64,000 nucleotides of DNA from Cognatitamlana onchidii (GTDB lineage: Bacteria > Bacteroidota > Bacteroidia > Flavobacteriales > Flavobacteriaceae): the NCBI RefSeq assembly GCF_004804355.1, contig NZ_SRWZ01000006.1, forward strand, positions 203,383 through 267,382. Direction: 5' to 3'. Under the pieces are notes generated by a model. The model did not search any database and was not told where the DNA came from. It saw nothing but the letters and a program-made list of their open reading frames with translations. Within the stretch, counting starts at the first letter, position 1. The number at the start of each line of letters is the position of its first letter. Shown piece after piece: positions 1 to 64,000 of this stretch. The translations under genes were made by a program, and so were the position numbers.

Positions 1-2
1 AA

Positions 3-167
3 CTATTTATTGCCTGTCTTCAACAAGTAAATATTGAAGAAAAAATTAAAAACGCCCCAGATAAAGGTTATGAAATTGGGGTGTTTATTGGGTCTATGAT
101 TCCATTTGTTGTTCTTGTTGCCTTAGCGTATTTATTATACAGATATAACAAAAAAAAGAATCAATAA
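3..167 (+). CDS. C-terminal part of a small membrane protein (5' end outside window)
   Basis: An open frame enters from the window edge and stops at TAA 165-167, giving 54 visible residues. The visible part has a short charged segment (EEKIKNAPDKGYE), then one strong hydrophobic helix (SMIPFVVLVALAYLLY) and a basic tail (RYNKKKNQ), so a single membrane anchor with the tail probably in the cytoplasm. I do not recognise the family. It precedes another tiny membrane ORF and the pterin synthase gene on the same strand, so it may be the first visible gene of that operon. Confidence 0.55.
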   Translation, partial: LFIACLQQVNIEEKIKNAPDKGYEIGVFIGSMIPFVVLVALAYLLYRYNKKKNQ

Positions 168-176
168 ACTGTCATT

Positions 177-275
177 ATGGATATTATGTCTTTTGTTAGC
201 GGAAACGGATTGTTTCTTTTACTAGCTCTCGTTTTAATTATTGTATATTTTGTAAACAAAAGAAAAAGAAGATAA
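177..275 (+). CDS. 32-residue single-helix membrane peptide
   Basis: ATG at 177 opens a 32-codon frame ending in TAA that overlaps the next start as TAATG (273-277), which suggests translational coupling with the pterin synthase gene. The product has a short polar N-terminus, a hydrophobic segment (LFLLLALVLIIVYFV) and a strongly basic tail (NKRKRR), the form of a small positive-inside membrane protein. No family is recognised. The ORF is short enough to be chance, but the coupled start and the clean helix favour a real gene. Confidence 0.45.
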   Translation: MDIMSFVSGNGLFLLLALVLIIVYFVNKRKRR

Positions 276-730
276 TGGGTAATAAAATTCGCATCACTAA
301 ACAATTTTCTTTCGAAACGGGTCATGCTCTATATGGGTACGATGGGAAGTGTAAAAATGTTCATGGCCATAGTTATAAACTTTCAGTAACGGTTATCGGC
401 AAGCCTATTACAGACCGCACCCATGTTAAGTTTGGAATGGTTATAGATTTTGGAGATTTAAAAAAAATCGTAAAAGAAGAAATTGTAAACGTGTTTGATC
501 ATGCTACCGTTTTTAATAAAAACACGCCTCACGTTGAGCTTGCTAACGAACTTGAAAAAAGAGGTCACAATGTACTTTTAGTAGACTACCAACCTACTAG
601 TGAAATGATGGTACTTGACTTCGCTAAAAAAATAAAATTACGTTTACCCAATCATATTAAACTGCACTCATTAAAACTACAGGAAACAGATACCTCCTTT
701 GCAGAATGGTACTCCTATGATAACAATTAA
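275..730 (+). CDS. queD: 6-pyruvoyl-tetrahydropterin synthase / 6-carboxytetrahydropterin synthase family (QueD-like)
   Basis: 151 residues, the usual length for the PTPS/QueD fold. Seen: His17 in ETGHAL, then C26-K-N-V-H30-G-H32, the CxxxHGH arrangement that supplies the catalytic Cys and zinc-binding histidines in QueD proteins. Near the C-terminus LQETDTSFAEW holds the conserved substrate-binding Glu. In the family QueD converts dihydroneopterin triphosphate to 6-carboxytetrahydropterin, the second step of queuosine (preQ0) synthesis; related enzymes serve pterin metabolism. No other queuosine gene is in the window, so the substrate choice is inference. The start overlaps the stop of the small peptide upstream. 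Confidence 0.85.
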   Translation: MGNKIRITKQFSFETGHALYGYDGKCKNVHGHSYKLSVTVIGKPITDRTHVKFGMVIDFGDLKKIVKEEIVNVFDHATVFNKNTPHVELANELEKRGHNVLLVDYQPTSEMMVLDFAKKIKLRLPNHIKLHSLKLQETDTSFAEWYSYDNN

Positions 731-782
731 GAAAGGACAGTGATACTATGCCTGCCTACTAAGTAATTATTATATTTACGGC

Positions 783-1541
783 ATGCAAATTCCAAAGGGT
801 AAAAAAATATATTTTGCTTCAGACAACCACCTTGGTGCACCCACTCTCGAAGCTTCACGCCCTCGTGAAAAGAAATTTGTTGCCTGGTTAGATGAAATAA
901 AACAGGATGCCGCAGCTATTTTTCTACTAGGCGATATGTTTGATTTTTGGATGGAATATAAGCGCGTTGTACCCAAAGGTTTTACAAGGACTCTTGGTAA
1001 GCTTGCAGAAATAAGTGATTCTGGAATTCCTATTTACTATTTTGTTGGAAATCATGATTTATGGATGAATGGCTATTTTGAGGAAGAACTAAACATTCCC
1101 GTTTACCACAAACCTCAAGAATTTACATTTAATAAGAAATCTTTTTTTATTGGTCATGGCGATGGCTTAGGCCCCGGAGATAAAGGCTATAAACGCATGA
1201 AAAAAGTATTTACAAACCCATTTTGTAAATGGCTATTTCGTTGGTTACATCCAGATTTAGGAGTACGAATGGCTCAACACCTATCAGTTAAAAATAAGCT
1301 TATCTCTGGTGATGATGACGCCAAGTTTTTGGGAGAAGACAACGAATGGCTGGTACAGTATTGTAAACGAAAGCTAAAAGATAAACATCGTGATTACTTT
1401 GTATTTGGACATAGGCACTTACCTTTAAATATTGACCTCAATGCACATTCTAAATATATTAACCTGGGTGATTGGATTCAGTATTTTACATTTGGAGTTT
1501 TCGATGGAGAAACCATGGAACTAAAGGAATACAAAAAATAA
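783..1541 (+). CDS. lpxH: UDP-2,3-diacylglucosamine diphosphatase LpxH
   Basis: 252 residues with the calcineurin-like metallophosphoesterase motif series in order: SDNHLG (Asp14, His16), GDMFDFW (Asp51), GNHD (Asn90, His91), GHGDG and GHRH near the C-terminus. These bind the two-metal centre. LpxH hydrolyses UDP-2,3-diacylglucosamine to lipid X at the cytoplasmic face of the inner membrane, the fourth step of lipid A synthesis. The KVFTNPFCKWLFRWLHPDLG stretch is the typical lipid-binding insertion of Bacteroidota LpxH-type proteins. The gene faces the MFS transporter convergently with only 3 bp between stops. Confidence 0.88.
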   Translation: MQIPKGKKIYFASDNHLGAPTLEASRPREKKFVAWLDEIKQDAAAIFLLGDMFDFWMEYKRVVPKGFTRTLGKLAEISDSGIPIYYFVGNHDLWMNGYFEEELNIPVYHKPQEFTFNKKSFFIGHGDGLGPGDKGYKRMKKVFTNPFCKWLFRWLHPDLGVRMAQHLSVKNKLISGDDDAKFLGEDNEWLVQYCKRKLKDKHRDYFVFGHRHLPLNIDLNAHSKYINLGDWIQYFTFGVFDGETMELKEYKK

Positions 1542-1544
1542 GAA

Positions 1545-2813
1545 CTAGCCATCTTTTAGTTTAACTTCCATATCTTCCGTTAAGTCTAAATTTCTTAAAA
1601 CCGTATTTTTCTTTCCAATTACCAACACCGTTAATAAAGTCATACATCCACCAAAGACAACACCAGTAACTGGGCCCATAATTTTGGCGGCTAAACCACT
1701 TTCAAAAGCACCCAATTCATTAGACGAGCCAACAAACATGGAATTAACTGAAGAGACTCGTCCGCGCATATCGTCTGGGGTTTTAAGCTGAAGAATAGTT
1801 TGACGAATAATCATAGAAATACCATCGGCAGCACCACTTATAAACAACATTAAAACACTCAACCAAAATAGCGAAGACAATCCAAAACCAATAATACTAA
1901 TTCCAAAAATAAATACAGATACCAACAACTTTTTTCCTGTATTCTTACTTATGGGAATATATGTTGTGATAAACATGGTTAAAATACTTCCTAAAGATAT
2001 AGATGCGTTTAAAACACCAAATCCTTCACTCCCAACCTTTAAAACATCTTGCGCAAATACCGATAAAATAGTAACCGTTCCGCCAAACAAAACCGCAATC
2101 ATATCTAACGTTAAAGCTCCAAGAATGGCTTTATTATGAAACACAAACTTGACCCCAGCTTTTAAACTGTCTTTAACAGGTTCCCCTATTTTTTTATTTA
2201 GAATAGGTTTCTTTTTAATTTGAAATGTTATAACAAATGAAATAGCCACTAATACAAATACCAAGCACAACGTTTTATCTACCCCCATCCAACCAATAGA
2301 AAAACCACCAAAAAGCGCTCCTAAAACCGCTGCTGTTTTCCAGGTACTTGTGCTCCAAGTAGCCGCATTGGGGTAAATGTTTTTAGGAACAAGAAGCGCT
2401 ACTAACGAAAATATGGTTGGCCCAAAAAATGAACGCAAGAACCCACCAAAAAACACCAATGCATAAATCCCATATAAAATAGATTTTGTAGACCAATTAG
2501 CAACTAACTTAGGCCATGTTAAAAGGAAAAGCCCCAAACTAATTAATGAAAATAGCGCAATACAGGTTGCAAAAAGGTTTCGCTTTTCTCGTTGATCTAC
2601 AATATGACCTGCAAACAAAGCCATAGAAAATGCAGGAATAATTTCCATAAGCCCAATAATACCTAGAGACAATGGGTCTTTTGTTAAGCTATATACCTGC
2701 CATTCAATAACAATAAACTGCATAGACCAACCAAAAACCAGCAGTAACCTAACCAGCAAAAAAATGTTAAATTCCTTTATTCTCAGCGCTGCATAAGGGT
2801 CTGTTTTGACCAT
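1545..2813 (-). CDS. MFS transporter
   Basis: 422 residues with about 12 hydrophobic helices in two six-helix halves. The loop between helices 2 and 3 carries AGHIVDQREKRNL, the usual MFS motif A position (GxxxDRxGRR, here degenerate). It resembles the enterobactin-exporter/AraJ-like drug efflux branch, in which proteins export siderophores or drugs by proton antiport; the substrate here cannot be read from sequence. The gene lies 16 bp downstream of recJ on the same strand, so the two are probably co-transcribed. It ends 3 bp from the lpxH stop in convergent orientation. Confidence 0.85.
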   Translation of the reverse strand: MVKTDPYAALRIKEFNIFLLVRLLLVFGWSMQFIVIEWQVYSLTKDPLSLGIIGLMEIIPAFSMALFAGHIVDQREKRNLFATCIALFSLISLGLFLLTWPKLVANWSTKSILYGIYALVFFGGFLRSFFGPTIFSLVALLVPKNIYPNAATWSTSTWKTAAVLGALFGGFSIGWMGVDKTLCLVFVLVAISFVITFQIKKKPILNKKIGEPVKDSLKAGVKFVFHNKAILGALTLDMIAVLFGGTVTILSVFAQDVLKVGSEGFGVLNASISLGSILTMFITTYIPISKNTGKKLLVSVFIFGISIIGFGLSSLFWLSVLMLFISGAADGISMIIRQTILQLKTPDDMRGRVSSVNSMFVGSSNELGAFESGLAAKIMGPVTGVVFGGCMTLLTVLVIGKKNTVLRNLDLTEDMEVKLKDG

Positions 2814-2829
2814 AAACTTGTTGTTTAAC

Positions 2830-4530
2830 TTACTTTTGCCTTTTAATGTCTCTAAGTTTTAACTGCAAACTTATATTACCTTGCCATTCGTTTTCATCAA
2901 CAGAATATACCGCTTTAAAAGGCTTCCCCTCAGAAATTAGGTCATATTTATCACCCATACTAAAACCAATACAAACAAATCGTGCAGTACTATTGGGTTG
3001 AATTGCCGTGAGTCTTAAATGAGTTTTATCTTCTCCAACACATTTTCCATAACCTGTATCTCTTAAGTATTCAGTCATAAACACAGGTGTCATGTTACTT
3101 GGTCCAAAAGGCGCAAATTGCTTTAAAATTCTGTAGAATTTAGGGGTAATTTGACTAAGCTCGATTTGTGAGTCAATTTTAATTTCAGGAGTCAATAAGT
3201 TTCTATCAATTGTTTTTGCTACTTCATTTTCAAAAGCCTGTTTAAAGGCTTCATAATTCCCCTCTAAAAGTGTTAATCCTGCCGCGTATTTGTGTCCTCC
3301 AAATTGTTCAATGTGTTCCTTACAGGCATCCAATGCATTATACACATCAAAACCTCTAACAGACCTTGCAGAAGCCGCCAATTTATTACCACTTTTAGTA
3401 AACACCAAGGTTGGTCTATAATAGGTTTCTGTTAACCTTGAAGCCACAATACCAATAACACCTTTGTGCCAAGATTCATGATAAACCACTGTAGTAAAAC
3501 GGTTTTGCTCTTTTTTATCTTCAATTTGCTGAAGGGCTTCTTCTGTAATTTTTTTATCTGTTTCACGTCGGTCTAAATTATACTCATTAATTTCGCGAGC
3601 ATAATTGGCTGCCATTTTAGGTTCTTCCTCTGTTAATAGAGAAACTGCATAATTACCGTGTTTCATGCGTCCTGCAGCATTAATCCTAGGAGCTACTATA
3701 AAAACGACATCGGTAATCGTAAATTCGGTCTTTTCAACCTGATCTAGAATAGCTTTTATTCCTGGTCTTGGGTTTGAATTTATAACAATTAAACCAAAAT
3801 AGGCCAGCACCCTATTCTCACCATCAATTGGTACAATATCGGCCCCTACGGCTGTAGCCACTAAATCTAAATACGGCAATAAATCTTCTACAGTTTTACC
3901 ATCCTTTAATGCCAAGGCCTGAATAAGTTTAAACCCCACACCACAGCCGCAAAGTTCTTTATATGGGTAATTACAATCTTCTTGTTTTGGATCTAGAACC
4001 GCTGCTGCATTGGGAATAACATCATCTGGCCTATGGTGGTCGCAAATAACAAAATCAATGCCTTGTTTTTTGGCATAATCTACCTTTTCCACAGATTTAA
4101 TGCCACAATCTAAAGCAATAATGAGTGTAAAATCATTCTCGAGCGCAAAGTTTATTCCCTTATATGAAATGCCATACCCTTCGTCGTATCTATTGGGAAT
4201 ATAGGTGTAAACAAGACCATGTTTAGTTTTTAAGTAAGAAGACATTAAGGCGACCGAAGTGGTACCATCCACATCATAATCCCCATAAACCAAAATGTTT
4301 TCGTTGTTTTTAATAGCTTTTTCAATACGAGCCACAGCCTTATCCATATCTTTCATTAAGAATGGATCATGTAAATCTTTTAAACTAGGTCTGAAAAACT
4401 TTTTGGCGGCCTCGTAATCTTCAATACCCCTCTGCACCAAAAGTGATGCTGTAATGGCATCGACTTGAAGTGTCTTTTGCAAAGATTCTACTTTATCTTG
4501 TTGAGGTTTTGGTTTTAAGGTCCAACGCAT
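2830..4530 (-). CDS. recJ: Single-stranded-DNA-specific exonuclease RecJ
   Basis: 566 residues, normal for RecJ. The DHH phosphoesterase motifs are intact: YGDYDVDGTTSV (residues 82-93, motif I), ALDCG (139-143, motif II) and DHHRPDD (164-170, motif III). The DHHA1 and OB domains follow, with GGHKYAAGL as the DHHA1 signature. RecJ degrades single-stranded DNA 5' to 3' and acts in mismatch repair, base excision repair and the RecF pathway. It is followed by the MFS gene on the same strand; an OsmC gene sits upstream, also on the minus strand. Confidence 0.95.
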   Translation of the reverse strand: MRWTLKPKPQQDKVESLQKTLQVDAITASLLVQRGIEDYEAAKKFFRPSLKDLHDPFLMKDMDKAVARIEKAIKNNENILVYGDYDVDGTTSVALMSSYLKTKHGLVYTYIPNRYDEGYGISYKGINFALENDFTLIIALDCGIKSVEKVDYAKKQGIDFVICDHHRPDDVIPNAAAVLDPKQEDCNYPYKELCGCGVGFKLIQALALKDGKTVEDLLPYLDLVATAVGADIVPIDGENRVLAYFGLIVINSNPRPGIKAILDQVEKTEFTITDVVFIVAPRINAAGRMKHGNYAVSLLTEEEPKMAANYAREINEYNLDRRETDKKITEEALQQIEDKKEQNRFTTVVYHESWHKGVIGIVASRLTETYYRPTLVFTKSGNKLAASARSVRGFDVYNALDACKEHIEQFGGHKYAAGLTLLEGNYEAFKQAFENEVAKTIDRNLLTPEIKIDSQIELSQITPKFYRILKQFAPFGPSNMTPVFMTEYLRDTGYGKCVGEDKTHLRLTAIQPNSTARFVCIGFSMGDKYDLISEGKPFKAVYSVDENEWQGNISLQLKLRDIKRQK

Positions 4531-4568
4531 TTGTGAGAGAAAAAATTGGATTAATCGGCAATAGCAAC

Positions 4569-4991
4569 TTAATTTTTATGAAAATGTGTTTGAATATCTA
4601 ATTCTGCAAACTGACGAAACATTTCCATAACACCGCAGTATTTTTCTACAGATAAATCAACTGCTCTTTGTAATTTCTTTTCATTTAATTTATTTCCATA
4701 AAAATGAAAATGCATTGCTACTTTATCATAATATTTGGGATGTTCTTCTGTAAGATTTGCATCAATTTCAATTGTGAAATCCTCAACATCTAGTTTCATT
4801 TTTTTTATAAGGGCAGCCACATCCAACCCGGAACAGCCAGCTAATCCCGATAGCATAAGTGCCTTAGGACGATAGCCTTCTCCTTTACCGCCATTCTCTT
4901 CTCCTGCGTCAATAAACAAGTTATGCCCTGATGGATTTGTGCTTTCAAATCGCATGTTTCCTAACCACTTTGTGGTAATCTGGTTTCCCAT
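4569..4991 (-). CDS. OsmC family protein (peroxiredoxin-like)
   Basis: 140 residues, the length of OsmC/Ohr proteins. The two conserved cysteines are present: Cys53 in LAGCSGLD and Cys119 in EKYCGVM. In this family they form a reactive pair that reduces organic hydroperoxides at a dimer interface. The YhfA-like branch of OsmC, with a long central helix and no CP/VCP motifs, fits better than Ohr. It starts 58 bp from the divergently transcribed AhpD-like gene, which also carries a redox CxxC motif, so the two may share an oxidative-stress role (inference). Confidence 0.85.
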   Translation of the reverse strand: MGNQITTKWLGNMRFESTNPSGHNLFIDAGEENGGKGEGYRPKALMLSGLAGCSGLDVAALIKKMKLDVEDFTIEIDANLTEEHPKYYDKVAMHFHFYGNKLNEKKLQRAVDLSVEKYCGVMEMFRQFAELDIQTHFHKN

Positions 4992-5049
4992 TTTCTAAAC
5001 TATTTTTTGTTTCTTGTATGTCTCAAAAATACTACTAAAAAAATAAACA

Positions 5050-5640
5050 ATGCCTTTAGTAACACCATTATCCGCAGAACACGATTTAGAGACTAAAAAA
5101 TTAGCTGAATTCTTTAATGAAACTTTAGGGTTTTGCCCAAATTCCGTACTTACCATGCAACGCAGACCTGCTATTAGTAAAGCCTTTATTAATTTAAACA
5201 AAGCAGTTATGGCCAATGACGGACGAGTAACTTCGGCATTAAAACGTATGATTGCATGGGTAAGTAGTAACGCTACTGGGTGCCGATATTGTCAGGCCCA
5301 TGCTATTCGAGCTGCAGAACGCTATGGTGCAGAACAAGAGCAGTTAGATAATATTTGGGAGTATAAAACGCACCCAGCTTTTAATGAGGCCGAACGTGCT
5401 GCCTTAGATTTTAGTTTAGCAGCCTCTCAAATACCAAATGCCGTTGATGAAACCATTAAAAAACGACTATACGACTATTGGGATGAAGGGGAAATTGTAG
5501 AAATGTTAGGAGTAATTTCTTTATTTGGGTATTTAAATCGTTGGAATGATAGTATGGGTACCTCTATTGAAAAAGGGGCCGTAGAAAGCGGGGAACAATA
5601 TTTAGGGAAACATGGTTGGGAGAAGGGGAAACATGATTAA
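5050..5640 (+). CDS. Carboxymuconolactone decarboxylase (AhpD-like) family protein
   Basis: 196 residues, all-helical composition. The motif ATGCRYCQAHA (Cys78, Cys81, His84) is the CxxCxxH peroxidase centre of the AhpD/CMD family. Upstream LNKAVMANDGRVTSALKRMIAW matches the typical preceding helix. Members with this motif act as alkylhydroperoxidases using cysteine redox chemistry; the exact substrate is not shown. It is divergent from the OsmC gene with a 58 bp shared upstream region and is followed by a palindromic intergenic repeat. Confidence 0.85.
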   Translation: MPLVTPLSAEHDLETKKLAEFFNETLGFCPNSVLTMQRRPAISKAFINLNKAVMANDGRVTSALKRMIAWVSSNATGCRYCQAHAIRAAERYGAEQEQLDNIWEYKTHPAFNEAERAALDFSLAASQIPNAVDETIKKRLYDYWDEGEIVEMLGVISLFGYLNRWNDSMGTSIEKGAVESGEQYLGKHGWEKGKHD

Positions 5641-5648
5641 ATGTTTTA

Positions 5649-5733
5649 TCATTGCGAAGTAAATTTATAATTTACTGTGGCAATCTCATAATACAACAAC
5701 AGATTACTACAGTCGTTCCTTCTTCGTAATGAC
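5649..5733. repeat. REP-like palindromic intergenic repeat (CATTGCGA...CGTAATGA type)
   Basis: About 85 bp between the AhpD-like and UDG-like genes. Its outer arms are TCATTGCGAAG (5649-5659) and CTTCGTAATGA (5722-5732), which pair with one mismatch. The inner part holds GGCAATCTC and AGATTACTAC, which can continue the stem. This resembles the widespread bacterial interspersed palindromes of the CATTGCGAGG..CAATCTC type. It sits between the stops of two converging genes, where such elements usually lie and may act as a bidirectional terminator. Confidence 0.6.
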
Positions 5734-5735
5734 AA

Positions 5736-6308
5736 CTATAAAATAACTCCCTTAACTCGCCTCCTCAACTCTGGCAGCACCTCAACATCAAACCATGGGT
5801 TTTTAGTTAACCAAAATCGATTTCTTGGTGATGGATGTGGCAAGGGTAAATATTTTGGTAAGTACTCGTTATAACTTTTAACGGTTTCAGTTAAGGTTTT
5901 CTTCGCTTGTTTTTGCAGGTAATATTTTTGAGCATACGTGCCAATTAGAATCACCAATTCAACATGCTTAAGTTCATGAAATAGAGGTTTGTGCCATTGC
6001 GGGGCACATTCTGGCCGAGGTGGTAAATCGCCTGTTTTTCCTTTACCAGGATAACAGAACCCCATAGGAATAATAGCAAACTTGGTAACATCGTAAAAAT
6101 CGTCTACTGATACATCGAGCCACTTACGCAATTGCTTACCACTTGCGTCATCCCAAGGAATACCTGATGTATGCACTTTAGTTCCTGGTGCTTGTCCTAT
6201 AATTACAATTTTAGAATCTGGATGTGCTGAAACCACGGGACGAGGTCCTAGTGGTAAATATGATTTGCAAATAGTACATTGTTTAATTTCCTCCAGAAGT
6301 AATTTCAT
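5736..6308 (-). CDS. Uracil-DNA glycosylase family protein
   Basis: 190 residues. IIGQAPGTKVHTSGIPWDDASG (near residues 37-57, motif 1 with GQAPG) and HPSPRNR near residue 158 are the uracil-binding motifs of the UDG superfamily. Only two nearby cysteines are seen at the N-terminus (Cys11, Cys14), fewer than the four that hold the iron-sulfur cluster in family 4 enzymes, so a cluster is unlikely. Members excise uracil or other damaged bases from DNA; the exact base specificity of this subgroup is not shown by the sequence. It follows the HopJ-domain gene on the minus strand. Confidence 0.8.
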   Translation of the reverse strand: MKLLLEEIKQCTICKSYLPLGPRPVVSAHPDSKIVIIGQAPGTKVHTSGIPWDDASGKQLRKWLDVSVDDFYDVTKFAIIPMGFCYPGKGKTGDLPPRPECAPQWHKPLFHELKHVELVILIGTYAQKYYLQKQAKKTLTETVKSYNEYLPKYLPLPHPSPRNRFWLTKNPWFDVEVLPELRRRVKGVIL

Positions 6309-6328
6309 GTTTAAAAACTATGGAATAA

Positions 6329-6673
6329 CTACTTTTCGGTTAAAGGCTCTTTTTCAAAACTTAAACCTTCAAATCCTGTTTTTATAAAGTTTCTTATATT
6401 TTGATGCCCATCGCCATCTGGATCTTGCAAGACATCTTCAAAGTAAAACTGACCAAAACAAGCTAAGGTTTCGTCTTGTGTTAAACCTTGTAATTTGGCA
6501 AATGCAAACAATTTGCAAGATCCTGAGTTTTGTCCTTCAGCATTTTCAAAAGTACCGTTTTTAAAAGCTGTTGGTATAAAATTATAGTGTGCTTCGATAA
6601 CACTCATGGTATCAGAAAACACAATATGTTTAGGGGTTTCTTTTAATTTTTTTCTAAAAACGTCTATCGTCAT
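6329..6673 (-). CDS. HopJ type III effector domain protein
   Basis: 114 residues when read from the ATG at 6673 (MTIDVFRKK). A longer frame from 6715 would overlap the end of rsmI and starts with an unrelated leader, so the shorter start is preferred. Sequence features such as SVIEAHYNFIPTAFKNG, NSGSCKLFAFAKL and DPDGDGHQNIRNFI match the HopJ domain family. The name comes from a Pseudomonas effector, but the family is common in free-living bacteria with no type III secretion, and its cellular role is unknown. It lies just downstream of rsmI. Confidence 0.8.
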   Translation of the reverse strand: MTIDVFRKKLKETPKHIVFSDTMSVIEAHYNFIPTAFKNGTFENAEGQNSGSCKLFAFAKLQGLTQDETLACFGQFYFEDVLQDPDGDGHQNIRNFIKTGFEGLSFEKEPLTEK

Positions 6674-6689
6674 TATTTTTATTTTAAAA

Positions 6690-7364
6690 TTATTTACTTT
6701 TTCCTGCAACCACAATTACGATCTCACCTTTTGGTGATTTGTTTGTATAATATTCTAATACTTCTTTAGCTTTTCCGCGTATGGTTTCTTCAAACATTTT
6801 GGTTAATTCTCTAGATACAGAAATACTTCTATCTTCTCCAAAATACTCGCAAAAATGTCCTAATGTTTTTACTAATTTATGCGGACTTTCATAAAAAATC
6901 ATGGTTCTGGTTTCTTCGGCTAAAAGCAACAATCTGGTTTGGCGTCCTTTTTTAACAGGTAAAAACCCTTCAAACACAAATTTATCGTTAGGCAATCCCG
7001 AATTCACTAGTGCAGGCACAAATGCTGTTGCCCCGGGCAGACATTCAACCGCAATATTGTGTTCAATACAAGCACGAGAGAGTAAAAATCCAGGATCGGA
7101 AATTGCTGGTGTGCCAGCATCACTTATTAACGCTACCGAAGTTCCCGCTTTTAATTTTTGAATTATACTATCTACCGTTTTATGCTCATTGTGCATATGG
7201 TGAGATTGCATGTGCGTTGCAATCTCAAAATGCTTTAAAAGTTTTCCTGAGGTTCGGGTATCTTCGGCTAAAATTAAATCGACCTCATTTAAAACTTCTA
7301 TAGCTCTAAAAGTGATGTCTTTTAAATTTCCAATGGGAGTGGGGACTATATAGAGTTTACTCAT
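6690..7364 (-). CDS. rsmI: 16S rRNA (cytidine(1402)-2'-O)-methyltransferase RsmI
   Basis: 224 residues. The tetrapyrrole-methylase-fold landmarks of RsmI are all present: PTPIGNLKDIT at the start, LAEDTRTSGKLL, LISDAGTPAISDPG and the SPKGEIVIVVAG segment near the end. RsmI uses S-adenosylmethionine to 2'-O-methylate C1402 in the ribosomal decoding centre. This copy is about 50 residues shorter than the E. coli protein because it lacks the C-terminal helical domain, a form common in Bacteroidota. It is 18 bp from the TetR gene upstream. Confidence 0.95.
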   Translation of the reverse strand: MSKLYIVPTPIGNLKDITFRAIEVLNEVDLILAEDTRTSGKLLKHFEIATHMQSHHMHNEHKTVDSIIQKLKAGTSVALISDAGTPAISDPGFLLSRACIEHNIAVECLPGATAFVPALVNSGLPNDKFVFEGFLPVKKGRQTRLLLLAEETRTMIFYESPHKLVKTLGHFCEYFGEDRSISVSRELTKMFEETIRGKAKEVLEYYTNKSPKGEIVIVVAGKSK

Positions 7365-7382
7365 TTAAACTATTTAATTTAA

Positions 7383-8003
7383 TTATGATAAAGATACTGA
7401 CTTATATAGTTCTTGCCCCTTTAAAGTTAAATAAGGAAAGATAGACTGATAAGTTATTTCTGAATACTGATTAACTGAAGCTCTAGTGATTTTACCCTGT
7501 TCTACAATCACTGATGACATCCAGAAATCACTTAAAATTTGAAATCGCTTAAATAGATTATTGTATTCATTTATAAACAAGGGCTGTCTCAATAAACCAG
7601 CATCAATCAACATATCAATGGCATTTAAAAACTCTAATTCTCGTTGCTTTATTAGCTTAATATAATGTTGTTTAATTGTTTTATGCTCTCGCATAATTAA
7701 AACAAAATCCAATAAGAAAAACTGATACTTATAAAATGTAAACATTATGGTTTTAGAAACACCAAATAAGGCTTCTAAATAATTTTGAGACTGAAAACTA
7801 TTATTAACAGCTTCATTAATGTTTTCTACCATTTGAAAGTAGAGCGCCTCAACAATATCTTCTCGCCTTTTATAGTGATAGTTTAAATTACCTTGACTAA
7901 TACCCATTTTATTAGCAATAGTTCTTAAGGTAACCTTAGCCATACCCTGAGAATTAAACAAATCTAAGGCTATTATTAAAATTCTATCTTTAGTATTACT
8001 CAT
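7383..8003 (-). CDS. TetR/AcrR family transcriptional regulator
   Basis: 206 residues. The N-terminal helix-turn-helix is clear: RILIIALDLFNSQGMAKVTL followed by IANKMGISQGNLNYHYKRR (about residues 25-48). The rest is the helical ligand-binding domain. It diverges from the DUF2867 gene, and the shared upstream region carries two copies of TTGACCTAAT at 8032 and 8061 that overlap the promoter of that neighbour. TetR proteins usually repress a divergent neighbour and themselves, so the DUF2867 gene is the likely target (inference). A minus-strand TATCTTTG (8016-8009) would place its own transcript start almost at the ATG. Confidence 0.88.
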   Translation of the reverse strand: MSNTKDRILIIALDLFNSQGMAKVTLRTIANKMGISQGNLNYHYKRREDIVEALYFQMVENINEAVNNSFQSQNYLEALFGVSKTIMFTFYKYQFFLLDFVLIMREHKTIKQHYIKLIKQRELEFLNAIDMLIDAGLLRQPLFINEYNNLFKRFQILSDFWMSSVIVEQGKITRASVNQYSEITYQSIFPYLTLKGQELYKSVSLS

Positions 8004-8031
8004 GCTATCAAAGATATTAATTTTAGTAATG

Positions 8032-8063
8032 TTGACCTAATTAATAAAAAATTAGTACATTTG
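8032..8063 (+). promoter_or_regulatory. Promoter of the DUF2867 gene with overlapping repeated operator TTGACCTAAT
   Basis: A Bacteroidota-type promoter is visible: TTG at 8032-8034 as the -33 element, 21 bp, then TACATTTG at 8056-8063 as the -7 element (TAnnTTTG). The decamer TTGACCTAAT occurs at 8032-8041 over the -33 element and again at 8061-8070 over the end of the -7 element. Between them lies the dyad CTAATT/AATTAG. A regulator bound to both decamers would cover the promoter; the adjacent TetR protein is the obvious candidate. Confidence 0.55.
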
Positions 8064-8085
8064 ACCTAATCTTAATTTTATATTC

Positions 8086-8571
8086 ATGATTGTAAAAACC
8101 GAACAATCTCCAAACACTCAAATTATTAGAAAAGCACTTTCTAGGATCGATTTTTCCGATACGTTTTCAGTTACAAATCATAAAGATTCTTTAGAAACCA
8201 TAACACATTTAATTTTTGGAACCATGCCCAAATGGGTGATGTTTTTAATGCGTTTGCGCAATACAATAGTTAAACTATTTGGTTTAAAAACCGATATGGA
8301 AGAAGACTTTAAACCTCATTATAAATCTGGAGAAAGTATTGGGTTTATTAAAGTATTTAGTGTTGCTAGTAATGAAATTTTATTAGGTGCGGATGATAAA
8401 CATTTAGACTTTAGAGTAAGCGTTTTCAATTCAGAACAGCATCAACACAACATAAAAGTAACTACCCTAGTAAAATACAATAATCTATTTGGAAAGATTT
8501 ATATGAATTTAATAAAGCCTTTTCATGTTTTAATTGTAAAGCAAATGGTAAAGCAAGCTTACAAGGTTTAG
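8086..8571 (+). CDS. DUF2867 domain-containing protein
   Basis: 161 residues. The FSDTFSVTNHK start, the IFGTMPKWVMFLMRLRN segment and the HLDFRVSV strand match the DUF2867 family (an SRPBCC-like fold by family knowledge) whose members in Bacteroidota are usually about this length. No catalytic residues are recognised. It is divergent from the TetR gene and has its own promoter carrying the repeated decamer, so it is probably the regulated target. Its stop overlaps that of the converging gene on the other strand by 4 bp. Confidence 0.7.
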   Translation: MIVKTEQSPNTQIIRKALSRIDFSDTFSVTNHKDSLETITHLIFGTMPKWVMFLMRLRNTIVKLFGLKTDMEEDFKPHYKSGESIGFIKVFSVASNEILLGADDKHLDFRVSVFNSEQHQHNIKVTTLVKYNNLFGKIYMNLIKPFHVLIVKQMVKQAYKV

Positions 8572-9317
8572 CTAAACTTATCAGCTATAATGTCCATAAA
8601 ACGTTCTTCAAACTCCTCTTTGCCAACCCAATTATTATAATCAGGTTTTACTACTTCTTGAATAAACTTAACGGCATTTTCATGAGCTACAAATGTATTT
8701 AACTGTGATAATACACGATCGTAATCTTCGCTTTTACCCTCAAACAAATGTTTAATAAATGCTATTTTATCGTTTAAACCAATATTGAGTCCACCAACTT
8801 TTAGTTTCTCATTCAAAGATTTCTTCTCATTAGAAATGCCATTTTGGTTTTGAGTGACCGGTTCGAAGACGGGCATATTTTTAAAATCGGCTGTTAGTTC
8901 TTCGAAATCATGAGACTGCGCTTTTCCACCTATAACAGCGTCTTCAATGTTAGTTTCTAACGACGACTTAGTTGATTCATCGGGCATATGCTGAAGCATA
9001 TCCTTAATTTTAGCCATGGTTGAGGTAGTAATTTCTTGACGCCCCGAATCATCCATGTTAATGTAAATTTTATCTTCGACTTCAATATTATCACTTACTT
9101 TATTATTAAATGCTTTGCCTAGCATTCCAAAAAATGAGGAATCACTACCAATTTTAGGAAAATCATCCTCGAAATTTTCATAGGCAAACTTTAAAACTGA
9201 AATAGTCTCGTAAAGTTGCGACACTTCAGCATGCATTTTTAATACGTCCTCTTTCCCCTTAAGCTTAAGAATTCTTTGTGCTATACTAATAAGTTCTGAT
9301 TCTAACTTCTTCTTCAT
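8568..9317 (-). CDS. Conserved hypothetical protein, helical
   Basis: 249 residues, soluble, no signal peptide or membrane helix. Residues 1-50 look like a coiled coil (ELISIAQRILKLKGKEDVL and following). The middle is acidic and probably disordered. The C-terminal 70 residues hold LNDKIAFIKHLFEGKSEDYD and FIQEVVKPDYNNW. A C-terminal segment of this kind recurs in Bacteroidota proteins of unknown role. No function can be assigned. It ends in a 4 bp convergent overlap with the DUF2867 gene and is divergent from tdk. Confidence 0.75.
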   Translation of the reverse strand: MKKKLESELISIAQRILKLKGKEDVLKMHAEVSQLYETISVLKFAYENFEDDFPKIGSDSSFFGMLGKAFNNKVSDNIEVEDKIYINMDDSGRQEITTSTMAKIKDMLQHMPDESTKSSLETNIEDAVIGGKAQSHDFEELTADFKNMPVFEPVTQNQNGISNEKKSLNEKLKVGGLNIGLNDKIAFIKHLFEGKSEDYDRVLSQLNTFVAHENAVKFIQEVVKPDYNNWVGKEEFEERFMDIIADKFS

Positions 9318-9425
9318 TGTTTATAATTTTTAAATTATTGCACTTAAAGGCTTTTGTTTTTTGATAAATTTACGCCACCTTTATACGAATAAATAATTGC
9401 TTTGTTTTAGTGTTAAAATTACGAA

Positions 9426-10073
9426 ATGTTTCTTGAAAATACCGTAAATCATAAAGAACAATTTGGATGGATTGAAGTTATCTGTGGTTCCATGTTTTCG
9501 GGAAAAACTGAAGAACTTATTAGAAGACTAAAACGTGCCCAAATCGCTAGGCAAAAAGTTGAAATATTTAAACCGTCTATCGATACACGATATAATGAAG
9601 ATATGGTCGTGTCGCACGACGCTAATGAGATTAGGTCAACCCCAGTGCCAGCAGCCGCTAACATTCCTATTTTAGCAGATGGATGTGATGTGGTTGGTAT
9701 TGATGAAGCGCAGTTTTTTGACGACGAGATTGTTAGAATTTGTAATGACCTAGCCAATAAAGGTGTACGAGTTATTGTTGCTGGTTTAGATATGGATTTT
9801 AAAGGCAACCCTTTTGGCCCCATGCCTAACCTTATGGCTACCGCAGAGTATGTAACCAAAGTACACGCAGTATGCACTAGAACTGGTAATTTAGCTCAAT
9901 ATAGCTACCGAAAAAATAAAAGTGATAACATTGTTTTATTAGGCGAGGAGAGCGAATACGAGCCTTTAAGCAGAGCTGCATATTATAAAGCTATGACGCG
10001 GGATAGGGTTAGAAATATGAAGGTAAATGACCCACAAGAGGTTCATAATAAACGTAAAGACTCCAATGCCTAA
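9426..10073 (+). CDS. tdk: Thymidine kinase
   Basis: 215 residues, type II thymidine kinase. Walker A GSMFSGKT (residues 21-28), the DEAQFF Walker B/catalytic Glu region near residue 93, and the lasso domain are present. It phosphorylates thymidine to dTMP in nucleoside salvage. The zinc-ribbon cysteines expected in the lasso domain are mostly replaced: one Cys remains in HAVCTRTGN, and the later CxxC position reads SRAAYYK. The alanine racemase start overlaps its 3' end by 8 bp, so the two genes are co-translated. Confidence 0.93.
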
Positions 10074-11172
10074 AGCACTAGAAACGGTGCTTGAAATTGA
10101 TTTAAAAGCACTTCAACATAATTTTGAATACCTAAAATCAAAACTAGATACTAATATCAAGTTTTTGGCGGTAGTGAAAGCTTTTGGTTATGGCAGTGAC
10201 TCCTGTGAGATTGCCAAATTTCTTGAGCATTCTGGTGCCGATTATTTTGCAGTAGCCTATACCAATGAAGGTGTTGCTTTACGCGAAGCAGGCATTACCA
10301 AACCTATTTTGGTACTTCATCCACAAACCGTAACTTTTAAAGAACTCATAGCTTATAATTTAGAACCTGGACTATATAACTTTAAAATTTTAAACGACTT
10401 TATTGAAACCACCACTAAAGTCGGACTGCAAGCATTTCCTATTCATATTAAATTTAACACAGGGCTAAACCGCTTGGGTTTCTCACAAGGCGATGTTAGT
10501 TTAATTATAGAAAAAATTCATCAAACTTCAGCAATTTATGTTAAGTCTATCTTTTCGCATTTGGCTGCTAGTGAAGACCTTAATGAAAAGGCGTTCACAT
10601 TAAATCAGATTACCAGTTTTAAAGAAATAAGGTCATTTTTTAAAATCAATTTAGGCTATTCACCCTTGTTTCACATGTGTAATACATCGGGCATTTTAAA
10701 CTACCCTGAAGCCCATTTTGATATGGTAAGAAGTGGTATTGGGTTGTATGGTTTTGGAAATTCTGAAATAGAAAACCAGTTCCTAAAACCAATTGGAACA
10801 CTTAAAACCGTTATCTCTCAAATTCATCATATAGAACACGGCGAGTCTGTGGGCTATAACCGGGCTTTTAAAAGTAATGGAGCCATAAAAACCGCTACTT
10901 TACCCATTGGACATGCAGATGGTATTGGCAGACACTACGGCAATGGGAAAGGTTTTGTTACCATTCATGGCAAACAAGCCCCTATTATTGGTAATGTTTG
11001 TATGGATATGATTATGGTAAACATTACCGATATAACATGTAACGAAGGCGACGAGGTTATTGTCTTTGGAGAACACCCAACTGCCGAGGATGTAGCCGCC
11101 AAAGCAAACACCATCTCTTACGAGCTCATTACCTCTATATCTCAGCGTGTTAAACGACACTTCCTCAAATAG
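10066..11172 (+). CDS. alr: Alanine racemase
   Basis: 368 residues from the ATG at 10066 ([19 protein letters not shown]). This start is preferred to the in-frame one at 10027 because the extra 13 residues match nothing in the family. The PLP lysine lies in [21 protein letters not shown] and the C-terminal VGYNRAF (catalytic Tyr) and NVCMDM segments are intact. It interconverts L- and D-alanine for peptidoglycan. It overlaps tdk by 8 bp and is followed 60 bp later by mscL. Confidence 0.95.
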
Positions 11173-11233
11173 GTTTTAACATATGTTAAAGTTTTTCCTT
11201 ATTTTTAGAATCAGTAACTAAAAAATCACAATT

Positions 11234-11635
11234 ATGCTAAAAGAATTTAAGGAATTTGCAATGAAAGGTAACTTGGTAGACATAGCCGTTGGCTTTGTTA
11301 TGGGTGCAGCTTTTAAAGAGGTGGTAACCTCATTTACAGGGGGTATTGTCTCGCCTTTAATCGGACTAATTTTCGATGCAGATTTCAAAGATTTAAAACT
11401 AATAATTAAGGAAGGTGTAGCTAATGCCGAAGGCGTTGTTACAGGTGAAGTTTCTGTGCTTTGGGGCGCCTTTTTAACTAACGTTATTGACTTTATCATT
11501 GTAGCCTTTGTTATGTTTATGGTTGTAAAAGGGGTTAATAAAATGAAGAAAAAGGAAGAACCAGCACCAGAACCTCCAAAAGGACCAACTCAAGAAGAAC
11601 TACTTGGTGAAATTAGAGATTTATTAAAAAAATAA
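11234..11635 (+). CDS. mscL: Large-conductance mechanosensitive channel MscL
   Basis: 133 residues with the MscL layout: N-terminal amphipathic helix (LKEFKEFAMKGN), TM1 (VDIAVGFVMGAAF), a periplasmic loop, TM2 (VIDFIIVAFVMFMVVKG) and a charged C-terminal helix (QEELLGEIRDLLKK). MscL forms a pentameric inner-membrane pore that opens under tension during hypo-osmotic shock. A rho-independent terminator lies about 40 bp downstream, ending the tdk-alr-mscL transcript. Confidence 0.95.
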   Translation: MLKEFKEFAMKGNLVDIAVGFVMGAAFKEVVTSFTGGIVSPLIGLIFDADFKDLKLIIKEGVANAEGVVTGEVSVLWGAFLTNVIDFIIVAFVMFMVVKGVNKMKKKEEPAPEPPKGPTQEELLGEIRDLLKK

Positions 11636-11673
11636 CTATTTGTTAAATATACAACAAAGTGTTATTTGTTGTT

Positions 11674-11710
11674 AAAAAGCCCTTGTTTCAAGAAAATGAG
11701 GGCTTTTTTT
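11674..11710 (+). terminator. Rho-independent terminator after mscL
   Basis: Stem AAAAAGCCCT / AGGGCTTTTT around a 15-base loop, followed by a T-run. It sits 39 bp downstream of the mscL stop and before asd, and is suited to end transcription on the + strand. Confidence 0.8.
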
Positions 11711-11771
11711 AGATTTTAAAATAGAATTAATACTTAGTTTTGTCCACACAAAAATTATAAAACTTAAAAAA

Positions 11772-12761
11772 ATGAAAGTAGCTGTTGTTGGTGCCACTGG
11801 AATGGTTGGAGAAGTGATGTTGAAAGTTCTTGCCGAACGTAATTTTCCTGTGACTGAATTAATCCCAGTTGCATCTGAACGATCTGTTGGAAAAAAAATC
11901 ACTTATAAAGAACACGATTATAGCGTTGTTGGTTTAGAAACTGCTGTTTCTATGCGCCCAGATATCGCTTTATTTTCGGCTGGAGGAGAAACTTCTTTAG
12001 AGTGGGCTCCAAAATTCGCAGAAGCTGGCACAACTGTGGTTGATAATTCTTCAGCATGGAGAATGGATCCTTCTAAAAAATTAGTTGTTCCAGAAATTAA
12101 CGCAAACGAGCTTACTAAAGACGATAAAATTATAGCAAACCCAAACTGCTCAACCATTCAATTGGTTATGGCATTAGCACCACTTCATGATGCATACAAA
12201 ATGAAACGTGTTGTGGTATCTACCTACCAGTCTGTTTCTGGAACTGGCGTAAAAGCAGTAAGACAGCTTGAAAATGAAATTGCTGGTGTTGATGGCGAAA
12301 TGGCCTATCCGTATCCTATTGGTAGAAACGCATTACCTCATTGTGATGTTTTTCAAGATAATGGGTACACTAAAGAAGAAATGAAACTGGCAAAAGAGCC
12401 ACAAAAGATATTAAACGACAGAACTTTTTCTGTATCGGCTACAGCAGTTAGGATTCCAACTGCTGGGGGACACTCAGAATCTGTTAACGTAGAATTTGAA
12501 AACGACTTTGATTTAGCTGATGTTAGAAAACTTCTAAGCCAAACACCTGGTGTGGTAGTTCAAGACAACACAGATACCAACACCTACCCAATGCCAATCT
12601 ATGCGCATGACAAAGATGAGGTTTTTGTGGGTAGAATTAGAAGAGATGAAACACAACCAAACACACTGAATATGTGGATAGTTGCCGATAACCTTAGAAA
12701 AGGCGCTGCAACAAACACCATTCAAATTGCAGAATACTTAATTGAAAATGAATTAGTGTAG
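11772..12761 (+). CDS. asd: Aspartate-semialdehyde dehydrogenase
   Basis: 329 residues. The N-terminal Rossmann motif is GATGMVGEVML (residues 7-17), the catalytic cysteine is in ANPNCSTIQL near residue 130, and RIPTAGGHSESVNVEFE carries the substrate-binding and acid/base region (His). The enzyme reduces aspartyl phosphate to aspartate semialdehyde, the branch point to lysine, diaminopimelate, methionine and threonine. It stands alone between two terminators. Confidence 0.95.
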   Translation: MKVAVVGATGMVGEVMLKVLAERNFPVTELIPVASERSVGKKITYKEHDYSVVGLETAVSMRPDIALFSAGGETSLEWAPKFAEAGTTVVDNSSAWRMDPSKKLVVPEINANELTKDDKIIANPNCSTIQLVMALAPLHDAYKMKRVVVSTYQSVSGTGVKAVRQLENEIAGVDGEMAYPYPIGRNALPHCDVFQDNGYTKEEMKLAKEPQKILNDRTFSVSATAVRIPTAGGHSESVNVEFENDFDLADVRKLLSQTPGVVVQDNTDTNTYPMPIYAHDKDEVFVGRIRRDETQPNTLNMWIVADNLRKGAATNTIQIAEYLIENELV

Positions 12762-12787
12762 ATTTTTCAATCTTAGATTATATGATT

Positions 12788-12817
12788 AAACTCCTGTATT
12801 TTACAGGAGTTTTTTTG
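12788..12817 (+). terminator. Rho-independent terminator after asd
   Basis: Perfect stem ACTCCTGTA / TACAGGAGT with a 3-base loop and a run of T, 27 bp downstream of the asd stop. Confidence 0.85.
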
Positions 12818-12868
12818 TTTATTTTTGTTCGATTTCATTATCCATCAATCATTAATAAAATAATAAAA

Positions 12869-12937
12869 ATGTCTTTCATCCTTATAATTATATTTGGGTG
12901 TAAAACGATATGCAAAACATTTAGAAAACTCGTATGA
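12869..12937 (+). CDS. 22-codon leader ORF resembling a lipoprotein signal peptide, out of frame with the peptidase
   Basis: ATG at 12869 opens a frame reading MSFILIIIFGCKTICKT and stopping at TGA 12935-12937, which overlaps the peptidase start as ATGA. The hydrophobic stretch followed by IFGC looks like a lipobox. It may be the detached signal peptide of a once-secreted peptidase after a frameshift, a coupled leader peptide, or chance. The peptidase frame itself is closed upstream by TAG at 12922. Confidence 0.35.
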   Translation: MSFILIIIFGCKTICKTFRKLV

Positions 12938-15006
12938 ATTACCCAACCAATAAAACCGTTGATACCGTAGACACGTATTTTGGTATTAACGTGAAAGACC
13001 CTTACAGATGGCTTGAAGATGACAGAAGTAAAGAAACTAAGGCTTGGGTAGAGGTACAAAACAAAGCGACTAATGCGTATTTAGACAAAATTCCTTTTAG
13101 AACAGCACTAAAACAACAACTTACAGAATTATGGGACTACGAAAAAATTGGCGCGCCTTTTAAAGAAGGTAACTATACGTATTTCGCAAAAAATGATGGT
13201 CTACAAAATCAGAGCGTATACTATCGCAGGCATTTGGATAATACAGAAGAAGTGTTTCTTGACCCTAATACCTTTTCAGAAGATGGAACAATTTCCTTAG
13301 GAACTATGAAATTTTCTAAAAATGGTAAGATCTTAGCTTATTCCATATCTGAAGGAGGAAGTGATTGGAGAAAAATTTTAGTTATGAATGCCGAGACTAA
13401 AGAAATTATCGAGGACACCATCATAGACGCCAAATTTGGGACGATTTCATGGTACAAAAACGAAGGGTTTTATTACTCGAGCTATGATAAACCCAAAGGA
13501 AGCGAGCTTTCGGCTAAAACAGATCAGCATAAAGTATATTATCACAAGCTTGGCACGCCTCAAAGCGAAGATCAGTTAATATACGGAGAAGCCCCCGAAG
13601 AAAAGTATCGATACGTAACTGCAATCGTTTCTGAAGATGATAGATATCTTGTGTTGATGCCTAAAATTTCTACTTCTGGAAATAAGTTGTTAATAAAAGA
13701 CCTAAGTCAAAAAACTAGTTCATTCATTTCTATATTGAGCCACACGGAAAGTGACACCTACCTGCTTGACAATGAAAAAAGTAAATTATATTTAGTAACA
13801 AACCTTAATACTCCAAATAAAAAAGTGGTTTCTGTTGATGCTTCAAATCCAACACCAGAAAATTGGATAGATGTCATTCCAGAAACAAAACATGTTTTAA
13901 CAGCTTCAACAGGGGGTGGTTATATTTATGCCCATTACATGATTGATGCCATTTCAAAAGTTAAACAATATAATTTTGATGGATCACTGGTAAGAGATAT
14001 AGCCCTGCCAGGCTTAGGTACGGCGAGTGGATTCGGTACCAAAAAAGAAGAAAAAACAGACTACTTTTATTTCACTAATTACAACACGCCATACAGTATT
14101 TTTAAATATAATGCGGATTCTGGTGACACTGACTTATTTTGGAAACCCGAAATAAACTTTAACAGCAATGATTTTGAAAGTAACCAAGTATTCTACACGT
14201 CAAAAGACGGTACTAAAGTCCCCATGATAATTACTCATAAAAAAGGTCTAAAACTTAACGGTAAAAACCCCACTATACTATATGGATATGGCGGTTTTAA
14301 TATTAGTTTAACTCCAACTTTTAGCCTTACTAATGCCGTATGGATAAAGCAAGGCGGTATTCTTGCCATCCCTAACCTAAGAGGTGGCGGTGAATATGGC
14401 AAAGATTGGCATAAAGCGGGAACCAAAATGCAAAAGCAAAATGTATTTGATGATTTTATAGCTGCAGCTGAGTATTTGATTGATAACAACTATACGTCCT
14501 CTGATTATTTAGCCCTAAGAGGAGGTTCTAATGGCGGCTTACTGGTTGGAGCGGTTATGACACAGCGTCCAAGTTTAGCCAAGGTTGCCCTACCTGCGGT
14601 TGGTGTATTGGATATGTTAAGGTATCACACCTTTACGTCGGGTGCCGGTTGGGCCTATGACTATGGAACTGCTGAGGACAGTAAAGAGATGTTCGAATAC
14701 CTTAAAGGATATTCTCCCGTTCATAACGTAAAATCTGGCGTGGCATATCCTGCCACCCTAATTACCACAGGCGACCATGATGATCGTGTGGTACCGGCAC
14801 ACAGTTTTAAATTTGCAGCCGAATTACAAAGTAAGCAAACTGGAAATAACCCAGTATTAATTCGCATAGAAACCGATGCTGGCCATGGAGCTGGAACCCC
14901 TGTAAGTAAAACTATTGAGCAATATGCAGATATTTTTGGTTTTACACTTTACAACATGGGATATAAGGTTTTACCCAGTACAATGGAAGAAAAAATAAAA
15001 GAATAA
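12934..15006 (+). CDS. Prolyl oligopeptidase family serine peptidase (S9A)
   Basis: 690 residues. The N-terminal YFGINVKDPYRWLEDDRS segment starts the prolyl oligopeptidase fold, the middle is a seven-bladed propeller and the C-terminal third is the alpha/beta hydrolase. The catalytic triad is visible: Ser in RGGSNGGLL (near residue 532), Asp in TTGDHDDRV and His in DAGHGAGT. It cleaves short proline-containing peptides after Pro. Relatives in Bacteroidota commonly have a lipoprotein signal, which is absent in this frame but present out of frame just upstream. As annotated the enzyme would be cytoplasmic. Confidence 0.93.
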   Translation: MNYPTNKTVDTVDTYFGINVKDPYRWLEDDRSKETKAWVEVQNKATNAYLDKIPFRTALKQQLTELWDYEKIGAPFKEGNYTYFAKNDGLQNQSVYYRRHLDNTEEVFLDPNTFSEDGTISLGTMKFSKNGKILAYSISEGGSDWRKILVMNAETKEIIEDTIIDAKFGTISWYKNEGFYYSSYDKPKGSELSAKTDQHKVYYHKLGTPQSEDQLIYGEAPEEKYRYVTAIVSEDDRYLVLMPKISTSGNKLLIKDLSQKTSSFISILSHTESDTYLLDNEKSKLYLVTNLNTPNKKVVSVDASNPTPENWIDVIPETKHVLTASTGGGYIYAHYMIDAISKVKQYNFDGSLVRDIALPGLGTASGFGTKKEEKTDYFYFTNYNTPYSIFKYNADSGDTDLFWKPEINFNSNDFESNQVFYTSKDGTKVPMIITHKKGLKLNGKNPTILYGYGGFNISLTPTFSLTNAVWIKQGGILAIPNLRGGGEYGKDWHKAGTKMQKQNVFDDFIAAAEYLIDNNYTSSDYLALRGGSNGGLLVGAVMTQRPSLAKVALPAVGVLDMLRYHTFTSGAGWAYDYGTAEDSKEMFEYLKGYSPVHNVKSGVAYPATLITTGDHDDRVVPAHSFKFAAELQSKQTGNNPVLIRIETDAGHGAGTPVSKTIEQYADIFGFTLYNMGYKVLPSTMEEKIKE

Positions 15007-15082
15007 TTTACCAGCAGAAAGGCACTAAAAAAACAAGCACTTAATTAAGTAACCTGTTATTTTATGCTATTTTTGCGATGCT

Positions 15083-15994
15083 ATGCTTAACGTAAAACAA
15101 CTTACTTTTTCGTACCAAGAAACGCCCATTTTAAAGCATATTTCCTTTACAGCCGAGAAAGGTGATAACCTTGCTATTATTGGAGAAAGTGGCTCGGGAA
15201 AAAGCACCTTGCTTAAATTACTTTATGGTGAATACGACTTAGATGAAGGCGAAATTAATTGGAATGGCAACCCTATTTTAGGTCCAAAATACAATCTTGT
15301 TGTAGGCTACGATTTTATGAAATATGTAGCTCAGGAGTTTGATTTAATGCCCCCGCTTTCCGTAGAAGAAAACATTGGGAAATTTCTTTCTAATTTTTAT
15401 CCTGAAGAAAAAATACGTCGGACTGCTGAACTAATTGAAGTTGTAGAGCTTACGGCTTTTGCAAAAAACAAAGTAAAAACACTTAGTGGCGGACAAAAAC
15501 AGCGTGTTGCACTTGCAAGAGCCTTGGCTAGAGAGCCTGAAATCATTTTATTGGACGAACCCTTTAGTCATATTGATAATTTCAAGAAGCAAAGCTTAAG
15601 ACGTAGCGTTTTTAAATACCTTAAAGAAAAAAACATCACCTGTATTGTGGCCACGCATGATAAGAACGATGTTTTAGGCTTTGCCAATAAAATGATCGTT
15701 CTCGATAAGCATCAAATTGTAGCTAATGAGGTTCCAGAAATATTATATAAATACCCTAAAACACCTTTAGTAGCCTCTTTTTTTGGAGAGTATAATATTA
15801 TTGATAATCAATTGGTTTATGCGCATCAGTTAAAAATCACGCAAAACTCTAAACTAAAAGCTGTGGTAACCCAATCCTATTTTAAAGGGAATTATATCTT
15901 AATTGAAGCTCGTTATAATCAAACCAAGGTCTTTATTAATCACCATGAGTGTATCAAAAAAGATACGTCCATTTTTATTGAAATTATTAAATAA
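15083..15994 (+). CDS. ABC transporter ATP-binding protein
   Basis: 303 residues. Walker A GESGSGKST (near residue 37), signature LSGGQKQRVALARALA, Walker B IILLDEPF and the switch His in ATHDKND are all intact. About 75 extra residues after the ATPase core hold a small domain (VVTQSYFKGNYILIEARY) similar in place to the TOBE-like tail of importer ATPases. No permease or binding protein lies beside it, so its partner is unknown. A TATTTTTG at 15068 could be its -7 promoter element. It converges with the MMPL exporter. Confidence 0.88.
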   Translation: MLNVKQLTFSYQETPILKHISFTAEKGDNLAIIGESGSGKSTLLKLLYGEYDLDEGEINWNGNPILGPKYNLVVGYDFMKYVAQEFDLMPPLSVEENIGKFLSNFYPEEKIRRTAELIEVVELTAFAKNKVKTLSGGQKQRVALARALAREPEIILLDEPFSHIDNFKKQSLRRSVFKYLKEKNITCIVATHDKNDVLGFANKMIVLDKHQIVANEVPEILYKYPKTPLVASFFGEYNIIDNQLVYAHQLKITQNSKLKAVVTQSYFKGNYILIEARYNQTKVFINHHECIKKDTSIFIEIIK

Positions 15995-15999
15995 TAGAT

Positions 16000-18252
16000 T
16001 TAGCTGTCAAATTTTTTTAATAAGGCAGGCAGATAAAATATGTCTGTAATTAAAGCCGCACTTACTGTTACGGCGCAGAGGAGTCCAAAGTCTTTTACAG
16101 AAGGCACAGCGCTGGAGCTTATAATTAAAAAACCCGCTACTAGAGCAATTGTTGTTGAAAACAAAGCGCTCCCAGTATAGGTCATGGCGCTATTTATGCG
16201 TTTCTCCGACGTACCTTTAATACCTTTTACACGCTTGTATTTATATACCAAATGAATGGTGTCATCCATGGCAATTCCTAACATAATTGGTGTAATCATA
16301 GCCGTAGTTACCCCAAGAGGAATATCAAATAAACTCATGAAAATTGCCAAAATAACTAAAGGCAATACGTTGGGAATTAGCACTAAAACAGTAGTTTTAA
16401 AATCCTTGATAAAAACTAACAAACATAAAAAACCAATGAGAAAAGCCCAAAAGAAAGATTTAAACTGTGTCTCTAAAATAAAATTATTTAATTGGGCAAA
16501 TACGACCGCAAAACCGTTAATTTTTAGCGTATAATCTTTTTCTGCAAATACACTATTAAAATCATTTTTAATGTCGAACAACATCTGTTCTAATTGCGAT
16601 GTTTTCATCTCTTTAAAACTTACTGTTATTCCCGCAGAGCTACAGTCTTCAGAAAACACTTTAAAAAATCCGTTTTCAGAATTGTGAATAGAAGCAAAAG
16701 TCTTTTTAATGTCAACTTCAGAAACAGATGGCTGTACCAAAAGCGGGGTGCGTGCCTCTAAAAATGACTTTATATCAACTATAGATACTATATTTCCTAT
16801 TAATGGATTACTTTGTAATTTCTTTTGAAATGCTCCTAAAAGTATCAAAGCTTCCTTGTTGAACATTTTTTTTCCTGAAGGTGCAGAAATATCGAGTTGT
16901 AGTCTCGAACTTGAGTTGAGTTTGCTCTCCACATATCGCAAATCTTGTTTTGCCCTCCCTTCCGCCAGAAGATCTAACGAATCCGTATCAATGTTTACTT
17001 GAAAGACCGTATAAACACCATACAACAACAGGGCTGAAAACCCCATAATTATAACATTTTTATATTTTGATGTAACGGCATTTGTCCAGTTGATTAATTG
17101 TGTTTGACTGAAAACATTAAAGTTTAAAGGTGGTTTGGCAGACTCAAAACTTGAGGTCATAAAACTAAACCCAATTATAATTATCAGGTATACTAAAAAG
17201 AAACTTAGTAATAAGCCAATACACGTAAACACACCCATATTTTTAAATGCCGGTAATGGCGATAAATACAACGCAAAATACCCTACAAACGTGGTAAGCG
17301 TCGTGTAAAAACACGGTGTTAAGCTTTTCCTTACTACCAAAGTGATGAGTTTTATTTGACTAATATTATGCTGCTTTAGCCCTTCTTTATGGTAAATATT
17401 TATAATGTGTACGGCATCACTAACACTGTAAACCAACAAAATAGTAGGAATAAGCATAGATATCATGTTCAATGCAAAACCTAAAGACGTTATTATGCCA
17501 AAAAGGAGTGTAAGCGGCACTGCAACCGCTAATAAAGACACCAACAAATACCGCCTACTCGGTAATAAGAACAGAAGCATTATGGTAATAACCAAAACCG
17601 TTAAAACACCAAACATCATACTCTCTTTATATATTCCTAAGCTGTATGCTTCATTTAAAACGGGAGGACCCGTTAAATAATAATTAGAATATTCCTTTTC
17701 AATTAAACGCTTTATTTCATTCACTATAATCTCTCTATTTCCCTCAATTAACGGTGTTGGAGCCAACTGAATGTAGAAAAACTGATGTTTGAAATCTGCA
17801 GTTACTAACTGGTTTGTAACACCGTCTAATTTCGAATACAGGTTTTTGAGTCCCTTTTTACTTCTTTGAGGATTATATAATTCGTCAAAAACAATATGGC
17901 CATTAGTGTATATGGGATATTTAGCTTTGGCTAAACTAAACGATGTCTCAACATATGGTAAGGCATCTACGGCTTCATGAAGGTTTAACAAACGCTGTTT
18001 CTCCTTAGCGCCAACAGCATCTTCAACTGGAAACATGGCAATAAATATCTCATCAGACCCAAATGCTTCTTGAAAATCTATATACGCCTTATAACTGGGA
18101 TCATCTTCCAAAAACCAAATGGACAAAGAATTGTCTACGCTAAGTTTTGAAAGGGTTTGAAAACTGGAAACAATAACAAGAAGTGTTAGTACAACCACAA
18201 TGGTAACTCTCGTTTTTATAACCCGTGCTATTATGTGTTCTAGTTGTTTCAA
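16000..18252 (-). CDS. MMPL/RND family transporter
   Basis: 750 residues with the RND layout in two halves: one N-terminal helix, a large periplasmic domain, five to six helices, then the same again. The first helix is VTIVVVLTLLVIVSSF, and the second half has GIAMDDTIHLVYKYKR, the conserved helix-4 motif of the MMPL/hydrophobe exporter family (SSD-like). Such proteins move lipids or hydrophobic compounds by proton motive force; the cargo is not shown. No membrane-fusion protein is adjacent. It begins 33 bp after the GreA-like gene on the same strand, so it may be the last gene of that operon. Confidence 0.88.
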   Translation of the reverse strand: MKQLEHIIARVIKTRVTIVVVLTLLVIVSSFQTLSKLSVDNSLSIWFLEDDPSYKAYIDFQEAFGSDEIFIAMFPVEDAVGAKEKQRLLNLHEAVDALPYVETSFSLAKAKYPIYTNGHIVFDELYNPQRSKKGLKNLYSKLDGVTNQLVTADFKHQFFYIQLAPTPLIEGNREIIVNEIKRLIEKEYSNYYLTGPPVLNEAYSLGIYKESMMFGVLTVLVITIMLLFLLPSRRYLLVSLLAVAVPLTLLFGIITSLGFALNMISMLIPTILLVYSVSDAVHIINIYHKEGLKQHNISQIKLITLVVRKSLTPCFYTTLTTFVGYFALYLSPLPAFKNMGVFTCIGLLLSFFLVYLIIIIGFSFMTSSFESAKPPLNFNVFSQTQLINWTNAVTSKYKNVIIMGFSALLLYGVYTVFQVNIDTDSLDLLAEGRAKQDLRYVESKLNSSSRLQLDISAPSGKKMFNKEALILLGAFQKKLQSNPLIGNIVSIVDIKSFLEARTPLLVQPSVSEVDIKKTFASIHNSENGFFKVFSEDCSSAGITVSFKEMKTSQLEQMLFDIKNDFNSVFAEKDYTLKINGFAVVFAQLNNFILETQFKSFFWAFLIGFLCLLVFIKDFKTTVLVLIPNVLPLVILAIFMSLFDIPLGVTTAMITPIMLGIAMDDTIHLVYKYKRVKGIKGTSEKRINSAMTYTGSALFSTTIALVAGFLIISSSAVPSVKDFGLLCAVTVSAALITDIFYLPALLKKFDS

Positions 18253-18284
18253 AATGACATCTCAATAAAAATGTGAATTGATAT

Positions 18285-18746
18285 TTATAGAATCTTTGTA
18301 ATTGTAAAATTAGTATTTCTAAAGGTAATAACATCTCCAACTTGTTTTGACAGTAATAGTTTTGCTATGGGAGTAGACAATGATATAGCATAAAAGCTTT
18401 CAGTATTTGCTATTAGCTCTCCGGCGCTGATACTAATAAAATAATTAAGATTAGAAGTATAAACTAAAGCCCCTAAACCTACTTTTGTAAATTCTTGTTC
18501 TGTTTTAATTTTATCCAGAACCTCATTTAACGTTTGAATTTGAGCTAATTGAAGACCTGCCTTTTCACGTTCTAATTGTAACATAGCCCTTCCGGTTTCA
18601 TGTTTATCTCCAGCGCTACTCTTTGTTTCGTGAGTTAAAGACACCTGAATATCATCAATTGTACTTTGGGCCGTTTGCAATCGGTTTTCAACAAAATCAA
18701 TACAAGCACTTTTTAACGTATCCTTAATTTTATAAGATTCATTCAT
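18285..18746 (-). CDS. GreA/GreB C-terminal-domain-like protein
   Basis: 153 residues. An N-terminal coiled coil (residues 5-85, with TKSSAGDKHETGRAMLQLER) precedes a small FKBP-like beta domain with IALS-type strand YAISLSTPIAKLLLSKQVGD. This matches the C-terminal part of GreA-type elongation factors and a group of Flavobacteriaceae proteins that is often mislabelled 3-oxoacyl-ACP synthase; no ketosynthase active site exists here. It may bind RNA polymerase (inference). Its start overlaps the mtgA stop by 4 bp, so it is translationally coupled. Confidence 0.7.
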   Translation of the reverse strand: MNESYKIKDTLKSACIDFVENRLQTAQSTIDDIQVSLTHETKSSAGDKHETGRAMLQLEREKAGLQLAQIQTLNEVLDKIKTEQEFTKVGLGALVYTSNLNYFISISAGELIANTESFYAISLSTPIAKLLLSKQVGDVITFRNTNFTITKIL

Positions 18747-19426
18747 CTTTTTTCCTCGTAACTTAAAACCCCAAAATACTGCATTTGTTTAACAATCCAT
18801 TGTTTTCTTGACGTTATATATGCTGTAGGCGGATGTGCCCTCCACTTTCTTGGATTCGGCAAAATAGATGCTAAGGCAGCACCCTCTTCTTTTAACAACT
18901 TTGAGGCCTTTTTTTTAAACCAATACTGCGCTGCAGCTTCAGCTCCATAAACTCCCTCTCCCATTTCAATACTATTAAGATAAACCTCCATAATGTGCTG
19001 TTTAGACCAGCATAATTCAATTAAAAATGTGAAGTAGGTTTCACACCCTTTTCTAAACCAACTGCGCTGTGGCCACAAAAACACATTCTTAGCAGTTTGC
19101 TGACTAATCGTACTGGCCCCTCTAATCCGTTTGCCCTTTTTATTATAATCTATGGCTTTTTTAATAGCACCATAATCAAAGCCATGGTGATTAAGAAAAT
19201 TTTGATCCTCACTACAAATAACCGCAAGCTGTAAATGTTTTGAAATGTTATCAATAGATATCCATTCGTGTTTAATCACTTTTTGGCTATCTGCTTCAAA
19301 ATACCTAACAAGCATTAAAGGTGTAATGGGCACAGGCACCCACTTAAAAAGGAATACAAGAGCGACCGACATAATTATAAACCACAAGGTAAATTTTGCT
19401 ATAAATCTAAAAAGTCGCTTCAACAT
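18743..19426 (-). CDS. mtgA: Monofunctional biosynthetic peptidoglycan transglycosylase
   Basis: 227 residues, one N-terminal membrane helix (FTLWFIIMSVALVFLFKWV) and a GT51 domain. The catalytic Glu lies in SEDQNFLNHHGFD, and GASTISQQTAKNVFLWPQRS is the second GT51 motif. There is no transpeptidase domain. It polymerises lipid II into glycan strands at the outer face of the inner membrane. It is directly abutted upstream by the FAD oxidoreductase (0 bp gap) and overlaps the GreA-like gene downstream. Confidence 0.94.
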   Translation of the reverse strand: MLKRLFRFIAKFTLWFIIMSVALVFLFKWVPVPITPLMLVRYFEADSQKVIKHEWISIDNISKHLQLAVICSEDQNFLNHHGFDYGAIKKAIDYNKKGKRIRGASTISQQTAKNVFLWPQRSWFRKGCETYFTFLIELCWSKQHIMEVYLNSIEMGEGVYGAEAAAQYWFKKKASKLLKEEGAALASILPNPRKWRAHPPTAYITSRKQWIVKQMQYFGVLSYEEKR

Positions 19427-20542
19427 TTACTTAATGAGTTTTGATAATTCATAACCAATAGCACTTCCTATAGCTACCCCCATCCCTCCAAGTCGCACCC
19501 CACAAAACACGTTATCGCTCAGCTGTTCTACAATGGCTTCTTTTTGATCTCCAATCCCCATAATTCCACTCCAACTATATTCTATATTGTAAGGTGTATT
19601 AGGCAAAATAATTGATTTTAATAGGTCCTCCAAATTGTTCTGAATAAGCTTGGTTTGTCCAAATTCCGTGGTTTCTTCTCCCTTAAAATCTAAATGCCTT
19701 CCTCCTCCTAGCAAAATGCGATTATCGATATTCCTAAAATAATAGTATCCTTTATTTAAATGGAACGTACCCTTAATTTTTAAGTTATTAATAGGTTTGG
19801 TAATAAGCACCTGTGCTCTTGCCGGTTTCACCTGTTTTTTAATAAGACGGGCTGCAAAACCATTGGTGGCTATAATGAGTTTTGAACAACGAATGTCGCA
19901 CATACTCGTATTAAGATGTACTGCGTCACAATTTTCCGAAAAACGCATCACCTCTATAGCATTCAAAATCTTTATGCCTTTTGATTGCACCTTGTGCAAT
20001 AGCGCCTCCATCATTTTTCCAGTATCTAACTGACCTTCAAACTGATTAAAAATATAAGGTTCATTTATATTCTTAAAACCAAAAATATTGTCCTTAAAAC
20101 TGAAGGTGTAATCTTTAACAATAGGTTTGAGTAAGGTATTAATTTTGTCTTTTTTTTCTAAACAAGTCTCCAATAGACGAAGATCCGATTTAACGAACAG
20201 CTCATAGCCGCCCAATTGCTTGTAGTCAATGACGTGATCTCCTAAGTTTTGCCTTAATAGCCTTAGCCCATTAACACGTTGTTTTACAAGATTAAAAACA
20301 GCTTCTTCTGAATGTGATTCTAAATCATGTAATAGTTCACTTAAACTACCAAAACAAGCAAATCCAGCGTTTTTTGTACTAGCCCCTTGAGGTAAAACAC
20401 CTTTTTCTAAGATTAATATTTTTGCATTAGGGAAACGGTCTTTTAAATGCATCGCGCAGTTTAAACCCACTATTCCACTGCCTACAATACAGAAATCTAC
20501 GTTAGTTAACCATGTTTTTATTTCCCAATAGGACAGGTTCAT
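19427..20542 (-). CDS. FAD-dependent oxidoreductase (DAO family)
   Basis: 371 residues. The FAD-binding Rossmann motif GSGIVGLNCAMHL starts near residue 21, followed by ILILEKG (ribose-binding acid) and GASTKNAGFACFG, the conserved post-Rossmann segment of D-amino-acid-oxidase/glycine-oxidase-type enzymes. GVRLGGMGVAIGSAIG near the end is the FAD-binding C-terminal motif. It probably oxidises an amine or amino acid; the substrate is unknown. It is the first gene of a tight minus-strand operon with mtgA and the GreA-like gene. Confidence 0.85.
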   Translation of the reverse strand: MNLSYWEIKTWLTNVDFCIVGSGIVGLNCAMHLKDRFPNAKILILEKGVLPQGASTKNAGFACFGSLSELLHDLESHSEEAVFNLVKQRVNGLRLLRQNLGDHVIDYKQLGGYELFVKSDLRLLETCLEKKDKINTLLKPIVKDYTFSFKDNIFGFKNINEPYIFNQFEGQLDTGKMMEALLHKVQSKGIKILNAIEVMRFSENCDAVHLNTSMCDIRCSKLIIATNGFAARLIKKQVKPARAQVLITKPINNLKIKGTFHLNKGYYYFRNIDNRILLGGGRHLDFKGEETTEFGQTKLIQNNLEDLLKSIILPNTPYNIEYSWSGIMGIGDQKEAIVEQLSDNVFCGVRLGGMGVAIGSAIGYELSKLIK

Positions 20543-20730
20543 AGAGCAGTTATTGGTTATTGGTAAAAATAGGAATTAATTTGGGGAACTTTTGTTAAGA
20601 TTAAGCCTAGCCACTTTTATGAAACCCTTATTTACAAACGCTCCATTAAAATTAGGTTAAAAAGTCAAAAGGTTCAGTTATAAAAAGACAGGTTGCTATT
20701 TGCAAGGTCTCACAAAAAAAAGAGTCATAA

Positions 20731-20763
20731 AAAAACTCCGAAATTTATTTTCGGAGTTTTTTT
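20731..20763 (-). terminator. Rho-independent terminator between accC and the oxidoreductase operon
   Basis: Stem AAAAACTCCGAAA / TTTTCGGAGTTTTT with runs of A and T on both sides, so it could act on both strands. It lies 6 bp past the accC stop on the minus strand. The rest of 20543-20730 shows no gene. Confidence 0.8.
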
Positions 20764-20768
20764 ATGTT

Positions 20769-22121
20769 TTAATCTTCAACCTGTTTTTCTATAACAAAGT
20801 CTTCCATAAATTTAGTGGTATAATTACCAGCTAAATAATCTGGATGATCCATAAGCTGTCTATGGAATGGTATTGTGGTTTTAATACCTTCAATAACAAA
20901 CTCATCTAGGGCGCGCTTCATTTTATTAATAGCTTCCTCTCTGGTTTGAGCAGTTGTTATCAACTTGGCAATCATAGAGTCGTAGTTAGGCGGTATTGCA
21001 TAACCTGCATAAACGTGTGTGTCCAATCGAACCCCATGCCCCCCTGGCGCATGTAATGTGGTGATACGGCCCGGAGATGGTCTAAAATCATTAAACGGAT
21101 CTTCAGCATTAATACGACATTCTATTGAATGCAAATTTGGCGTATAGTTTTTACCTGAAATAGGAACTCCAGCCGCTACTAAAATTTGCTCTCTAATCAA
21201 GTCAAAATCTATAACTTGTTCCGTAATTGGGTGCTCCACCTGAATACGTGTATTCATTTCCATGAAGTAGAAATTGCGGTGTTTGTCAACTAAAAACTCG
21301 ACTGTTCCTGCGCCTTCATATTTTATATACTCTGCAGCTTTTACTGCCGCCTTACCCATTTTATCACGTAATTCTTTGGTCATAAATGGTGAGGGCACTT
21401 CTTCTGTTAATTTTTGATGACGACGTTGAACAGAGCAATCGCGTTCAGACAAATGACATGCCTTTCCTGTAGAATCACCAACAATTTGAATTTCAATATG
21501 ACGTGGTTCTTCTATAAGTTTTTCCATGTACATATCATCATTCCCAAAAGCAGCTTTCGATTCTGTTCTTGCAGATTCCCAAGCAGCTTGCAAATCTTCT
21601 GGTTTCCAAACGGCACGCATACCTTTTCCACCACCTCCTGCAGAAGCTTTTAACATCACAGGGTATCCTGTTTCTTCAGCAAGCTTTTTACATTCCTCAA
21701 AATCTTCTATTATACCATCACTTCCTGGGACACAAGGTACACCTGCAGCAACCATAGTAGCTTTAGCATTGGCTTTATCTCCCATTCTATCAATCATTTC
21801 TGGAGAAGCACCAATAAATTTTATACCATGTTCTTCACAAATTTTTGAAAACTTAGCATTCTCTGATAAAAATCCGTATCCTGGATGAACAGCATCTGCA
21901 TTAGTAATTTCTGCTGCCGAAATGATGTTAGACATTTTTAGATAAGATTCGCTACTTGCTGGTGGCCCAATACAAACAGCTTCGTCTGCAAATTTAACAT
22001 GCAGACTTTCTTCATCAACAGTGGAATAAACTGCCACCGTTTTTATGCCCATTTCTTTACAGGTTCTAATAACACGTAGTGCTATCTCACCTCTATTGGC
22101 TATTAATATTTTTTTAAACAT
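20769..22121 (-). CDS. accC: Acetyl-CoA carboxylase biotin carboxylase subunit
   Basis: 450 residues, standard Acc[21 protein letters not shown] begins the biotin carboxylase N-domain; [10 protein letters not shown] is the ATP-grasp glycine loop, and [14 protein letters not shown] holds catalytic residues. It carboxylates biotin on AccB using ATP and bicarbonate, the first half-reaction of malonyl-CoA formation. It lies downstream of accB with a 101 bp spacer containing repeated TTTTAAAC units, and closes the fabH-accB-accC run before a terminator. Confidence 0.96.
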
Positions 22122-22140
22122 AATTTTTAAGTTTATCAGT

Positions 22141-22222
22141 TTATGGTTTATTAGGTTTAAAAAGTTTAGTTGCTATTTGATATGCTTCTAAACTCTTAAC
22201 TTTTAAACTTTTAAACTTTTAA
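22141..22222. repeat. AT-rich repeat in the accB-accC spacer
   Basis: The spacer holds three tandem copies of an 8-base unit close to ACTTTTAA near 22198-22220 and an upstream GTTTAAAAAGTTTAG that can pair with CTAAACT and CTTTTAAAC. An imperfect hairpin is possible between the two coding regions. No function is known. Confidence 0.4.
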
Positions 22223-22714
22223 TTAAGACGGATCTACTAAGAATAATGGCTGATCAAACTCTACAGGCGAAGAATCATCCACTAATATTTTTACAATCTT
22301 TCCTGAAACTTCAGATTCAATCTCGTTGAATAATTTCATGGCTTCAATAATACATAATACGTCGCCCTCTGCAATGGTTTGTCCAACTTCAACAAATAAT
22401 GGTTTATCTGGTGATGGTTTTCTGTAGAAGGTACCAATAATTGGTGATTTTATCGTAATATATTTTGAATCATCAGAAGCTGGCGCTGGTGCTGCCGGTG
22501 CAGGTGCTGCAGGCACTGGCGCACTTGCTTCAACAACAGGTGCTGCTTGAATTGGCTGTGGTATTGGAGCAGCAGGTACTTGATGAACAATGGTTGTGTC
22601 TGAATCCGAGCCTGTTCTAATAGTAATCTTTACGTCATCCATTTCCAATTTAACCTCACTTGCACCAGATTTGGCAACAAATTTGATTAAGTTTTGAATC
22701 TCTTTTAAATCCAT
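22223..22714 (-). CDS. accB: Acetyl-CoA carboxylase biotin carboxyl carrier protein
   Basis: 163 residues. The N-terminal dimerisation part is MDLKEIQNLIKFVAKSGA, then an Ala/Pro-rich linker (residues 45-85, VPAAPAPAAPAPA), then the biotinyl domain with the biotin lysine in CIIEAMKLFNEIE. The thumb and C-terminal FDQPLFLVDP are intact. It carries carboxybiotin between AccC and the carboxyltransferase. It follows fabH by 24 bp on the same strand. Confidence 0.96.
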   Translation of the reverse strand: MDLKEIQNLIKFVAKSGASEVKLEMDDVKITIRTGSDSDTTIVHQVPAAPIPQPIQAAPVVEASAPVPAAPAPAAPAPASDDSKYITIKSPIIGTFYRKPSPDKPLFVEVGQTIAEGDVLCIIEAMKLFNEIESEVSGKIVKILVDDSSPVEFDQPLFLVDPS

Positions 22715-22738
22715 AATTTTTTGCTAATTAGTTAATGG

Positions 22739-23740
22739 TTAGTCTTTTGAATTATAAGCCCATTTTAGGTAAATAGAGCCCCAATTAAATCCGCCCCCAA
22801 AAGCGGCAAAAATGATATTATCGCCTTTTTTTAGTTGCGATTCGTAGTCATTAATTAGAAGCGGTAAAGTTGCAGATGTGGTATTCCCATATTTATGAAT
22901 ATTCATCATTACCTTTTCTTCCTCTAAATTTATGCGTTGTGCGGTAGCATCGATAATACGTTTATTTGCTTGATGTGCAGCAAGCCAATCAACACTATCT
23001 TTAGTTAAATTATTACGTTCTAAAATTTTAACAGTGGCATCGGCCATATTAAACACAGCATTTTTAAATACGGTTCTTCCTTCCTGAAAAGCATAGTGCC
23101 CGCCTTGCTCTAAAATTTCAGCTGTTAATTTATGTGAAGACCCTCCATAGGTAGCTTGTAAAAATTCTCTTCCGCTCCCATCGCTTCTTAAGTATTCATC
23201 TTGCAACCCTAAATTCTCTTCATTAGGTTCAAATAAAACTGCTCCAGCACCATCTCCAAAAATAATACAGGTTGCCCGGTCTTTATAATTAATAATAGAC
23301 GACATTTTATCGGCACCTATTAGTAATACGTTTTTGTATCTCCCAGATTCAATATAACTAGCTGCCACAGACATCCCATATAAAAAACTAGAACATGCTG
23401 CATCCATATCGAAAGAAAAAGCATTCGTTGCTCCAATTTCTGAAGCAGTAAAAGAAGCAGTAGAAGCCGCTTTCATATCTGGAGTGGCAGTTGCAACAAT
23501 AACTAGTTCAATGTCTTTTGGGTCCAAACCCTTTTTATTTATAAGATCTTGAGCTGCTTTAATAGCTAGATAAGAGGTTCCTTTACCATCATCTTTAAGA
23601 ATACGACGTTCTTTAATACCCGTTCTAGTGGTTATCCATTCGTCATTAGTATCAACCATAGTTTCAAGAATTTGATTGGTTAATACATAGTCTGGCACAT
23701 ATGCGCCTACAGCTGTAATTGCCGCTGAGATTTTACTCAT
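22739..23740 (-). CDS. fabH: 3-oxoacyl-[ACP] synthase III (FabH)
   Basis: 333 residues. The thiolase-fold active site is complete: Cys in DMDAACSSFLYG, His in AAHQANKRI and Asn in YGNTTSAT. DTNDEWITTRTGIKERRI is the typical N-terminal signature. FabH condenses acetyl-CoA with malonyl-ACP and starts fatty acid synthesis. It lies downstream of rpmF, separated by a terminator-like hairpin, so it may have both readthrough and its own promoter. Confidence 0.95.
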   Translation of the reverse strand: MSKISAAITAVGAYVPDYVLTNQILETMVDTNDEWITTRTGIKERRILKDDGKGTSYLAIKAAQDLINKKGLDPKDIELVIVATATPDMKAASTASFTASEIGATNAFSFDMDAACSSFLYGMSVAASYIESGRYKNVLLIGADKMSSIINYKDRATCIIFGDGAGAVLFEPNEENLGLQDEYLRSDGSGREFLQATYGGSSHKLTAEILEQGGHYAFQEGRTVFKNAVFNMADATVKILERNNLTKDSVDWLAAHQANKRIIDATAQRINLEEEKVMMNIHKYGNTTSATLPLLINDYESQLKKGDNIIFAAFGGGFNWGSIYLKWAYNSKD

Positions 23741-23872
23741 AACTTTATAGTTAATTTGTCCAAAAAATGATTAAAATTGAACAAAAACGTTTAAAATTTC
23801 GTGAAAACTACTAAATTTTGATGTAATAATTTGCAAATTACTGGTTTTTGTCCTTTAGAAAAAGTATTTCAT

Positions 23873-23900
23873 AAAAAAAACGCTCATAAATGAGCGTTTT
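23873..23900 (-). terminator. Terminator-like hairpin between rpmF and fabH
   Basis: Perfect stem AAAACGCTCA / TGAGCGTTTT with a 4-base loop (TAAA). On the minus strand it is followed by a run of T and lies 22 bp past the rpmF stop. It may set the level of fabH-accBC transcription relative to rpmF. Confidence 0.75.
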
Positions 23901-23921
23901 ATTATATGCTTGCATAGCTAA

Positions 23922-24125
23922 TTATGCTACGTTTTCTATTTCCTCAGAATTATCAATCAATACTTGACCTCTGTAATATAATTTTCCTTCATGCCAGTGT
24001 GCTCTGTGGTATAAATGAGCTTCACCTGTTGTTGGGCATGTAGCAATTTGTGGCGCAGTTGCTTTGTAATGAGTTCTTCTCTTATCTCTTCTTGTTCTCG
24101 AGATTTTTCTCTTAGGATGTGCCAT
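23922..24125 (-). CDS. rpmF: 50S ribosomal protein L32
   Basis: 67 residues beginning [20 protein letters not shown], the standard L32 start. Of the usual zinc-ribbon cysteines only one remains ([10 protein letters not shown]), which is the zinc-free form. It is a small structural protein of the large subunit. It lies 9 bp downstream of the DUF177 gene, the conserved arrangement linking ribosome and fatty-acid genes. Confidence 0.97.
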
Positions 24126-24134
24126 TTTATGTGT

Positions 24135-24674
24135 TTATTTATCCGTTAATAATTTCTTTAATGTATTCCAACGAGGATCTATATCCTCTTCTTTATCTTT
24201 ATCTTCTTTAAGCTTTGGGCTTAATTCTTCTAATTTTTTTAGTATTTCTGAATCTAACGTGCCGTCTGCAACACCTGGATGAACCCTCTTGATTGGAACT
24301 GCTAATATGACTAATTCATATACGTATTGTTGTATATTAATTTCATAAGAACCATGTGGTATAATAAGAATATCGACGTATTCATCATTATAATCCTCTC
24401 CAAACTTAACCACCAAATCAAAACTATTATCGATGGCTTGCTTATAAGGTTCGTTTGTTAAGTCACAATTTATATTAACCCAACCAGAAATTTCAAAATG
24501 TAATTCAAGTAATGTTGATTTTTTTTCTAAAACCACATTTACGTTAACATCAACATCATTAAAATCTTCATACTCAAAATGTTCAAAGAACGCCTTCGCT
24601 ACTTTATACTCAAAATGATGCTTTCCTACCTTTAATCCTACAAACGGAATAATAAACTCCTTCAATGCCTTCAT
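24135..24674 (-). CDS. DUF177 (YceD) family protein
   Basis: 179 residues from the ATG at 24674 (MKALKEFIIPF); an in-frame GTG two codons upstream is less likely. The family marker is the central NCDLTNEPYKQAI region with a Cys where other members have CxRCL, and the acidic C-terminus with DPRWNTLKKL. YceD proteins are implicated in 23S rRNA processing or accumulation and are nearly always encoded before rpmF, as here. Confidence 0.88.
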   Translation of the reverse strand: MKALKEFIIPFVGLKVGKHHFEYKVAKAFFEHFEYEDFNDVDVNVNVVLEKKSTLLELHFEISGWVNINCDLTNEPYKQAIDNSFDLVVKFGEDYNDEYVDILIIPHGSYEINIQQYVYELVILAVPIKRVHPGVADGTLDSEILKKLEELSPKLKEDKDKEEDIDPRWNTLKKLLTDK

Positions 24675-24798
24675 TATCACATCTATTTTGAGCCTGCAAA
24701 TATATAAATTTTTATTTACGCGACATGACTTATAAACATTTTTTTGTTCATATTTCTAATACGAATACAATCTAGTATTCCTATTCATAGTCAGTTTG

Positions 24799-25851
24799 TT
24801 AACGTCTTTCTTTTCTGGGTGCTTTTTTAAGTGGATTTGCTGTAAGAAGATTATAGGATTTTCTGTTTCTAAAGATTTGAATCCCGCTAAAAACAGCTTC
24901 CTTAAAGGAGCCATGATCTGCTTGTCCTTTACCAGCAATTTCGTAGGCAGTTCCATGATCTGGAGAGGTTCTCACTTTATTTAAGCCAGCAGTAAAATTA
25001 ACGCCTTGCCCAAAAGACAGGGTTTTAAACGGTATTAATCCTTGATCGTGGTAAGATGCTATAATAGCGTCAAAATTCCTGTAATTATCAGATCCAAAAA
25101 AGCTATCGGCTGCATATGGACCAAATACTAGCTTGCCATTTTCTTTTATTTTTTGAATTGTAGGTCTTAAAACATCATCGTCTTCGCTACCAATAACACC
25201 ATTATCTCCGGTATGCGGATTGATTCCTAAAACCGCAATTTTTGGCTTTTGAATATTAAAATCTTTTTTTAAAGATTCATAAACCGTATTTATTTTTTGT
25301 GAAATTAGTTCTGGTGTAATATGACTAGCAATATCTTTAACAGGAACATGATCTGTAAATAGTCCTACCCTTAATGTATTTGCAACCATAAACATTAAAC
25401 TATCTCCTTCTAATTCTTGTGCTAAATAATCTGTATGCCCAGGGAATTTAAAGTTGTCGGACTGAATATTATGTTTATTTATAGGCGCTGTAACCAATAC
25501 ATCAATATCACCACTCTTTAAAAACTTGGTTGCTATTTCCAACGACTTTATGGCATAAGTTCCTACTTTTGGATCTTCTTTTCCAAATTCAATCTTCACA
25601 CTCTCATTCCACGCATTAAACACATTTACCTTGCCATGCACCAATTGCCCCATGTTGTTTATACTGTTGAACGATATCTGCGATTTAAAATGAGACTTAT
25701 AAAAGGCCATGTTTTTTGTTGAAGCGAAAACGACTGGCGTACAAAAATCCAGCATCCTTGAATCTTCAAATGTTTTTAACACAATTTCACCTCCTATGCC
25801 ATTTAAATCTCCTATAGAAATCCCAACGATTATATTTTGTTCTTGCTTCAT
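24799..25851 (-). CDS. pdxA: 4-hydroxythreonine-4-phosphate dehydrogenase PdxA
   Basis: 350 residues. GISIGDLNGIGGEIVLKTF at the N-terminus, FPGHTDYLAQELEG (metal-binding His), GINPHTGDNG and ASYHDQGLIPFKTLSFGQGVN near residue 270 are the conserved PdxA segments. It oxidises 4-phosphohydroxy-L-threonine on the way to pyridoxal phosphate. It lies upstream of the DUF177-rpmF pair on the same strand and diverges from ribE. Confidence 0.95.
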   Translation of the reverse strand: MKQEQNIIVGISIGDLNGIGGEIVLKTFEDSRMLDFCTPVVFASTKNMAFYKSHFKSQISFNSINNMGQLVHGKVNVFNAWNESVKIEFGKEDPKVGTYAIKSLEIATKFLKSGDIDVLVTAPINKHNIQSDNFKFPGHTDYLAQELEGDSLMFMVANTLRVGLFTDHVPVKDIASHITPELISQKINTVYESLKKDFNIQKPKIAVLGINPHTGDNGVIGSEDDDVLRPTIQKIKENGKLVFGPYAADSFFGSDNYRNFDAIIASYHDQGLIPFKTLSFGQGVNFTAGLNKVRTSPDHGTAYEIAGKGQADHGSFKEAVFSGIQIFRNRKSYNLLTANPLKKAPRKERR

Positions 25852-25980
25852 TAAAAAGACAACTTTTGTTTGTAATTTTCTTTTGTAGCGTAAAATTTTA
25901 TTTTACTTGTCTAATCTCTAAGTTAATCTGTAAATTTTCTTCATTTAGTCTTTATAAATCTTTAAATGAAAAAATTCATT

Positions 25981-25988
25981 TACTTTTG
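25981..25988 (+). promoter_or_regulatory. Candidate -7 promoter element of ribE
   Basis: TACTTTTG matches TAnnTTTG and lies 36 bp upstream of the ribE ATG. No clear -33 TTTG is found at the proper distance, so only the -7 element is supported. Confidence 0.38.
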
Positions 25989-26023
25989 AATTTGCAAATT
26001 TAATTAAATAAACAGGAATTGAT

Positions 26024-26614
26024 ATGTTTACTGGAATTATTGAAGATATTGGCATTGTTACTGATTTAAAAGCGGAATTTGATAATCTTCACATTACTGT
26101 GCGTAGCAAGATAACCTCTGAATTAAAGATTGATCAAAGTATAGCGCACAATGGTGTTTGTCTTACAGTTGTCTCTATCGAAAACGACACCTACACGGTA
26201 ACCGCCATAAAAGAAACTTTAGATAAAACTAGTTTGAGTCACTTAGAGGTTGGTAACCATGTAAACCTTGAACGCGCTATGAAACTTGGAGATAGGCTAG
26301 ATGGGCATATTGTTCAGGGTCATGTAGATCAAACCGCCACATGTATATCAATTAAAGAAGAGAATGGTAGCTGGGTATTTACTTTTAAATATGATAGTTC
26401 ACTAAATAATATCACTATTGAAAAAGGTTCTATTACCGTTAACGGCACTAGCTTAACTGTTGTTAATTCTAAAAGAGACACCTTTAGTGTAGCCATTATT
26501 CCTTATACTTTTGAACACACCAATTTTAATACCTTTAAAGAAGGAACTGTTGTAAACTTAGAATTCGATGTGCTTGGAAAGTATGTAGCTAAACTTGTAG
26601 AATTAAACAGCTAA
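26024..26614 (+). CDS. ribE: Riboflavin synthase, alpha subunit
   Basis: 196 residues in two homologous lumazine-binding halves. MFTGIIEDIGIVTD opens the first; GHIVQGHVDQTATC opens the second. NGVCLTVVS and NGTSLTVVN are the paired substrate loops. The enzyme dismutates two 6,7-dimethyl-8-ribityllumazines into riboflavin. It stands alone, divergent from pdxA. Confidence 0.95.
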   Translation: MFTGIIEDIGIVTDLKAEFDNLHITVRSKITSELKIDQSIAHNGVCLTVVSIENDTYTVTAIKETLDKTSLSHLEVGNHVNLERAMKLGDRLDGHIVQGHVDQTATCISIKEENGSWVFTFKYDSSLNNITIEKGSITVNGTSLTVVNSKRDTFSVAIIPYTFEHTNFNTFKEGTVVNLEFDVLGKYVAKLVELNS

Positions 26615-26616
26615 AC

Positions 26617-26835
26617 TTACTTTCTTTTAGGAAACAAGGTCTTTTTTACCCCGTAATAGAGTCCAGCAATAACACCCAAAAGAACCCCACCATCTATCGG
26701 GAACGGCGGCGGAGGTGGCCCATCGGGACTACCAGGTGCTGGCAATTGAGGGTCATCAAGCCCTAAAGCCATACAACTACAACTTATTAATACAAATAAG
26801 ACTGAGGCAAATATTCTTTTACTTTGTATTGTCAT
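26617..26835 (-). CDS. Small PID-CTERM-type sorting-domain protein
   Basis: 72 residues: an N-terminal signal peptide (RIFASVLFVLISCSCMALG), a proline-rich middle (GSPDGPPPPPFPID) and a C-terminal GGVLLGVIAGLYYGVKKTLF helix with a basic end. PID-G-G before a single hydrophobic helix and a KK/RK tail is the PID-CTERM layout found in many tiny Bacteroidota proteins. The mature protein is almost only linker and sorting tail, and its role is unknown. It lies immediately downstream of ribE in convergent orientation. Confidence 0.7.
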   Translation of the reverse strand: MTIQSKRIFASVLFVLISCSCMALGLDDPQLPAPGSPDGPPPPPFPIDGGVLLGVIAGLYYGVKKTLFPKRK

Positions 26836-27095
26836 GTGGCCACAAATGTATAAAAAAAAGCGACTTCATAAAAATGATTACTGCTAATATACTTACAAAT
26901 TAATACTAAGCAGTAAAATCATCCGATAAATGTCAACTTCAGAGCTTTTCGCCCTTATAGCTAATAATTCTTTATTCTATAAACAACTCAAACCCCGCAT
27001 CTTCTCTTTCCATCCTGTTTAAAATCCATATCAAAAATACGGTATTCTTTTAAAAAAGTCTTTTTTTTAACGTAATAGTTACTTAAAGTTAAACT
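26836..27095. other. Intergenic stretch without a recognised gene
   Basis: AT-rich DNA between the PID-CTERM gene start and the tRNA terminator. I see no ORF with coding character, no RNA gene and no obvious repeat apart from poly-T tracts near 27057-27068. Confidence 0.5.
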
Positions 27096-27125
27096 AAAAA
27101 AAGCCTTACATCTCTGCAAGGCTTT
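27096..27125 (-). terminator. Rho-independent terminator downstream of the tRNA
   Basis: Stem AAAGCCTT / AAGGCTTT with a 10-base loop. On the minus strand it ends in a T-run and lies 15 bp past the tRNA 3' end. Confidence 0.75.
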
Positions 27126-27139
27126 ACAATTTCTAAAAG

Positions 27140-27213
27140 TGGTCCCACCTGGGCTCGAACCAGGGACTTTCTGATTATGAGTCAGATACTCTAACCAACT
27201 GAGTTATAGGACC
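27140..27213 (-). tRNA. tRNA with CAT anticodon (Met or Ile2)
   Basis: The minus strand folds as a cloverleaf: acceptor GGTCCTA / TGGGACC, D-arm AACTCAGTTGGTTAGAG, anticodon arm TCTGA-CTCATAA-TCAGA with CAT, and T-arm CCTGG-TTCGAGC-CCAGG. Discriminator base A; CCA is not encoded (ACTT follows). The anticodon arm GACTCATAATC resembles both elongator Met and lysidine-modified Ile2 tRNAs. It is not the initiator, since the acceptor closes with a normal G-C pair. Confidence 0.92.
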
Positions 27214-27394
27214 GAAATTGGAGTGCAATATTACTACTTATTTTATTTCTTACCAAGAAACGAACATTAATAAATTTAAAAAACACATTCATTTTTAATG
27301 TTCGAAATTTTTAACGTGAGCATCAAGTGGTTACACAGGTTCTTAGTTTTTTATTTACTTTTTCTAAAGATAAAAAATTTAAACATGTGAAAAA

Positions 27395-27799
27395 TTATGG
27401 CTTTATCTCTTGACACAGCTCTATTAAAACCCCATTTGAAGATTTGGGGTGTAAAAAAGCCACCATCTTATTATCTGCGCCTTTCTTTGGTGTTTCATTG
27501 AGTACCTTAAACCCTTCATGCTTAAGACGCTCAATTTCAGCAACTATATCATCAACATCAAAAGCAATATGATGAATGCCCTCCCCTTTTCTTTCTATAA
27601 ACTTTGCAATGGGACTATTACTATGAGTTGCTTCTAGCAGTTCAATTTTATTACTCCCAACTTGAAAAAAGGAGGTGCTCACTCCCTCGGACGCAACGGT
27701 TTCTACTTTATAGTGAGCTTGCCCAAATAATCTGGCAAATAAATCATTAGAGTTTTCTAGACTTTTAACAGCAATTCCTATATGTTCTATTTTATTCAT
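27395..27799 (-). CDS. mce: Methylmalonyl-CoA epimerase
   Basis: 134 residues from the ATG at 27799 (MNKIEHIGIAVKSLE). The longer frame from 27835 adds 12 residues outside the family, so it is rejected. The VOC fold metal ligands are visible: His in EHIGIAV, Gln/Glu in KIELLEA, His in GIHHIAFDV and Glu in GVLIELCQ. It epimerises (R)- and (S)-methylmalonyl-CoA in propionate metabolism. It stands alone, divergent from rbfA. Confidence 0.92.
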   Translation of the reverse strand: MNKIEHIGIAVKSLENSNDLFARLFGQAHYKVETVASEGVSTSFFQVGSNKIELLEATHSNSPIAKFIERKGEGIHHIAFDVDDIVAEIERLKHEGFKVLNETPKKGADNKMVAFLHPKSSNGVLIELCQEIKP

Positions 27800-27867
27800 A
27801 ACACTAATACCTATTAATAGATCCAAATTAAACAATCTAAAATCAATATTATCTTTAAATATCCGTT

Positions 27868-27875
27868 ATTTTTGC
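27868..27875 (+). promoter_or_regulatory. Candidate -7 promoter element of rbfA
   Basis: TATTTTTG matches TAnnTTTG, 36 bp upstream of the rbfA start. No good -33 element is seen. Confidence 0.38.
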
Positions 27876-27910
27876 ATGGTAGTTAGAATTAAAGCTATGA
27901 TATAGCGATT

Positions 27911-28306
27911 ATGGAAGAGAGTCAAAGACAAAAAAAAATAGGTTCGGTTTTACAACACGACCTAGTAGATGTGCTCCAAGGTGCAGCGACACAAGGCGGA
28001 ATGCGAGGTGTTTTAATTTCTGTAACCAAAGTTAAGGTTACTGTAGACCTTTCGGTAGCTAAGGTTTATTTAAGTATTTTTCCAAGCGATAAAGGACAAG
28101 AACTATTAGAAGGTATTAAATCCAACACCCCATTAATTCGACACGAATTAGCACAGCGCACCAAAAATCAGTTACGCCGAATGCCACACTTGGAGTTTTT
28201 TATTGATGATTCTTTGGAGTATATTGATCAAATTGAAAAGTCCTTAAAAGGCGAAGAAAACCCTTTAAAGGACCCATCTACTTTAGACAAGAGAAAAAAA
28301 TCGTAA
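27911..28306 (+). CDS. rbfA: 30S ribosome-binding factor RbfA
   Basis: 131 residues, single KH-like domain. SQRQKKIGSVLQHDLVDVLQ at the start, VTKVKVTVDLSVAKVYLSIF in the middle and RHELAQRTKNQLRRMPHLEF with FFIDDS-like end are standard RbfA segments. It binds the immature 30S subunit and helps 16S 5'-end processing and cold adaptation. The permease gene follows after 10 bp. Confidence 0.94.
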   Translation: MEESQRQKKIGSVLQHDLVDVLQGAATQGGMRGVLISVTKVKVTVDLSVAKVYLSIFPSDKGQELLEGIKSNTPLIRHELAQRTKNQLRRMPHLEFFIDDSLEYIDQIEKSLKGEENPLKDPSTLDKRKKS

Positions 28307-28316
28307 CCTAGTTTAT

Positions 28317-29522
28317 TTGCGTTTTTCATTATATATAGCAAAACGATATTTGCGCTCTAAGAGCTCAAACAATGCTATTAATTTTATTACTTACATTGCT
28401 CTAGCTGGTGTTATTTTAGGTTCTGCTTCTTTATTCATTGTACTCTCCGGTTTTGCTGGACTAAAAGCATTTACCCTTCAGTTTTCAAGTGAGGTTGACC
28501 CTGACTTAAAAGCCTATCCTACTGCCGGAAAATATTTCGAATTGAGCACTAACGACATAGCTAAGCTCAACAAATCTGATGTAATTGCCAATTACTCTAG
28601 AACTATTGAAGAACGCGTTTTTATAGAATCTCAGGGAAAAACCACCCTAGCCACCATAAAAGGGGTTGATGAAAAATTTCAAAGCATTGTACAAATAGAT
28701 TCTGTTATTGATTATGGCGGGTGGTTCGATCAAAATTCAAATCAAATTGTAACAGGTTGGGGCATATCAAACAGTTTATCTCTTGGGGTTTTAGATTTTA
28801 CTAGAACCATAAACATATATGTACCTAAACCAGGCAAAGGACAAATTACCTCAGCGAACAACGCCTTTAACTCGGTTAAAGCACTTAATGTTGGTATCTT
28901 TTTTATAAATGAAACCTTAAATGACGAGTATATTTTTGCTCCGATTGCCTTAGCAAAAAAACTGCTTAACTATAAAAGCAATCAAGTGAGTGCAATAGAA
29001 TTTAAGTTACAAGACGGTGTTGACGAAAACGAAGCAAGAGCGCATATTAAAAGTATTCTAGGAGACAGCGTCTTGCTAAAAAATAGAGCCCAACTTAACG
29101 ACGCACTTTACAAAATGCTAAACACCGAAAATTTAGCTGTTTACCTTATTTTTACTTTAGTGTTAATTATTGCTTTTTTTAATGTAATAGGCTCGTTAAT
29201 TATGATGATACTCGATAAAAAACAGAGTTTAAATACCCTTTTTAATATAGGAGCATCCCTTAAGGATATTAAACACATATTCTTTTACCAAGGCAGCTTA
29301 ATGAGCGTTATTGGTGGGTTTATTGGACTTGTATTAGCGTTTATTTTAGTGCTCTTACAAAAGCAGTTTAACTTGGTAATGATTACACCTACCTTACCTT
29401 ATCCCATTGATATTAAAACGGAGAACTTCTTTATTGTATTGATCACGATCTCGGTTTTAGGTGTTGTTGCTTCCAAAATTGCATCCGTACGTATTACCAA
29501 AGCCTTGGTAAAAACGCAATAA
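28317..29522 (+). CDS. LolE/FtsX-family ABC transporter permease
   Basis: 401 residues with the MacB/LolE layout: one N-terminal helix (ITYIALAGVILGSASLFIVL), a large periplasmic domain and three C-terminal helices (near residues 275, 325 and 375). The start is a TTG; the resulting N-terminus FSLYIAKRYLRSKSSNNAIN matches the usual beginning of the family, and no nearby in-frame ATG exists. Relatives release outer-membrane lipoproteins from the inner membrane with a LolD ATPase; no ATPase is adjacent. It follows rbfA by 10 bp, a common Bacteroidota pairing. Confidence 0.88.
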   Translation: MRFSLYIAKRYLRSKSSNNAINFITYIALAGVILGSASLFIVLSGFAGLKAFTLQFSSEVDPDLKAYPTAGKYFELSTNDIAKLNKSDVIANYSRTIEERVFIESQGKTTLATIKGVDEKFQSIVQIDSVIDYGGWFDQNSNQIVTGWGISNSLSLGVLDFTRTINIYVPKPGKGQITSANNAFNSVKALNVGIFFINETLNDEYIFAPIALAKKLLNYKSNQVSAIEFKLQDGVDENEARAHIKSILGDSVLLKNRAQLNDALYKMLNTENLAVYLIFTLVLIIAFFNVIGSLIMMILDKKQSLNTLFNIGASLKDIKHIFFYQGSLMSVIGGFIGLVLAFILVLLQKQFNLVMITPTLPYPIDIKTENFFIVLITISVLGVVASKIASVRITKALVKTQ

Positions 29523-29579
29523 CCATACTAATACGCCTCTTCTTTTAAGCTTATAACGAATTTGGCTAACCATGCCAAA

Positions 29580-29626
29580 GTGATAGGATTGGTTAGCTTT
29601 TGGCGAGGCGGCATCGAGCCAAAACT
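29580..29626 (-). repeat. Dispersed intergenic repeat, copy 1 (partial)
   Basis: GGTTAGCTTTTGGCGAG followed by GAGCCAAAACT is repeated, inverted, at 49658-49703 upstream of the integrase. The two copies share about 35 of 46 bases. It lies between the permease and dusB stops in convergent orientation, typical of a structured intergenic repeat in this group. Confidence 0.55.
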
Positions 29627-29669
29627 ATAATATGCATAGCACGGTGGCTTGCCATTTTCCCAAACCCTA

Positions 29670-30665
29670 CTACTCTGTAAACTGGTACCCTGCAAATTTT
29701 TCTAAAACCTCATCGAAAGTAGAAAAGACATCTTCTGAATGGTCGCTAGTTACCATTTTCATGCGGTACTCTTTAAAATGTGGAATACCTTTAAAGTAGT
29801 TGGTATAATGGCGACGGGTTTCAAAAACCCCAAGGGTTTCCCCTTTCCAATCGATAGACATTTGCAAATGCCTGCGAGCAGCTTCTACACGGGCTTCTAA
29901 AGAAATAGGTGGCAAATATTCTCCAGTTTCAAAAAAATGCTTTACTTGTTTAAAAAACCAAGGATTTCCAATACTTGCGCGTCCTATCATGGCACCATCT
30001 AAACCATAAATATCGCGCATTTCTACAGCTTTCTCGGGCGTGTCTACATCGCCATTACCAAATACAGGAATATGCATTCTAGGGTTGTTCTTTACGGCAG
30101 CAATGGGTTTCCAATCGGCATGCCCTTTATACATCTGGGCTCTTGTGCGCCCATGTATTGAAATGGCCTTACAACCTACATCTTGCAAGCGCTCTGCGAC
30201 CTCTACTATTTTTATAGAATCATGATCCCAACCAAGCCGAGTTTTAACTGTAATCGGCAAATTTGTTCGCTTTACCATTTCGGCTGTTAGTTTTTCCATG
30301 AGACAGATATCTTTTAAAATACCCGCTCCAGCACCTTTACTAACCACTTTTTTTACAGGACAACCAAAATTAATATCGATAATATCTGGGTTAGATTTTT
30401 CAACAATATCAATAGTTTGCAACATACTATCCAGATTAGCCCCAAATATTTGAATACCTACAGGACGCTCTTTTTCATATATATCGAGCTTCATAACACT
30501 CTTGGCGGCGTTACGAATTAATCCCTCGCTAGACACAAACTCGGTATATACCACATCGGCCCCTTGTTCTTTGCATAACGCACGAAAGGGGGGATCGCTT
30601 ACATCTTCCATGGGCGCTAAAAGCAACGGAAAATCTGGAAGTTCTATATTGTCTATTTTTACCAC
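29670..30665 (-). CDS. dusB: tRNA-dihydrouridine synthase (DusB-like)
   Basis: 331 residues, FMN-dependent TIM barrel. LLAPMEDVSDPPFRALC opens the barrel; DINFGCPVKKVVSKGAGAG holds the catalytic Cys; KTRLGWD, SIHGRTRAQMYKG and GNGDV follow as FMN and RNA contacts. It reduces uridines in the tRNA D-loop. The C-terminal helical domain is present. It is probably transcribed alone or with the DUF4345 gene upstream on the same strand. Confidence 0.94.
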   Translation of the reverse strand: MVKIDNIELPDFPLLLAPMEDVSDPPFRALCKEQGADVVYTEFVSSEGLIRNAAKSVMKLDIYEKERPVGIQIFGANLDSMLQTIDIVEKSNPDIIDINFGCPVKKVVSKGAGAGILKDICLMEKLTAEMVKRTNLPITVKTRLGWDHDSIKIVEVAERLQDVGCKAISIHGRTRAQMYKGHADWKPIAAVKNNPRMHIPVFGNGDVDTPEKAVEMRDIYGLDGAMIGRASIGNPWFFKQVKHFFETGEYLPPISLEARVEAARRHLQMSIDWKGETLGVFETRRHYTNYFKGIPHFKEYRMKMVTSDHSEDVFSTFDEVLEKFAGYQFTE

Positions 30666-30757
30666 AACATCAAATTTTTGGCAAAATTAGGGTTTTTTAT
30701 ACATATGACTGAATATGAGTTAAAAACTGATCTTTTTTATTAACCAAACTGCTAAGT

Positions 30758-31135
30758 CTATTTCCTCTTATAAACCCACAACCCATAAAACCCAATTAGA
30801 AGTTCGCCTAAAGTTCCCCATACAAATAGGGCGCTAGGTAAACCATCGACACCCATACTCAATAAACGACCAAGGCCTAAGCCCAACATAAACACCATAT
30901 TACTCACAAGTGCTATTTTGTAATATTTAGGCTTACTAACACCCAATATCCAAACGATAGCAAAGCCCAAATATAAGCCCATAATAGCTTTAAAAACATT
31001 GTATTGGTTTGGGGTAGTTATATTTACTTCAAATAAAAGTTCAGGTTGAAAACCGTAAATAAAAGCTATAGGCCCAACGATTAGAGCGGAAATTATTAGG
31101 TGGATTTTATTTTTAAAATCTTCTTTAGTGCGCAT
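30758..31135 (-). CDS. DUF4345 domain membrane protein
   Basis: 125 residues from the ATG at 31135 (MRTKEDFKNKIHL); a longer frame would need a TTG at 31162. Four hydrophobic helices are visible (LIISALIVGPIAFIYGF, AIMGLYLGFAIVWILGV, IALVSNMVFMLGLGLGR and LFVWGTLGELLIGFYGLW). GLGLGRLLSMGVDGLPS before the last helix is the DUF4345 hallmark. Function unknown. It is divergent from lepA. Confidence 0.78.
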   Translation of the reverse strand: MRTKEDFKNKIHLIISALIVGPIAFIYGFQPELLFEVNITTPNQYNVFKAIMGLYLGFAIVWILGVSKPKYYKIALVSNMVFMLGLGLGRLLSMGVDGLPSALFVWGTLGELLIGFYGLWVYKRK

Positions 31136-31252
31136 CTTGACTTCGGTAATAGCTTTGTCCAAAAGTAAGAAAGATATCTTGCTTTACGATACCACTAAAA
31201 GACAGCCTTAAGAAACCTAAGAAGGCACCTTAATAAACTCAATGAAAACCTA

Positions 31253-31260
31253 TATCTTTG
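31253..31260 (+). promoter_or_regulatory. Candidate -7 promoter element of lepA
   Basis: TATCTTTG, an exact TAnnTTTG match, 29 bp upstream of the lepA ATG. The -33 position lacks a clear TTTG. Confidence 0.42.
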
Positions 31261-31288
31261 CCAAATCTTTTTAAGAAGATAATCCCAT

Positions 31289-33085
31289 ATGAAACACATT
31301 AGAAATTTCTGCATTATTGCACATATAGATCATGGTAAGAGCACACTTGCAGATCGTTTATTAGATTATACTGGTTCGGTTACTGCGAGAGAGAAGCAAG
31401 ACCAGTTATTGGATAATATGGACTTGGAGCGCGAACGCGGTATCACTATTAAGTCGCACGCCATTCAAATGGACTATGAGTATAATGGTGAAAAATATGT
31501 TTTAAACCTGATAGACACCCCTGGTCATGTAGATTTCTCTTATGAAGTTTCTCGATCCATAGCAGCCTGCGAAGGCGCTTTACTTATTGTAGATGCTGCA
31601 CAAAGTATTCAGGCGCAGACTATTTCTAATTTATACTTGGCTTTAGAAAATGACTTAGAGATTATTCCTGTTCTTAATAAAGTGGATTTACCAAGTGCCA
31701 ACCCAGAAGAAGTAACCGACGACATTGTAGATTTATTAGGTTGCGATCCAGAAGAAGTGATTCATGCCAGTGGAAAAACGGGTTTCGGTGTTGATAATAT
31801 TTTGGCCGCTATTATAGATCGTATACCTGCACCAAAAGGCGATCCAAAAGCGCCTTTACAAGCGCTTATTTTCGATTCTGTTTACAACACATTTCGTGGT
31901 ATTGAAACCTACTTCAGAGTTTTTAATGGCGAAATTAAAAAAGGACAACACATTAAGTTTGTGGCAACAGGCAAAGATTATTACGCCGATGAGATTGGAA
32001 CTTTAAAACTAACTCAAATCGCGAAACAAACTGTAAAGGCTGGCGATGTGGGCTACCTAATTACAGGAATTAAAACAGCTAAAGAGGTAAAAGTAGGCGA
32101 TACTATTACGGATTTTGCTAAACCAACAACCAATATTGTTGAAGGGTTTGAAGATGTAAAACCTATGGTATTCGCGGGTATTTACCCCGTGGATACGGAA
32201 GATTATGAGGATTTAAGAGCCTCCATGGAAAAACTACAATTAAATGATGCGTCTTTGGTGTTTCAACCAGAAAGCTCTGCGGCCTTAGGGTTTGGATTCC
32301 GTTGTGGATTTTTAGGAATGCTTCATATGGAAATCATCCAAGAACGCTTGGAACGTGAATTTGACATGACGGTGATTACCACAGTTCCCAACGTGTCTTA
32401 CCATGCGTATACGAATAAAAATCCAGATGAAGTTATTATAGTTAACAACCCATCAGACTTACCAGATCCATCAACCTTAAACCGTGTTGAAGAACCCTAC
32501 ATAAAAGCCACTATTATTACCAAAGCTGATTTTGTAGGTAATGTGATGTCGCTTTGTATTGAAAAACGCGGCATCATTACAAACCAAACCTACTTAACCA
32601 CAGAGCGTGTTGAGTTAATTTTTGAAATGCCTTTGGCTGAAATTGTATTTGATTTTTACGATCGTTTAAAAACAGTTTCTAAAGGCTACGCATCTTTTGA
32701 TTATCATCCCATGGGCATGAAATCATCCAAACTTGTGCGTTTAGACATTCTATTAAACGCACAGCCAGTCGATGCACTTTCTGCCTTAATTCATGCCGAC
32801 AACGCGCAAACCATTGGGCGTAAAATGTGTGAAAAACTCAAAGAGCTCATTCCACGTCAGCAGTTTGATATTCCCGTACAGGCCGCCATTGGTGCGAAAA
32901 TTATTTCTAGAGAGACTATCAAGGCCCTTAGAAAAGATGTGACTGCAAAATGTTATGGTGGCGATATTTCTAGAAAACGTAAGCTGCTAGAGAAACAGAA
33001 AAAAGGAAAAAAACGCATGCGCCAAGTAGGAAATGTAGAAATTCCGCAACAAGCGTTTATGGCCGTTTTAAAACTAAACGATTAA
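31289..33085 (+). CDS. lepA: Elongation factor 4 (LepA)
   Basis: 598 residues. The GTPase motifs are AHIDHGKST (residues 12-20), RERGITI (switch I), DTPGHVDF and NKVDLP. The LepA-specific C-terminal domain is present with [21 protein letters not shown]4 binds the ribosome and can back-translocate stalled complexes. It is monocistronic; the two-component genes start 37 bp later. Confidence 0.97.
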
Positions 33086-33103
33086 TATTTTTAGTATCTT
33101 TCT

Positions 33104-33128
33104 CTTCATGTAGATTGTTTACATGAAG
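33104..33128 (+). promoter_or_regulatory. Inverted repeat enclosing the start codon of the response regulator
   Basis: CTTCATGTA (33104-33112), a 7-base spacer and TACATGAAG (33120-33128) form a perfect 9 bp inverted repeat. The ATG of the response regulator (33123) lies in the right arm, so an RNA hairpin would pair the start codon; as DNA it could be an operator. TTTCATGTAG occurs again at 35597, upstream of the secreted-protein gene. Confidence 0.5.
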
Positions 33129-33758
33129 AACCCTATTAAAAAGATTCTTATCTGTGAAGACCATCAAATAGTTATTGATGGCCTGTCTTCTATATTTAAT
33201 ACTCAAAAGGACTACAAAATTGTAGGCTACATTACTGATGGCAATAATGTTCTATCTGCTATTGCCGAACATCATCCAGACGCCTTACTGCTTGATCTAA
33301 ACCTTCCGAATAAAAATGGAATAGACATCTTAAAAGAAGTAAATCCGTTATTCCCACACATTAAGGTTATTATTCTAACTATGTACAATAAAGAGAGTAT
33401 TGTAAAAAAAGTAAAACAATATGGTGCAAATGGTTTTTTAATTAAAAACTGTTCCTCTCAAGATTTACTTAGCGCCTTGGATAGCGTCTTTGAATCAACT
33501 CGATTTTTCCTAGGTAAAGACGTTAAATGCATTACTACAGAAACAGATGGTTTCACAGAAAAAATAAGTATTACCCTTAGAGAAAAAGAAATCATTTCAG
33601 AACTTATAGCTGGTAAAAACGTGCCTCAAATAGCCAAAACTTTGTTTATAAGTCCGCATACTGTTGAAACACACAAAAAAAATATTTTTAAAAAACTTAA
33701 TATTCACAATAGCATTGACTTGGTAAATCTAGTAAATGAAAAAAAGTTGTTATCATAA
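33123..33758 (+). CDS. LuxR/NarL-family response regulator
   Basis: 211 residues. Receiver domain at 1-125 with Glu12-Asp13, the phosphorylated Asp58 (LLLDLNLPNKNG), Thr in ILTMYNK and Lys in GFLIKNC. The C-terminal HTH (ITLREKEIISELIAGKNVPQ, then ISPHTVETHKKNIFKKL) is LuxR type. It should be phosphorylated by the sensor kinase encoded next, whose start overlaps its end by 23 bp. A 7-2-7 palindrome after the kinase gene is a candidate binding site. Confidence 0.93.
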   Translation: MKNPIKKILICEDHQIVIDGLSSIFNTQKDYKIVGYITDGNNVLSAIAEHHPDALLLDLNLPNKNGIDILKEVNPLFPHIKVIILTMYNKESIVKKVKQYGANGFLIKNCSSQDLLSALDSVFESTRFFLGKDVKCITTETDGFTEKISITLREKEIISELIAGKNVPQIAKTLFISPHTVETHKKNIFKKLNIHNSIDLVNLVNEKKLLS

Positions 33759-35559
33759 ATGCTGTATTGTTGTTGTGCTATTCATAGCAATAGTTGTATC
33801 TCCTGCTAACGCACAGCTTGACACCCTTTTTATTGATTCTAGTTTCTCATCTACCAACCTTAAACCCTTTTCAAGTATAAACAGTAATTTAGAAAATAAC
33901 CAGGCAGACAAAAGAAGCTTTTTCTATTTTAGTTTTAACAATACTTTTAATACAGTTGACTTTACTATTACCAATACATCCAATAAATCACAAGTACTAC
34001 TTTTAGAACTTTCTAATATTTTTATCAAAGAAATAGATTTAAGAAAAAAAGATGACCATAGCTTTTCTCTTCTTTTTAGAACAGGAACAGACTATTTTAT
34101 AGGAACAAAGCCTACTGTTCATAGACTATATTCATTCCCATTATCATTAAAGCCTATGGAAACAAGCAGTTTTCAGTTAAAACTAAAAAAAGAAGCTGGA
34201 AAACCCTTAGTTACAACCGCTTATCTTAAAAGTGAAAATGTCTTTAACAGACGTAGTTTTGTGCAACAAATACTAATCGGTTCATATTATGGAATTAGCC
34301 TACTTTCTGTCCTTTTTAGTCTTTTGATTTTTTATTTTTTAAGAAAGAGTACTTATTTAATATATGCCACTTATATTATTTTTTTGGGGCTATTTATAAG
34401 CTCTTACATAGGTGTGTTTTCTCAAATATTTTTACCTGAAAATACAAAGATTAATAAGTACACACACTATGTGCTTTTTAGTGAGATATCACTAGTTCTC
34501 TTTGCTTTATTCTCTCAAAAAATTTTAGAAGCTCAAACTTATATGCCAAGATTAAAACGAACCATTGAAATTTTGTTAACTATTCTAATCTTGTTAAGAC
34601 TTTCTCTGCATTTCTTTTTTAACCAAATTTTCGAAAATGCAGTGTCCTTTTTTATGAACATATGGTATGGTATTTTTTTAATATTAATCATACTAATCAT
34701 TATAGAAATTGCTGTGTTTTTTAAAAGAAACAACAAGCGGACGTCCTTGTTTGCTCTAGCATATGCCTTTATGATTTTTGGAACTTTTGCCAGTATTCTT
34801 TACCACAGCTATGGCTTAGTAAATACTTACTTTTATGACTTACCATTACTGTTTTATTCTTCCTTTTTAGAAATACTGTTCTTAACCTTTACCATTGTTT
34901 TCATGGTGAAGGACATTTATGATGAACGCAATTTGTTATCCAAAAAAATAGTCATTCAAGAAAAGAAAAACTTAACTGCGTTTATAAAGGGAGAAGATCA
35001 AGAACGTCGCAGAATTAGTAAGGAATTACACGATAACATTGGCAGCCAACTAAGTTACCTTAAGCGTTTTGTTTCAGATACTTTTAAAAATGAGCAAATA
35101 GCACAAACTATTGATACTATTTGTAACGATGTTCGAAACCTCTCTCATGACATCTCTCCTTCCGATTTAAATATTATAGGATTCGAAAATGCTGTTAAAG
35201 ATTTAGCATCAAATATTTCAAAACAAACCTCCATTCAGGTTGATTTTAATAGTTACCATTGCCCTGAAACCTTAAACCACGATTCTTCTACACAGCTATA
35301 TAGAGTTATACAAGAAGCCTTTTCCAATATTTTAAAGCATGCTGATGCCAATCATATTGAAATACAACTAGTAGGACATGACAATGCGCTTGTTATTAAT
35401 ATTGAAGACAATGGAAAAGGTTTTAATCCTATTACTAAAGAAGCGGGTATAGGTTTAAAAAACATGAATTCAAGAATGGAACAAATAGGAGGATCTCTTA
35501 CAATAGACTCCAGAATAAATCAAGGTACTTCTATCCTTATTTCATTACCATTACCATAA
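33736..35559 (+). CDS. 7TMR-DISM sensor histidine kinase (NarL/DesK type)
   Basis: 607 residues. Signal peptide (IVVVLFIAIVVSPANAQ), an extracytoplasmic 7TMR-DISMED2-like beta domain to about residue 175, seven membrane helices (about 180-395), then a HisKA_3 dimerisation helix with the phospho-acceptor His in ERRRISKELHDNIGSQL (near residue 433). The ATPase has QEAFSNILKHADA (N box) and DNGKGF (G1 box). DISMED2 domains bind carbohydrate-like ligands in related proteins. It overlaps the response regulator gene by 23 bp. Confidence 0.92.
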   Translation: MKKSCYHKCCIVVVLFIAIVVSPANAQLDTLFIDSSFSSTNLKPFSSINSNLENNQADKRSFFYFSFNNTFNTVDFTITNTSNKSQVLLLELSNIFIKEIDLRKKDDHSFSLLFRTGTDYFIGTKPTVHRLYSFPLSLKPMETSSFQLKLKKEAGKPLVTTAYLKSENVFNRRSFVQQILIGSYYGISLLSVLFSLLIFYFLRKSTYLIYATYIIFLGLFISSYIGVFSQIFLPENTKINKYTHYVLFSEISLVLFALFSQKILEAQTYMPRLKRTIEILLTILILLRLSLHFFFNQIFENAVSFFMNIWYGIFLILIILIIIEIAVFFKRNNKRTSLFALAYAFMIFGTFASILYHSYGLVNTYFYDLPLLFYSSFLEILFLTFTIVFMVKDIYDERNLLSKKIVIQEKKNLTAFIKGEDQERRRISKELHDNIGSQLSYLKRFVSDTFKNEQIAQTIDTICNDVRNLSHDISPSDLNIIGFENAVKDLASNISKQTSIQVDFNSYHCPETLNHDSSTQLYRVIQEAFSNILKHADANHIEIQLVGHDNALVINIEDNGKGFNPITKEAGIGLKNMNSRMEQIGGSLTIDSRINQGTSILISLPLP

Positions 35560-35563
35560 AATT

Positions 35564-35579
35564 TACCGGAGTTCCGGTA
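35564..35579. promoter_or_regulatory. Perfect 7-2-7 palindrome, candidate NarL-type operator
   Basis: TACCGGA, two bases, TCCGGTA: two inverted heptamers with a 2 bp spacer. NarL-family regulators bind inverted heptamers beginning TAC in exactly a 7-2-7 layout. It lies 4 bp past the kinase stop and 59 bp upstream of the secreted T9SS protein, next to a NarL-family regulator gene. As RNA it could also form a short hairpin. Confidence 0.5.
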
Positions 35580-35637
35580 TTGATTCACAGCTCATCTTTC
35601 ATGTAGTTTTACCATAATCAATTTAAAACTATATATC

Positions 35638-38076
35638 ATGAAAACACAACTCCTTTTTTTAAGCTGTTTTGCCTTTTGCGCTACTATTTTAGCACAACAA
35701 AACATATGGACAGGCACAGTAGACGATAAATGGTCTAACAAAGAAAACTGGACTGGAGAAGTTCCAGCAGCATCAGATGATGTTTTAATTCCTTCTGGGT
35801 TTACCGTAACCATCGATACACCAGTAAATATCTTGTCTATTGAAGTTCAAGGGAATTCTGTACTTAACGTTACAGAATCATTAATCATTGCAAACCCTTC
35901 TGAGTTTGAAGATAACGTTGTTGTCAATTGGTCTGGTGGTGATTTAAGTGGTGGTGGTATCTTACTTAATAGTGGCACAATTAATATGTCTTTTCCTTCC
36001 TTTGATCTTTCAGGCTCCACATCACTAAACAATCCTGGCACTATTAATTTAGTTGCTGGCGGTGTAATATTTATAAATCCAAATAGCGTTATTAATAATT
36101 CAGGCACAGGAATTATTGATTTCAAAGCAAACGGAACAGCCATTACCAAAGCTGGTGGTGCACCAAACTCCTTAATCAATGATGGCTTGATAAAAACATC
36201 ATTTCCAAATGACTCCGACAGTGCCTCTATAGCTGCCGCACTTATTAATAGAGATGGGGTGCTACAAGTTGAAAAAGGAAGTCTAAATTTAAATAATACT
36301 TTGGTAAACCTAGAAGGAGCAACCTTTAATATATCCAATGGAGCAGCTCTAAATTTAAATAGTCCAATGACCGTTTCTGGAACTCTAAAAGGTAACGTTC
36401 TTGGAAACTTAAATTGGAACGATGATATGTCTGTGGCAGGAACCGCTATTTTTAATTTTTCAGGAAATAACGCCATTAACTGGATGTCGGGCGATTTAAC
36501 AGGTGGAGGGGTGCTCACAAATAATACTATTATTAATAGAAATAGTGGCGGAAACACAGCTATTACAGGAAGTACGACCCTAGACAACAATAACGAAATC
36601 TGGCTCTCAGGGGGAGGCGACATTCTTATTGGAGCAGACTGCACCCTTAATAATAATATGTCAAGCATTATTGATTTTAGAAGTGATAACGGAAACATAT
36701 CATCTCTAGGGTTTGTAGATGACACAAGAGTTTTAAATAATTTAGGGCTAATAAAAGTAAACCTACCTGATATAGCTAACCAAGGGCTAATAGGCATTAA
36801 ACTAAATAACAATAATGGAACTATTGAGGTCAATAAAGGAGGTCTTCTATTAGCTTATGAAGGGATAACCTTAACAAACGGTTCTTATAATATTGGATCT
36901 ACGGGCAACCTCGGATGGGTTCAACCAATAACCATTTCAGGAAATTTATCTGGCAGTTTACAAGGTAACCTCCTTTGGGAAGCAGACCTCTTGGTTCCCT
37001 CTTCTGCATCATTTAATTTTACAGGAACTGGAGCCATAAATTGGAATAAGGGCCATTTAGAAGGTGGGGGTGTACTTAACAACGAGCATCTCATCATAAA
37101 ATCTTCAGGAGGAACAAAACGTATAAATAGTGGTTCAACGCTTAATAATAATGGTGAAATTAGACAAACCGTAGGGGGAGCTATACTAATAGCTACAAAT
37201 TCTGTTCTAAACAATAACGTAAATGGTGTGATAGATTTACAAGCATCAACAGCCGGTTTTGGATCAACAGGAAGTGCTCCAAATACCATAAATAACTTTG
37301 GAATAATAAAAGGCAACGCCTCAACAGGAAGCGCTTCATTAGCAGTAGACGTTATAAATAATGGCACCATTGAAATTCTACAAAACACGCTTACCTTTTC
37401 AAAAAAACTAACGAATGAAAACACTGGTACAATAAAAGGTATTTCTACAATTAATGTACCCTCTTCTCCAGACTTTACCAACAAAGGCACATTTGCTCCT
37501 GGAGCCTCACCAGGAGTATTAAATGTAACAGGCAATTATACCTCAACCCCATCTAACATTCTAGACATTGAACTAAACGGACCAAACCAAGGCTCTCAAT
37601 ATGATCTCTTAGCCATTAATGGCAATGCATCTTTCGACGGGTCACTTCAAATATCTTTAAATTTCGAGCCCGCATTGAACGATGAGTTTATTGTAGCAAC
37701 AACCTCTGGAACCATTTCTAATTGTAACCTACCAGCATCTCAAACAGTTAACTATAATGGATTTCAATATGAATTTAACATTACTTGCAGAAATAATGAC
37801 GAGTTAGTTTTAACGCTCTCTAAAAAGACCTTGGGTATAGACCTCTTAAAGAATGATATTTCTAAAGTAAAACTATACCCTAACCCAGCAAAGTATAGTA
37901 TCACTTTTTCAGATAATCGCATAATAAAAATCAGAATTTTTGATGCAAACGGAAGGCAAGTATTAAGCACACAGGGACTTCGTGCTTCGGTTAAAAATCT
38001 ATCCAAAGGCATTTATTTTGTTCAAGGTATAACGGCTGATAATATTACTGTGGTAAAAAAACTTATTAAAATATAA
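35638..38076 (+). CDS. Secreted beta-repeat protein with T9SS C-terminal sorting domain
   Basis: 812 residues. Signal peptide (LLFLSCFAFCATILAQQ), then DKWSNKENWTGEVPAASDD, a start typical of envelope beta-helix proteins. Three long repeats of about 185 residues follow, marked by NWSGGDLSGGG (near 97), NWMSGDLTGGG (near 280) and NWNKGHLEGGG (near 468), each rich in Asn/Gly turns as in a right-handed beta-helix. The last 75 residues (KLYPNPAKYSITFSD ... KGIYFVQG ... VKKLIKI) are a type A T9SS sorting domain. It should be exported and anchored on or released from the cell surface. Role unknown; it follows the two-component genes. Confidence 0.88.
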   Translation: MKTQLLFLSCFAFCATILAQQNIWTGTVDDKWSNKENWTGEVPAASDDVLIPSGFTVTIDTPVNILSIEVQGNSVLNVTESLIIANPSEFEDNVVVNWSGGDLSGGGILLNSGTINMSFPSFDLSGSTSLNNPGTINLVAGGVIFINPNSVINNSGTGIIDFKANGTAITKAGGAPNSLINDGLIKTSFPNDSDSASIAAALINRDGVLQVEKGSLNLNNTLVNLEGATFNISNGAALNLNSPMTVSGTLKGNVLGNLNWNDDMSVAGTAIFNFSGNNAINWMSGDLTGGGVLTNNTIINRNSGGNTAITGSTTLDNNNEIWLSGGGDILIGADCTLNNNMSSIIDFRSDNGNISSLGFVDDTRVLNNLGLIKVNLPDIANQGLIGIKLNNNNGTIEVNKGGLLLAYEGITLTNGSYNIGSTGNLGWVQPITISGNLSGSLQGNLLWEADLLVPSSASFNFTGTGAINWNKGHLEGGGVLNNEHLIIKSSGGTKRINSGSTLNNNGEIRQTVGGAILIATNSVLNNNVNGVIDLQASTAGFGSTGSAPNTINNFGIIKGNASTGSASLAVDVINNGTIEILQNTLTFSKKLTNENTGTIKGISTINVPSSPDFTNKGTFAPGASPGVLNVTGNYTSTPSNILDIELNGPNQGSQYDLLAINGNASFDGSLQISLNFEPALNDEFIVATTSGTISNCNLPASQTVNYNGFQYEFNITCRNNDELVLTLSKKTLGIDLLKNDISKVKLYPNPAKYSITFSDNRIIKIRIFDANGRQVLSTQGLRASVKNLSKGIYFVQGITADNITVVKKLIKI

Positions 38077-38154
38077 AGACGCTATTAATCAATGCTCTTA
38101 GGAGTTAAACATCAAGATATTCGTTTTAAATTGATTAAATACATATCTTGAAAT

Positions 38155-38190
38155 AAGAGGTTTTAACTACGTTAAAACCTCTTTATCTTT
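38155..38190 (+). terminator. Rho-independent terminator after the T9SS protein
   Basis: Perfect 13 bp stem AAGAGGTTTTAAC / GTTAAAACCTCTT with a 3-base loop, then a T-rich tract, about 80 bp past the stop. Confidence 0.85.
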
Positions 38191-38749
38191 TAATGGCGCC
38201 TTGCTTATTAGCCCCCAATTAAAACAACCTCAATGATTCTGATCCATAATTTCTATTTACTGTTTTTTTCTTCAAAATAAGAAGAAAACCTAAAGCCAAG
38301 ATTAGAAACATATCGAAACTCTTCGGAAATCATTTGCAGCTGCTCAAAATTGAACGATTAAAACTAAAGTAGGCATTTCTCTTAGTTTTATTATTGATTA
38401 TATCACGTATTTACAATTCTACTTTATTTTCTTTAAAAAACAGAATATAATAAAATTGTTAATAATTAATTTTGTATGTTTATAACAAACTAGACTTAAC
38501 GATTTGTTTATACATCACAACACCTTGTTAATACTATGTTTGTCTAATTTTACTCTTAGGGACATTAGCTAATTAATCGGCCTAATTGTTATTAACAATT
38601 TTGAGATTTTTTGTTTGTTTTTTGCTTGATTTTCAACCAAATACCCTACACAAAATTGAATTGACAATTTTTTCAAATAAACACCATGTCATAGATGGAA
38701 AATTCACATGATTTCTTTCTTTTGACAAGATTTTAAGATAATATACCAT
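38191..38749 (+). promoter_or_regulatory. Long upstream region of the glycogen operon with several palindromes
   Basis: About 560 bp with no ORF of coding character. It holds the perfect palindrome AATTGTTATTAACAATT (38584-38600), the stem AAAATTG/CAATTTT near 38651-38672, and further TTGTTAATA repeats near 38457 and 38524. Such repeated AT-rich dyads before the glgM start suggest several regulator sites. A single promoter cannot be fixed with confidence. Confidence 0.4.
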
Positions 38750-39952
38750 ATGAAAGCACTTTTTTACACTAGAGAATTTCCACCATATGTTTATGGTGGT
38801 GCCGGCGTACATGTTGAATACCTTGCGGGAGAACTCGCTAAACTCATGGATATGGAGGTGAGGTGCTTTGGAGATCAAGATGAAAAATCATCAAATCTCG
38901 CGGTAAAAGGGTTTCCTTTTGACAATGCTGTTTTTGATAGTGCAGACGATAAGTTAAAATCGGTGTTTAAAACACTTAGCACCTGTTTACATATGAATGC
39001 CGATGCTATTGATGCCGATATTGTGCATTGTCATACTTGGTACGCCCATTTTGCAGGTATTGTATCGAAACTTTGTTATGGCACCCCACTAGTTATTACA
39101 ACCCATTCCCTAGAACCTTTAAGACCTTGGAAAAGAGAACAATTAGGTCGTGGTTACGATGCCTCCTCATGGGTAGAAAAAACAGCCATTGAAATGGCCG
39201 ATGCTTTAATTGCTGTTTCAGAAGAAACCAAAGAAGATGTGATAAAGCATTTTAACGTCGACGAAAACAAAGTTCATGTAATTTACAATGGCATTAATCT
39301 TCAGCAATACGTTACCACTTCAGAAACTGCTACGTTAGATACTTATGGTATTGATAAAACAAAACCTTATGTGCTTTTTGTGGGTAGAATAACAAGACAA
39401 AAAGGAATTATTCATTTGGTTAATGCTATAAAATATATAGATCCTGACACGCAGATAGTACTTTGTGCAGGTGCCCCAGACACCCCAGAAATTGCCAAAG
39501 AAATGAAAGACAGTGTAGACGCTGTTAAAAAAACACGGCATAATGTTATTTGGATTGACAAAATGGTAACCAAAGAAGAAATTATTCAATTATACTCGCA
39601 CGCGGCAGTATTTTGTTGTCCTTCCATATACGAGCCGTTCGGAATTATAAACATCGAAGCCATGGCATGTAACACAGCCGTTGTGGCAAGTGCCGTTGGA
39701 GGTATTAAAGAAGTGGTTGTTCATGAAGAAACAGGTATCTTAATTCCGCTAGAGCAACAAACAGAAGCTCCTTTTGAGCCGGTAGACCCAGATAAATTCT
39801 CTCGAGATTTAGCTGATGGGGTAAATAAAGTAATCGGTGATAAAGCATTGCGAGAAACGATGGCCAAAAACGGCAGAAAACGTGTTGAAGATTATTTTGA
39901 CTGGGTAGCGATTGCTAAACAGGTAGAAGCCTTATACAAAACACTTATATAA
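38750..39952 (+). CDS. glgM: Glycogen synthase, GlgM/GT4 type (ADP-glucose-dependent)
   Basis: 400 residues, GT-B fold of the GT4 type. The N-terminal YTREFPPYVYGGAGVHVEYL is the signature of the Corynebacterium-type GlgA, now called GlgM. The C-terminal half has VGRITRQKGI and SIYEPFGIINIEAMAC with the E-x7-E motif. By family knowledge GlgM joins ADP-glucose to glucose-1-phosphate to make maltose-1-phosphate and can also extend glucans. The presence of GlgE three genes on supports the maltose-1-phosphate role. First gene of the operon; GlgC follows after 25 bp. Confidence 0.88.
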   Translation: MKALFYTREFPPYVYGGAGVHVEYLAGELAKLMDMEVRCFGDQDEKSSNLAVKGFPFDNAVFDSADDKLKSVFKTLSTCLHMNADAIDADIVHCHTWYAHFAGIVSKLCYGTPLVITTHSLEPLRPWKREQLGRGYDASSWVEKTAIEMADALIAVSEETKEDVIKHFNVDENKVHVIYNGINLQQYVTTSETATLDTYGIDKTKPYVLFVGRITRQKGIIHLVNAIKYIDPDTQIVLCAGAPDTPEIAKEMKDSVDAVKKTRHNVIWIDKMVTKEEIIQLYSHAAVFCCPSIYEPFGIINIEAMACNTAVVASAVGGIKEVVVHEETGILIPLEQQTEAPFEPVDPDKFSRDLADGVNKVIGDKALRETMAKNGRKRVEDYFDWVAIAKQVEALYKTLI

Positions 39953-39977
39953 CAAAACTAACTAAAAACTAAATGAT

Positions 39978-41243
39978 ATGATTAACAATAAAGTTTTATC
40001 CATAATATTGGGAGGTGGTCAAGGTTCAAGACTATATCCGTTAACTGATCGACGTTCAAAACCAGCCGTATCCATAGCTGGAAAATACAGATTAGTTGAC
40101 ATCCCAATTTCAAACTGTATTAATGCAGACATTAAGCGTATTTTTGTATTAACACAATTTAATTCCGCAGGTTTAAACAAGCATATTAAAAACACGTATC
40201 ACTTTAGTTTTTTTAGTAGTGCTTTTGTTGATGTATTAGCTGCAGAACAAACTCCAGAGAGCAAAACTTGGTTTCAAGGAACAGCAGACGCTGTAAGACA
40301 AAGCATGCATCATTTTTTACAACATGATTTTGAATATGCTTTGATTTTATCTGGAGATCAGTTATATCAAATGGATTACGATAAAATGATTGAAGCTCAT
40401 GAAGCCAGCGGCGCTAAAATTTCTATTGCCACTATTCCTGTAAATGCTAAAGATGCTACGGGCTTTGGTATATTAAAAGCCGATGATGACAATATTATTA
40501 CCTCTTTTATAGAAAAACCAGACGCCAGTTTATTACCAGATTGGACATCGGAGGTGAGTGATGATATGAAAGCACAAGGGCGTAACTACTTAGCATCAAT
40601 GGGCATTTACGTATTTAACAGAGACCTGTTAGTAGAATTGATGAAAAACCCAGACACCATTGACTTTGGTAAAGAAATCATCCCGCAGTCCATTGATTCA
40701 CACAAAACACTAAGCTACCAATATGAAGGTTATTGGACAGATATAGGAACTATCGATTCATTTTTTGAAGCTAATTTAGGATTAACCGATGATATTCCTA
40801 AATTTGATTTATACAACAGAGAAAAGCGAATTTACACACATGCAAGAATGTTACCCACCACAAAAATTGCAGGAACCGTTTTAGATAAAGCTGTTGTTTC
40901 CGAGGGGTGCATAATAAGCGCTGCAAAAATTGAAAAGTCGGTTATTGGTATTCGCTCAAGAATTGGTAAAGAATCCACTGTTATTAATACCTACATGATG
41001 GGTGCCGACTATTATGAATCGCTTGAAGAGATTGAAACCAAAAAAATTGAAAACTTAATGGGTATTGGTGAACGCTGTTTCATAAAAAACTGTATTCTCG
41101 ATAAAAATTGTCGTATTGGTGATGATGTTAGAATAAAAGGCGGACCACACTTAGAAGATTCGGAAACAGACACCTATTGCATTAGAGATGGTATTGTTGT
41201 TGTTAAAAACGGTGCTACCATCCCTAAAGGTACTATCATTTAA
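39978..41243 (+). CDS. glgC: Glucose-1-phosphate adenylyltransferase
   Basis: 421 residues. GGGQGSRLYPLTDRRSKPA (residues 11-29) is the nucleotidyltransferase motif, followed by AGKYRLVDIPISNC and GTADAVRQ. The C-terminal left-handed beta-helix runs from about residue 300. GlgC makes ADP-glucose from glucose-1-phosphate and ATP and is the control point of bacterial glycogen synthesis. It supplies the donor for the GlgM-like enzyme upstream. Confidence 0.95.
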   Translation: MINNKVLSIILGGGQGSRLYPLTDRRSKPAVSIAGKYRLVDIPISNCINADIKRIFVLTQFNSAGLNKHIKNTYHFSFFSSAFVDVLAAEQTPESKTWFQGTADAVRQSMHHFLQHDFEYALILSGDQLYQMDYDKMIEAHEASGAKISIATIPVNAKDATGFGILKADDDNIITSFIEKPDASLLPDWTSEVSDDMKAQGRNYLASMGIYVFNRDLLVELMKNPDTIDFGKEIIPQSIDSHKTLSYQYEGYWTDIGTIDSFFEANLGLTDDIPKFDLYNREKRIYTHARMLPTTKIAGTVLDKAVVSEGCIISAAKIEKSVIGIRSRIGKESTVINTYMMGADYYESLEEIETKKIENLMGIGERCFIKNCILDKNCRIGDDVRIKGGPHLEDSETDTYCIRDGIVVVKNGATIPKGTII

Positions 41244-41284
41244 AAAAATCTAAAATTTTTATTTTTCTTATATAATCAACAAAA

Positions 41285-43222
41285 ATGCAAGACCAAAGAA
41301 GAGTTGTAATCGATTATGTCTCGCCTAGCGTTAATTGTGGCGACTTTTATATCAAACGAGTTGTTAATGAAATTGTTAATATAGATGCTCATATTCTGGC
41401 GGATGGCCATGATGTACTTGGGGCCTCTGTTCTTTTTAAACATGAAAGCGACACCTCGTGGAATGAAACCAGATTAGGCTTAAGCTCTAACGATGAATGG
41501 CAAGGAAGCTTTACGGTTAGCAAACAAGGTTTTTACGCTTATAAGGTACAAGCTTGGGTTGATTATGCCCTTAATTGGCGCTATGGGCTAATTAGAAAAA
41601 TAAATGACGGGCAGCATGTGGTTTCAGAATTACTTGAAGGTGCCGAATATATTGAGGCAATTCTCGATAAAGTAAACGCCGAAGACAAGACTTATTTAGA
41701 ACACCTTCATAAGCTTTTTAAAAACGAAGATTATTACGGCGAAGCCATTAATGAAGCTACTAAAGAACGTATTTATAATATTTTCTATGCCCACCCCTTA
41801 AGGATACTGGCTAATGAGTCTCAAACCTTTAAGGTTTATGTAGATAGAAAAAAAGCTCGATTTAGTACTTGGTATGAATTTTTCCCAAGGTCTGCTTCAG
41901 AAACCCCAGGGGTTCATGGTACTTTTAAAGATTGTGAACGCCTTCTGCCAAGAGTAAAAAGCATGGGGTTTGATGTGGTTTACCTACCTCCTGTTCATCC
42001 AATCGGCGAAGTAAACCGCAAGGGAAAAAACAACACTACCGATGCCAAAGAGGGCGATGTTGGTTCTACATGGGGTATTGGCTCACAATATGGAGGACAC
42101 AAAGACATCCACCCGCAGTTAGGTTCTTTGGAAGATTTTAAATCCTTAATTCAATGTGCCAAAGACAACGATATTGAGATTGCTATGGATTATGCCCTGC
42201 AGGCAGCACCAGACCACCCTTGGGTTAAAGAACACCCTTCTTGGTTTAAATGGCGACCAGATGGCACGGTACAATACGCCGAAAATCCGCCCAAAAAATA
42301 CCAAGATATTCTACCCATTTATTGGGAAAGCAACGATTATAAAAGTCTTTGGAATGAATGCTTAGACATTTTAATGCATTGGATTGATTGCGGTATCAAA
42401 ATTTTTAGAGTAGATAACCCGCATACCAAACCTTTTTATTTCTGGAACTGGATTATAACACAAGTGAAAGCCAAACATCCTGATATTATTTTTTTAGCAG
42501 AAGCTTTTACCGCGCCTAAAGTGATGCAGCAATTAGCAAAACAAGGGTACACACAATCCTACACTTATTTTACATGGCGAGAAAGTAAGCACGAGCTTAT
42601 TGAGTACGTCGAAGAGCTAACAAAATCTGAACTTAAACAATATATGCAGCCTAATTTCTGGCCCAATACGCCAGACATTAACCCGTACCATTTACAAGGC
42701 GCCAACGAATCAAAACATATTCAACGCTATGCGCTGGCGGCAACACTAAGCTCTTGTATTGGTATATACGGACCCGTATTCGAGTATATGCTTTCAGACT
42801 CATTACTTGGAAAAGAAGAGTACTTAAATTCAGAGAAGTTCCAGATTACGCATTACGACTGGGATATAAAAAATAAGCTCATTACCATTATAGCCAAAAT
42901 CAATTATATAAGACATCATAATCCGGCGCTTCAGCAAACCAATAACATTAAGTTCTGTCATATAGAAAATGATAACTTGCTGGCTTTTTATAAATGGAAT
43001 GACGATAAAACAAATCAAATATTAGTCATAATTAGTCTTGATGCTCATAACTCACAGCAAGGAACGATTCAGGTACCATTGCAAGATATTGGGGTGCCAC
43101 ATGGCCATAACCTTGAAATGCACGATTTAATAACAGACAGTCGTTATAACTGGAACAACGAATGGTGTTATGTAGAATTACACCCTACTATGCCATTCCA
43201 TATATTTAACATCAATAAATAG
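41285..43222 (+). CDS. glgE: Alpha-1,4-glucan:maltose-1-phosphate maltosyltransferase GlgE
   Basis: 645 residues, GH13_3. An N-terminal beta domain precedes the barrel. WYEFFPRSASETPGVHGTF, YLPPVHPIGEVNRKGKNN and AMDYALQAAPDHPWVKEHP are GlgE hallmarks. The nucleophile Asp is in FRVDNPHTKPF and the acid/base Glu in FLAEAFTAP. It transfers maltosyl units from maltose-1-phosphate to the non-reducing end of an alpha-1,4-glucan. The maltokinase gene begins 1 bp after its stop. Confidence 0.95.
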   Translation: MQDQRRVVIDYVSPSVNCGDFYIKRVVNEIVNIDAHILADGHDVLGASVLFKHESDTSWNETRLGLSSNDEWQGSFTVSKQGFYAYKVQAWVDYALNWRYGLIRKINDGQHVVSELLEGAEYIEAILDKVNAEDKTYLEHLHKLFKNEDYYGEAINEATKERIYNIFYAHPLRILANESQTFKVYVDRKKARFSTWYEFFPRSASETPGVHGTFKDCERLLPRVKSMGFDVVYLPPVHPIGEVNRKGKNNTTDAKEGDVGSTWGIGSQYGGHKDIHPQLGSLEDFKSLIQCAKDNDIEIAMDYALQAAPDHPWVKEHPSWFKWRPDGTVQYAENPPKKYQDILPIYWESNDYKSLWNECLDILMHWIDCGIKIFRVDNPHTKPFYFWNWIITQVKAKHPDIIFLAEAFTAPKVMQQLAKQGYTQSYTYFTWRESKHELIEYVEELTKSELKQYMQPNFWPNTPDINPYHLQGANESKHIQRYALAATLSSCIGIYGPVFEYMLSDSLLGKEEYLNSEKFQITHYDWDIKNKLITIIAKINYIRHHNPALQQTNNIKFCHIENDNLLAFYKWNDDKTNQILVIISLDAHNSQQGTIQVPLQDIGVPHGHNLEMHDLITDSRYNWNNEWCYVELHPTMPFHIFNINK

Positions 43223-43223
43223 C

Positions 43224-44852
43224 ATGTCAAACCAATCCTCGACAACATCGATAACACCCCTTTTCACTTCCGAAAAGACCTGGGAGGAGTTACTAGATCA
43301 TACCGATTTTGTAACCATCTTTCTATCCGATGTTTTAGAAGATTATATAGTTAAACAGCGCTGGTACGGAGGTAAAGCTAGCCGCTTAAAATATATTGAA
43401 CTGGCTGAATATTTTAAAATCCAGCAACATGGTGAAGTATATTATGGCTTAATATTAGAAGTTAATTTTGTTGAAGCCTTTTATCAGCACTATTTTTTAC
43501 CTATCGCCTTTGTAACCGACGAAACTTTTGCCCAAAACGACCGCATTTTACCCATTAATATTAATGGGCAAAATGGGTTTATAATTGACGCTATAAATTT
43601 AGAAGCGTTTAGAAAGGTAGTATTTGAGCGTATCGCCACGGCCATACCCAATGATACCACTCGTGTACAATATCACAAAAGTCATCTCTTTAATAATATA
43701 ACCTACGAGTCTTCCAGATTTATGGGGTTAGAGCAAAGCAATACATCGTTGGTTTACAACGAAAAATATGTTTTAAAATTTTTTAGAAGAATTTTTGCCG
43801 ATAAAAATCCCGACTACGAGATGAGTCGGTTTTTGTCGGAAAAAAAGGCCTTTAAAAACACACCTTCTTATTTAGGAAGTATCAATATTGTTGATGCTGA
43901 AAACATCAATATTACCATTGGCCTTATGCAAGAAATGATTCCCAATCAAGGCGATGCTTGGGATTATATGCTTAGGGAGCTACACAAGGTGTTTTCCAAT
44001 TTAGAGTATAAAAATATTACTATTGGTAGCCTTCCTAATACAAACCTATATCAAAGATTATCCATTAACGACATTCCGCCTCAAATAATAGATTGGGCAG
44101 GATTGCATATATTTTCTCAAGTACAAACATTGGCTAAACGAACGGCCGAAATGCATATTGCCTTAGGTTCAGAATTTGAAGAAACCGCCTTTACACCTGC
44201 TCATTATAACGATGATTATACGGTATGGCTTAAAAACAAAATGCTGTATCAATTTCAAAACAGGCTTAATATTGTTGAGAATAACATGCATAAATTAAAA
44301 GGCTTAGCCCTTAATTTAGCGCATGAGTTTTTAGACAAAAAGAACCACATAAGAAAACAGTTTGTTAATTTTGATTGGACAAAATTAAAAGGCGAACGCA
44401 TAAGAGTTCATGGCGATTACCACTTAGGGCAAGTTTTAGTAAAAAACCATGATTTCTTTATTCTAGATTTTGAAGGCGAACCCGAAAGTACCATAAGAGA
44501 CAGAAAAGTAAAACAACCACCTTTAAAGGACGTTGCTGGCTTATTTAGATCGTTCCATTACGCTATTTACGCCAACGTTTTTAATAATATGCAACATTAT
44601 AAAGCGCCTCAAGAAGCCCTGTTTGATGCTTCCGAGATTTTATACCGCTACATAACAGGTTTGTTTTTGGGTACTTATGTTACAGAAACACAAAATGCCA
44701 ATTTAAACCTTGGGTACAACCAAGAGCGCATTTTTATATTAAAATACTGCTTGTTAGAAAAAGCAGTTTACGAACTGGGCTACGAGCTCAATTCTCGCCC
44801 ACAATGGGCCGTTATCCCCTTAAAGGGCATATCTAACATTATAAATCATTAA
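43224..44852 (+). CDS. Maltokinase (Mak1/Pep2-like)
   Basis: 542 residues, eukaryotic-kinase-like fold. KQRWYGGKAS at the start and the catalytic RVHGDYHLGQVL (HGDxHxGQ) with FILDFEGEP (metal-binding Asp) are the maltokinase signatures. It phosphorylates maltose to maltose-1-phosphate, feeding GlgE. In many bacteria it is fused or adjacent to trehalose synthase; here no trehalose synthase is visible. It is longer than actinobacterial enzymes (about 455 residues) because of an insertion in the second third. GlgB follows 3 bp later. Confidence 0.88.
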   Translation: MSNQSSTTSITPLFTSEKTWEELLDHTDFVTIFLSDVLEDYIVKQRWYGGKASRLKYIELAEYFKIQQHGEVYYGLILEVNFVEAFYQHYFLPIAFVTDETFAQNDRILPININGQNGFIIDAINLEAFRKVVFERIATAIPNDTTRVQYHKSHLFNNITYESSRFMGLEQSNTSLVYNEKYVLKFFRRIFADKNPDYEMSRFLSEKKAFKNTPSYLGSINIVDAENINITIGLMQEMIPNQGDAWDYMLRELHKVFSNLEYKNITIGSLPNTNLYQRLSINDIPPQIIDWAGLHIFSQVQTLAKRTAEMHIALGSEFEETAFTPAHYNDDYTVWLKNKMLYQFQNRLNIVENNMHKLKGLALNLAHEFLDKKNHIRKQFVNFDWTKLKGERIRVHGDYHLGQVLVKNHDFFILDFEGEPESTIRDRKVKQPPLKDVAGLFRSFHYAIYANVFNNMQHYKAPQEALFDASEILYRYITGLFLGTYVTETQNANLNLGYNQERIFILKYCLLEKAVYELGYELNSRPQWAVIPLKGISNIINH

Positions 44853-44855
44853 TTT

Positions 44856-46763
44856 ATGGCACAGGTAAAACCGTATAGTCTATTTACAGAATTTGACATC
44901 AATCTTTTTAAAGCAGGAAAACATTTTAGGCTTTACGAAAAGTTTGGTTCTCACTTGGTTACCGTTGATGGGATAGATGGTGTCTATTTTGCCGTTTGGG
45001 CACCTACCGCAAAGCAAGTTTCTGTAATTGGCGACTTTAATTATTGGCTAGAAGGCGAGCATCAACTTAACGTACGCTGGGATTCTAGTGGGATTTGGGA
45101 AGGCTTCATCCCCCTTGTAGAAAAAGGCGCGGCTTACAAATACAAAATTCAAAGCCATAACAACGATATAAAAACAGAAAAGGCCGACCCGTACGCAAGG
45201 CGCTATGAGCATCCACCAAATACAGCATCTATCGTTTGGGATGACGACTACAGGTGGAAGGACAAACAGTGGATGAAAACTCGTAAGAAAAACAATGCCA
45301 TTGATGCCCCATTCTCGGTATACGAAGTACATCTTGGATCATGGAAACGCCATCTTGAAGAAGACCGTTTTTTATCGTATTACGAGTTAGCCGATGATTT
45401 GGTTAATTATGTAAAAGACATGAATTTTACCCATGTCGAGCTTATGCCAATTATGGAATATCCTTACGACCCTTCCTGGGGCTACCAATTAACCGGGTAC
45501 TTTGCACCAACCTCTAGATTTGGCTATCCAGAAGAGTTTAAATACTTGGTTGATAAACTACACCAAAACGGCATTGGTATTATACTAGACTGGGTACCAT
45601 CGCATTTCCCCGAGGATGCACATGGCCTTGGGTTTTTTGATGGCTCGCACCTATATGAACACCCAGATAGACGTAAAGGGTATCATCAAGATTGGAAAAG
45701 CTTAATTTTTAACTACGAACGCAATGAAGTACGCTCATTTTTAATTAGCAATGCTGTTTTTTGGATGGATCAATACCATGCCGATGGCCTGCGTGTCGAT
45801 GCCGTAGCCTCTATGCTGTTTTTAGATTACTCCAGAGAAGATGGGGAATGGGAACCTAACATATATGGCGGACGAGAAAATCTAGCCGTTATAAGTTTCC
45901 TTAAGGAACTCAATGAAGAGATTTATGCATCTTTTCCAGATGTACAAACCATTGCAGAAGAGTCGACGGCATTCCCTATGGTATCGAAACCAACTTTTGT
46001 TGGTGGTTTAGGTTTTGGCATGAAATGGATGATGGGCTGGATGCACGACACCCTAGAGTACTTTGGCAAAGACCCTGTTTACAGGAAATATCATCAAAAC
46101 GATATTACCTTTAGCTTAGCCTATGCCTTTACCGAAAACTTCATGCTACCCTTGTCGCACGACGAGGTGGTTTATGGCAAAAACTCTATTTTAGGTAGAA
46201 TGCCGGGTGACGAGTGGCAGCGCTTTGCTAATTTACGTTTGTTATACGGTTATATGTTTACCCACCCAGGTACCAAACTTTTGTTTATGGGAGGTGAATT
46301 TGGACAATACAATGAGTGGAATTTCCAAGAAAGCTTAGATTGGAATTTACTAGAGTTTAAGCCCCATCAAGACATGCAAAACTACTATAAAGCTCTTAAC
46401 GCCATTTATAAAAGTACCCCAGCATTGTATGAAAAAGGGTTTAGTAGCGAAGGGTTTGAATGGATAAGCTACGACGATCATGAAAATTGTGTTATTTCAT
46501 ACATTAGAAAAGGCTATAAGGAAGAAGAAAACGTGGCTGTAGTTTGTAACTTAACACCTTCGGTAAGAAAAAGCTATAAAATAGGATTGCCTTCCAAAGG
46601 AAAACTAGTTGAAATTTTTAATAGCGACGCCAAAGTTTTTGGAGGCAGTGGTATTGAAAACAAAAAACAAACCACTATAAAAAAAGTACCTTGGAATGGT
46701 AAGGATTATTCAGCAGAAATAACCCTCCCTCCCTTGGCCGTTACCATTTTTAAATTTGCATAA
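44856..46763 (+). CDS. glgB: 1,4-alpha-glucan branching enzyme GlgB
   Basis: 635 residues, GH13_9. CBM48 domain with FAVWAPTAKQVSVIGDFNYW, then SVYEVHLGSWKRH, DWVPSHFPEDAHGL, the nucleophile Asp in DGLRVDAVASML, the acid/base Glu in AEESTAFP and LSHDEVVYGK. It cuts alpha-1,4 chains and rejoins them by alpha-1,6 bonds. Last gene of the tight glgM-glgC-glgE-mak-glgB run; a terminator follows. Confidence 0.96.
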   Translation: MAQVKPYSLFTEFDINLFKAGKHFRLYEKFGSHLVTVDGIDGVYFAVWAPTAKQVSVIGDFNYWLEGEHQLNVRWDSSGIWEGFIPLVEKGAAYKYKIQSHNNDIKTEKADPYARRYEHPPNTASIVWDDDYRWKDKQWMKTRKKNNAIDAPFSVYEVHLGSWKRHLEEDRFLSYYELADDLVNYVKDMNFTHVELMPIMEYPYDPSWGYQLTGYFAPTSRFGYPEEFKYLVDKLHQNGIGIILDWVPSHFPEDAHGLGFFDGSHLYEHPDRRKGYHQDWKSLIFNYERNEVRSFLISNAVFWMDQYHADGLRVDAVASMLFLDYSREDGEWEPNIYGGRENLAVISFLKELNEEIYASFPDVQTIAEESTAFPMVSKPTFVGGLGFGMKWMMGWMHDTLEYFGKDPVYRKYHQNDITFSLAYAFTENFMLPLSHDEVVYGKNSILGRMPGDEWQRFANLRLLYGYMFTHPGTKLLFMGGEFGQYNEWNFQESLDWNLLEFKPHQDMQNYYKALNAIYKSTPALYEKGFSSEGFEWISYDDHENCVISYIRKGYKEEENVAVVCNLTPSVRKSYKIGLPSKGKLVEIFNSDAKVFGGSGIENKKQTTIKKVPWNGKDYSAEITLPPLAVTIFKFA

Positions 46764-46784
46764 GTTAAAATAACTTGTCTTACC

Positions 46785-46836
46785 AAAACACCTTTTTAAA
46801 TCTTTGAGTTAAGCGTTTAAAAAGGTGTTTTATCTT
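46785..46836 (+). terminator. Rho-independent terminator after glgB
   Basis: A perfect 16 bp stem (46785-46800 with 46816-46831, core AACACCTTTTTAAA) with a 15-base loop and a T-rich end, 22 bp downstream of the glgB stop. Confidence 0.85.
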
Positions 46837-47108
46837 CATAAAAAATCTATAATTTCTACTTTTTACCTAGATGTTTCTCTAAACTGTACACAACCAACAA
46901 AGCACACTTAGTAATCAAAATAACAGTGTGTTTTTTAAATATCTTACAAAATAAAAAGCCAGTGTTCTTTTCTACTTTGTCTATTTTATAATTAATACCC
47001 TCATTTATTGAGCTTTATGCAATTTTTTAAGGATTTTTTTAATAAAAAGAAGTCATTCAAATTTATGAATTTTAGTATTTTCGTGACTTATTATTCACGC
47101 ATAATTTT
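46837..47108. other. Intergenic region upstream of the alpha-glucosidase
   Basis: No ORF of coding character is seen. TATTTTCG near 47074-47081 is a near match to the TAnnTTTG -7 element and lies about 28 bp upstream of the GH31 start, so a separate promoter for that gene is likely. Confidence 0.4.
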
Positions 47109-49511
47109 ATGATATTAAATACTGAATTAGAATATAAAGGAAACTTATTTCCATCAAAAATTGTTTCCTATGAAAAAAACCTAAACGTTCTCTCATTTAC
47201 AGCCGAAAATGGTGTGATTTTACAAGTTACTGTTAGAAGAGACAGTATTCTGCGTTTCAGGTTTACTACCACAGGTATTTTTGAAAACGATTTTTCGTAT
47301 GCTATTACCAAATATGCTAGTAGAGGGTATAACCATTTAGACGTTGCTGAAGATGATGACAAGTATATTATTACAACCGCGAAGTTAATCTGCCACATTT
47401 CAAAATTAGATTTAAGAGCATCTATTTTCGATGCAAAAGATAAAAGCCTTATCTGTGAAGACGAGCTTGGTTTTCACTGGGAAGAAAGTTATGAGTTTGG
47501 AGGCGATGTTGTAAAAATGTCTAAAACCGCTCAACCTGGAGAAAGCTATTATGGTTTAGGAGATAAACCTGTAGATAATAACTTAAAAGGGAAACGTTTT
47601 GAGAATTGGGTAACCGATTCTTATGCCTATGGTAGAGACACCGATCCTATTTATAAAACTATTCCGTTTTACACGGGGTTACACAATAAAAAATCTTACG
47701 GAATATTTTTTGATAATACGTTTAGATCTTATTTCGATTTTTGCCACGAACGCCGAAACATAACTAGTTTTTGGGCACATGGTGGCGAAATGAACTATTA
47801 CTTTATTTACGGTCCAGACATGTCTGAAGTGGTTGCCAACTACACAGATTTAACAGGAAAGCCGCACGAAATGCCCGCACTTTGGGCCTTGGGATACCAC
47901 CAATGTAAATGGAGTTATTATCCAGAGTCGAACGTAAAAGAAATCACCTCTAAATTTAGAGAATTACAAATTCCTTGTGATGCCATTTATTTAGATATCG
48001 ATTACATGGAAGGGTTTAGATGCTTTACTTGGAGTAAAGAATATTTCCCAGACCCTAAACGTATGGTTAAAGAATTGGCAGACGATGGCTTTAAAACCAT
48101 TGTAATTATAGACCCGGGTATAAAAATAGACATGGATTATTCGGTGTTTAAAGAAGGTCTAGATAAAGACTATTTCTGTAAACGTGCCGATGGCCCTTAT
48201 ATGAAAGGTAAAGTATGGCCAGGAGAATGTTACTTCCCCGATTTTACCAACCCAGAAGTAAGAGAATGGTGGTCTAACCTATTCCAAGAACTTATTGAAG
48301 ATATTGGTGTAAAAGGTGTATGGAACGATATGAACGAACCTGCGGTTATGGACGTTCCAGGAAAAACATTCCCGAATGACGTAAGACATGATTACGATGG
48401 TAACCCTTGTAGCCACCGAAAAGCCCATAATGTGTATGGTATGCAAATGGCACGGGCCACTTACCAAGGTTTAAAGAAATTTTCTTATCCTAAACGTCCG
48501 TTTGTAATTACCAGAGCCGCTTATTCTGGTACGCAACGTTACACCTCTAGTTGGACAGGCGATAATATTGCTACTTGGGATCATTTAACGATTGCCAATT
48601 TACAAGCACAGCGCATGTGTATGTCTGGCTTCTCGTTTATAGGATCGGATATTGGTGGATTTGCAGAACAACCCAATGGCGAGCTATATGCCCGTTGGAT
48701 ACAATTAGGTATTTTCCATCCATTTTGCAGAACACACTCCTCTGGAGATCATGGAGACCAAGAACCTTGGGCTTTTGGAACAACCATTACCGACGTGGTT
48801 AGAAAATTTATTGAAATACGATACCAATTGTTACCGTACTTATATACCGCTTTTTGGAGGTACGCAGAAGAAGGTGTTCCTATCTTAAAATCATTAGTAT
48901 TATATGATCAAGAAGACCCACAGACCCATTATAGAAATGACGAGTTTATTTTTGGTGAGAAAATACTAGCTTGTCCTATTACAGGACCAAACCAAAAGGG
49001 CAGACGTATGTATTTCCCAATTGGTAAATGGTACAATTTCTGGACAGATGAGTTGGTTGAAGGTGGTGTTGAAGACTGGGTTGATGCCGATTTAGATAGT
49101 ATGCCAATATTTGTAAAAGAGGGTGCTATAATTCCTAAATACCCTATACAGCAGTATGTAGGTGAAAAAACCATTGACCAGTTAACACTCGATGTGTATT
49201 ACAAACACGGTAAAGAAACTTCTGAAGTTTATGAAGATGCTACCGATGGTTACGACTATATTAAAGGGCGCTATAGCTTAAGAACCTTTAAATTAAATGG
49301 TAAAAAGAAGGAGCTTGTTATTCAGCAGCACAAGTCTGGTAAGTTTATAACCACCTACAAAACGTTTAAACTAAACTTACACGGCTTACCATTTAAGATT
49401 TCAAAAATTGAAATTGACAATGAAGAGATTGCCTTTGCAGACCTTAAACTTAATGGAGATAACACTTTAACCATTTCTAAAGAGTTTACAGAACTTCATA
49501 TTATGGCCTAA
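47109..49511 (+). CDS. Glycoside hydrolase family 31 alpha-glucosidase
   Basis: 800 residues. The N-terminal beta domain is followed by the GH31 barrel: GYHQCKWSYYPE, the nucleophile in KGVWNDMNEPAVM, SWTGDNIATW (acid/base Asp) and GSDIGGF. No signal peptide is seen, so it is cytoplasmic. It probably releases glucose from maltose or malto-oligosaccharides. It lies behind the glycogen operon but after a terminator, so it is a separate unit with a related function. Confidence 0.93.
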   Translation: MILNTELEYKGNLFPSKIVSYEKNLNVLSFTAENGVILQVTVRRDSILRFRFTTTGIFENDFSYAITKYASRGYNHLDVAEDDDKYIITTAKLICHISKLDLRASIFDAKDKSLICEDELGFHWEESYEFGGDVVKMSKTAQPGESYYGLGDKPVDNNLKGKRFENWVTDSYAYGRDTDPIYKTIPFYTGLHNKKSYGIFFDNTFRSYFDFCHERRNITSFWAHGGEMNYYFIYGPDMSEVVANYTDLTGKPHEMPALWALGYHQCKWSYYPESNVKEITSKFRELQIPCDAIYLDIDYMEGFRCFTWSKEYFPDPKRMVKELADDGFKTIVIIDPGIKIDMDYSVFKEGLDKDYFCKRADGPYMKGKVWPGECYFPDFTNPEVREWWSNLFQELIEDIGVKGVWNDMNEPAVMDVPGKTFPNDVRHDYDGNPCSHRKAHNVYGMQMARATYQGLKKFSYPKRPFVITRAAYSGTQRYTSSWTGDNIATWDHLTIANLQAQRMCMSGFSFIGSDIGGFAEQPNGELYARWIQLGIFHPFCRTHSSGDHGDQEPWAFGTTITDVVRKFIEIRYQLLPYLYTAFWRYAEEGVPILKSLVLYDQEDPQTHYRNDEFIFGEKILACPITGPNQKGRRMYFPIGKWYNFWTDELVEGGVEDWVDADLDSMPIFVKEGAIIPKYPIQQYVGEKTIDQLTLDVYYKHGKETSEVYEDATDGYDYIKGRYSLRTFKLNGKKKELVIQQHKSGKFITTYKTFKLNLHGLPFKISKIEIDNEEIAFADLKLNGDNTLTISKEFTELHIMA

Positions 49512-49533
49512 ACGCCAATTTATAATACAAGGT

Positions 49534-49566
49534 AAAAGCCTCATAGTAATATATGAGGCTTTTTTA
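49534..49566 (+). terminator. Rho-independent terminator after the GH31 gene
   Basis: Stem AAAAGCCTCATA / TATGAGGCTTTT with a 6-base loop and a T-run. Confidence 0.85.
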
Positions 49567-49599
49567 TTGTGCGTATCTAAGTATTCTAAACCTATTTAT

Positions 49600-49711
49600 C
49601 TGGGCATTCCCTTTATTTTGAAGGCTGTTCAAAATAAAGGTCGCGCTTTTCGTTACTAGTTTTGGCTCAAAGCACAGCTCGCCAAAAGCTAACCACTACA
49701 ATCGCTAATGC
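49600..49711. repeat. Structured dispersed intergenic repeat, copy 2
   Basis: Starts with CTGGGCATTCC and contains two hairpins: CTTTATTTTGAA / TTCAAAATAAAG (49611-49639, perfect) and AGTTTTGGC / GCCAAAAGCT (49658-49690). The second half recurs, inverted, at 29580-29626. CTGGGC..GGTCGCGCTTTTCG is reminiscent of interspersed repeats I know from Flavobacteriaceae intergenic DNA. It lies just upstream of the integrase. Confidence 0.55.
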
Positions 49712-49776
49712 AAAGGCGAACTCCAAATAATCTTTCATGTGTATAAATAATTTCTTACTTTTATATAAAAAACGGA

Positions 49777-50916
49777 ATGCCTGCTCGACCTACCATAACA
49801 TTAAAACCGCTTTCTCATAATAATAAAACCTACATAGCTATAGAGTTTGAGGACAATAATAGGCTAACAAATTATGTGCGTGCCATGCCCGGTGTAAAGT
49901 GGAGTAATACTTATGGCGTATTTTGTACATATTATACTAAAAAACGCATACATGAACTCTTTACATCCTTTAGAGAAAAACAATGGTATGTTAATTATAA
50001 AGCTTTTAGAGTCACAAAACAAGCCCAGAAAGCAGTAAATAGAACAAAAGTACTTAGACCATTAGAGTTGCCTTCCTTGAATAAAGAAGCCAAAACAACT
50101 CTTTTAAAGTATAAAAAATGGCTTCAACAAAAGCGTTTAAGCCCAAATACTGTGAACACTTATTTAGAAGTAACAAGTTTCTTTATACGGTATTTAATAC
50201 TTAAGCAAATAAGTACTATTACTGCCAGAAGTATTGAACAGTTTAATTACGACTTTATTTATAGAACTAACAAGTCTGTCTCCTACCAAAATCAATGTAT
50301 TAGCGGTATAAAAAAATACATAGAATTTAGCGACATTACCATAGATAGTTTGGATATTAAACGCCCTGATAAGGACAAAAAACTCCCAATTGTTTTAAGT
50401 AAATCCGAAGTAAGAACACTATTAAGCACACCAAGAAACCTTAAGCACAGAACGCTTTTATGTCTAATATATTCTGCAGGTTTACGTATAGGAGAGGCTT
50501 TGAACTTAAAACTTACAGACTTAGATTATGATAGAAAGCTTATTCACATAAAAGGAGGTAAGGGCAGAAAAGACAGATATACACTGCTATCTAACAATAT
50601 TATGGATTTATTAAATAGTTACTTTCAAGCATATACGCCCAAAATTTATGTGTTTGAAGGCCGCGGTGAAAAGCCTTACACGCAAGTTAGTGCAAGGCAA
50701 GTATTTAAAAAAGCACTTAAGTCTAGTAAGATTAAGAAATACGCTACCCTTCACACCTTAAGACACAGCTTTGCCACTCATTTACTAGAGAGTGGCACAG
50801 ATTTGCGCTATATACAAGAGCTCCTTGGCCATAATAGCCCAAAAACGACCATGATTTATACACATGTTTCGGAATCAAACCTTGAGGACATAAAAAACCC
50901 ATTTGATGCGTTGTAA
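49777..50916 (+). CDS. Tyrosine recombinase/integrase of the cassette array
   Basis: 379 residues. A ~95-residue N-terminal domain (ITLKPLSHNNKTYIAIEFE..) precedes a SAM-like core-binding domain (KYKKWLQQKRLSPNTVNTYL, 111-130) and the catalytic domain. Active-site residues: Arg237 (SAGLRIGEAL), Lys262 (GGKGRKDR), His326 and Arg329 (HTLRHS), His352 (LLGH) and Tyr361 (TMIYTHV). It ends IKNPFDAL, like the RSPLDAL end of IntI1, but lacks the IntI-specific insertion between the Lys and the HxxR motif. It points toward the array on the same strand, unlike classical integrons. Likely enzyme for cassette excision and insertion (inference). Confidence 0.9.
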   Translation: MPARPTITLKPLSHNNKTYIAIEFEDNNRLTNYVRAMPGVKWSNTYGVFCTYYTKKRIHELFTSFREKQWYVNYKAFRVTKQAQKAVNRTKVLRPLELPSLNKEAKTTLLKYKKWLQQKRLSPNTVNTYLEVTSFFIRYLILKQISTITARSIEQFNYDFIYRTNKSVSYQNQCISGIKKYIEFSDITIDSLDIKRPDKDKKLPIVLSKSEVRTLLSTPRNLKHRTLLCLIYSAGLRIGEALNLKLTDLDYDRKLIHIKGGKGRKDRYTLLSNNIMDLLNSYFQAYTPKIYVFEGRGEKPYTQVSARQVFKKALKSSKIKKYATLHTLRHSFATHLLESGTDLRYIQELLGHNSPKTTMIYTHVSESNLEDIKNPFDAL

Positions 50917-51047
50917 GAATTATTCTCCTATGAACAAAATAAGTATATTTGATAGCGTGATATGGATACTAAATAAGCATAAAAAACCATCGTTATCACT
51001 CCAAATAGGGTTATTATGATTAATTTAATCATCCATATAAACAAGTT
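50917..51047 (+). other. attI-like region between integrase and first cassette
   Basis: The first cassette boundary is the GTT at 51045, in ATATAAACAAGTTGGC, which resembles the right end of the array sites (ATATACAAAAACGTTG). Upstream it lacks the matching left half that a cassette site would have, but holds the dyad TGATTA/TAATCA (51017-51031) and GTGATA..TATCAC (50957-51000). By position this is the primary attachment site. Confidence 0.6.
50944..50951 (+). promoter_or_regulatory. Candidate cassette promoter -7 element
   Basis: TATATTTG is an exact TAnnTTTG match between the integrase stop and the first cassette, reading into the array, in the place of an integron Pc promoter. No good -33 TTTG is seen at 19-21 bp, so support is weak. 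Confidence 0.3.
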
Positions 51048-51080
51048 GGCAAATATTATTAAAGACGTTCCCTAACAAAA

Positions 51081-51512
51081 ATGAATAAATCAATTAAAGA
51101 AAAATTAGAATGGTACTTTATTGGTCTAAGAAAAAATGCAATAAGCACTTTAATTGGTCTTTTAGGAATTTTAATATTCCTATATATTTTCTTTTTTCAA
51201 CCTGATGGTAGAGGTAACAAACTTGAAGAATTACAAGGAAGAACAACTTGTAATGTAATTTATTTTCAACCTAAAGAAAGTATGGCACAAACCTCTATCG
51301 GAAATCACATTTCAACTATAGGATACACTATTAAATACACTTATGAAGTAAACGGGATAACTTACTATACCACAGAATATTTAAAAGACAGCCAGTATAA
51401 TCAAAATACTATTTTGACTATTAAGAGAAATCTTAGAGACAAAACTAATAGAATTAAAATTAAATATTCATTTTACAATCCAGATCAATCAATGCTAGAT
51501 AGAGAAAATTAA
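51081..51512 (+). CDS. Cassette 1 gene A: single-pass membrane protein
   Basis: 143 residues. One membrane helix (AISTLIGLLGILIFLYIFFF, about 21-40) follows a basic N-terminus; the rest is an outside beta-rich domain with GYTIKYTYEVNGITYYTTEY, a DUF3592-like pattern (a pair of beta strands around TY.VNG..Y). No function is known. It starts 36 bp after the cassette boundary and shares cassette 1 (51045-52177) with the next gene, 47 bp downstream with no recombination site between. Confidence 0.65.
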   Translation: MNKSIKEKLEWYFIGLRKNAISTLIGLLGILIFLYIFFFQPDGRGNKLEELQGRTTCNVIYFQPKESMAQTSIGNHISTIGYTIKYTYEVNGITYYTTEYLKDSQYNQNTILTIKRNLRDKTNRIKIKYSFYNPDQSMLDREN

Positions 51513-51559
51513 TATAGAAGAGAAAAAAATAAATTTTATCAAACTTCAACTATGAGGAA

Positions 51560-52018
51560 ATGAAAGAAAACAAATACATTGAAAAATTTAAACATAAATC
51601 TAAGCGTGATTTAGAATATAAAGTGAATAATCCCTCACTATTTGACAGTGAGTCTATTTTAGCAGCTAAACACATACTTGAAAATTATTCTGAATTTCAA
51701 AAACAACAATCAGAAACTAAAAATAATTGTCAAGAAATTGAAAATAAATCTTTTTCAACCAACAGTTTTTTAATTCCTTTTATAATATTCTCTTGTCTAA
51801 TCGCAGTTGTTATATTAATTAATGGATTGAACAATATTTACTTATTAATGAGTATAACAAGTGGTTATTTCTCCTATTTATTGTTTAAACACTACAAATC
51901 TTGGAAGTCTGAATATCTAAATTCAAATAATACACATCTAACAGTCAAGTATTTGACTTTACCAATCATTCTAATGCTCGTATGTGTAATATTCTTTTTT
52001 AAATCATTTTCTGAATAA
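51560..52018 (+). CDS. Cassette 1 gene B: membrane protein
   Basis: 152 residues: a soluble helical N-terminus of 70 residues (KFKHKSKRDLEYKVNNPSLF...ESILAAKHILEN), then three hydrophobic helices (FLIPFIIFSCLIAVVILI, IYLLMSITSGYFSYLLF and LTLPIILMLVCVIFFF). The start fits GAGGAA 8 bases upstream. I do not recognise a family. Second gene of a two-gene cassette. Confidence 0.65.
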   Translation: MKENKYIEKFKHKSKRDLEYKVNNPSLFDSESILAAKHILENYSEFQKQQSETKNNCQEIENKSFSTNSFLIPFIIFSCLIAVVILINGLNNIYLLMSITSGYFSYLLFKHYKSWKSEYLNSNNTHLTVKYLTLPIILMLVCVIFFFKSFSE

Positions 52019-52051
52019 TACTGAAAACTTAGTCAATAACAATAAATAACA

Positions 52052-52186
52052 TTAGCCAACAACGTATATAAAAAATTGCTGTACTCCTACTCTGTTGAAA
52101 AATTCGTTACTTTTATAAAAAATAAAATAGCATGAAAAATTACGTTTCAAAAAACGCAACTTTTCATATACAAAAACGTTGTGTGT
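52052..52186 (+). repeat. attC-like site 1
   Basis: Left end TTAGCCAAC mirrors the start of its own cassette (GTTGGCAAATATT at 51045; 11 of 13 match, A opposite C at position 11). Outer arms AACGTATATAAAAAATTGC and GCAACTTTTCATATACA can pair. The centre is more diverged than in later sites and lacks the GAAAATCC stem. Right end GTTGTGTGT (52178) begins cassette 2. Confidence 0.75.
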
Positions 52187-52249
52187 CATTTAAGCACAGG
52201 AACTTCAAATTGAAAACATAGAAATAAACAGAAGAGGAAATTGAAAAGA

Positions 52250-52708
52250 ATGATTAAAAAATATGACGGAAAAAAGTATACTCTGAAAGAGTACCTTCCA
52301 GTTATATTTCTGTTTATATTTCTTATTGGATTTGGAATTTATACCGTTGTAAAAAAAGGAGAGTTTGAATATGTATTTTTAAGTACAACTTTTAACGAAA
52401 GTGTTGTTGATATTTTTGAAGAAAAAGGAAATACTTATTTATTACTGACAAATAAAAAAAATAGATATAGAATCGAAAATAGTCGGAATTATGATTATAA
52501 ACCTGCATTTTTATATGATTTTATTAAAGAAAATGACCGAGTAATTAAAAACGAATGTTCTGATACTCTTTACATAGAACGAAATTCAAAAAAATATCAT
52601 TTTCTTATTGGAAGTGCATTGTACAATCGCAAAGGAAAATCAAAAGCACTTATCGAAAAGTCATTAAACGAAAGAGAAATAATGAATAAAAGAAATGATT
52701 GCAATTGA
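52250..52708 (+). CDS. Cassette 2: small single-helix membrane protein
   Basis: 152 residues from ATG 52250 (MIKKYDGKKYTL); a TTG at 52241 would add three residues and cannot be excluded. One membrane helix (YLPVIFLFIFLIGFGIYTVV, about 16-35), then a beta-rich outer domain with FNESVVDIFEEKGNTYLLL and repeated Tyr/Lys. Similar in form to the cassette 3 product (short cytoplasmic tail, one helix, ~110-residue domain with a KENDRVIKN / KVGDTLIKT turn), so the two may be distant relatives. Function unknown. Confidence 0.65.
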   Translation: MIKKYDGKKYTLKEYLPVIFLFIFLIGFGIYTVVKKGEFEYVFLSTTFNESVVDIFEEKGNTYLLLTNKKNRYRIENSRNYDYKPAFLYDFIKENDRVIKNECSDTLYIERNSKKYHFLIGSALYNRKGKSKALIEKSLNEREIMNKRNDCN

Positions 52709-52730
52709 AAATAAAACTGAATAAAAACGA

Positions 52731-52933
52731 ACACACAACATTGGCTATAATTAATACGGGTTTAGTCGTTTAAGATATAAAGCTGGAATATCAGCTAACA
52801 ACGCCAAATCTTTTGGATTTGGCTTTTGATATAAAAAAATAAAAACAAACAAAAAGCTTCGGCTAATCGCTTAAACGGAAACAAAAGCATACTTTTATTC
52901 CCGTACTAATCATAGCCGAGAACGTTGTAAAAC
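52731..52933 (+). repeat. attC-like site 2 (longest, about 200 bp)
   Basis: Left end ACACACAAC mirrors its own cassette start GTTGTGTGT (52178). The arms TTGGCTATAATTAATACGGG and CCCGTACTAATCATAGCC pair over almost their whole length. An inner stem GCCAAATC/GATTTGGC (52810-52829) replaces the usual GAAAATCC stem. Right end GTTGTAAAAC (52924) begins cassette 3. Extra length lies between the arms. Confidence 0.82.
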
Positions 52934-52936
52934 ATT

Positions 52937-53362
52937 ATGAAAAGACTCTGGAAAAAATATAAAATATTGATTTTCCCTATTTTAATTCTAATTGGGTTTA
53001 TAAATACAGTTTGGTTTTTTGATAAACACTCTATTTCGGAGGAGGACTTTTTCAATAATGCAGTAAAAACTTCTTATAACAAGTCATATGATGGAATTAT
53101 AACCCAAAAGTTTTATAAAAAAGAAGGAGGTAGAGATATTATTGTACTTGAAAAAAATGGAATTACAACTCAAATGGATTTTGTTTATCAAAACCCAATT
53201 TTATATCAATACCTCAAAGTTGGTGACACTCTAATAAAAACTAAAAATAGCAACTCTATAGTCGTCAAACGTGCAAAATTAGATACCACAATAAATCTAA
53301 CATTTGAGAACTTGAAAGGTGTAAAAAAATATTCTATAAACAATCCATATTTAAAAAACTAA
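52937..53362 (+). CDS. Cassette 3: small single-helix membrane protein
   Basis: 141 residues starting MKRLWKKYKILIFPILILIG; the ATG lies only 13 bases after the cassette boundary, so there is no room for a promoter inside the cassette. One helix (about 9-28), then an outer domain with YDGIITQKFYKKEGGRDIIV and LKVGDTLIKTKNSNSIVVKR. It resembles the cassette 2 product in layout and in this turn. No function is known. Confidence 0.65.
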   Translation: MKRLWKKYKILIFPILILIGFINTVWFFDKHSISEEDFFNNAVKTSYNKSYDGIITQKFYKKEGGRDIIVLEKNGITTQMDFVYQNPILYQYLKVGDTLIKTKNSNSIVVKRAKLDTTINLTFENLKGVKKYSINNPYLKN

Positions 53363-53367
53363 AAAAC

Positions 53368-53508
53368 GTTTTACAACATAGTATAAAAATAATGCGTAAG
53401 TTTATTCCTAAAGCAAAAGTTAGTGCTTGTTTGCTTGCATCTGATTTTCCTTCGGAAAATCCTCGCATTCAAACTACGCACTATTCTTATACGTAACCGT
53501 TAGCAAAC
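53368..53508 (+). repeat. attC-like site 3
   Basis: Left end GTTTTACAAC is the exact reverse complement of its own cassette start GTTGTAAAAC (52924). Arms ATAGTATAAAAATAATGCG and CGCACTATTCTTATAC pair. Central stem GATTTTCC-TTC-GGAAAATC. Right end GTTAGCAAAC (53499) begins cassette 4. Confidence 0.85.
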
Positions 53509-53516
53509 ATTAAGGA

Positions 53517-54176
53517 GTGAAATACAAACTTGAAAATATAGATTTAGGAGATTTAGAAGATGTTGTTATGAAACTTGAAGATTCTTTCGAAGTTCAATTA
53601 ACTGGAATTGACATTCTAAAGATTAATAATTTTGGAGAACTAACTGATATTATTAAAGAAAAAATTGTATTTGAAAGTGAAGAAAATTGTACTTCTCAAC
53701 AGGCATTTTATAAACTTAGAAGTGTAATTGAAAAAGAATTTGGAATTGAAAACTTGAATCCAAAATCTAAATTATCTGAAATTTTCCCTAAAAAAGAACG
53801 TTTATTGAAAATTAAGCTAATAGAGGAAAAATTAGATTTTAAGCTAAAAATTACTCAACCTAAAAGTATTTTCCTGAAATTTTTTACTTATTTACTTTTA
53901 GTTTCTCTTTTGTTCTTTATAATTAACTACAAAATAGCATCTATTTTATTCATAACATCAATCATTGGAATTTGGACTTTATACAAGTTTGGAAAAGAAT
54001 TGAATATAAATACATTTGGAGAATTAGCTGAAAAAATGAAAAGAGAGAATTATTCAAAAGTTAGGAGGAATAAGAACTCAATAAATAAAAAAGAAATTGA
54101 AAAAATAATAATTGATACATTCTCAATAGAACTTGACTTGGATAAAACTAAACTTACGAGAAACGCATTATTATGA
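53517..54176 (+). CDS. Cassette 4: membrane protein with an acyl-carrier-like N-terminal region
   Basis: 219 residues from the GTG at 53517, directly after TAAGGA. Residues 1-50 (LENIDLGDLEDVVMKLEDSF .. NFGELTDIIKEKI) have the helix and loop pattern of a carrier-protein fold but no Asp-Ser-Leu attachment site. A similar segment recurs near the C-terminus (NTFGELAEKMKREN). Two membrane helices lie at about 120-155. No function known. The gene fills cassette 4 (53499-54309) with its start 18 bases from the boundary. Confidence 0.62.
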   Translation: MKYKLENIDLGDLEDVVMKLEDSFEVQLTGIDILKINNFGELTDIIKEKIVFESEENCTSQQAFYKLRSVIEKEFGIENLNPKSKLSEIFPKKERLLKIKLIEEKLDFKLKITQPKSIFLKFFTYLLLVSLLFFIINYKIASILFITSIIGIWTLYKFGKELNINTFGELAEKMKRENYSKVRRNKNSINKKEIEKIIIDTFSIELDLDKTKLTRNALL

Positions 54177-54179
54177 AAC

Positions 54180-54319
54180 GTTTGCTAACAACGTATAAAT
54201 TTTATTGCTAGCTAATTGCTTACTTTCGAAAGTCCTCACAGACTTTCTATTCAGTAATAATTTGCTTACTTTTAGCTAAACGAAACCGCAACAAAGTTTA
54301 TACAGAGACGTTGTGGTTA
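54180..54319 (+). repeat. attC-like site 4
   Basis: Left end GTTTGCTAAC is the exact reverse complement of its own cassette start GTTAGCAAAC (53499). Central stem GAAAGTC/GACTTTC (54225-54248) is a variant of the common stem with paired changes. Right end GTTGTGGTTA (54310) begins cassette 5. Confidence 0.85.
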
Positions 54320-54342
54320 ATGTCGAAAAACCAAGAAACTAA

Positions 54343-55137
54343 ATGAATAAAACAATATTTGAGATTACCAAAATGGATTGTCCTTCAGAGGAAAATCTAA
54401 TCCGAATGAAATTGGACGGAATTTCAAGTATTGCGAATTTGGACTTTGACATTCCCAACCGAAAACTGACCGTTTTTCACAGCGGAGAAACTAACCAAAT
54501 TGAAAAATCAGTTATCGAACTGAATTTAGGCGGAAAGAAAATCTCGACTGAACAAACCGACCAAACGGAATTTAATGAAAATGCAAACCAAAAAAAGCTA
54601 CTATGGTCTGTACTTGCCATAAATTTTGCGTTTTTCATAATTGAAATGACAACAGGAATAATCTCAAAATCAATGGGATTGGTTGCGGACAGTTTAGATA
54701 TGCTTGCGGACAGTTTCGTTTACGGAATTAGCTTGTTTGCGGTTGGCGGAACAGAAGTAAAGAAAAAACGGATTGCCAAACTTGCTGGATATTTTCAAAT
54801 AACACTTGCAATTATCGGATTTGTAGAAGTTTTAAGAAGATTTTTCGGAGATGAGAAACTACCCAACTTTTCGACAATGATTATCGTTTCGATTTTCGCC
54901 CTTATTGCAAACGGAATTTGTCTTTACATTTTACAAAAGTCAAAAAGTAAGGAAGAGGCTCATATGAAAGCAAGTATGATTTTCACTTCAAACGATGTGA
55001 TTATCAATTTAGGAGTAATTACAGCTGGACTTTTGGTAAATTGGTTGAGTTCAAGCAAACCTGATTTGATTATCGGAACAATCGTTTTTGTTTTGGTAAT
55101 TCAAGGAGCATTTAGAATATTAAAATTGAGTAAATAA
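54343..55137 (+). CDS. Cassette 5: HMA-domain cation diffusion facilitator family transporter
   Basis: 264 residues. An N-terminal HMA-like domain (IFEITKMDCPSEENLIRMKL, with a single Cys and Glu where CxxC is usual; residues 1-70) precedes a CDF-type membrane domain with about six helices. GLVADSLDMLADSFVYG carries the D-x-x-x-D pair of CDF metal sites (near 118-125), and a second site is suggested by FTSNDVIINLGV. It would move a divalent cation across the inner membrane; the ion is not shown. Its codon and base usage is visibly richer in GC than cassettes 1-4, a sign of separate origin. Confidence 0.8.
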   Translation: MNKTIFEITKMDCPSEENLIRMKLDGISSIANLDFDIPNRKLTVFHSGETNQIEKSVIELNLGGKKISTEQTDQTEFNENANQKKLLWSVLAINFAFFIIEMTTGIISKSMGLVADSLDMLADSFVYGISLFAVGGTEVKKKRIAKLAGYFQITLAIIGFVEVLRRFFGDEKLPNFSTMIIVSIFALIANGICLYILQKSKSKEEAHMKASMIFTSNDVIINLGVITAGLLVNWLSSSKPDLIIGTIVFVLVIQGAFRILKLSK

Positions 55138-55149
55138 ATTAAAAAACAC

Positions 55150-55285
55150 TAACCACAACAATGGCTATAAGTAATTGCTTGTTCTCGCCTACTTCTGAAA
55201 ATCCTAGCGGATTTTCAGTTTGGTGTGTACTTGCTAAGTTAATCGCTAAACCACGCAACTACTCATAGCCGAGACCGTTGTGCGT
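55150..55285 (+). repeat. attC-like site 5 (class A)
   Basis: Left end TAACCACAAC is the exact reverse complement of its own cassette start GTTGTGGTTA (54310). Arms GGCTATAAGTAATTGC and CAACTACTCATAGCC pair. Central stem CTGAAAATCC-TAGC-GGATTTTCAG is perfect. Right end GTTGTGCGT (55277). Nearly identical to sites 8, 9 and 13. Confidence 0.88.
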
Positions 55286-55314
55286 CATTTGAGAAAAACA
55301 GTTAATAATACAAA

Positions 55315-55728
55315 TTGAGTTGGATAAAGAAAATATTTGGAACAAAGAAAAACAAGGAAGTTGTTGAGCAATCAGTCGCTAAAATCACCGACGCGGAATT
55401 GGAATTTCTAATCAACCGAGAATTTCCTGAAAATGCGGATTTAGTAAAAAGCAAACTGAATGAAATTCAGAGTGACTCTCATTATGGAAAAAACAGAATT
55501 TCCGCAGCAGTCCTAAAAATCGCAAATTCGGATTTGACAAAAATTGACTTTTTGATAACAAAAGCTAATGAGGATTTTCGAGATATAATTTCAGAAGCAG
55601 AATATCCAAGAGTCTCAAAACACGGATTTGGAGAACGGAATGAAAAGGAATTAAAAACTGATAATTTAAATGATTGGACTGAATATACAAATTGGAAAAA
55701 TAAAAAACGAACGCACAACACCGTATAA
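55315..55728 (+). CDS. Cassette 6: hypothetical soluble protein
   Basis: 137 residues from a TTG at 55315. The start SWIKKIFGTKKNKE resembles the amphipathic, basic beginnings of small cassette-type proteins and no ATG is near. The rest is helical (ITDAELEFLINREFPENADL, YGKNRISAAVLKIANSDLTK) with acidic and basic faces. No family recognised. The last codons and the stop (55726-55728) lie inside the recombination site, so insertion of other cassettes would leave the C-terminus unchanged only up to the site. Confidence 0.55.
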   Translation: MSWIKKIFGTKKNKEVVEQSVAKITDAELEFLINREFPENADLVKSKLNEIQSDSHYGKNRISAAVLKIANSDLTKIDFLITKANEDFRDIISEAEYPRVSKHGFGERNEKELKTDNLNDWTEYTNWKNKKRTHNTV

Positions 55729-55848
55729 AAAAAATTGCTAGTTTTAGCTAAACCAATGTTAGTTGCTCGTTTCCTAGCTTCTGATTTTCCTTCGGAAAAT
55801 CCTCGCACACAAACACGCAACTTTCCTTATACAAACACGTTGCCTTTA
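55711..55848 (+). repeat. attC-like site 6 (class B)
   Basis: Left end ACGCACAAC is the exact reverse complement of its own cassette start GTTGTGCGT (55277). Arms CCGTATAAAAAAAATTGC and GCAACTTTCCTTATAC pair. Central stem GATTTTCC-TTC-GGAAAATC. Right end GTTGCCTTTA (55839). Similar to site 10 across most of its length. Confidence 0.87.
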
Positions 55849-55879
55849 ATTGCGGAAAACAAGAAGCCAAAATCTGAAA

Positions 55880-56488
55880 ATGATTAATAAACTCCAACTT
55901 ATATCGATATTATTAATATTTCTATCATTTTTTAATTGTGCTCCTAAGCTCACTTATATAGAAATAAAAGAAAAAGTAAATAACAAGTATATTGCCTTAA
56001 ACGAAAAAGACTTCGAATATGAATATAATAATCTTCCCGAAAAGTATATTATGGAATATGGAGAAGAAGGATTAATAAAAAAACTCCAAGAGACTTATGA
56101 ATTGAGAAAAAAAGACAAATTTCCAATTACATATGATGACATCGGAGACTTTAAAATTCAACCTATAAACAAATGCAACTCAACTTACTTTTATAAAGTA
56201 AAATATATAGTTGACAAAGTGCAGATGACTCCATATTTGGACTCTCTTGCATTAGAACGGAATTATAAAAATTATGGGAAAGAAAATGTGAGTTTTAATT
56301 CTATTTTAAAGATATTAGAAGTTAGACTATATAAAGAAGATATTTTAATATTCGACAAAGATAAAGTATGGAAATTATTAGCTTTTAAGGATTTTGATAG
56401 TCAGCTTTATGATAGACTATTTAGAAAAGGATTTTCTGAATGTGTAAAAACAAAAATTGATAACGCGGAATACCTTCCGTATTGGTGA
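55880..56488 (+). CDS. Cassette 7: putative lipoprotein
   Basis: 202 residues from the ATG at 55880 (MINKLQLISILLIFLSFFNC). The earlier in-frame TTG at 55850 would bury the signal peptide and is rejected. The hydrophobic stretch ends in SFFNC, a lipobox, with Cys20 as the lipidated residue. The mature part is rich in Lys, Glu and Tyr (NEKDFEYEYNNLPEKYIMEY). It is presumably anchored to a membrane. No family is recognised. Confidence 0.65.
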   Translation: MINKLQLISILLIFLSFFNCAPKLTYIEIKEKVNNKYIALNEKDFEYEYNNLPEKYIMEYGEEGLIKKLQETYELRKKDKFPITYDDIGDFKIQPINKCNSTYFYKVKYIVDKVQMTPYLDSLALERNYKNYGKENVSFNSILKILEVRLYKEDILIFDKDKVWKLLAFKDFDSQLYDRLFRKGFSECVKTKIDNAEYLPYW

Positions 56489-56501
56489 AAAATAAAACAA
56501 C

Positions 56502-56640
56502 TAAAGGCAACAACGTGTAAAAATAATTGCTTGGTTCTAGCCTATTCGGAAAATCCTTCGGATTTTCCTCTGGTTCGTTCCACTTTTGCTAAATTAGTGG
56601 CTTAACCACGCAACTATCCTTACACAAACACGTTGTGGTG
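56502..56640 (+). repeat. attC-like site 7 (class C)
   Basis: Left end TAAAGGCAAC is the exact reverse complement of its own cassette start GTTGCCTTTA (55839). Arms GTGTAAAAATAATTGC and CAACTATCCTTACAC pair. Central stem GGAAAATCC-TTC-GGATTTTCC. Right end GTTGTGGTG (56632). Nearly identical to the intact part of site 14. Confidence 0.87.
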
Positions 56641-56664
56641 CATTTAACAAACAGACGAACTAAT

Positions 56665-57609
56665 ATGAAAAATTGTTACAAATGTGATTTTGAAATACAA
56701 GAAAGTTTTAAGTTTTGTCCAAATTGTGGTTCAAATCAAACTGAATTAGTTTGTCCTAGTTGTAAGTACAAAAATGAGCCAAATTCTAAATTTTGTCAAG
56801 AATGTGGAACAAATTTAAAAGGAACTAAAAAGCCTTCTAAACCTAAAATAGAAATAATTGAGCAACCAATACCTGAATTTGGAATTACTGTAGAGTTTAA
56901 GTATTCTACTTCGCAAACATTTGACTTTGCAGTTGAAGAAGCGATGAAATTCAGCACTTTTCAACAAATTGGTGAAGATAAAAAAGCAATTTATCGTGTT
57001 AATGTCACTGAAGACCAAATAGAAACTCTTGAGCCATTATTGGAGAATCTTAAAGGTTGGAGAAACCGAAAAGTTTATCATAATGGAGAAAAAGTACTTT
57101 GGGATTCAATGTTCAGCCATCAATGGTGCTATAAACAAAGAAAAGCAAGTTATAAACCAGAGCTTTATTGTTTCGGTTATGAAAACAACTATGATTATAA
57201 TTTATGGGGTTGCATTCAAACAAGACTTGCTTTTAGAGAACATTCAGAACTATTTACTTATGGTAAGTGGTTAAATACTAAAGGTGACTGGGAATTTGAC
57301 AAAGAGAGAATAAGTCACACATTAGAAAAGAATCTTTTTCAATACCGCTTTTGTCCTGCTATGAATTTGGAACTAGTTAAAGATGTTTTGTTAGCGTTCC
57401 CAGACAAAGTAAACCCTTCAAAAGATGATGACTGGAAATTCATAAAAAATTATGGTTCACAAGACGGTTTGAAAATTACTGAAAAAAGCAGTTTTGGCTA
57501 TGTTGAAGAATACTATGTTAATGGAGCTGCACCAGCAAGTATGAAGAAGTTCTTAACTCAAATCAGCAAAAAAATGACTAAAAAGTTACCTAGTGGAATT
57601 ATAGAATAA
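56665..57609 (+). CDS. Cassette 8 gene A: double zinc-ribbon protein
   Basis: 314 residues from the ATG at 56665 ([12 protein letters not shown]). Two zinc ribbons in tandem: CYKC...CPNC and CPSC...CQEC (within residues 1-50). A linker rich in Lys and Pro follows, then a ~220-residue domain with [20 protein letters not shown] and [20 protein letters not shown]. That domain is not recognised. It shares cassette 8 (56632-59023) with the DUF2130 gene 10 bp downstream, so the two probably work together. Confidence 0.68.
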
Positions 57610-57619
57610 TAGACAGAAT

Positions 57620-58891
57620 ATGAACGAAATTATTTGTCCAAATTGTAAAAAAGCATTCAAAGTTGATGAAGCAGGTTTTGCAGATATACTTAAACAAGTT
57701 CGAGACCACCAATTTGAAGAGGAAATTAATTCAAGGTTAGCAATTGCAGAAAAGCAAAAGGATGATGCAATAAAACTAGCTGAAGCGAATGTAAAAAACT
57801 CATTTCAAGCTGAACTTGCAGAAAAAGAGAAAGAGATTTCTCTATTAAAAGCTAATAGTAAAAGTCAGTTAATTGAGAAATTAGCAGAAAAAGATGCTGA
57901 ATTAGCAAAAGTCAATTCTAAAATTCAAAATGCTGAGACTGAAAAAAAATTAGCAATATCTGAAGCTGTCAAGCAAATTGAAAAAGAAAGAGATAATTTG
58001 GCTAATGACCTTAGAATTAAGGACACTGAGAAGGAGCTCCTTGAAAAATCTATTAAAGAACAGTTCAATAATAAACTTATTGTAAAAGACGAAACCATAA
58101 AAATGAAAGATGAGGAAATTACTCGTCTGAAAGACTTCAAACAAAAGCTATCAACTAAAATGGTAGGCGAAAGTTTAGAACAACATTGTGAATCAGAATT
58201 TAACAGGATTAGAACAACAGCATTTCCAAATGCATTTTTTGGGAAAGATAATGACGCTAGTTCAGGAACAAAAGGTGATTTTATCTTTAGAGAATCTGAT
58301 GCTTCAGGTAATGAAATAATTTCTATAATGTTCGAAATGAAGAACGAGAATGAAACAACCTCTACCAAAAAGAAAAATGAAGACTTTTTTGCTAAATTAG
58401 ATAAAGACAGAATAACTAAAAATTGCGAATATGCAGTTCTTGTATCGTTACTAGAATCAGATAGTGAATTTTATAATACTGGTATTGTTGATGTTTCATA
58501 TCACTTTCCTAAAATGTATGTAGTTAGACCTCAATTCTTTTTACCAATCATTTCATTTTTACGAAATGCAGCTTTAAACTCAATGAAGTATAAAGCGGAG
58601 TTAGCTCAAATTAGAAACCAAAACATTGACATAACCAATTTTGAGGATAAGATTAACGCCTTCAAAACAGGTTTTGCAAAGAATTATGAATTGGCCAATA
58701 GAAAATTTAACACCGCTATTGCAGAAATTGACAAAACAATAAGTCACCTACAAAAAACAAAAGATGCTTTATTGTCATCGGATAGAAATTTAAGATTAGC
58801 TAATGACAAAGCAGAAGGATTAACTATAAAAAAATTAACACACGGAAACCCAACAATGAAAGCTAAATTTGATGATTTAAATAACGAATAA
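57620..58891 (+). CDS. Cassette 8 gene B: DUF2130 domain-containing protein
   Basis: 423 residues. An N-terminal zinc-finger-like [17 protein letters not shown], a long coiled coil (about 25-175, many Lys/Glu heptads) and the DUF2130 domain with [28 protein letters not shown] and [20 protein letters not shown]. The GDF..EMK pattern recalls the PD-(D/E)xK nuclease core, and a nuclease role has been suggested for the family (inference). It is the largest cassette gene and pairs with the zinc-ribbon gene. Confidence 0.85.
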
Positions 58892-58897
58892 AAACGA

Positions 58898-59032
58898 CAC
58901 CACAACAATGGCTATAAGTAATTGCTTGCTCTCGCCTACTTCTGAAAATCCTTGCGGATTTTCAGTTTGGTGTGTACTTGCAAAGTTAAGTGCTAACCCA
59001 CGCAACTACTCATAGCCGAGACCGTTGTGCGT
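58898..59032 (+). repeat. attC-like site 8 (class A)
   Basis: Left end CACCACAAC is the exact reverse complement of its own cassette start GTTGTGGTG (56632). Arms GGCTATAAGTAATTGC and CAACTACTCATAGCC pair; central stem CTGAAAATCC-TTGC-GGATTTTCAG. Right end GTTGTGCGT (59024). Nearly identical to sites 5, 9 and 13. Confidence 0.88.
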
Positions 59033-59047
59033 CATTTAAGAAAAATC

Positions 59048-59686
59048 GTGAAATACAAGAAAATAAGAGGATTAAAACGAAAGGTTGCTAATATTCAGAA
59101 TTGGATAAATGAATATTTGGACTTAAATGTTGAGCATTTGAATGAACATAAATACGAATACACCAAAGTTTATGTTGACCCTTGGGACAATCTGACTTTG
59201 ACTGACAGTCTGATTCCTGAACCGAAAGGAAAAGCCAAAAAGGATATCCTAAACGGACTTGAAAAAATCTATGATAGTTGGAAAATTGAATTAGAGAAAT
59301 TAAACAAACCGTATTATTTAAAAATATGGTTGTATGAACCAAGGATTTCTAAATCTCAAGTCGTTTGTGCAATTGACGAAAAGATTGAGTATTACGAAAA
59401 CATATTTGAAAAAGCCGATTTTAAGCCAAATGACTCGTCATTTACTAATCAATTGAGTTCTGAATTTAAATGGCAACCTAATATTGACGAAGAACCTTAT
59501 TGGGAAAGTGATTTGCTTTGGCCAATTGACCAGTACGAAAGAATAGAAGACAGTTATTCGGACAGAAGACTTTTGAACAAACTGAAAAAAGGGAATTTTA
59601 AGAATAAAGAAATTGACAGTCCAAATGGAAATAAAGACACGATTTATTTCTTACCAAAAGGGAAAATTTGGGTTGGAGAAAAATAA
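59048..59686 (+). CDS. Cassette 9: hypothetical protein
   Basis: 212 residues from the GTG at 59048 (KYKKIRGLKRKVANIQNWI). A longer frame would start inside the recombination site and is rejected. Predicted soluble, rich in Trp/Tyr (VYVDPWDNLTL, YLKIWLYEP, EEPYWESDLLWP) and helical at the N-terminus. No family recognised. LKRKVANIQNW and the repeated short acidic/aromatic patches suggest a small regulatory or immunity-type protein, but nothing in the sequence proves it. Confidence 0.6.
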   Translation: MKYKKIRGLKRKVANIQNWINEYLDLNVEHLNEHKYEYTKVYVDPWDNLTLTDSLIPEPKGKAKKDILNGLEKIYDSWKIELEKLNKPYYLKIWLYEPRISKSQVVCAIDEKIEYYENIFEKADFKPNDSSFTNQLSSEFKWQPNIDEEPYWESDLLWPIDQYERIEDSYSDRRLLNKLKKGNFKNKEIDSPNGNKDTIYFLPKGKIWVGEK

Positions 59687-59693
59687 AAAACGA

Positions 59694-59829
59694 ACGCACA
59701 ACAATGGCTATAAGTAATTGCTTGTTCTCGCTTACTTCTGAAAATCCTATCGGATTTTCAGCTTGGTGTGTACTTGCAAAGTTAAGTGCTAAATCACGCA
59801 ACTACTCATAGCCGAAGCCGTTGGCGCTA
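59694..59829 (+). repeat. attC-like site 9 (class A)
   Basis: Left end ACGCACAAC is the exact reverse complement of its own cassette start GTTGTGCGT (59024). Same arms as sites 5, 8 and 13; central stem CTGAAAATCC-TATC-GGATTTTCAG. Right end GTTGGCGCTA (59820). Confidence 0.88.
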
Positions 59830-59845
59830 ATTTGAGAAAACGACA

Positions 59846-60508
59846 TTGACAAAGAATTTCAGCATATTGATTTTTAAACAAACCAGGGTAGTGATAAGCT
59901 TATTTACCTTTGTAATTTTGTTTATACCCGTTTTGTTGCTTCCAAGCCAAATTGAAAATTCAATTTTACAATTAGTGGTTACTGCTCTCGGAATAATTGG
60001 GCTATTTGGAATACTCTTTTATTTCTCTTATGGACGACTAAATGTGACTTTTGAAAATGATACACTCCATTTTGAATGGCAAAAAAAACTGCTTTTTGAC
60101 TATGCGAAAATCCCAGACATTGAACTTAATGAAATAAAATGCCTTGTGATTGACCAAGGACAAATCTTAAGAAAAATAATTACGGACAAGGTTGAAATAA
60201 CACTCGGAAATAATCGCCCAAATAATATTTTAAAAAGCGATTCACAGTCCTTTATAAATTTCCTTTCAAAAGAAATTCAGGACAAAGAAATTATTGATAG
60301 TTGGGATATTTGGGTTAAAAAAGGAATTTTAAAATGGGCATTAAGAATTAACACAATGATTCTTATTGTGGTAGTTGGAATTTTAGGTTTTTTTGCTGCA
60401 ACTAAAGGAATTGAAAAGATTCCCCCTGCAAGTTTCTTTATGCTGATTTTCCTTTTACCACAAATGATTTTATATCAAAAACAAATGAAAAATAAAATAA
60501 AAAACTAG
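59846..60508 (+). CDS. Cassette 10: membrane protein
   Basis: 220 residues from a TTG at 59846. Four membrane helices in two hairpins: VVISLFTFVILFIPVLLLP, LQLVVTALGIIGLFGILFYF, then IILV-type TMILIVVVGILGFFAA and FFMLIFLLPQMILY near the C-terminus. The loop between carries a PH-like pattern (NVTFENDTLHFEWQKKLLFD). No family recognised. The last codon and the TAG lie at the left end of the next site. Confidence 0.6.
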   Translation: MTKNFSILIFKQTRVVISLFTFVILFIPVLLLPSQIENSILQLVVTALGIIGLFGILFYFSYGRLNVTFENDTLHFEWQKKLLFDYAKIPDIELNEIKCLVIDQGQILRKIITDKVEITLGNNRPNNILKSDSQSFINFLSKEIQDKEIIDSWDIWVKKGILKWALRINTMILIVVVGILGFFAATKGIEKIPPASFFMLIFLLPQMILYQKQMKNKIKN

Positions 60509-60644
60509 CGCCAACACAGTATATAAAAAATTGCTATTTTGTGCTTAACCAATGTGAGTTGCTTTGTTTGCTAGCTTCTGATTTTCCTTCGGAAAATCCT
60601 CGCACACAAACACGCAACTTTCCATATACATAAACGTTGTAAGT
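60506..60644 (+). repeat. attC-like site 10 (class B)
   Basis: Left end TAGCGCCAAC is the exact reverse complement of its own cassette start GTTGGCGCTA (59820). Arms AGTATATAAAAAATTGC and GCAACTTTCCATATAC pair; central stem GATTTTCC-TTC-GGAAAATC. Right end GTTGTAAGT (60636). The first three bases are the stop codon of the cassette gene. Confidence 0.87.
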
Positions 60645-60654
60645 CATTTGAAAA

Positions 60655-61239
60655 ATGAACAAAACATTCAAATTCATATCATTAAGTTTAATTGGAATAC
60701 TTATCCTTACTTCTTTCGGACTTCAAAACAAACCGAAAATACTTTTCCATAAAATAAGGTTTACCGCATCTTCTGTGAAATTAGAAAAATGGAATATTAA
60801 GGATACAATAGGAACTGAATTTGTAATGGAAACCATAGATGATTACGGAAGAACTAAAGAATTAAGGTTCTATAATTGGAAACATCAATTGGATTGGGCT
60901 GGCTCGGGATTTTATGGTGGACCAATAATAAAATACGATTACGAGAAAAATAAAATAATCGAAACGTTTTTTAGTTCTGACACAGAAATTGCAAATGACT
61001 TTAGCACATCAGAAGTTCCTTTTCAATTTATTTATTATCTCAATTCTCAAAATAATATTGAGCGGACTGAAATGAAATACAAAATGGATTTTAAGTGGAC
61101 TAAAGAAAGTTTAGAAAAAACCATTAAACACTTGGAATTTTATAAACAATACGCATCCGAAGAAGCTGATTTAGACCAAGTTTTTGGTTATTCTTATGCG
61201 TTTGCTAAAATGAATGGAATTGAACCTAAAACAAAATAA
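60655..61239 (+). CDS. Cassette 11: secreted or periplasmic protein
   Basis: 194 residues with a signal peptide (FKFISLSLIGILILTSFG). The mature part is beta-rich (LFHKIRFTASSVKLEKWNIK, DDYGRTKELRFYNWKHQLDW) and ends in a helix (LEKTIKHLEFYKQYASEEAD). The ATG lies 19 bases after the cassette boundary. No family recognised. Confidence 0.62.
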   Translation: MNKTFKFISLSLIGILILTSFGLQNKPKILFHKIRFTASSVKLEKWNIKDTIGTEFVMETIDDYGRTKELRFYNWKHQLDWAGSGFYGGPIIKYDYEKNKIIETFFSSDTEIANDFSTSEVPFQFIYYLNSQNNIERTEMKYKMDFKWTKESLEKTIKHLEFYKQYASEEADLDQVFGYSYAFAKMNGIEPKTK

Positions 61240-61245
61240 AAACGC

Positions 61246-61382
61246 CTTACAACACCGGCTATAGTTCATTGCTTCTGACTTTCCTATCGGAAAGTCCTCG
61301 CAAATTTGCTATCTCCGGTTTACAGCGGAAAATCCTTGCGGATTTTCACGCAACGAAACCATAGCCAAACACGTTGTGTGTA
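61246..61382 (+). repeat. attC-like site 11
   Basis: Left end CTTACAAC is the exact reverse complement of GTTGTAAG at its own cassette start (60636). Arms CCGGCTATAG and CATAGCC pair. It holds two inner stems: GACTTTCC-TATC-GGAAAGTC (61269-61288) and GGAAAATCC-TTGC-GGATTTTC. Right end GTTGTGTGTA (61373). Confidence 0.83.
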
Positions 61383-61412
61383 AGCTGAAGAAAAATCCGT
61401 GAAACAAGAAAA

Positions 61413-62003
61413 ATGGGAATATTTGATTTTATAAAAGGTAATAAAAAAGCTAAATCGGAAAAGACCGAAAAGCCTTCACCTGAACAAAAGTTATTCTCGG
61501 AAAAAGCTATGGAAATTGTAATTCCGACTTTTGAAAAGTTCGGATTTATAAAACACCGAATTGAAATCGGAAAACATTCTTCTATAATAATTTACCGAAA
61601 GGAAAACCAATACTTAAAAATATCGAGTACAACTTATCCGACAGATTACCCATATTGTTACAATATAATTTTCGGAGAAGGAGACAGCGAAGACGTTTTA
61701 GAATATGACTGGAATTCAATTGCACTCTGGAGGTTTAAGAAAATAGTTGAGCCGAAATCAAAAGCATCGGAATATGAGTTTCCGACTAAAAAAGGAGTCG
61801 AATCGAGTTTGGAAAATGCTAATAATGAATTATTGAAATACGGACTGACTTTTTTAAACGGAGATTTGAATTTATTCCACGAAATTAGAAAAGAACAAAA
61901 CCAAAATAGAGAACCATATAAAATATATTCGCCTGACAAAAATGGAAAATATCAAACGTCCTACGAACCAAAAAGCGTGGAACAAAAGAAAAAGTATAGT
62001 TGA
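61413..62003 (+). CDS. Cassette 12: hypothetical soluble protein
   Basis: 196 residues. The start MGIFDFIKGNKKAKSEK is an amphipathic helix seen on many small Bacteroidota proteins. Then a mixed domain with IVIPTFEKFGFIKHRIEI, SSIIIYRKENQYLKISST and DSEDVLEYDWNSIALW. Helical C-terminus with charged tail. Its form is like that of immunity-type proteins, but no family is recognised. Confidence 0.62.
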   Translation: MGIFDFIKGNKKAKSEKTEKPSPEQKLFSEKAMEIVIPTFEKFGFIKHRIEIGKHSSIIIYRKENQYLKISSTTYPTDYPYCYNIIFGEGDSEDVLEYDWNSIALWRFKKIVEPKSKASEYEFPTKKGVESSLENANNELLKYGLTFLNGDLNLFHEIRKEQNQNREPYKIYSPDKNGKYQTSYEPKSVEQKKKYS

Positions 62004-62016
62004 ATAAATAAAAGCC

Positions 62017-62154
62017 TACACACAACAACGTGTATAATTAATGGCTAGTTCAAGCCTACTTACGAAAATCCTCGCGGATTTTCTATTCGGTTTTTATTTG
62101 CTTAATTAAGTGCGTAGAACACGCCACTAATCATACACAAAACCGTTGTGTGTA
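62017..62154 (+). repeat. attC-like site 12
   Basis: Left end TACACACAAC is the exact reverse complement of its own cassette start GTTGTGTGTA (61373). Arms AACGTGTATAATTAATGGC and GCCACTAATCATACAC pair; central stem GAAAATCC-TCGC-GGATTTTC. Right end GTTGTGTGTA (62145). Confidence 0.86.
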
Positions 62155-62181
62155 ATGCGAGCGAACATCTTTGGAATAAAA

Positions 62182-62213
62182 TTTGTTTACTAAAAAGGAA
62201 ACTTTTATCTTTG
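62182..62213 (+). promoter_or_regulatory. Promoter of the toxin-antitoxin cassette
   Basis: TTTG at 62182-62185, 20 bp, then TATCTTTG at 62206-62213: both Bacteroidota promoter elements at the canonical distance, 18 bp upstream of the toxin ATG. It lies inside cassette 13, so the pair can be expressed wherever the cassette is. Confidence 0.65.
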
Positions 62214-62231
62214 TAACAAACAAATATCTGA

Positions 62232-62576
62232 ATGACGGAAAAATTTAAAGTTGAATTTCTTAAGGAGGCTTTTGACTTCTTGGATGAACTTGATGAAAAG
62301 GCTCGAAAGAAAATACTTTTCAATATTGACAGGGCAAAAGTAAAAACAGACAATACGCTCTTTAAAAAACTGACTTCGGATATTTGGGAATTTCGGACTT
62401 TGTTCAACAAAAAACAATACCGACTTTTTGCATTTTGGGATAAAACCGACAATAAAGTGACTATTGTAATAGCAACACACGGAATTATTAAAAAAACGCA
62501 GAAAACACCGAAAAAAGAAATTGACAAAGCGACCGAGTTAATGAACAAATATTTTGAATCGAAAAACAAGAAGTAA
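62232..62576 (+). CDS. Cassette 13 toxin: RelE/HigB-like (Gp49 family)
   Basis: 114 residues. KFKVEFLKEAFDFLDELDEK, LTSDIWEFRTLFNKKQYRLF and FWDKTDNKVTIVIATHGIIKKTQKTP are the Gp49/HigB mRNA-interferase pattern, with the basic and aromatic residues of the active face (Arg, Tyr, His, Lys). Such toxins cut mRNA on the ribosome. It precedes its antitoxin, the HigBA order; the stop and the next start overlap by one base (TAATG). Confidence 0.9.
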   Translation: MTEKFKVEFLKEAFDFLDELDEKARKKILFNIDRAKVKTDNTLFKKLTSDIWEFRTLFNKKQYRLFAFWDKTDNKVTIVIATHGIIKKTQKTPKKEIDKATELMNKYFESKNKK

Positions 62577-62893
62577 TGAAAACATACACATTTGACGAAG
62601 TAAAAGACAAATACCTTGGAAAAAAAGGTACAGAGGAAAGAGATGCCTATGAAAATGAATTGCGACTTGATTTGATCGGAGAAGCAATCAAAAAGGCTCG
62701 TAAGGAAAGAAAACTGACGCAATCGCAACTTGGAGAATTAATCGGAGTGAAAAAAGCGCAGATTTCCAAAATCGAGAATAATTTGACCGATGCAAGATTT
62801 GAGACAATTTTAAAAGTGTTTAGAGCTTTAAACGCAAAGATTAATTTTAACGTGGAATTGCTGAACCAAAAAATGGACTTGGCAACTGAATAA
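62576..62893 (+). CDS. Cassette 13 antitoxin: XRE-family HigA-like
   Basis: 105 residues. N-terminal toxin-binding region (TFDEVKDKYLGKKGTEERDA) and an XRE helix-turn-helix (IKKARKERKLTQSQLGELIG, then KKAQISKIENNLTDARF, about 38-70). It should neutralise the toxin and repress the cassette promoter by binding DNA near 62182-62213. Start overlaps the toxin stop by one base. Confidence 0.92.
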   Translation: MKTYTFDEVKDKYLGKKGTEERDAYENELRLDLIGEAIKKARKERKLTQSQLGELIGVKKAQISKIENNLTDARFETILKVFRALNAKINFNVELLNQKMDLATE

Positions 62894-62899
62894 AAGCAC

Positions 62900-63036
62900 T
62901 ACACACAACAATGGCTATAAGTAATTGCTTGTTCTCGCCTACTTCTGAAAATCCTTGCGGATTTTCAATTTGGTGTATACTTGCAAAGTTAAGTGCTAAC
63001 CCACGCAACTACTCATAGCCGGAACCGTTGTAGCAC
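62900..63036 (+). repeat. attC-like site 13 (class A)
   Basis: Left end TACACACAAC is the exact reverse complement of its own cassette start GTTGTGTGTA (62145). Arms and central stem as in sites 5, 8 and 9 (one change: CTGAAAATCC-TTGC-GGATTTTCAA). Right end GTTGTAGCAC (63027). Confidence 0.88.
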
Positions 63037-63055
63037 ATTTACCAAAACAAACTAA

Positions 63056-63517
63056 ATGATTGAATTAATACTTTCGACTTTAGCAGAATTTGGCCTAATT
63101 CGGGAAGATTATAAACATCGAAAACGGATTAGTAAAAAAGAAAAAGAAGACGGAATTAATAGACCGATTCAAAAATATTTTCTACAACCGAGTTCAATAA
63201 TGGTTCTTTCAGTTTTGATTATTGGAAGTTTAGGCGCATTTCTGTTTTTTAGCTACCAAAGGACTTCGATTTTTCCAGAAAAAACCAAAAAAGAAATAAC
63301 GGAAATGAGTGACAGAATGGAAAAGTGGAATGAAAAATTTGGAAAATATCCAACTGACCTAAACGAGTTGATTGGTAATAGCCCAATAAGACAGGAATGG
63401 ATAAAAGATTCATGGAATCGACCTTATCAATACTCTGTTAAAGAAAATGGATTTTTAATTGTGTCAGCTGGTTCTGATGGACAATTTGGGACTAAAGATG
63501 ACATTGAATCGGAATAA
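63056..63517 (+). CDS. Cassette 14 gene A: membrane protein with type II secretion GspG-like C-terminus
   Basis: 153 residues. A basic cytoplasmic region (DYKHRKRISKKEKED), one helix (SIMVLSVLIIGSLGAFLFF, about 48-66), then a domain ending in RQEWIKDSWNRPYQYSVKEN and SAGSDGQFGTKDDIES. The last part matches the calcium-binding C-terminal motif of major pseudopilins (KDPWG.PYQY..GF...SAGSDG..GT.DDI). The N-terminal prepilin peptidase site is absent, so it is not a normal pseudopilin. It overlaps the next gene by 20 bp. Confidence 0.72.
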   Translation: MIELILSTLAEFGLIREDYKHRKRISKKEKEDGINRPIQKYFLQPSSIMVLSVLIIGSLGAFLFFSYQRTSIFPEKTKKEITEMSDRMEKWNEKFGKYPTDLNELIGNSPIRQEWIKDSWNRPYQYSVKENGFLIVSAGSDGQFGTKDDIESE

Positions 63518-63767
63518 AAGAAAATTTAAAATTATAAGACTTTATTTAATTAGTTTAGTCTGCATTGCCTGCTTCCTTTTGTTAGAGAACTCTAACATAA
63601 TTTCTGAACTTGTTCAAATATCGGAAAAAGGACGTTATGGTGGATTTCCAACATTTTTTTTAACAGGATTATTTAAATACGGATTATTAGTAATTGGAAT
63701 AAGTATCATTATAATTATGAGTTTTCTGTTAATCAGAGAAAGAACAAAAAAACAATTGAATAAATAA
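63498..63767 (+). CDS. Cassette 14 gene B: small two-helix membrane protein
   Basis: 89 residues from the ATG at 63498 (MTLNRNKRKFKIIRL), overlapping the gene before by 20 bp in another frame. Two helices (LYLISLVCIACFLLLEN and YGLLVIGISIIIIMSFLLI) with basic ends. No family recognised. The overlap implies coupled translation and a joint role with gene A of this cassette. Confidence 0.58.
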   Translation: MTLNRNKRKFKIIRLYLISLVCIACFLLLENSNIISELVQISEKGRYGGFPTFFLTGLFKYGLLVIGISIIIIMSFLLIRERTKKQLNK

Positions 63768-63771
63768 AAAC

Positions 63772-63879
63772 GTGCTACAACACCATGTAAAAATAATTGC
63801 TTGGTTCTTGCCTACTCGGAAAATCCTACGGATTTTCCTCTGGTTCGTTCCACTTTTGCTAAATTAGTAGCTTAACCAC
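63772..63879 (+). repeat. attC-like site 14, truncated (class C)
   Basis: Left end GTGCTACAAC is the exact reverse complement of its own cassette start GTTGTAGCAC (63027). It follows site 7 closely (stem GGAAAATCC-TAC-GGATTTTCC) until CTTAACCAC at 63879, where similarity stops. The right arm (expected to resemble GCAACTATCCTTACAC..GTT) is missing. Confidence 0.83.
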
Positions 63880-64000
63880 TGTCGACTTCCCCTAAATAGA
63901 ACCGTTAGTTTTTCCAAAATTATTCATTTTTTCGTTTTAAAAGTAGTTTGATTTTTAATTTTATAACGGCTTTAAAATCAAACTATTTTTAAAATGCGCC
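63880..64000 (+). mobile_element. Probable insertion-sequence end or other foreign junction
   Basis: The sequence switches at 63880 to TGTCGACTTCCCCTAAATAG, which begins with TG and a C-run, like the ends of IS3-type elements. A dyad TAGTTTGATTTT / AAAATCAAACTA (63944-63985) follows. No transposase is visible before the window ends, so the element type is inference. Confidence 0.4.

What the first reader, a model, noticed from the sequence alone, without database searches (positions are those of the whole stretch)
51045..63781. Each cassette's two ends are reverse complements of each other, with a fixed mismatch at position 11
Seen: cassette 5' ends versus own 3' ends, for example GTTGTAAAAC/GTTTTACAAC (3), GTTAGCAAAC/GTTTGCTAAC (4), GTTGCCTTTA/TAAAGGCAAC (7), GTTGGCGCTA/TAGCGCCAAC (10), GTTGTAGCAC/GTGCTACAAC (14). 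The variable bases differ between cassettes but match within each one. In ten cassettes the base at position 11 is A at the 5' end and C opposite it at the 3' end, and the next three bases pair again; in the four starting GTTGTGTGT, GTTGTGCGT (twice) and GTTGTGGTG the same A/C mismatch appears after a one-base offset. Canonical attC pairing covers only about 7 bases. This is best explained if the ends are joined in a circular intermediate, and the fixed mismatch may mark strand or polarity as extrahelical bases do in attC.
Basis: seen in the sequence. Interest (0 to 1): 0.95.

Follow-up and report, generated by a model that had tools for sequence, protein, structure and literature searches.

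The report
Integron-like array marked by G·T wobbles
A recombinase gene followed by 14 head-to-tail gene cassettes forms an integron-like gene-capture array in a Flavobacteriaceae genome, but the recombinase lacks the domain that marks known integron enzymes, and the fixed mismatches in the cassettes' folding sites would be G·T wobble pairs on one strand only, which likely tells the enzyme which strand to use.

Summary
Observation confirmed. The 14 cassettes' ends pair with their own partners far better than with shuffled ones (run sum 130; best of 100,000 shuffles 110), and position 11 is mismatched in 14 of 14. Arrays beside related recombinases show the same. Two corrections. Own-end pairing of 9-11 bases is already reported for ordinary integron cassettes, and a Vibrio array measured here has it. 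New is the direction of the mismatch: A opposite C on the top strand is a T·G wobble on the bottom strand. In 219 end pairs position 11 is a bottom-strand wobble in 190, a top-strand wobble in 0. Two arm positions are bottom wobbles in 56 of 57 sites of the commonest geometry. The bottom strand is predicted to fold about 5 kcal/mol more stably; Vibrio sites show no such bias. The arms lack the extrahelical bases, and the recombinase the I2 domain, of known integrons. The array works like an integron (attI-like site, hairpin sites, cassettes bounded by CGTT) but fails the present definition. Best reading: an I2-free integron variant that marks the strand by G·T wobbles. In more distant families the arm bias is weaker (46 to 18). 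No recombination was tested.

The parts
49777..50916 (+). Tyrosine recombinase, 379 aa: N-terminal domain (about 1-80) with no Pfam match, SAM-like domain, catalytic domain with R237, H326, R329, H352, Y361; no I2 insert
   Evidence: Pfam PF00589 2.8e-39; NCBIfam matches all below cut-off: XerA_Arch 196 of 220 bits, TIGR02249 191 of 265; alignment with IntI; AF2 models. Catalytic roles by homology, recalled
50944..50951 (+). TATATTTG, like the Bacteroidota -7 promoter element (motif recalled); possible cassette promoter
   Evidence: TAnnTT[TG][GC] within 90 nt of the recombinase stop in 30 of 73 loci, against 542 of 4000 random 90-nt stretches; weak
51036..51047 (+). attI-like core TATAAACAAGTT ending in the GTT of the first cassette
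   Evidence: Core motif, drawn up after reading the loci, in 60 of 73 loci, window included, against 79 of 4000 random 300-nt windows
51045..52177 (+). Cassette 1 (attC-like body 52061-52177); ORFs 51081-51512, 51560-52018
   Evidence: no Pfam match
52178..52923 (+). Cassette 2 (body 52740-52923); ORF 52241-52708
   Evidence: no Pfam match
52924..53498 (+). Cassette 3 (body 53378-53498); ORF 52937-53362
   Evidence: no Pfam match
53499..54309 (+). Cassette 4 (body 54190-54309); ORF 53517-54176
   Evidence: no Pfam match
54310..55276 (+). Cassette 5 (body 55160-55276); cation efflux protein 54343-55137
   Evidence: PF01545 2.5e-17
55277..55838 (+). Cassette 6 (body 55720-55838); ORF 55315-55728
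   Evidence: no Pfam match
55839..56631 (+). Cassette 7 (body 56512-56631); ORF 55880-56488
   Evidence: no Pfam match
56632..59023 (+). Cassette 8 (body 58907-59023); zinc-ribbon protein 56665-57609, DUF2130 protein 57620-58891
   Evidence: PF12773 5.8e-10, PF09903 1.3e-89
59024..59819 (+). Cassette 9 (body 59703-59819); ORF 59027-59686
   Evidence: no Pfam match
59820..60635 (+). Cassette 10 (body 60516-60635); ORF 59846-60508
   Evidence: no Pfam match
60636..61372 (+). Cassette 11 (body 61254-61372, not picked up by the detector); ORF 60655-61239
   Evidence: no Pfam match
61373..62144 (+). Cassette 12 (body 62027-62144); ORF 61413-62003
   Evidence: no Pfam match
62145..63026 (+). Cassette 13 (body 62910-63026); toxin-antitoxin-like pair 62232-62576 and 62576-62893
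   Evidence: Gp49-like PF05973 3.5e-18, HTH_3 PF01381 3.7e-14
63027..63903 (+). Cassette 14 (body 63782-63903, right half degenerate, not picked up by the detector); ORFs 63056-63517 (T2SSG-like), 63459-63767
   Evidence: PF08334 1.2e-07; arm comparison

Best explanation
The window holds an integron-like array - a tyrosine recombinase gene, an attI-like site and 14 cassettes whose own two ends are complementary - and each cassette is predicted to leave as a circle and re-insert when its recombinase acts on the folded bottom strand, where the fixed A/C mismatches would be G·T wobbles that likely set the strand. Shown: own-end complementarity; hairpin bodies with 3- and 6-base spacers; cassettes bounded by CGTT; a mismatch direction that in most cases makes a bottom-strand wobble; no I2 insert in the recombinase; no extrahelical bases in the arms. 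Inferred: circular intermediate, single-strand substrate, cut inside CGTT, bottom-strand choice through stability or direct reading of the wobbles, and attI as the entry point. The wobbles would keep the bottom strand one continuous stem while breaking the top-strand stem at the same three places, so that orientation, and with it gene direction, is kept. In known integrons that task falls to extrahelical bases read by the I2 domain; here both are missing.
For: Own-end pairing. Array at the recombinase: 171 sites in 355 kb downstream of 80 named recombinases against 11 in 707 kb upstream, same strand; 46 of the 53 loci with at least 1.5 kb downstream have a site. Mobile unit: of 220 cassettes, 19 near-identical pairs; 13 pairs, all duplicates inside one array (4 loci), have different neighbours on both sides, and in them the first and last 20 bases and the bounding CGTT are identical while identity falls to 0.62 one base outside on the left and 0.46 on the right. 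Wobble at position 11: 190 bottom, 0 top, 26 other, 3 paired of 219 end pairs (consecutive pairs with run of 6 or more, plus all 14 of the window). Arm positions 7 and 12: bottom wobbles in 56 of 57 sites each and 63 and 66 of 70, counting sites with 3/6 spacers. All arm wobbles: 26 bottom to 1 top in the 12 window sites that the detector found, 290 to 14, 340 to 23. Stability: bottom lower in 14 of 14 (mean -5.2 kcal/mol) and 70 of 72 relatives (mean -5.2); Vibrio 7 of 25, mean +0.9. Vibrio arms: 3 gap positions in 37 of 39 sites, wobbles 5 to 5; window arms ungapped in 13 of 14, one of these (body 14) degenerate. attI core in 60 of 73 loci.
Against: No recombination, circle or strand use was observed. 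About a third of consecutive pairs fall below a run of 6 (33 of 96; 30 of 102), some because a site was missed or read in the wrong CAACAAC register, some unexplained. The first mismatch after the run is not a bottom wobble in 20 of 66 named pairs and 33 of 83 Persicobacter pairs with runs of 8 or more. In 20 loci from more distant families the arm bias is weaker, 46 to 18 in 34 sites, with a top wobble recurring at arm position 4 in some; and 20 to 10 in one locus, L202. There the bottom strand still folds lower in 9 of 10 own-pair sites, mean -3.5. Sites were found by a hairpin detector, so absolute pairing is conditioned; strand bias is not, as both wobble kinds scored alike. 7 of 38 loci with N-domain-sized frames have fewer than 2 sites, and Persicobacter sp. 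JZB09 has 1 in 20 kb. Named and unnamed sets share some genomes (L044 and L082 are identical).
Confidence: 0.78

Rival explanations
1. The wobbles are a passive trace: selection acts only on bottom-strand folding and tolerates changes that leave a G·T pair, so top-strand mismatches accumulate without being a signal.
For: Outside position 11 of the ends (positions 5-14), mismatches of other kinds outnumber bottom wobbles, and among wobbles the bottom kind leads (bottom/top/other: window 4/0/8, unnamed 18/3/33, named 8/3/49, Persicobacter 26/3/87), as tolerance would give. Arm position 8 is a bottom wobble in some sites only (16 of 57; 19 of 70).
Against: Most wobbles are not scattered: arm positions 7 and 12 and end position 11 are nearly invariant, and apart from position 8 the other arm positions are nearly always paired. 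Vibrio sites, also used on the bottom strand (PMC2727003, passages), show 5 to 5.
Confidence: 0.3
2. Each cassette is a transposon-like element with its own terminal inverted repeats, and the end pairing is simply these repeats.
For: Ends are inverted repeats of 6-10 uninterrupted bases.
Against: The repeats differ between neighbours in one array but agree within a cassette, so the sequence is not what is recognised; cassettes abut head to tail with a hairpin body at each junction; no transposase family was found among the 18 window cassette proteins scanned; a recombinase and an attI-like site stand at one end.
Confidence: 0.05
3. It is a canonical IntI integron seen at its divergent edge.
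For: Own-end pairing, GTT boundary, central spacer, attI-like site and hairpin bodies match integrons. NCBI names some relatives 'site-specific tyrosine recombinase/integron integrase' (P0085, H44).
Against: I2 insert missing in 9 of 9 array recombinases aligned, present in 3 of 3 IntI. TIGR02249 over cut-off in 0 of 149 family genomes (the Vibrio record scores 522 bits in the same search). No extrahelical bases. Recombinase co-oriented with the array, not divergent.
Confidence: 0.12
4. The mismatches only break a perfect palindrome so that the repeat survives replication.
For: Long perfect palindromes are unstable (recalled).
Against: Does not explain the fixed direction, 190 to 0 at position 11.
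Confidence: 0.07

Closest known systems
Chromosomal (super)integrons with IntI, e.g. the Vibrio sp. HDW18 array, NZ_CP049914.1
   Same: Tandem cassettes mostly in one direction, own-end pairing beyond 7 bases, hairpin attC, GTT boundary, integrase next to the array
   Different: IntI has the I2 insert and lies divergent from the array; attC arms have 3 gap positions (extrahelical bases) in 37 of 39 sites; no bias in arm wobbles (5 to 5) or predicted strand stability
XerC/XerD/XerA recombinases
   Same: Catalytic core; best solved-structure matches by sequence are archaeal Xer-like 4a8e and XerA 5hxy
   Different: Extra N-terminal domain; next to cassette arrays; ends in a NPFDxL-like tail, as IntI ends in SPL.., unlike the own genome's XerC/XerD-like proteins
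XerCD use by phage CTX: host Xer acting on a folded single strand
   Same: Xer-type enzyme without I2 acting on a stem without extrahelical bases (PMC4792948, passages seen)
   Different: Here a dedicated recombinase, arrays and an attI-like site; the passages say that CTX encodes no integrase
Bacteroidetes integrons from IntegronFinder 2.0 (Salinibacter ruber M1, complete; PMC9024848, passage seen)
   Same: Phylum
   Different: Reported there as a complete integron of the known kind; the family genomes searched here have no IntI over the cut-off. Salinibacter itself was not examined

Membership tests
Integron (IntI type) | Integrase with the IntI-specific I2 / additional domain | tested here: not met
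   Absent in 9 of 9 array recombinases, present in 3 of 3 IntI aligned; TIGR02249 below cut-off
Integron (IntI type) | attC sites with AAC...GTT boxes that fold into a hairpin with an unpaired central spacer | tested here: met
   14 bodies of 117-184 bp; 12 of 14 found by the detector, all with 3/6-base spacers and 16-base arms; body 11 has one gap, body 14 is degenerate
Integron (IntI type) | Extrahelical bases in the arms | tested here: not met
   Window arms (16 bases) ungapped in 13 of 14; Vibrio arms (24 bases) 3 gap positions in 37 of 39
Integron (IntI type) | Cassette's own R' and R'' complementary | tested here: met
   Vibrio control
Integron (IntI type) | Mobile unit bounded at GTT | tested here: met
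   13 duplicate pairs with different neighbours, in 4 loci; by comparison only, no excision seen
Integron (IntI type) | attI next to the integrase gene | tested here: inconclusive
   Conserved core before the first cassette in 60 of 73 loci; its function as attI is untested
Integron (IntI type) | intI divergent from the array | tested here: not met
   Recombinase upstream and co-oriented in the window; sites lie 3' of the recombinase in relatives. The Vibrio intI is divergent
Integron (IntI type) | Recombination of a folded bottom strand | not testable with these tools
   Predicted stability only
XPB damage-recognition / MutS-like fold for the N-terminal domain | Fold of residues 1-82 | tested here: inconclusive

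The most novel reading that the evidence does not exclude
Bacteroidota own a second kind of integron, independent of IntI: a Xer-type recombinase without I2 captures cassettes as folded single strands, and the strand is written not in extrahelical bases but in three fixed G·T wobbles per site (position 11 of the ends, 7 and 12 of the arms). It would be the I2-free form whose absence makes the origin of integrons a chicken-and-egg problem, and it would be one of the commonest gene-capture systems in Flavobacteriaceae.
Probability: 0.5. Interest if true: 0.95.

Novelty: new variant of a known kind. Interest (0 to 1): 0.85.

Why it matters
Known integrons use the I2 domain to read extrahelical bases, and Escudero et al. 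2016 (PMC4792948, passages seen) call the joint origin of the two a chicken-egg paradox. A cassette system with neither makes that question testable. It is also widespread: relatives of the recombinase at E 1e-60 or better in 78 of 149 family genomes, one genome per genus, own genome included; matches to cassette 13 with its body, most of them to the attC-like body alone in the part of the list shown, in 118 of 299 family genomes from 105 of 236 genera, own genome included; and an array of 119 detected sites over 100 kb on a Persicobacter plasmid in another order. Surveys that start from IntI would probably miss it: 0 of 149 family genomes have a TIGR02249 match over the cut-off.

Tried and rejected
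Rfam gives no match above a gathering score on the cassette bodies. The N-terminal domain has no convincing Pfam match and no solved relative by sequence; its model resembles XPB's damage-recognition domain but equally YciH/eIF1, so the attractive idea that a mismatch-reading domain reads the wobbles is unproven. N-domain and arrays go together (at least 2 sites in 31 of 38 loci with open frames of 345 aa or more, 3 of 15 with shorter ones; 4 further loci too short, and 3 fetched loci, L148, L155 and L164, not scored), but the longer set was also chosen by higher similarity, and L202 (313-aa frame) has 13 sites, so the domain is not shown to be needed. The attC-like body has no match in phage records; a Polaribacter phage with attC sites, one reported to be recombined by IntI1, is in print (PMC9892861, passages seen) and was not compared. 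A phylum-wide count of canonical IntI was not obtained (unanswered, not repeated). Literature: ten searches of an open-access library listed no title or abstract start that describes this system; subscription papers and preprints are not held, so prior description cannot be excluded. No tree of recombinases was built.


Full report
WHAT IS THERE. A 379-aa tyrosine recombinase (49777-50916, +) is followed on the same strand by 14 gene cassettes (51045-63903). Each cassette starts with GTTR and a short variable box, carries one or two ORFs, ends in a box ending in YAAC, and is followed by a 117-184-bp body, palindromic in 13 of 14. The window ends at its contig's end.

THE OBSERVATION. Own-end pairing is confirmed beyond chance (130 against at most 110 in 100,000 permutations). 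Neighbouring ends across a body, which face each other in the array, pair in only 3-6 bases in 12 of 13 junctions (10 in one). So the pairing partner is the cassette's own other end, which lies beside it only if the cassette is circular. This is inference from covariation; no circle was seen.

IT IS A GENERAL PROPERTY OF INTEGRON CASSETTES. Bouvier et al. 2009 state self-pairing of 9-11 bases for most cassettes (PMC2727003, passage). As a control I took a Vibrio chromosomal-type array (NZ_CP049914.1): 36 consecutive pairs, own mean 8.4 against 4.8, own sum 302 against at most 209 in 5,000 shuffles; no fixed mismatch, position 11 pairs in 19 of 36.

WHAT IS DIFFERENT: THE DIRECTION OF THE MISMATCHES. 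A opposite C on the top strand is T opposite G on the bottom strand. At position 11, over 14 window, 63 unnamed-genome, 72 named-genome and 70 Persicobacter pairs, 190 of 219 are bottom-strand wobbles, 0 top-strand wobbles, 26 other, 3 paired (outside the window only pairs with runs of 6 or more were used, 63 of 96, 72 of 102 and 70 of 90). In Persicobacter 40 are A/C and 19 are C/A on the top strand: the bases swap while the wobble stays on the bottom strand. Some of these may be the one-base-offset form, so I do not count them as independent double changes. In the inner arms, among sites with 3/6 spacers, positions 7 and 12 are bottom wobbles in 56 of 57 sites each, and in 63 and 66 of 70 in the named set. 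The detector gave both wobble kinds the same weight. In 39 Vibrio sites the count is 5 to 5, and the first mismatch after the paired run is a bottom wobble in 1 of 23 Vibrio pairs, against 12 of 14 in the window.

WHERE IT IS WEAKER. In 20 loci from more distant families the detector finds 34 sites with 46 bottom and 18 top wobbles; in several a top wobble recurs at arm position 4 beside the bottom ones. The own-pair sites there still fold better as bottom strand in 9 of 10 (mean -3.5 kcal/mol). In named relatives the first mismatch is not a bottom wobble in 20 of 66 pairs with runs of 8 or more, in Persicobacter in 33 of 83.

CONSEQUENCE FOR FOLDING. With DNA parameters the own-end site folds better as bottom strand in 14 of 14 window cassettes (mean difference -5.2 kcal/mol) and 70 of 72 relatives (mean -5.2), but in only 7 of 25 Vibrio sites (mean +0.9). 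Window arms are ungapped in 13 of 14 sites (one of these degenerate); Vibrio arms have three gap positions in 37 of 39. Strand asymmetry is thus present in both systems but placed in different features.

THE RECOMBINASE. It lies below the cut-off of every NCBIfam model that it matches, and its match to IntI 2a3v falls into two stretches with a gap where IntI carries its insert. Aligned with three IntI proteins, all nine array recombinases lack the insert. TIGR02249 is over cut-off in 0 of 149 family genomes; the same search gives 522 bits in the Vibrio record. The N-terminal domain is a small alpha/beta fold (model pLDDT 86) with no clear relative. Some relatives are named 'site-specific tyrosine recombinase/integron integrase' by NCBI, so the kinship with integron integrases has been noted at least in a name.

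ASSOCIATION AND SPREAD. Downstream of 80 named recombinases there are 171 same-strand sites in 355 kb, upstream 11 in 707 kb. The held sequence ends within 1.5 kb downstream in 27 of the 80 loci and within 1.5 kb upstream in 6, as expected if assembly breaks in repeats (lengths). An attI-like core stands before the first cassette in 60 of 73 loci (the motif was drawn up from these loci). The recombinase occurs at E 1e-60 or better in 78 of 149 family genomes and at 1e-55 in 75 of 296 phylum genomes, own genome included in both. Of 20 loci taken from the latter, at least one own-end pair of run 6 or more was seen in 5 (L147, L150, L152, L154, L158; 10 of 17 pairs, position 11 A in 10 of 10). 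On Persicobacter psychrovividus plasmid pPP2 the array follows, in the same orientation, a recombinase whose residues 216-379 match at 50% at the record's edge, with 119 detected sites between 303.6 and 403.5 kb and no gap over 2.7 kb.

MOBILITY. Among 220 cassettes from these loci 19 pairs are near-identical: 13 duplicates within four arrays with different neighbours on both sides, in which identity begins and ends at CGTT; 3 from one genome held twice; 3 in L130 with similar left flanks. Cassette 13 recurs in another genus at 81% over 749 bases and in a second at 77% over 707.

HOW IT LIKELY WORKS. Inferred: the recombinase cuts in CGTT of the folded bottom strand; the wobbles keep that strand's stem continuous and break the top-strand stem at three places; insertion at the attI-like site puts the newest cassette first, near a promoter-like motif behind the recombinase gene (30 of 73 loci against 542 of 4000 random stretches; weak). 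Whether the wobbles are read by the protein or act by stability alone is open.

The weakest link is function: all evidence is comparative.

Noticed in passing
window 49635-49713, - strand: Flavo-1 RNA (Rfam RF01705), 47.7 bits, above its gathering score of 42, just upstream of the recombinase gene.
   Followed up: no
window 63782-63903: The last body's right half no longer pairs with its left half, so the array's end looks truncated or decayed; the contig ends about 100 bases later.
   Followed up: partly
own genome C9:86587-86713 (L170): A further copy of the attC-like body (91% identical), about 170 kb from the array on the same contig; the search with one body reported no other copy near it.
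   Followed up: partly
L187, L188, L190 (Persicobacter psychrovividus plasmid pPP2, 303.6-403.5 kb): A plasmid-borne array of 119 detected sites; most annotated products in it are hypothetical and several recur, with transposase genes in between.
   Followed up: partly
L191 (Persicobacter sp. JZB09 plasmid): A relative of the recombinase (98% of the query covered) with only one detected site in 20 kb downstream.
   Followed up: no
plasmid records: Relatives of the recombinase at E 1e-40 or better on 70 plasmid records, 50 of them Acinetobacter; 8 of the 70 cover at least 80% of the query.
   Followed up: no
L202: A recombinase with a 313-aa frame, apparently without the N-terminal domain, still followed by 13 sites with seven own pairs of run 8 or more.
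   Followed up: no
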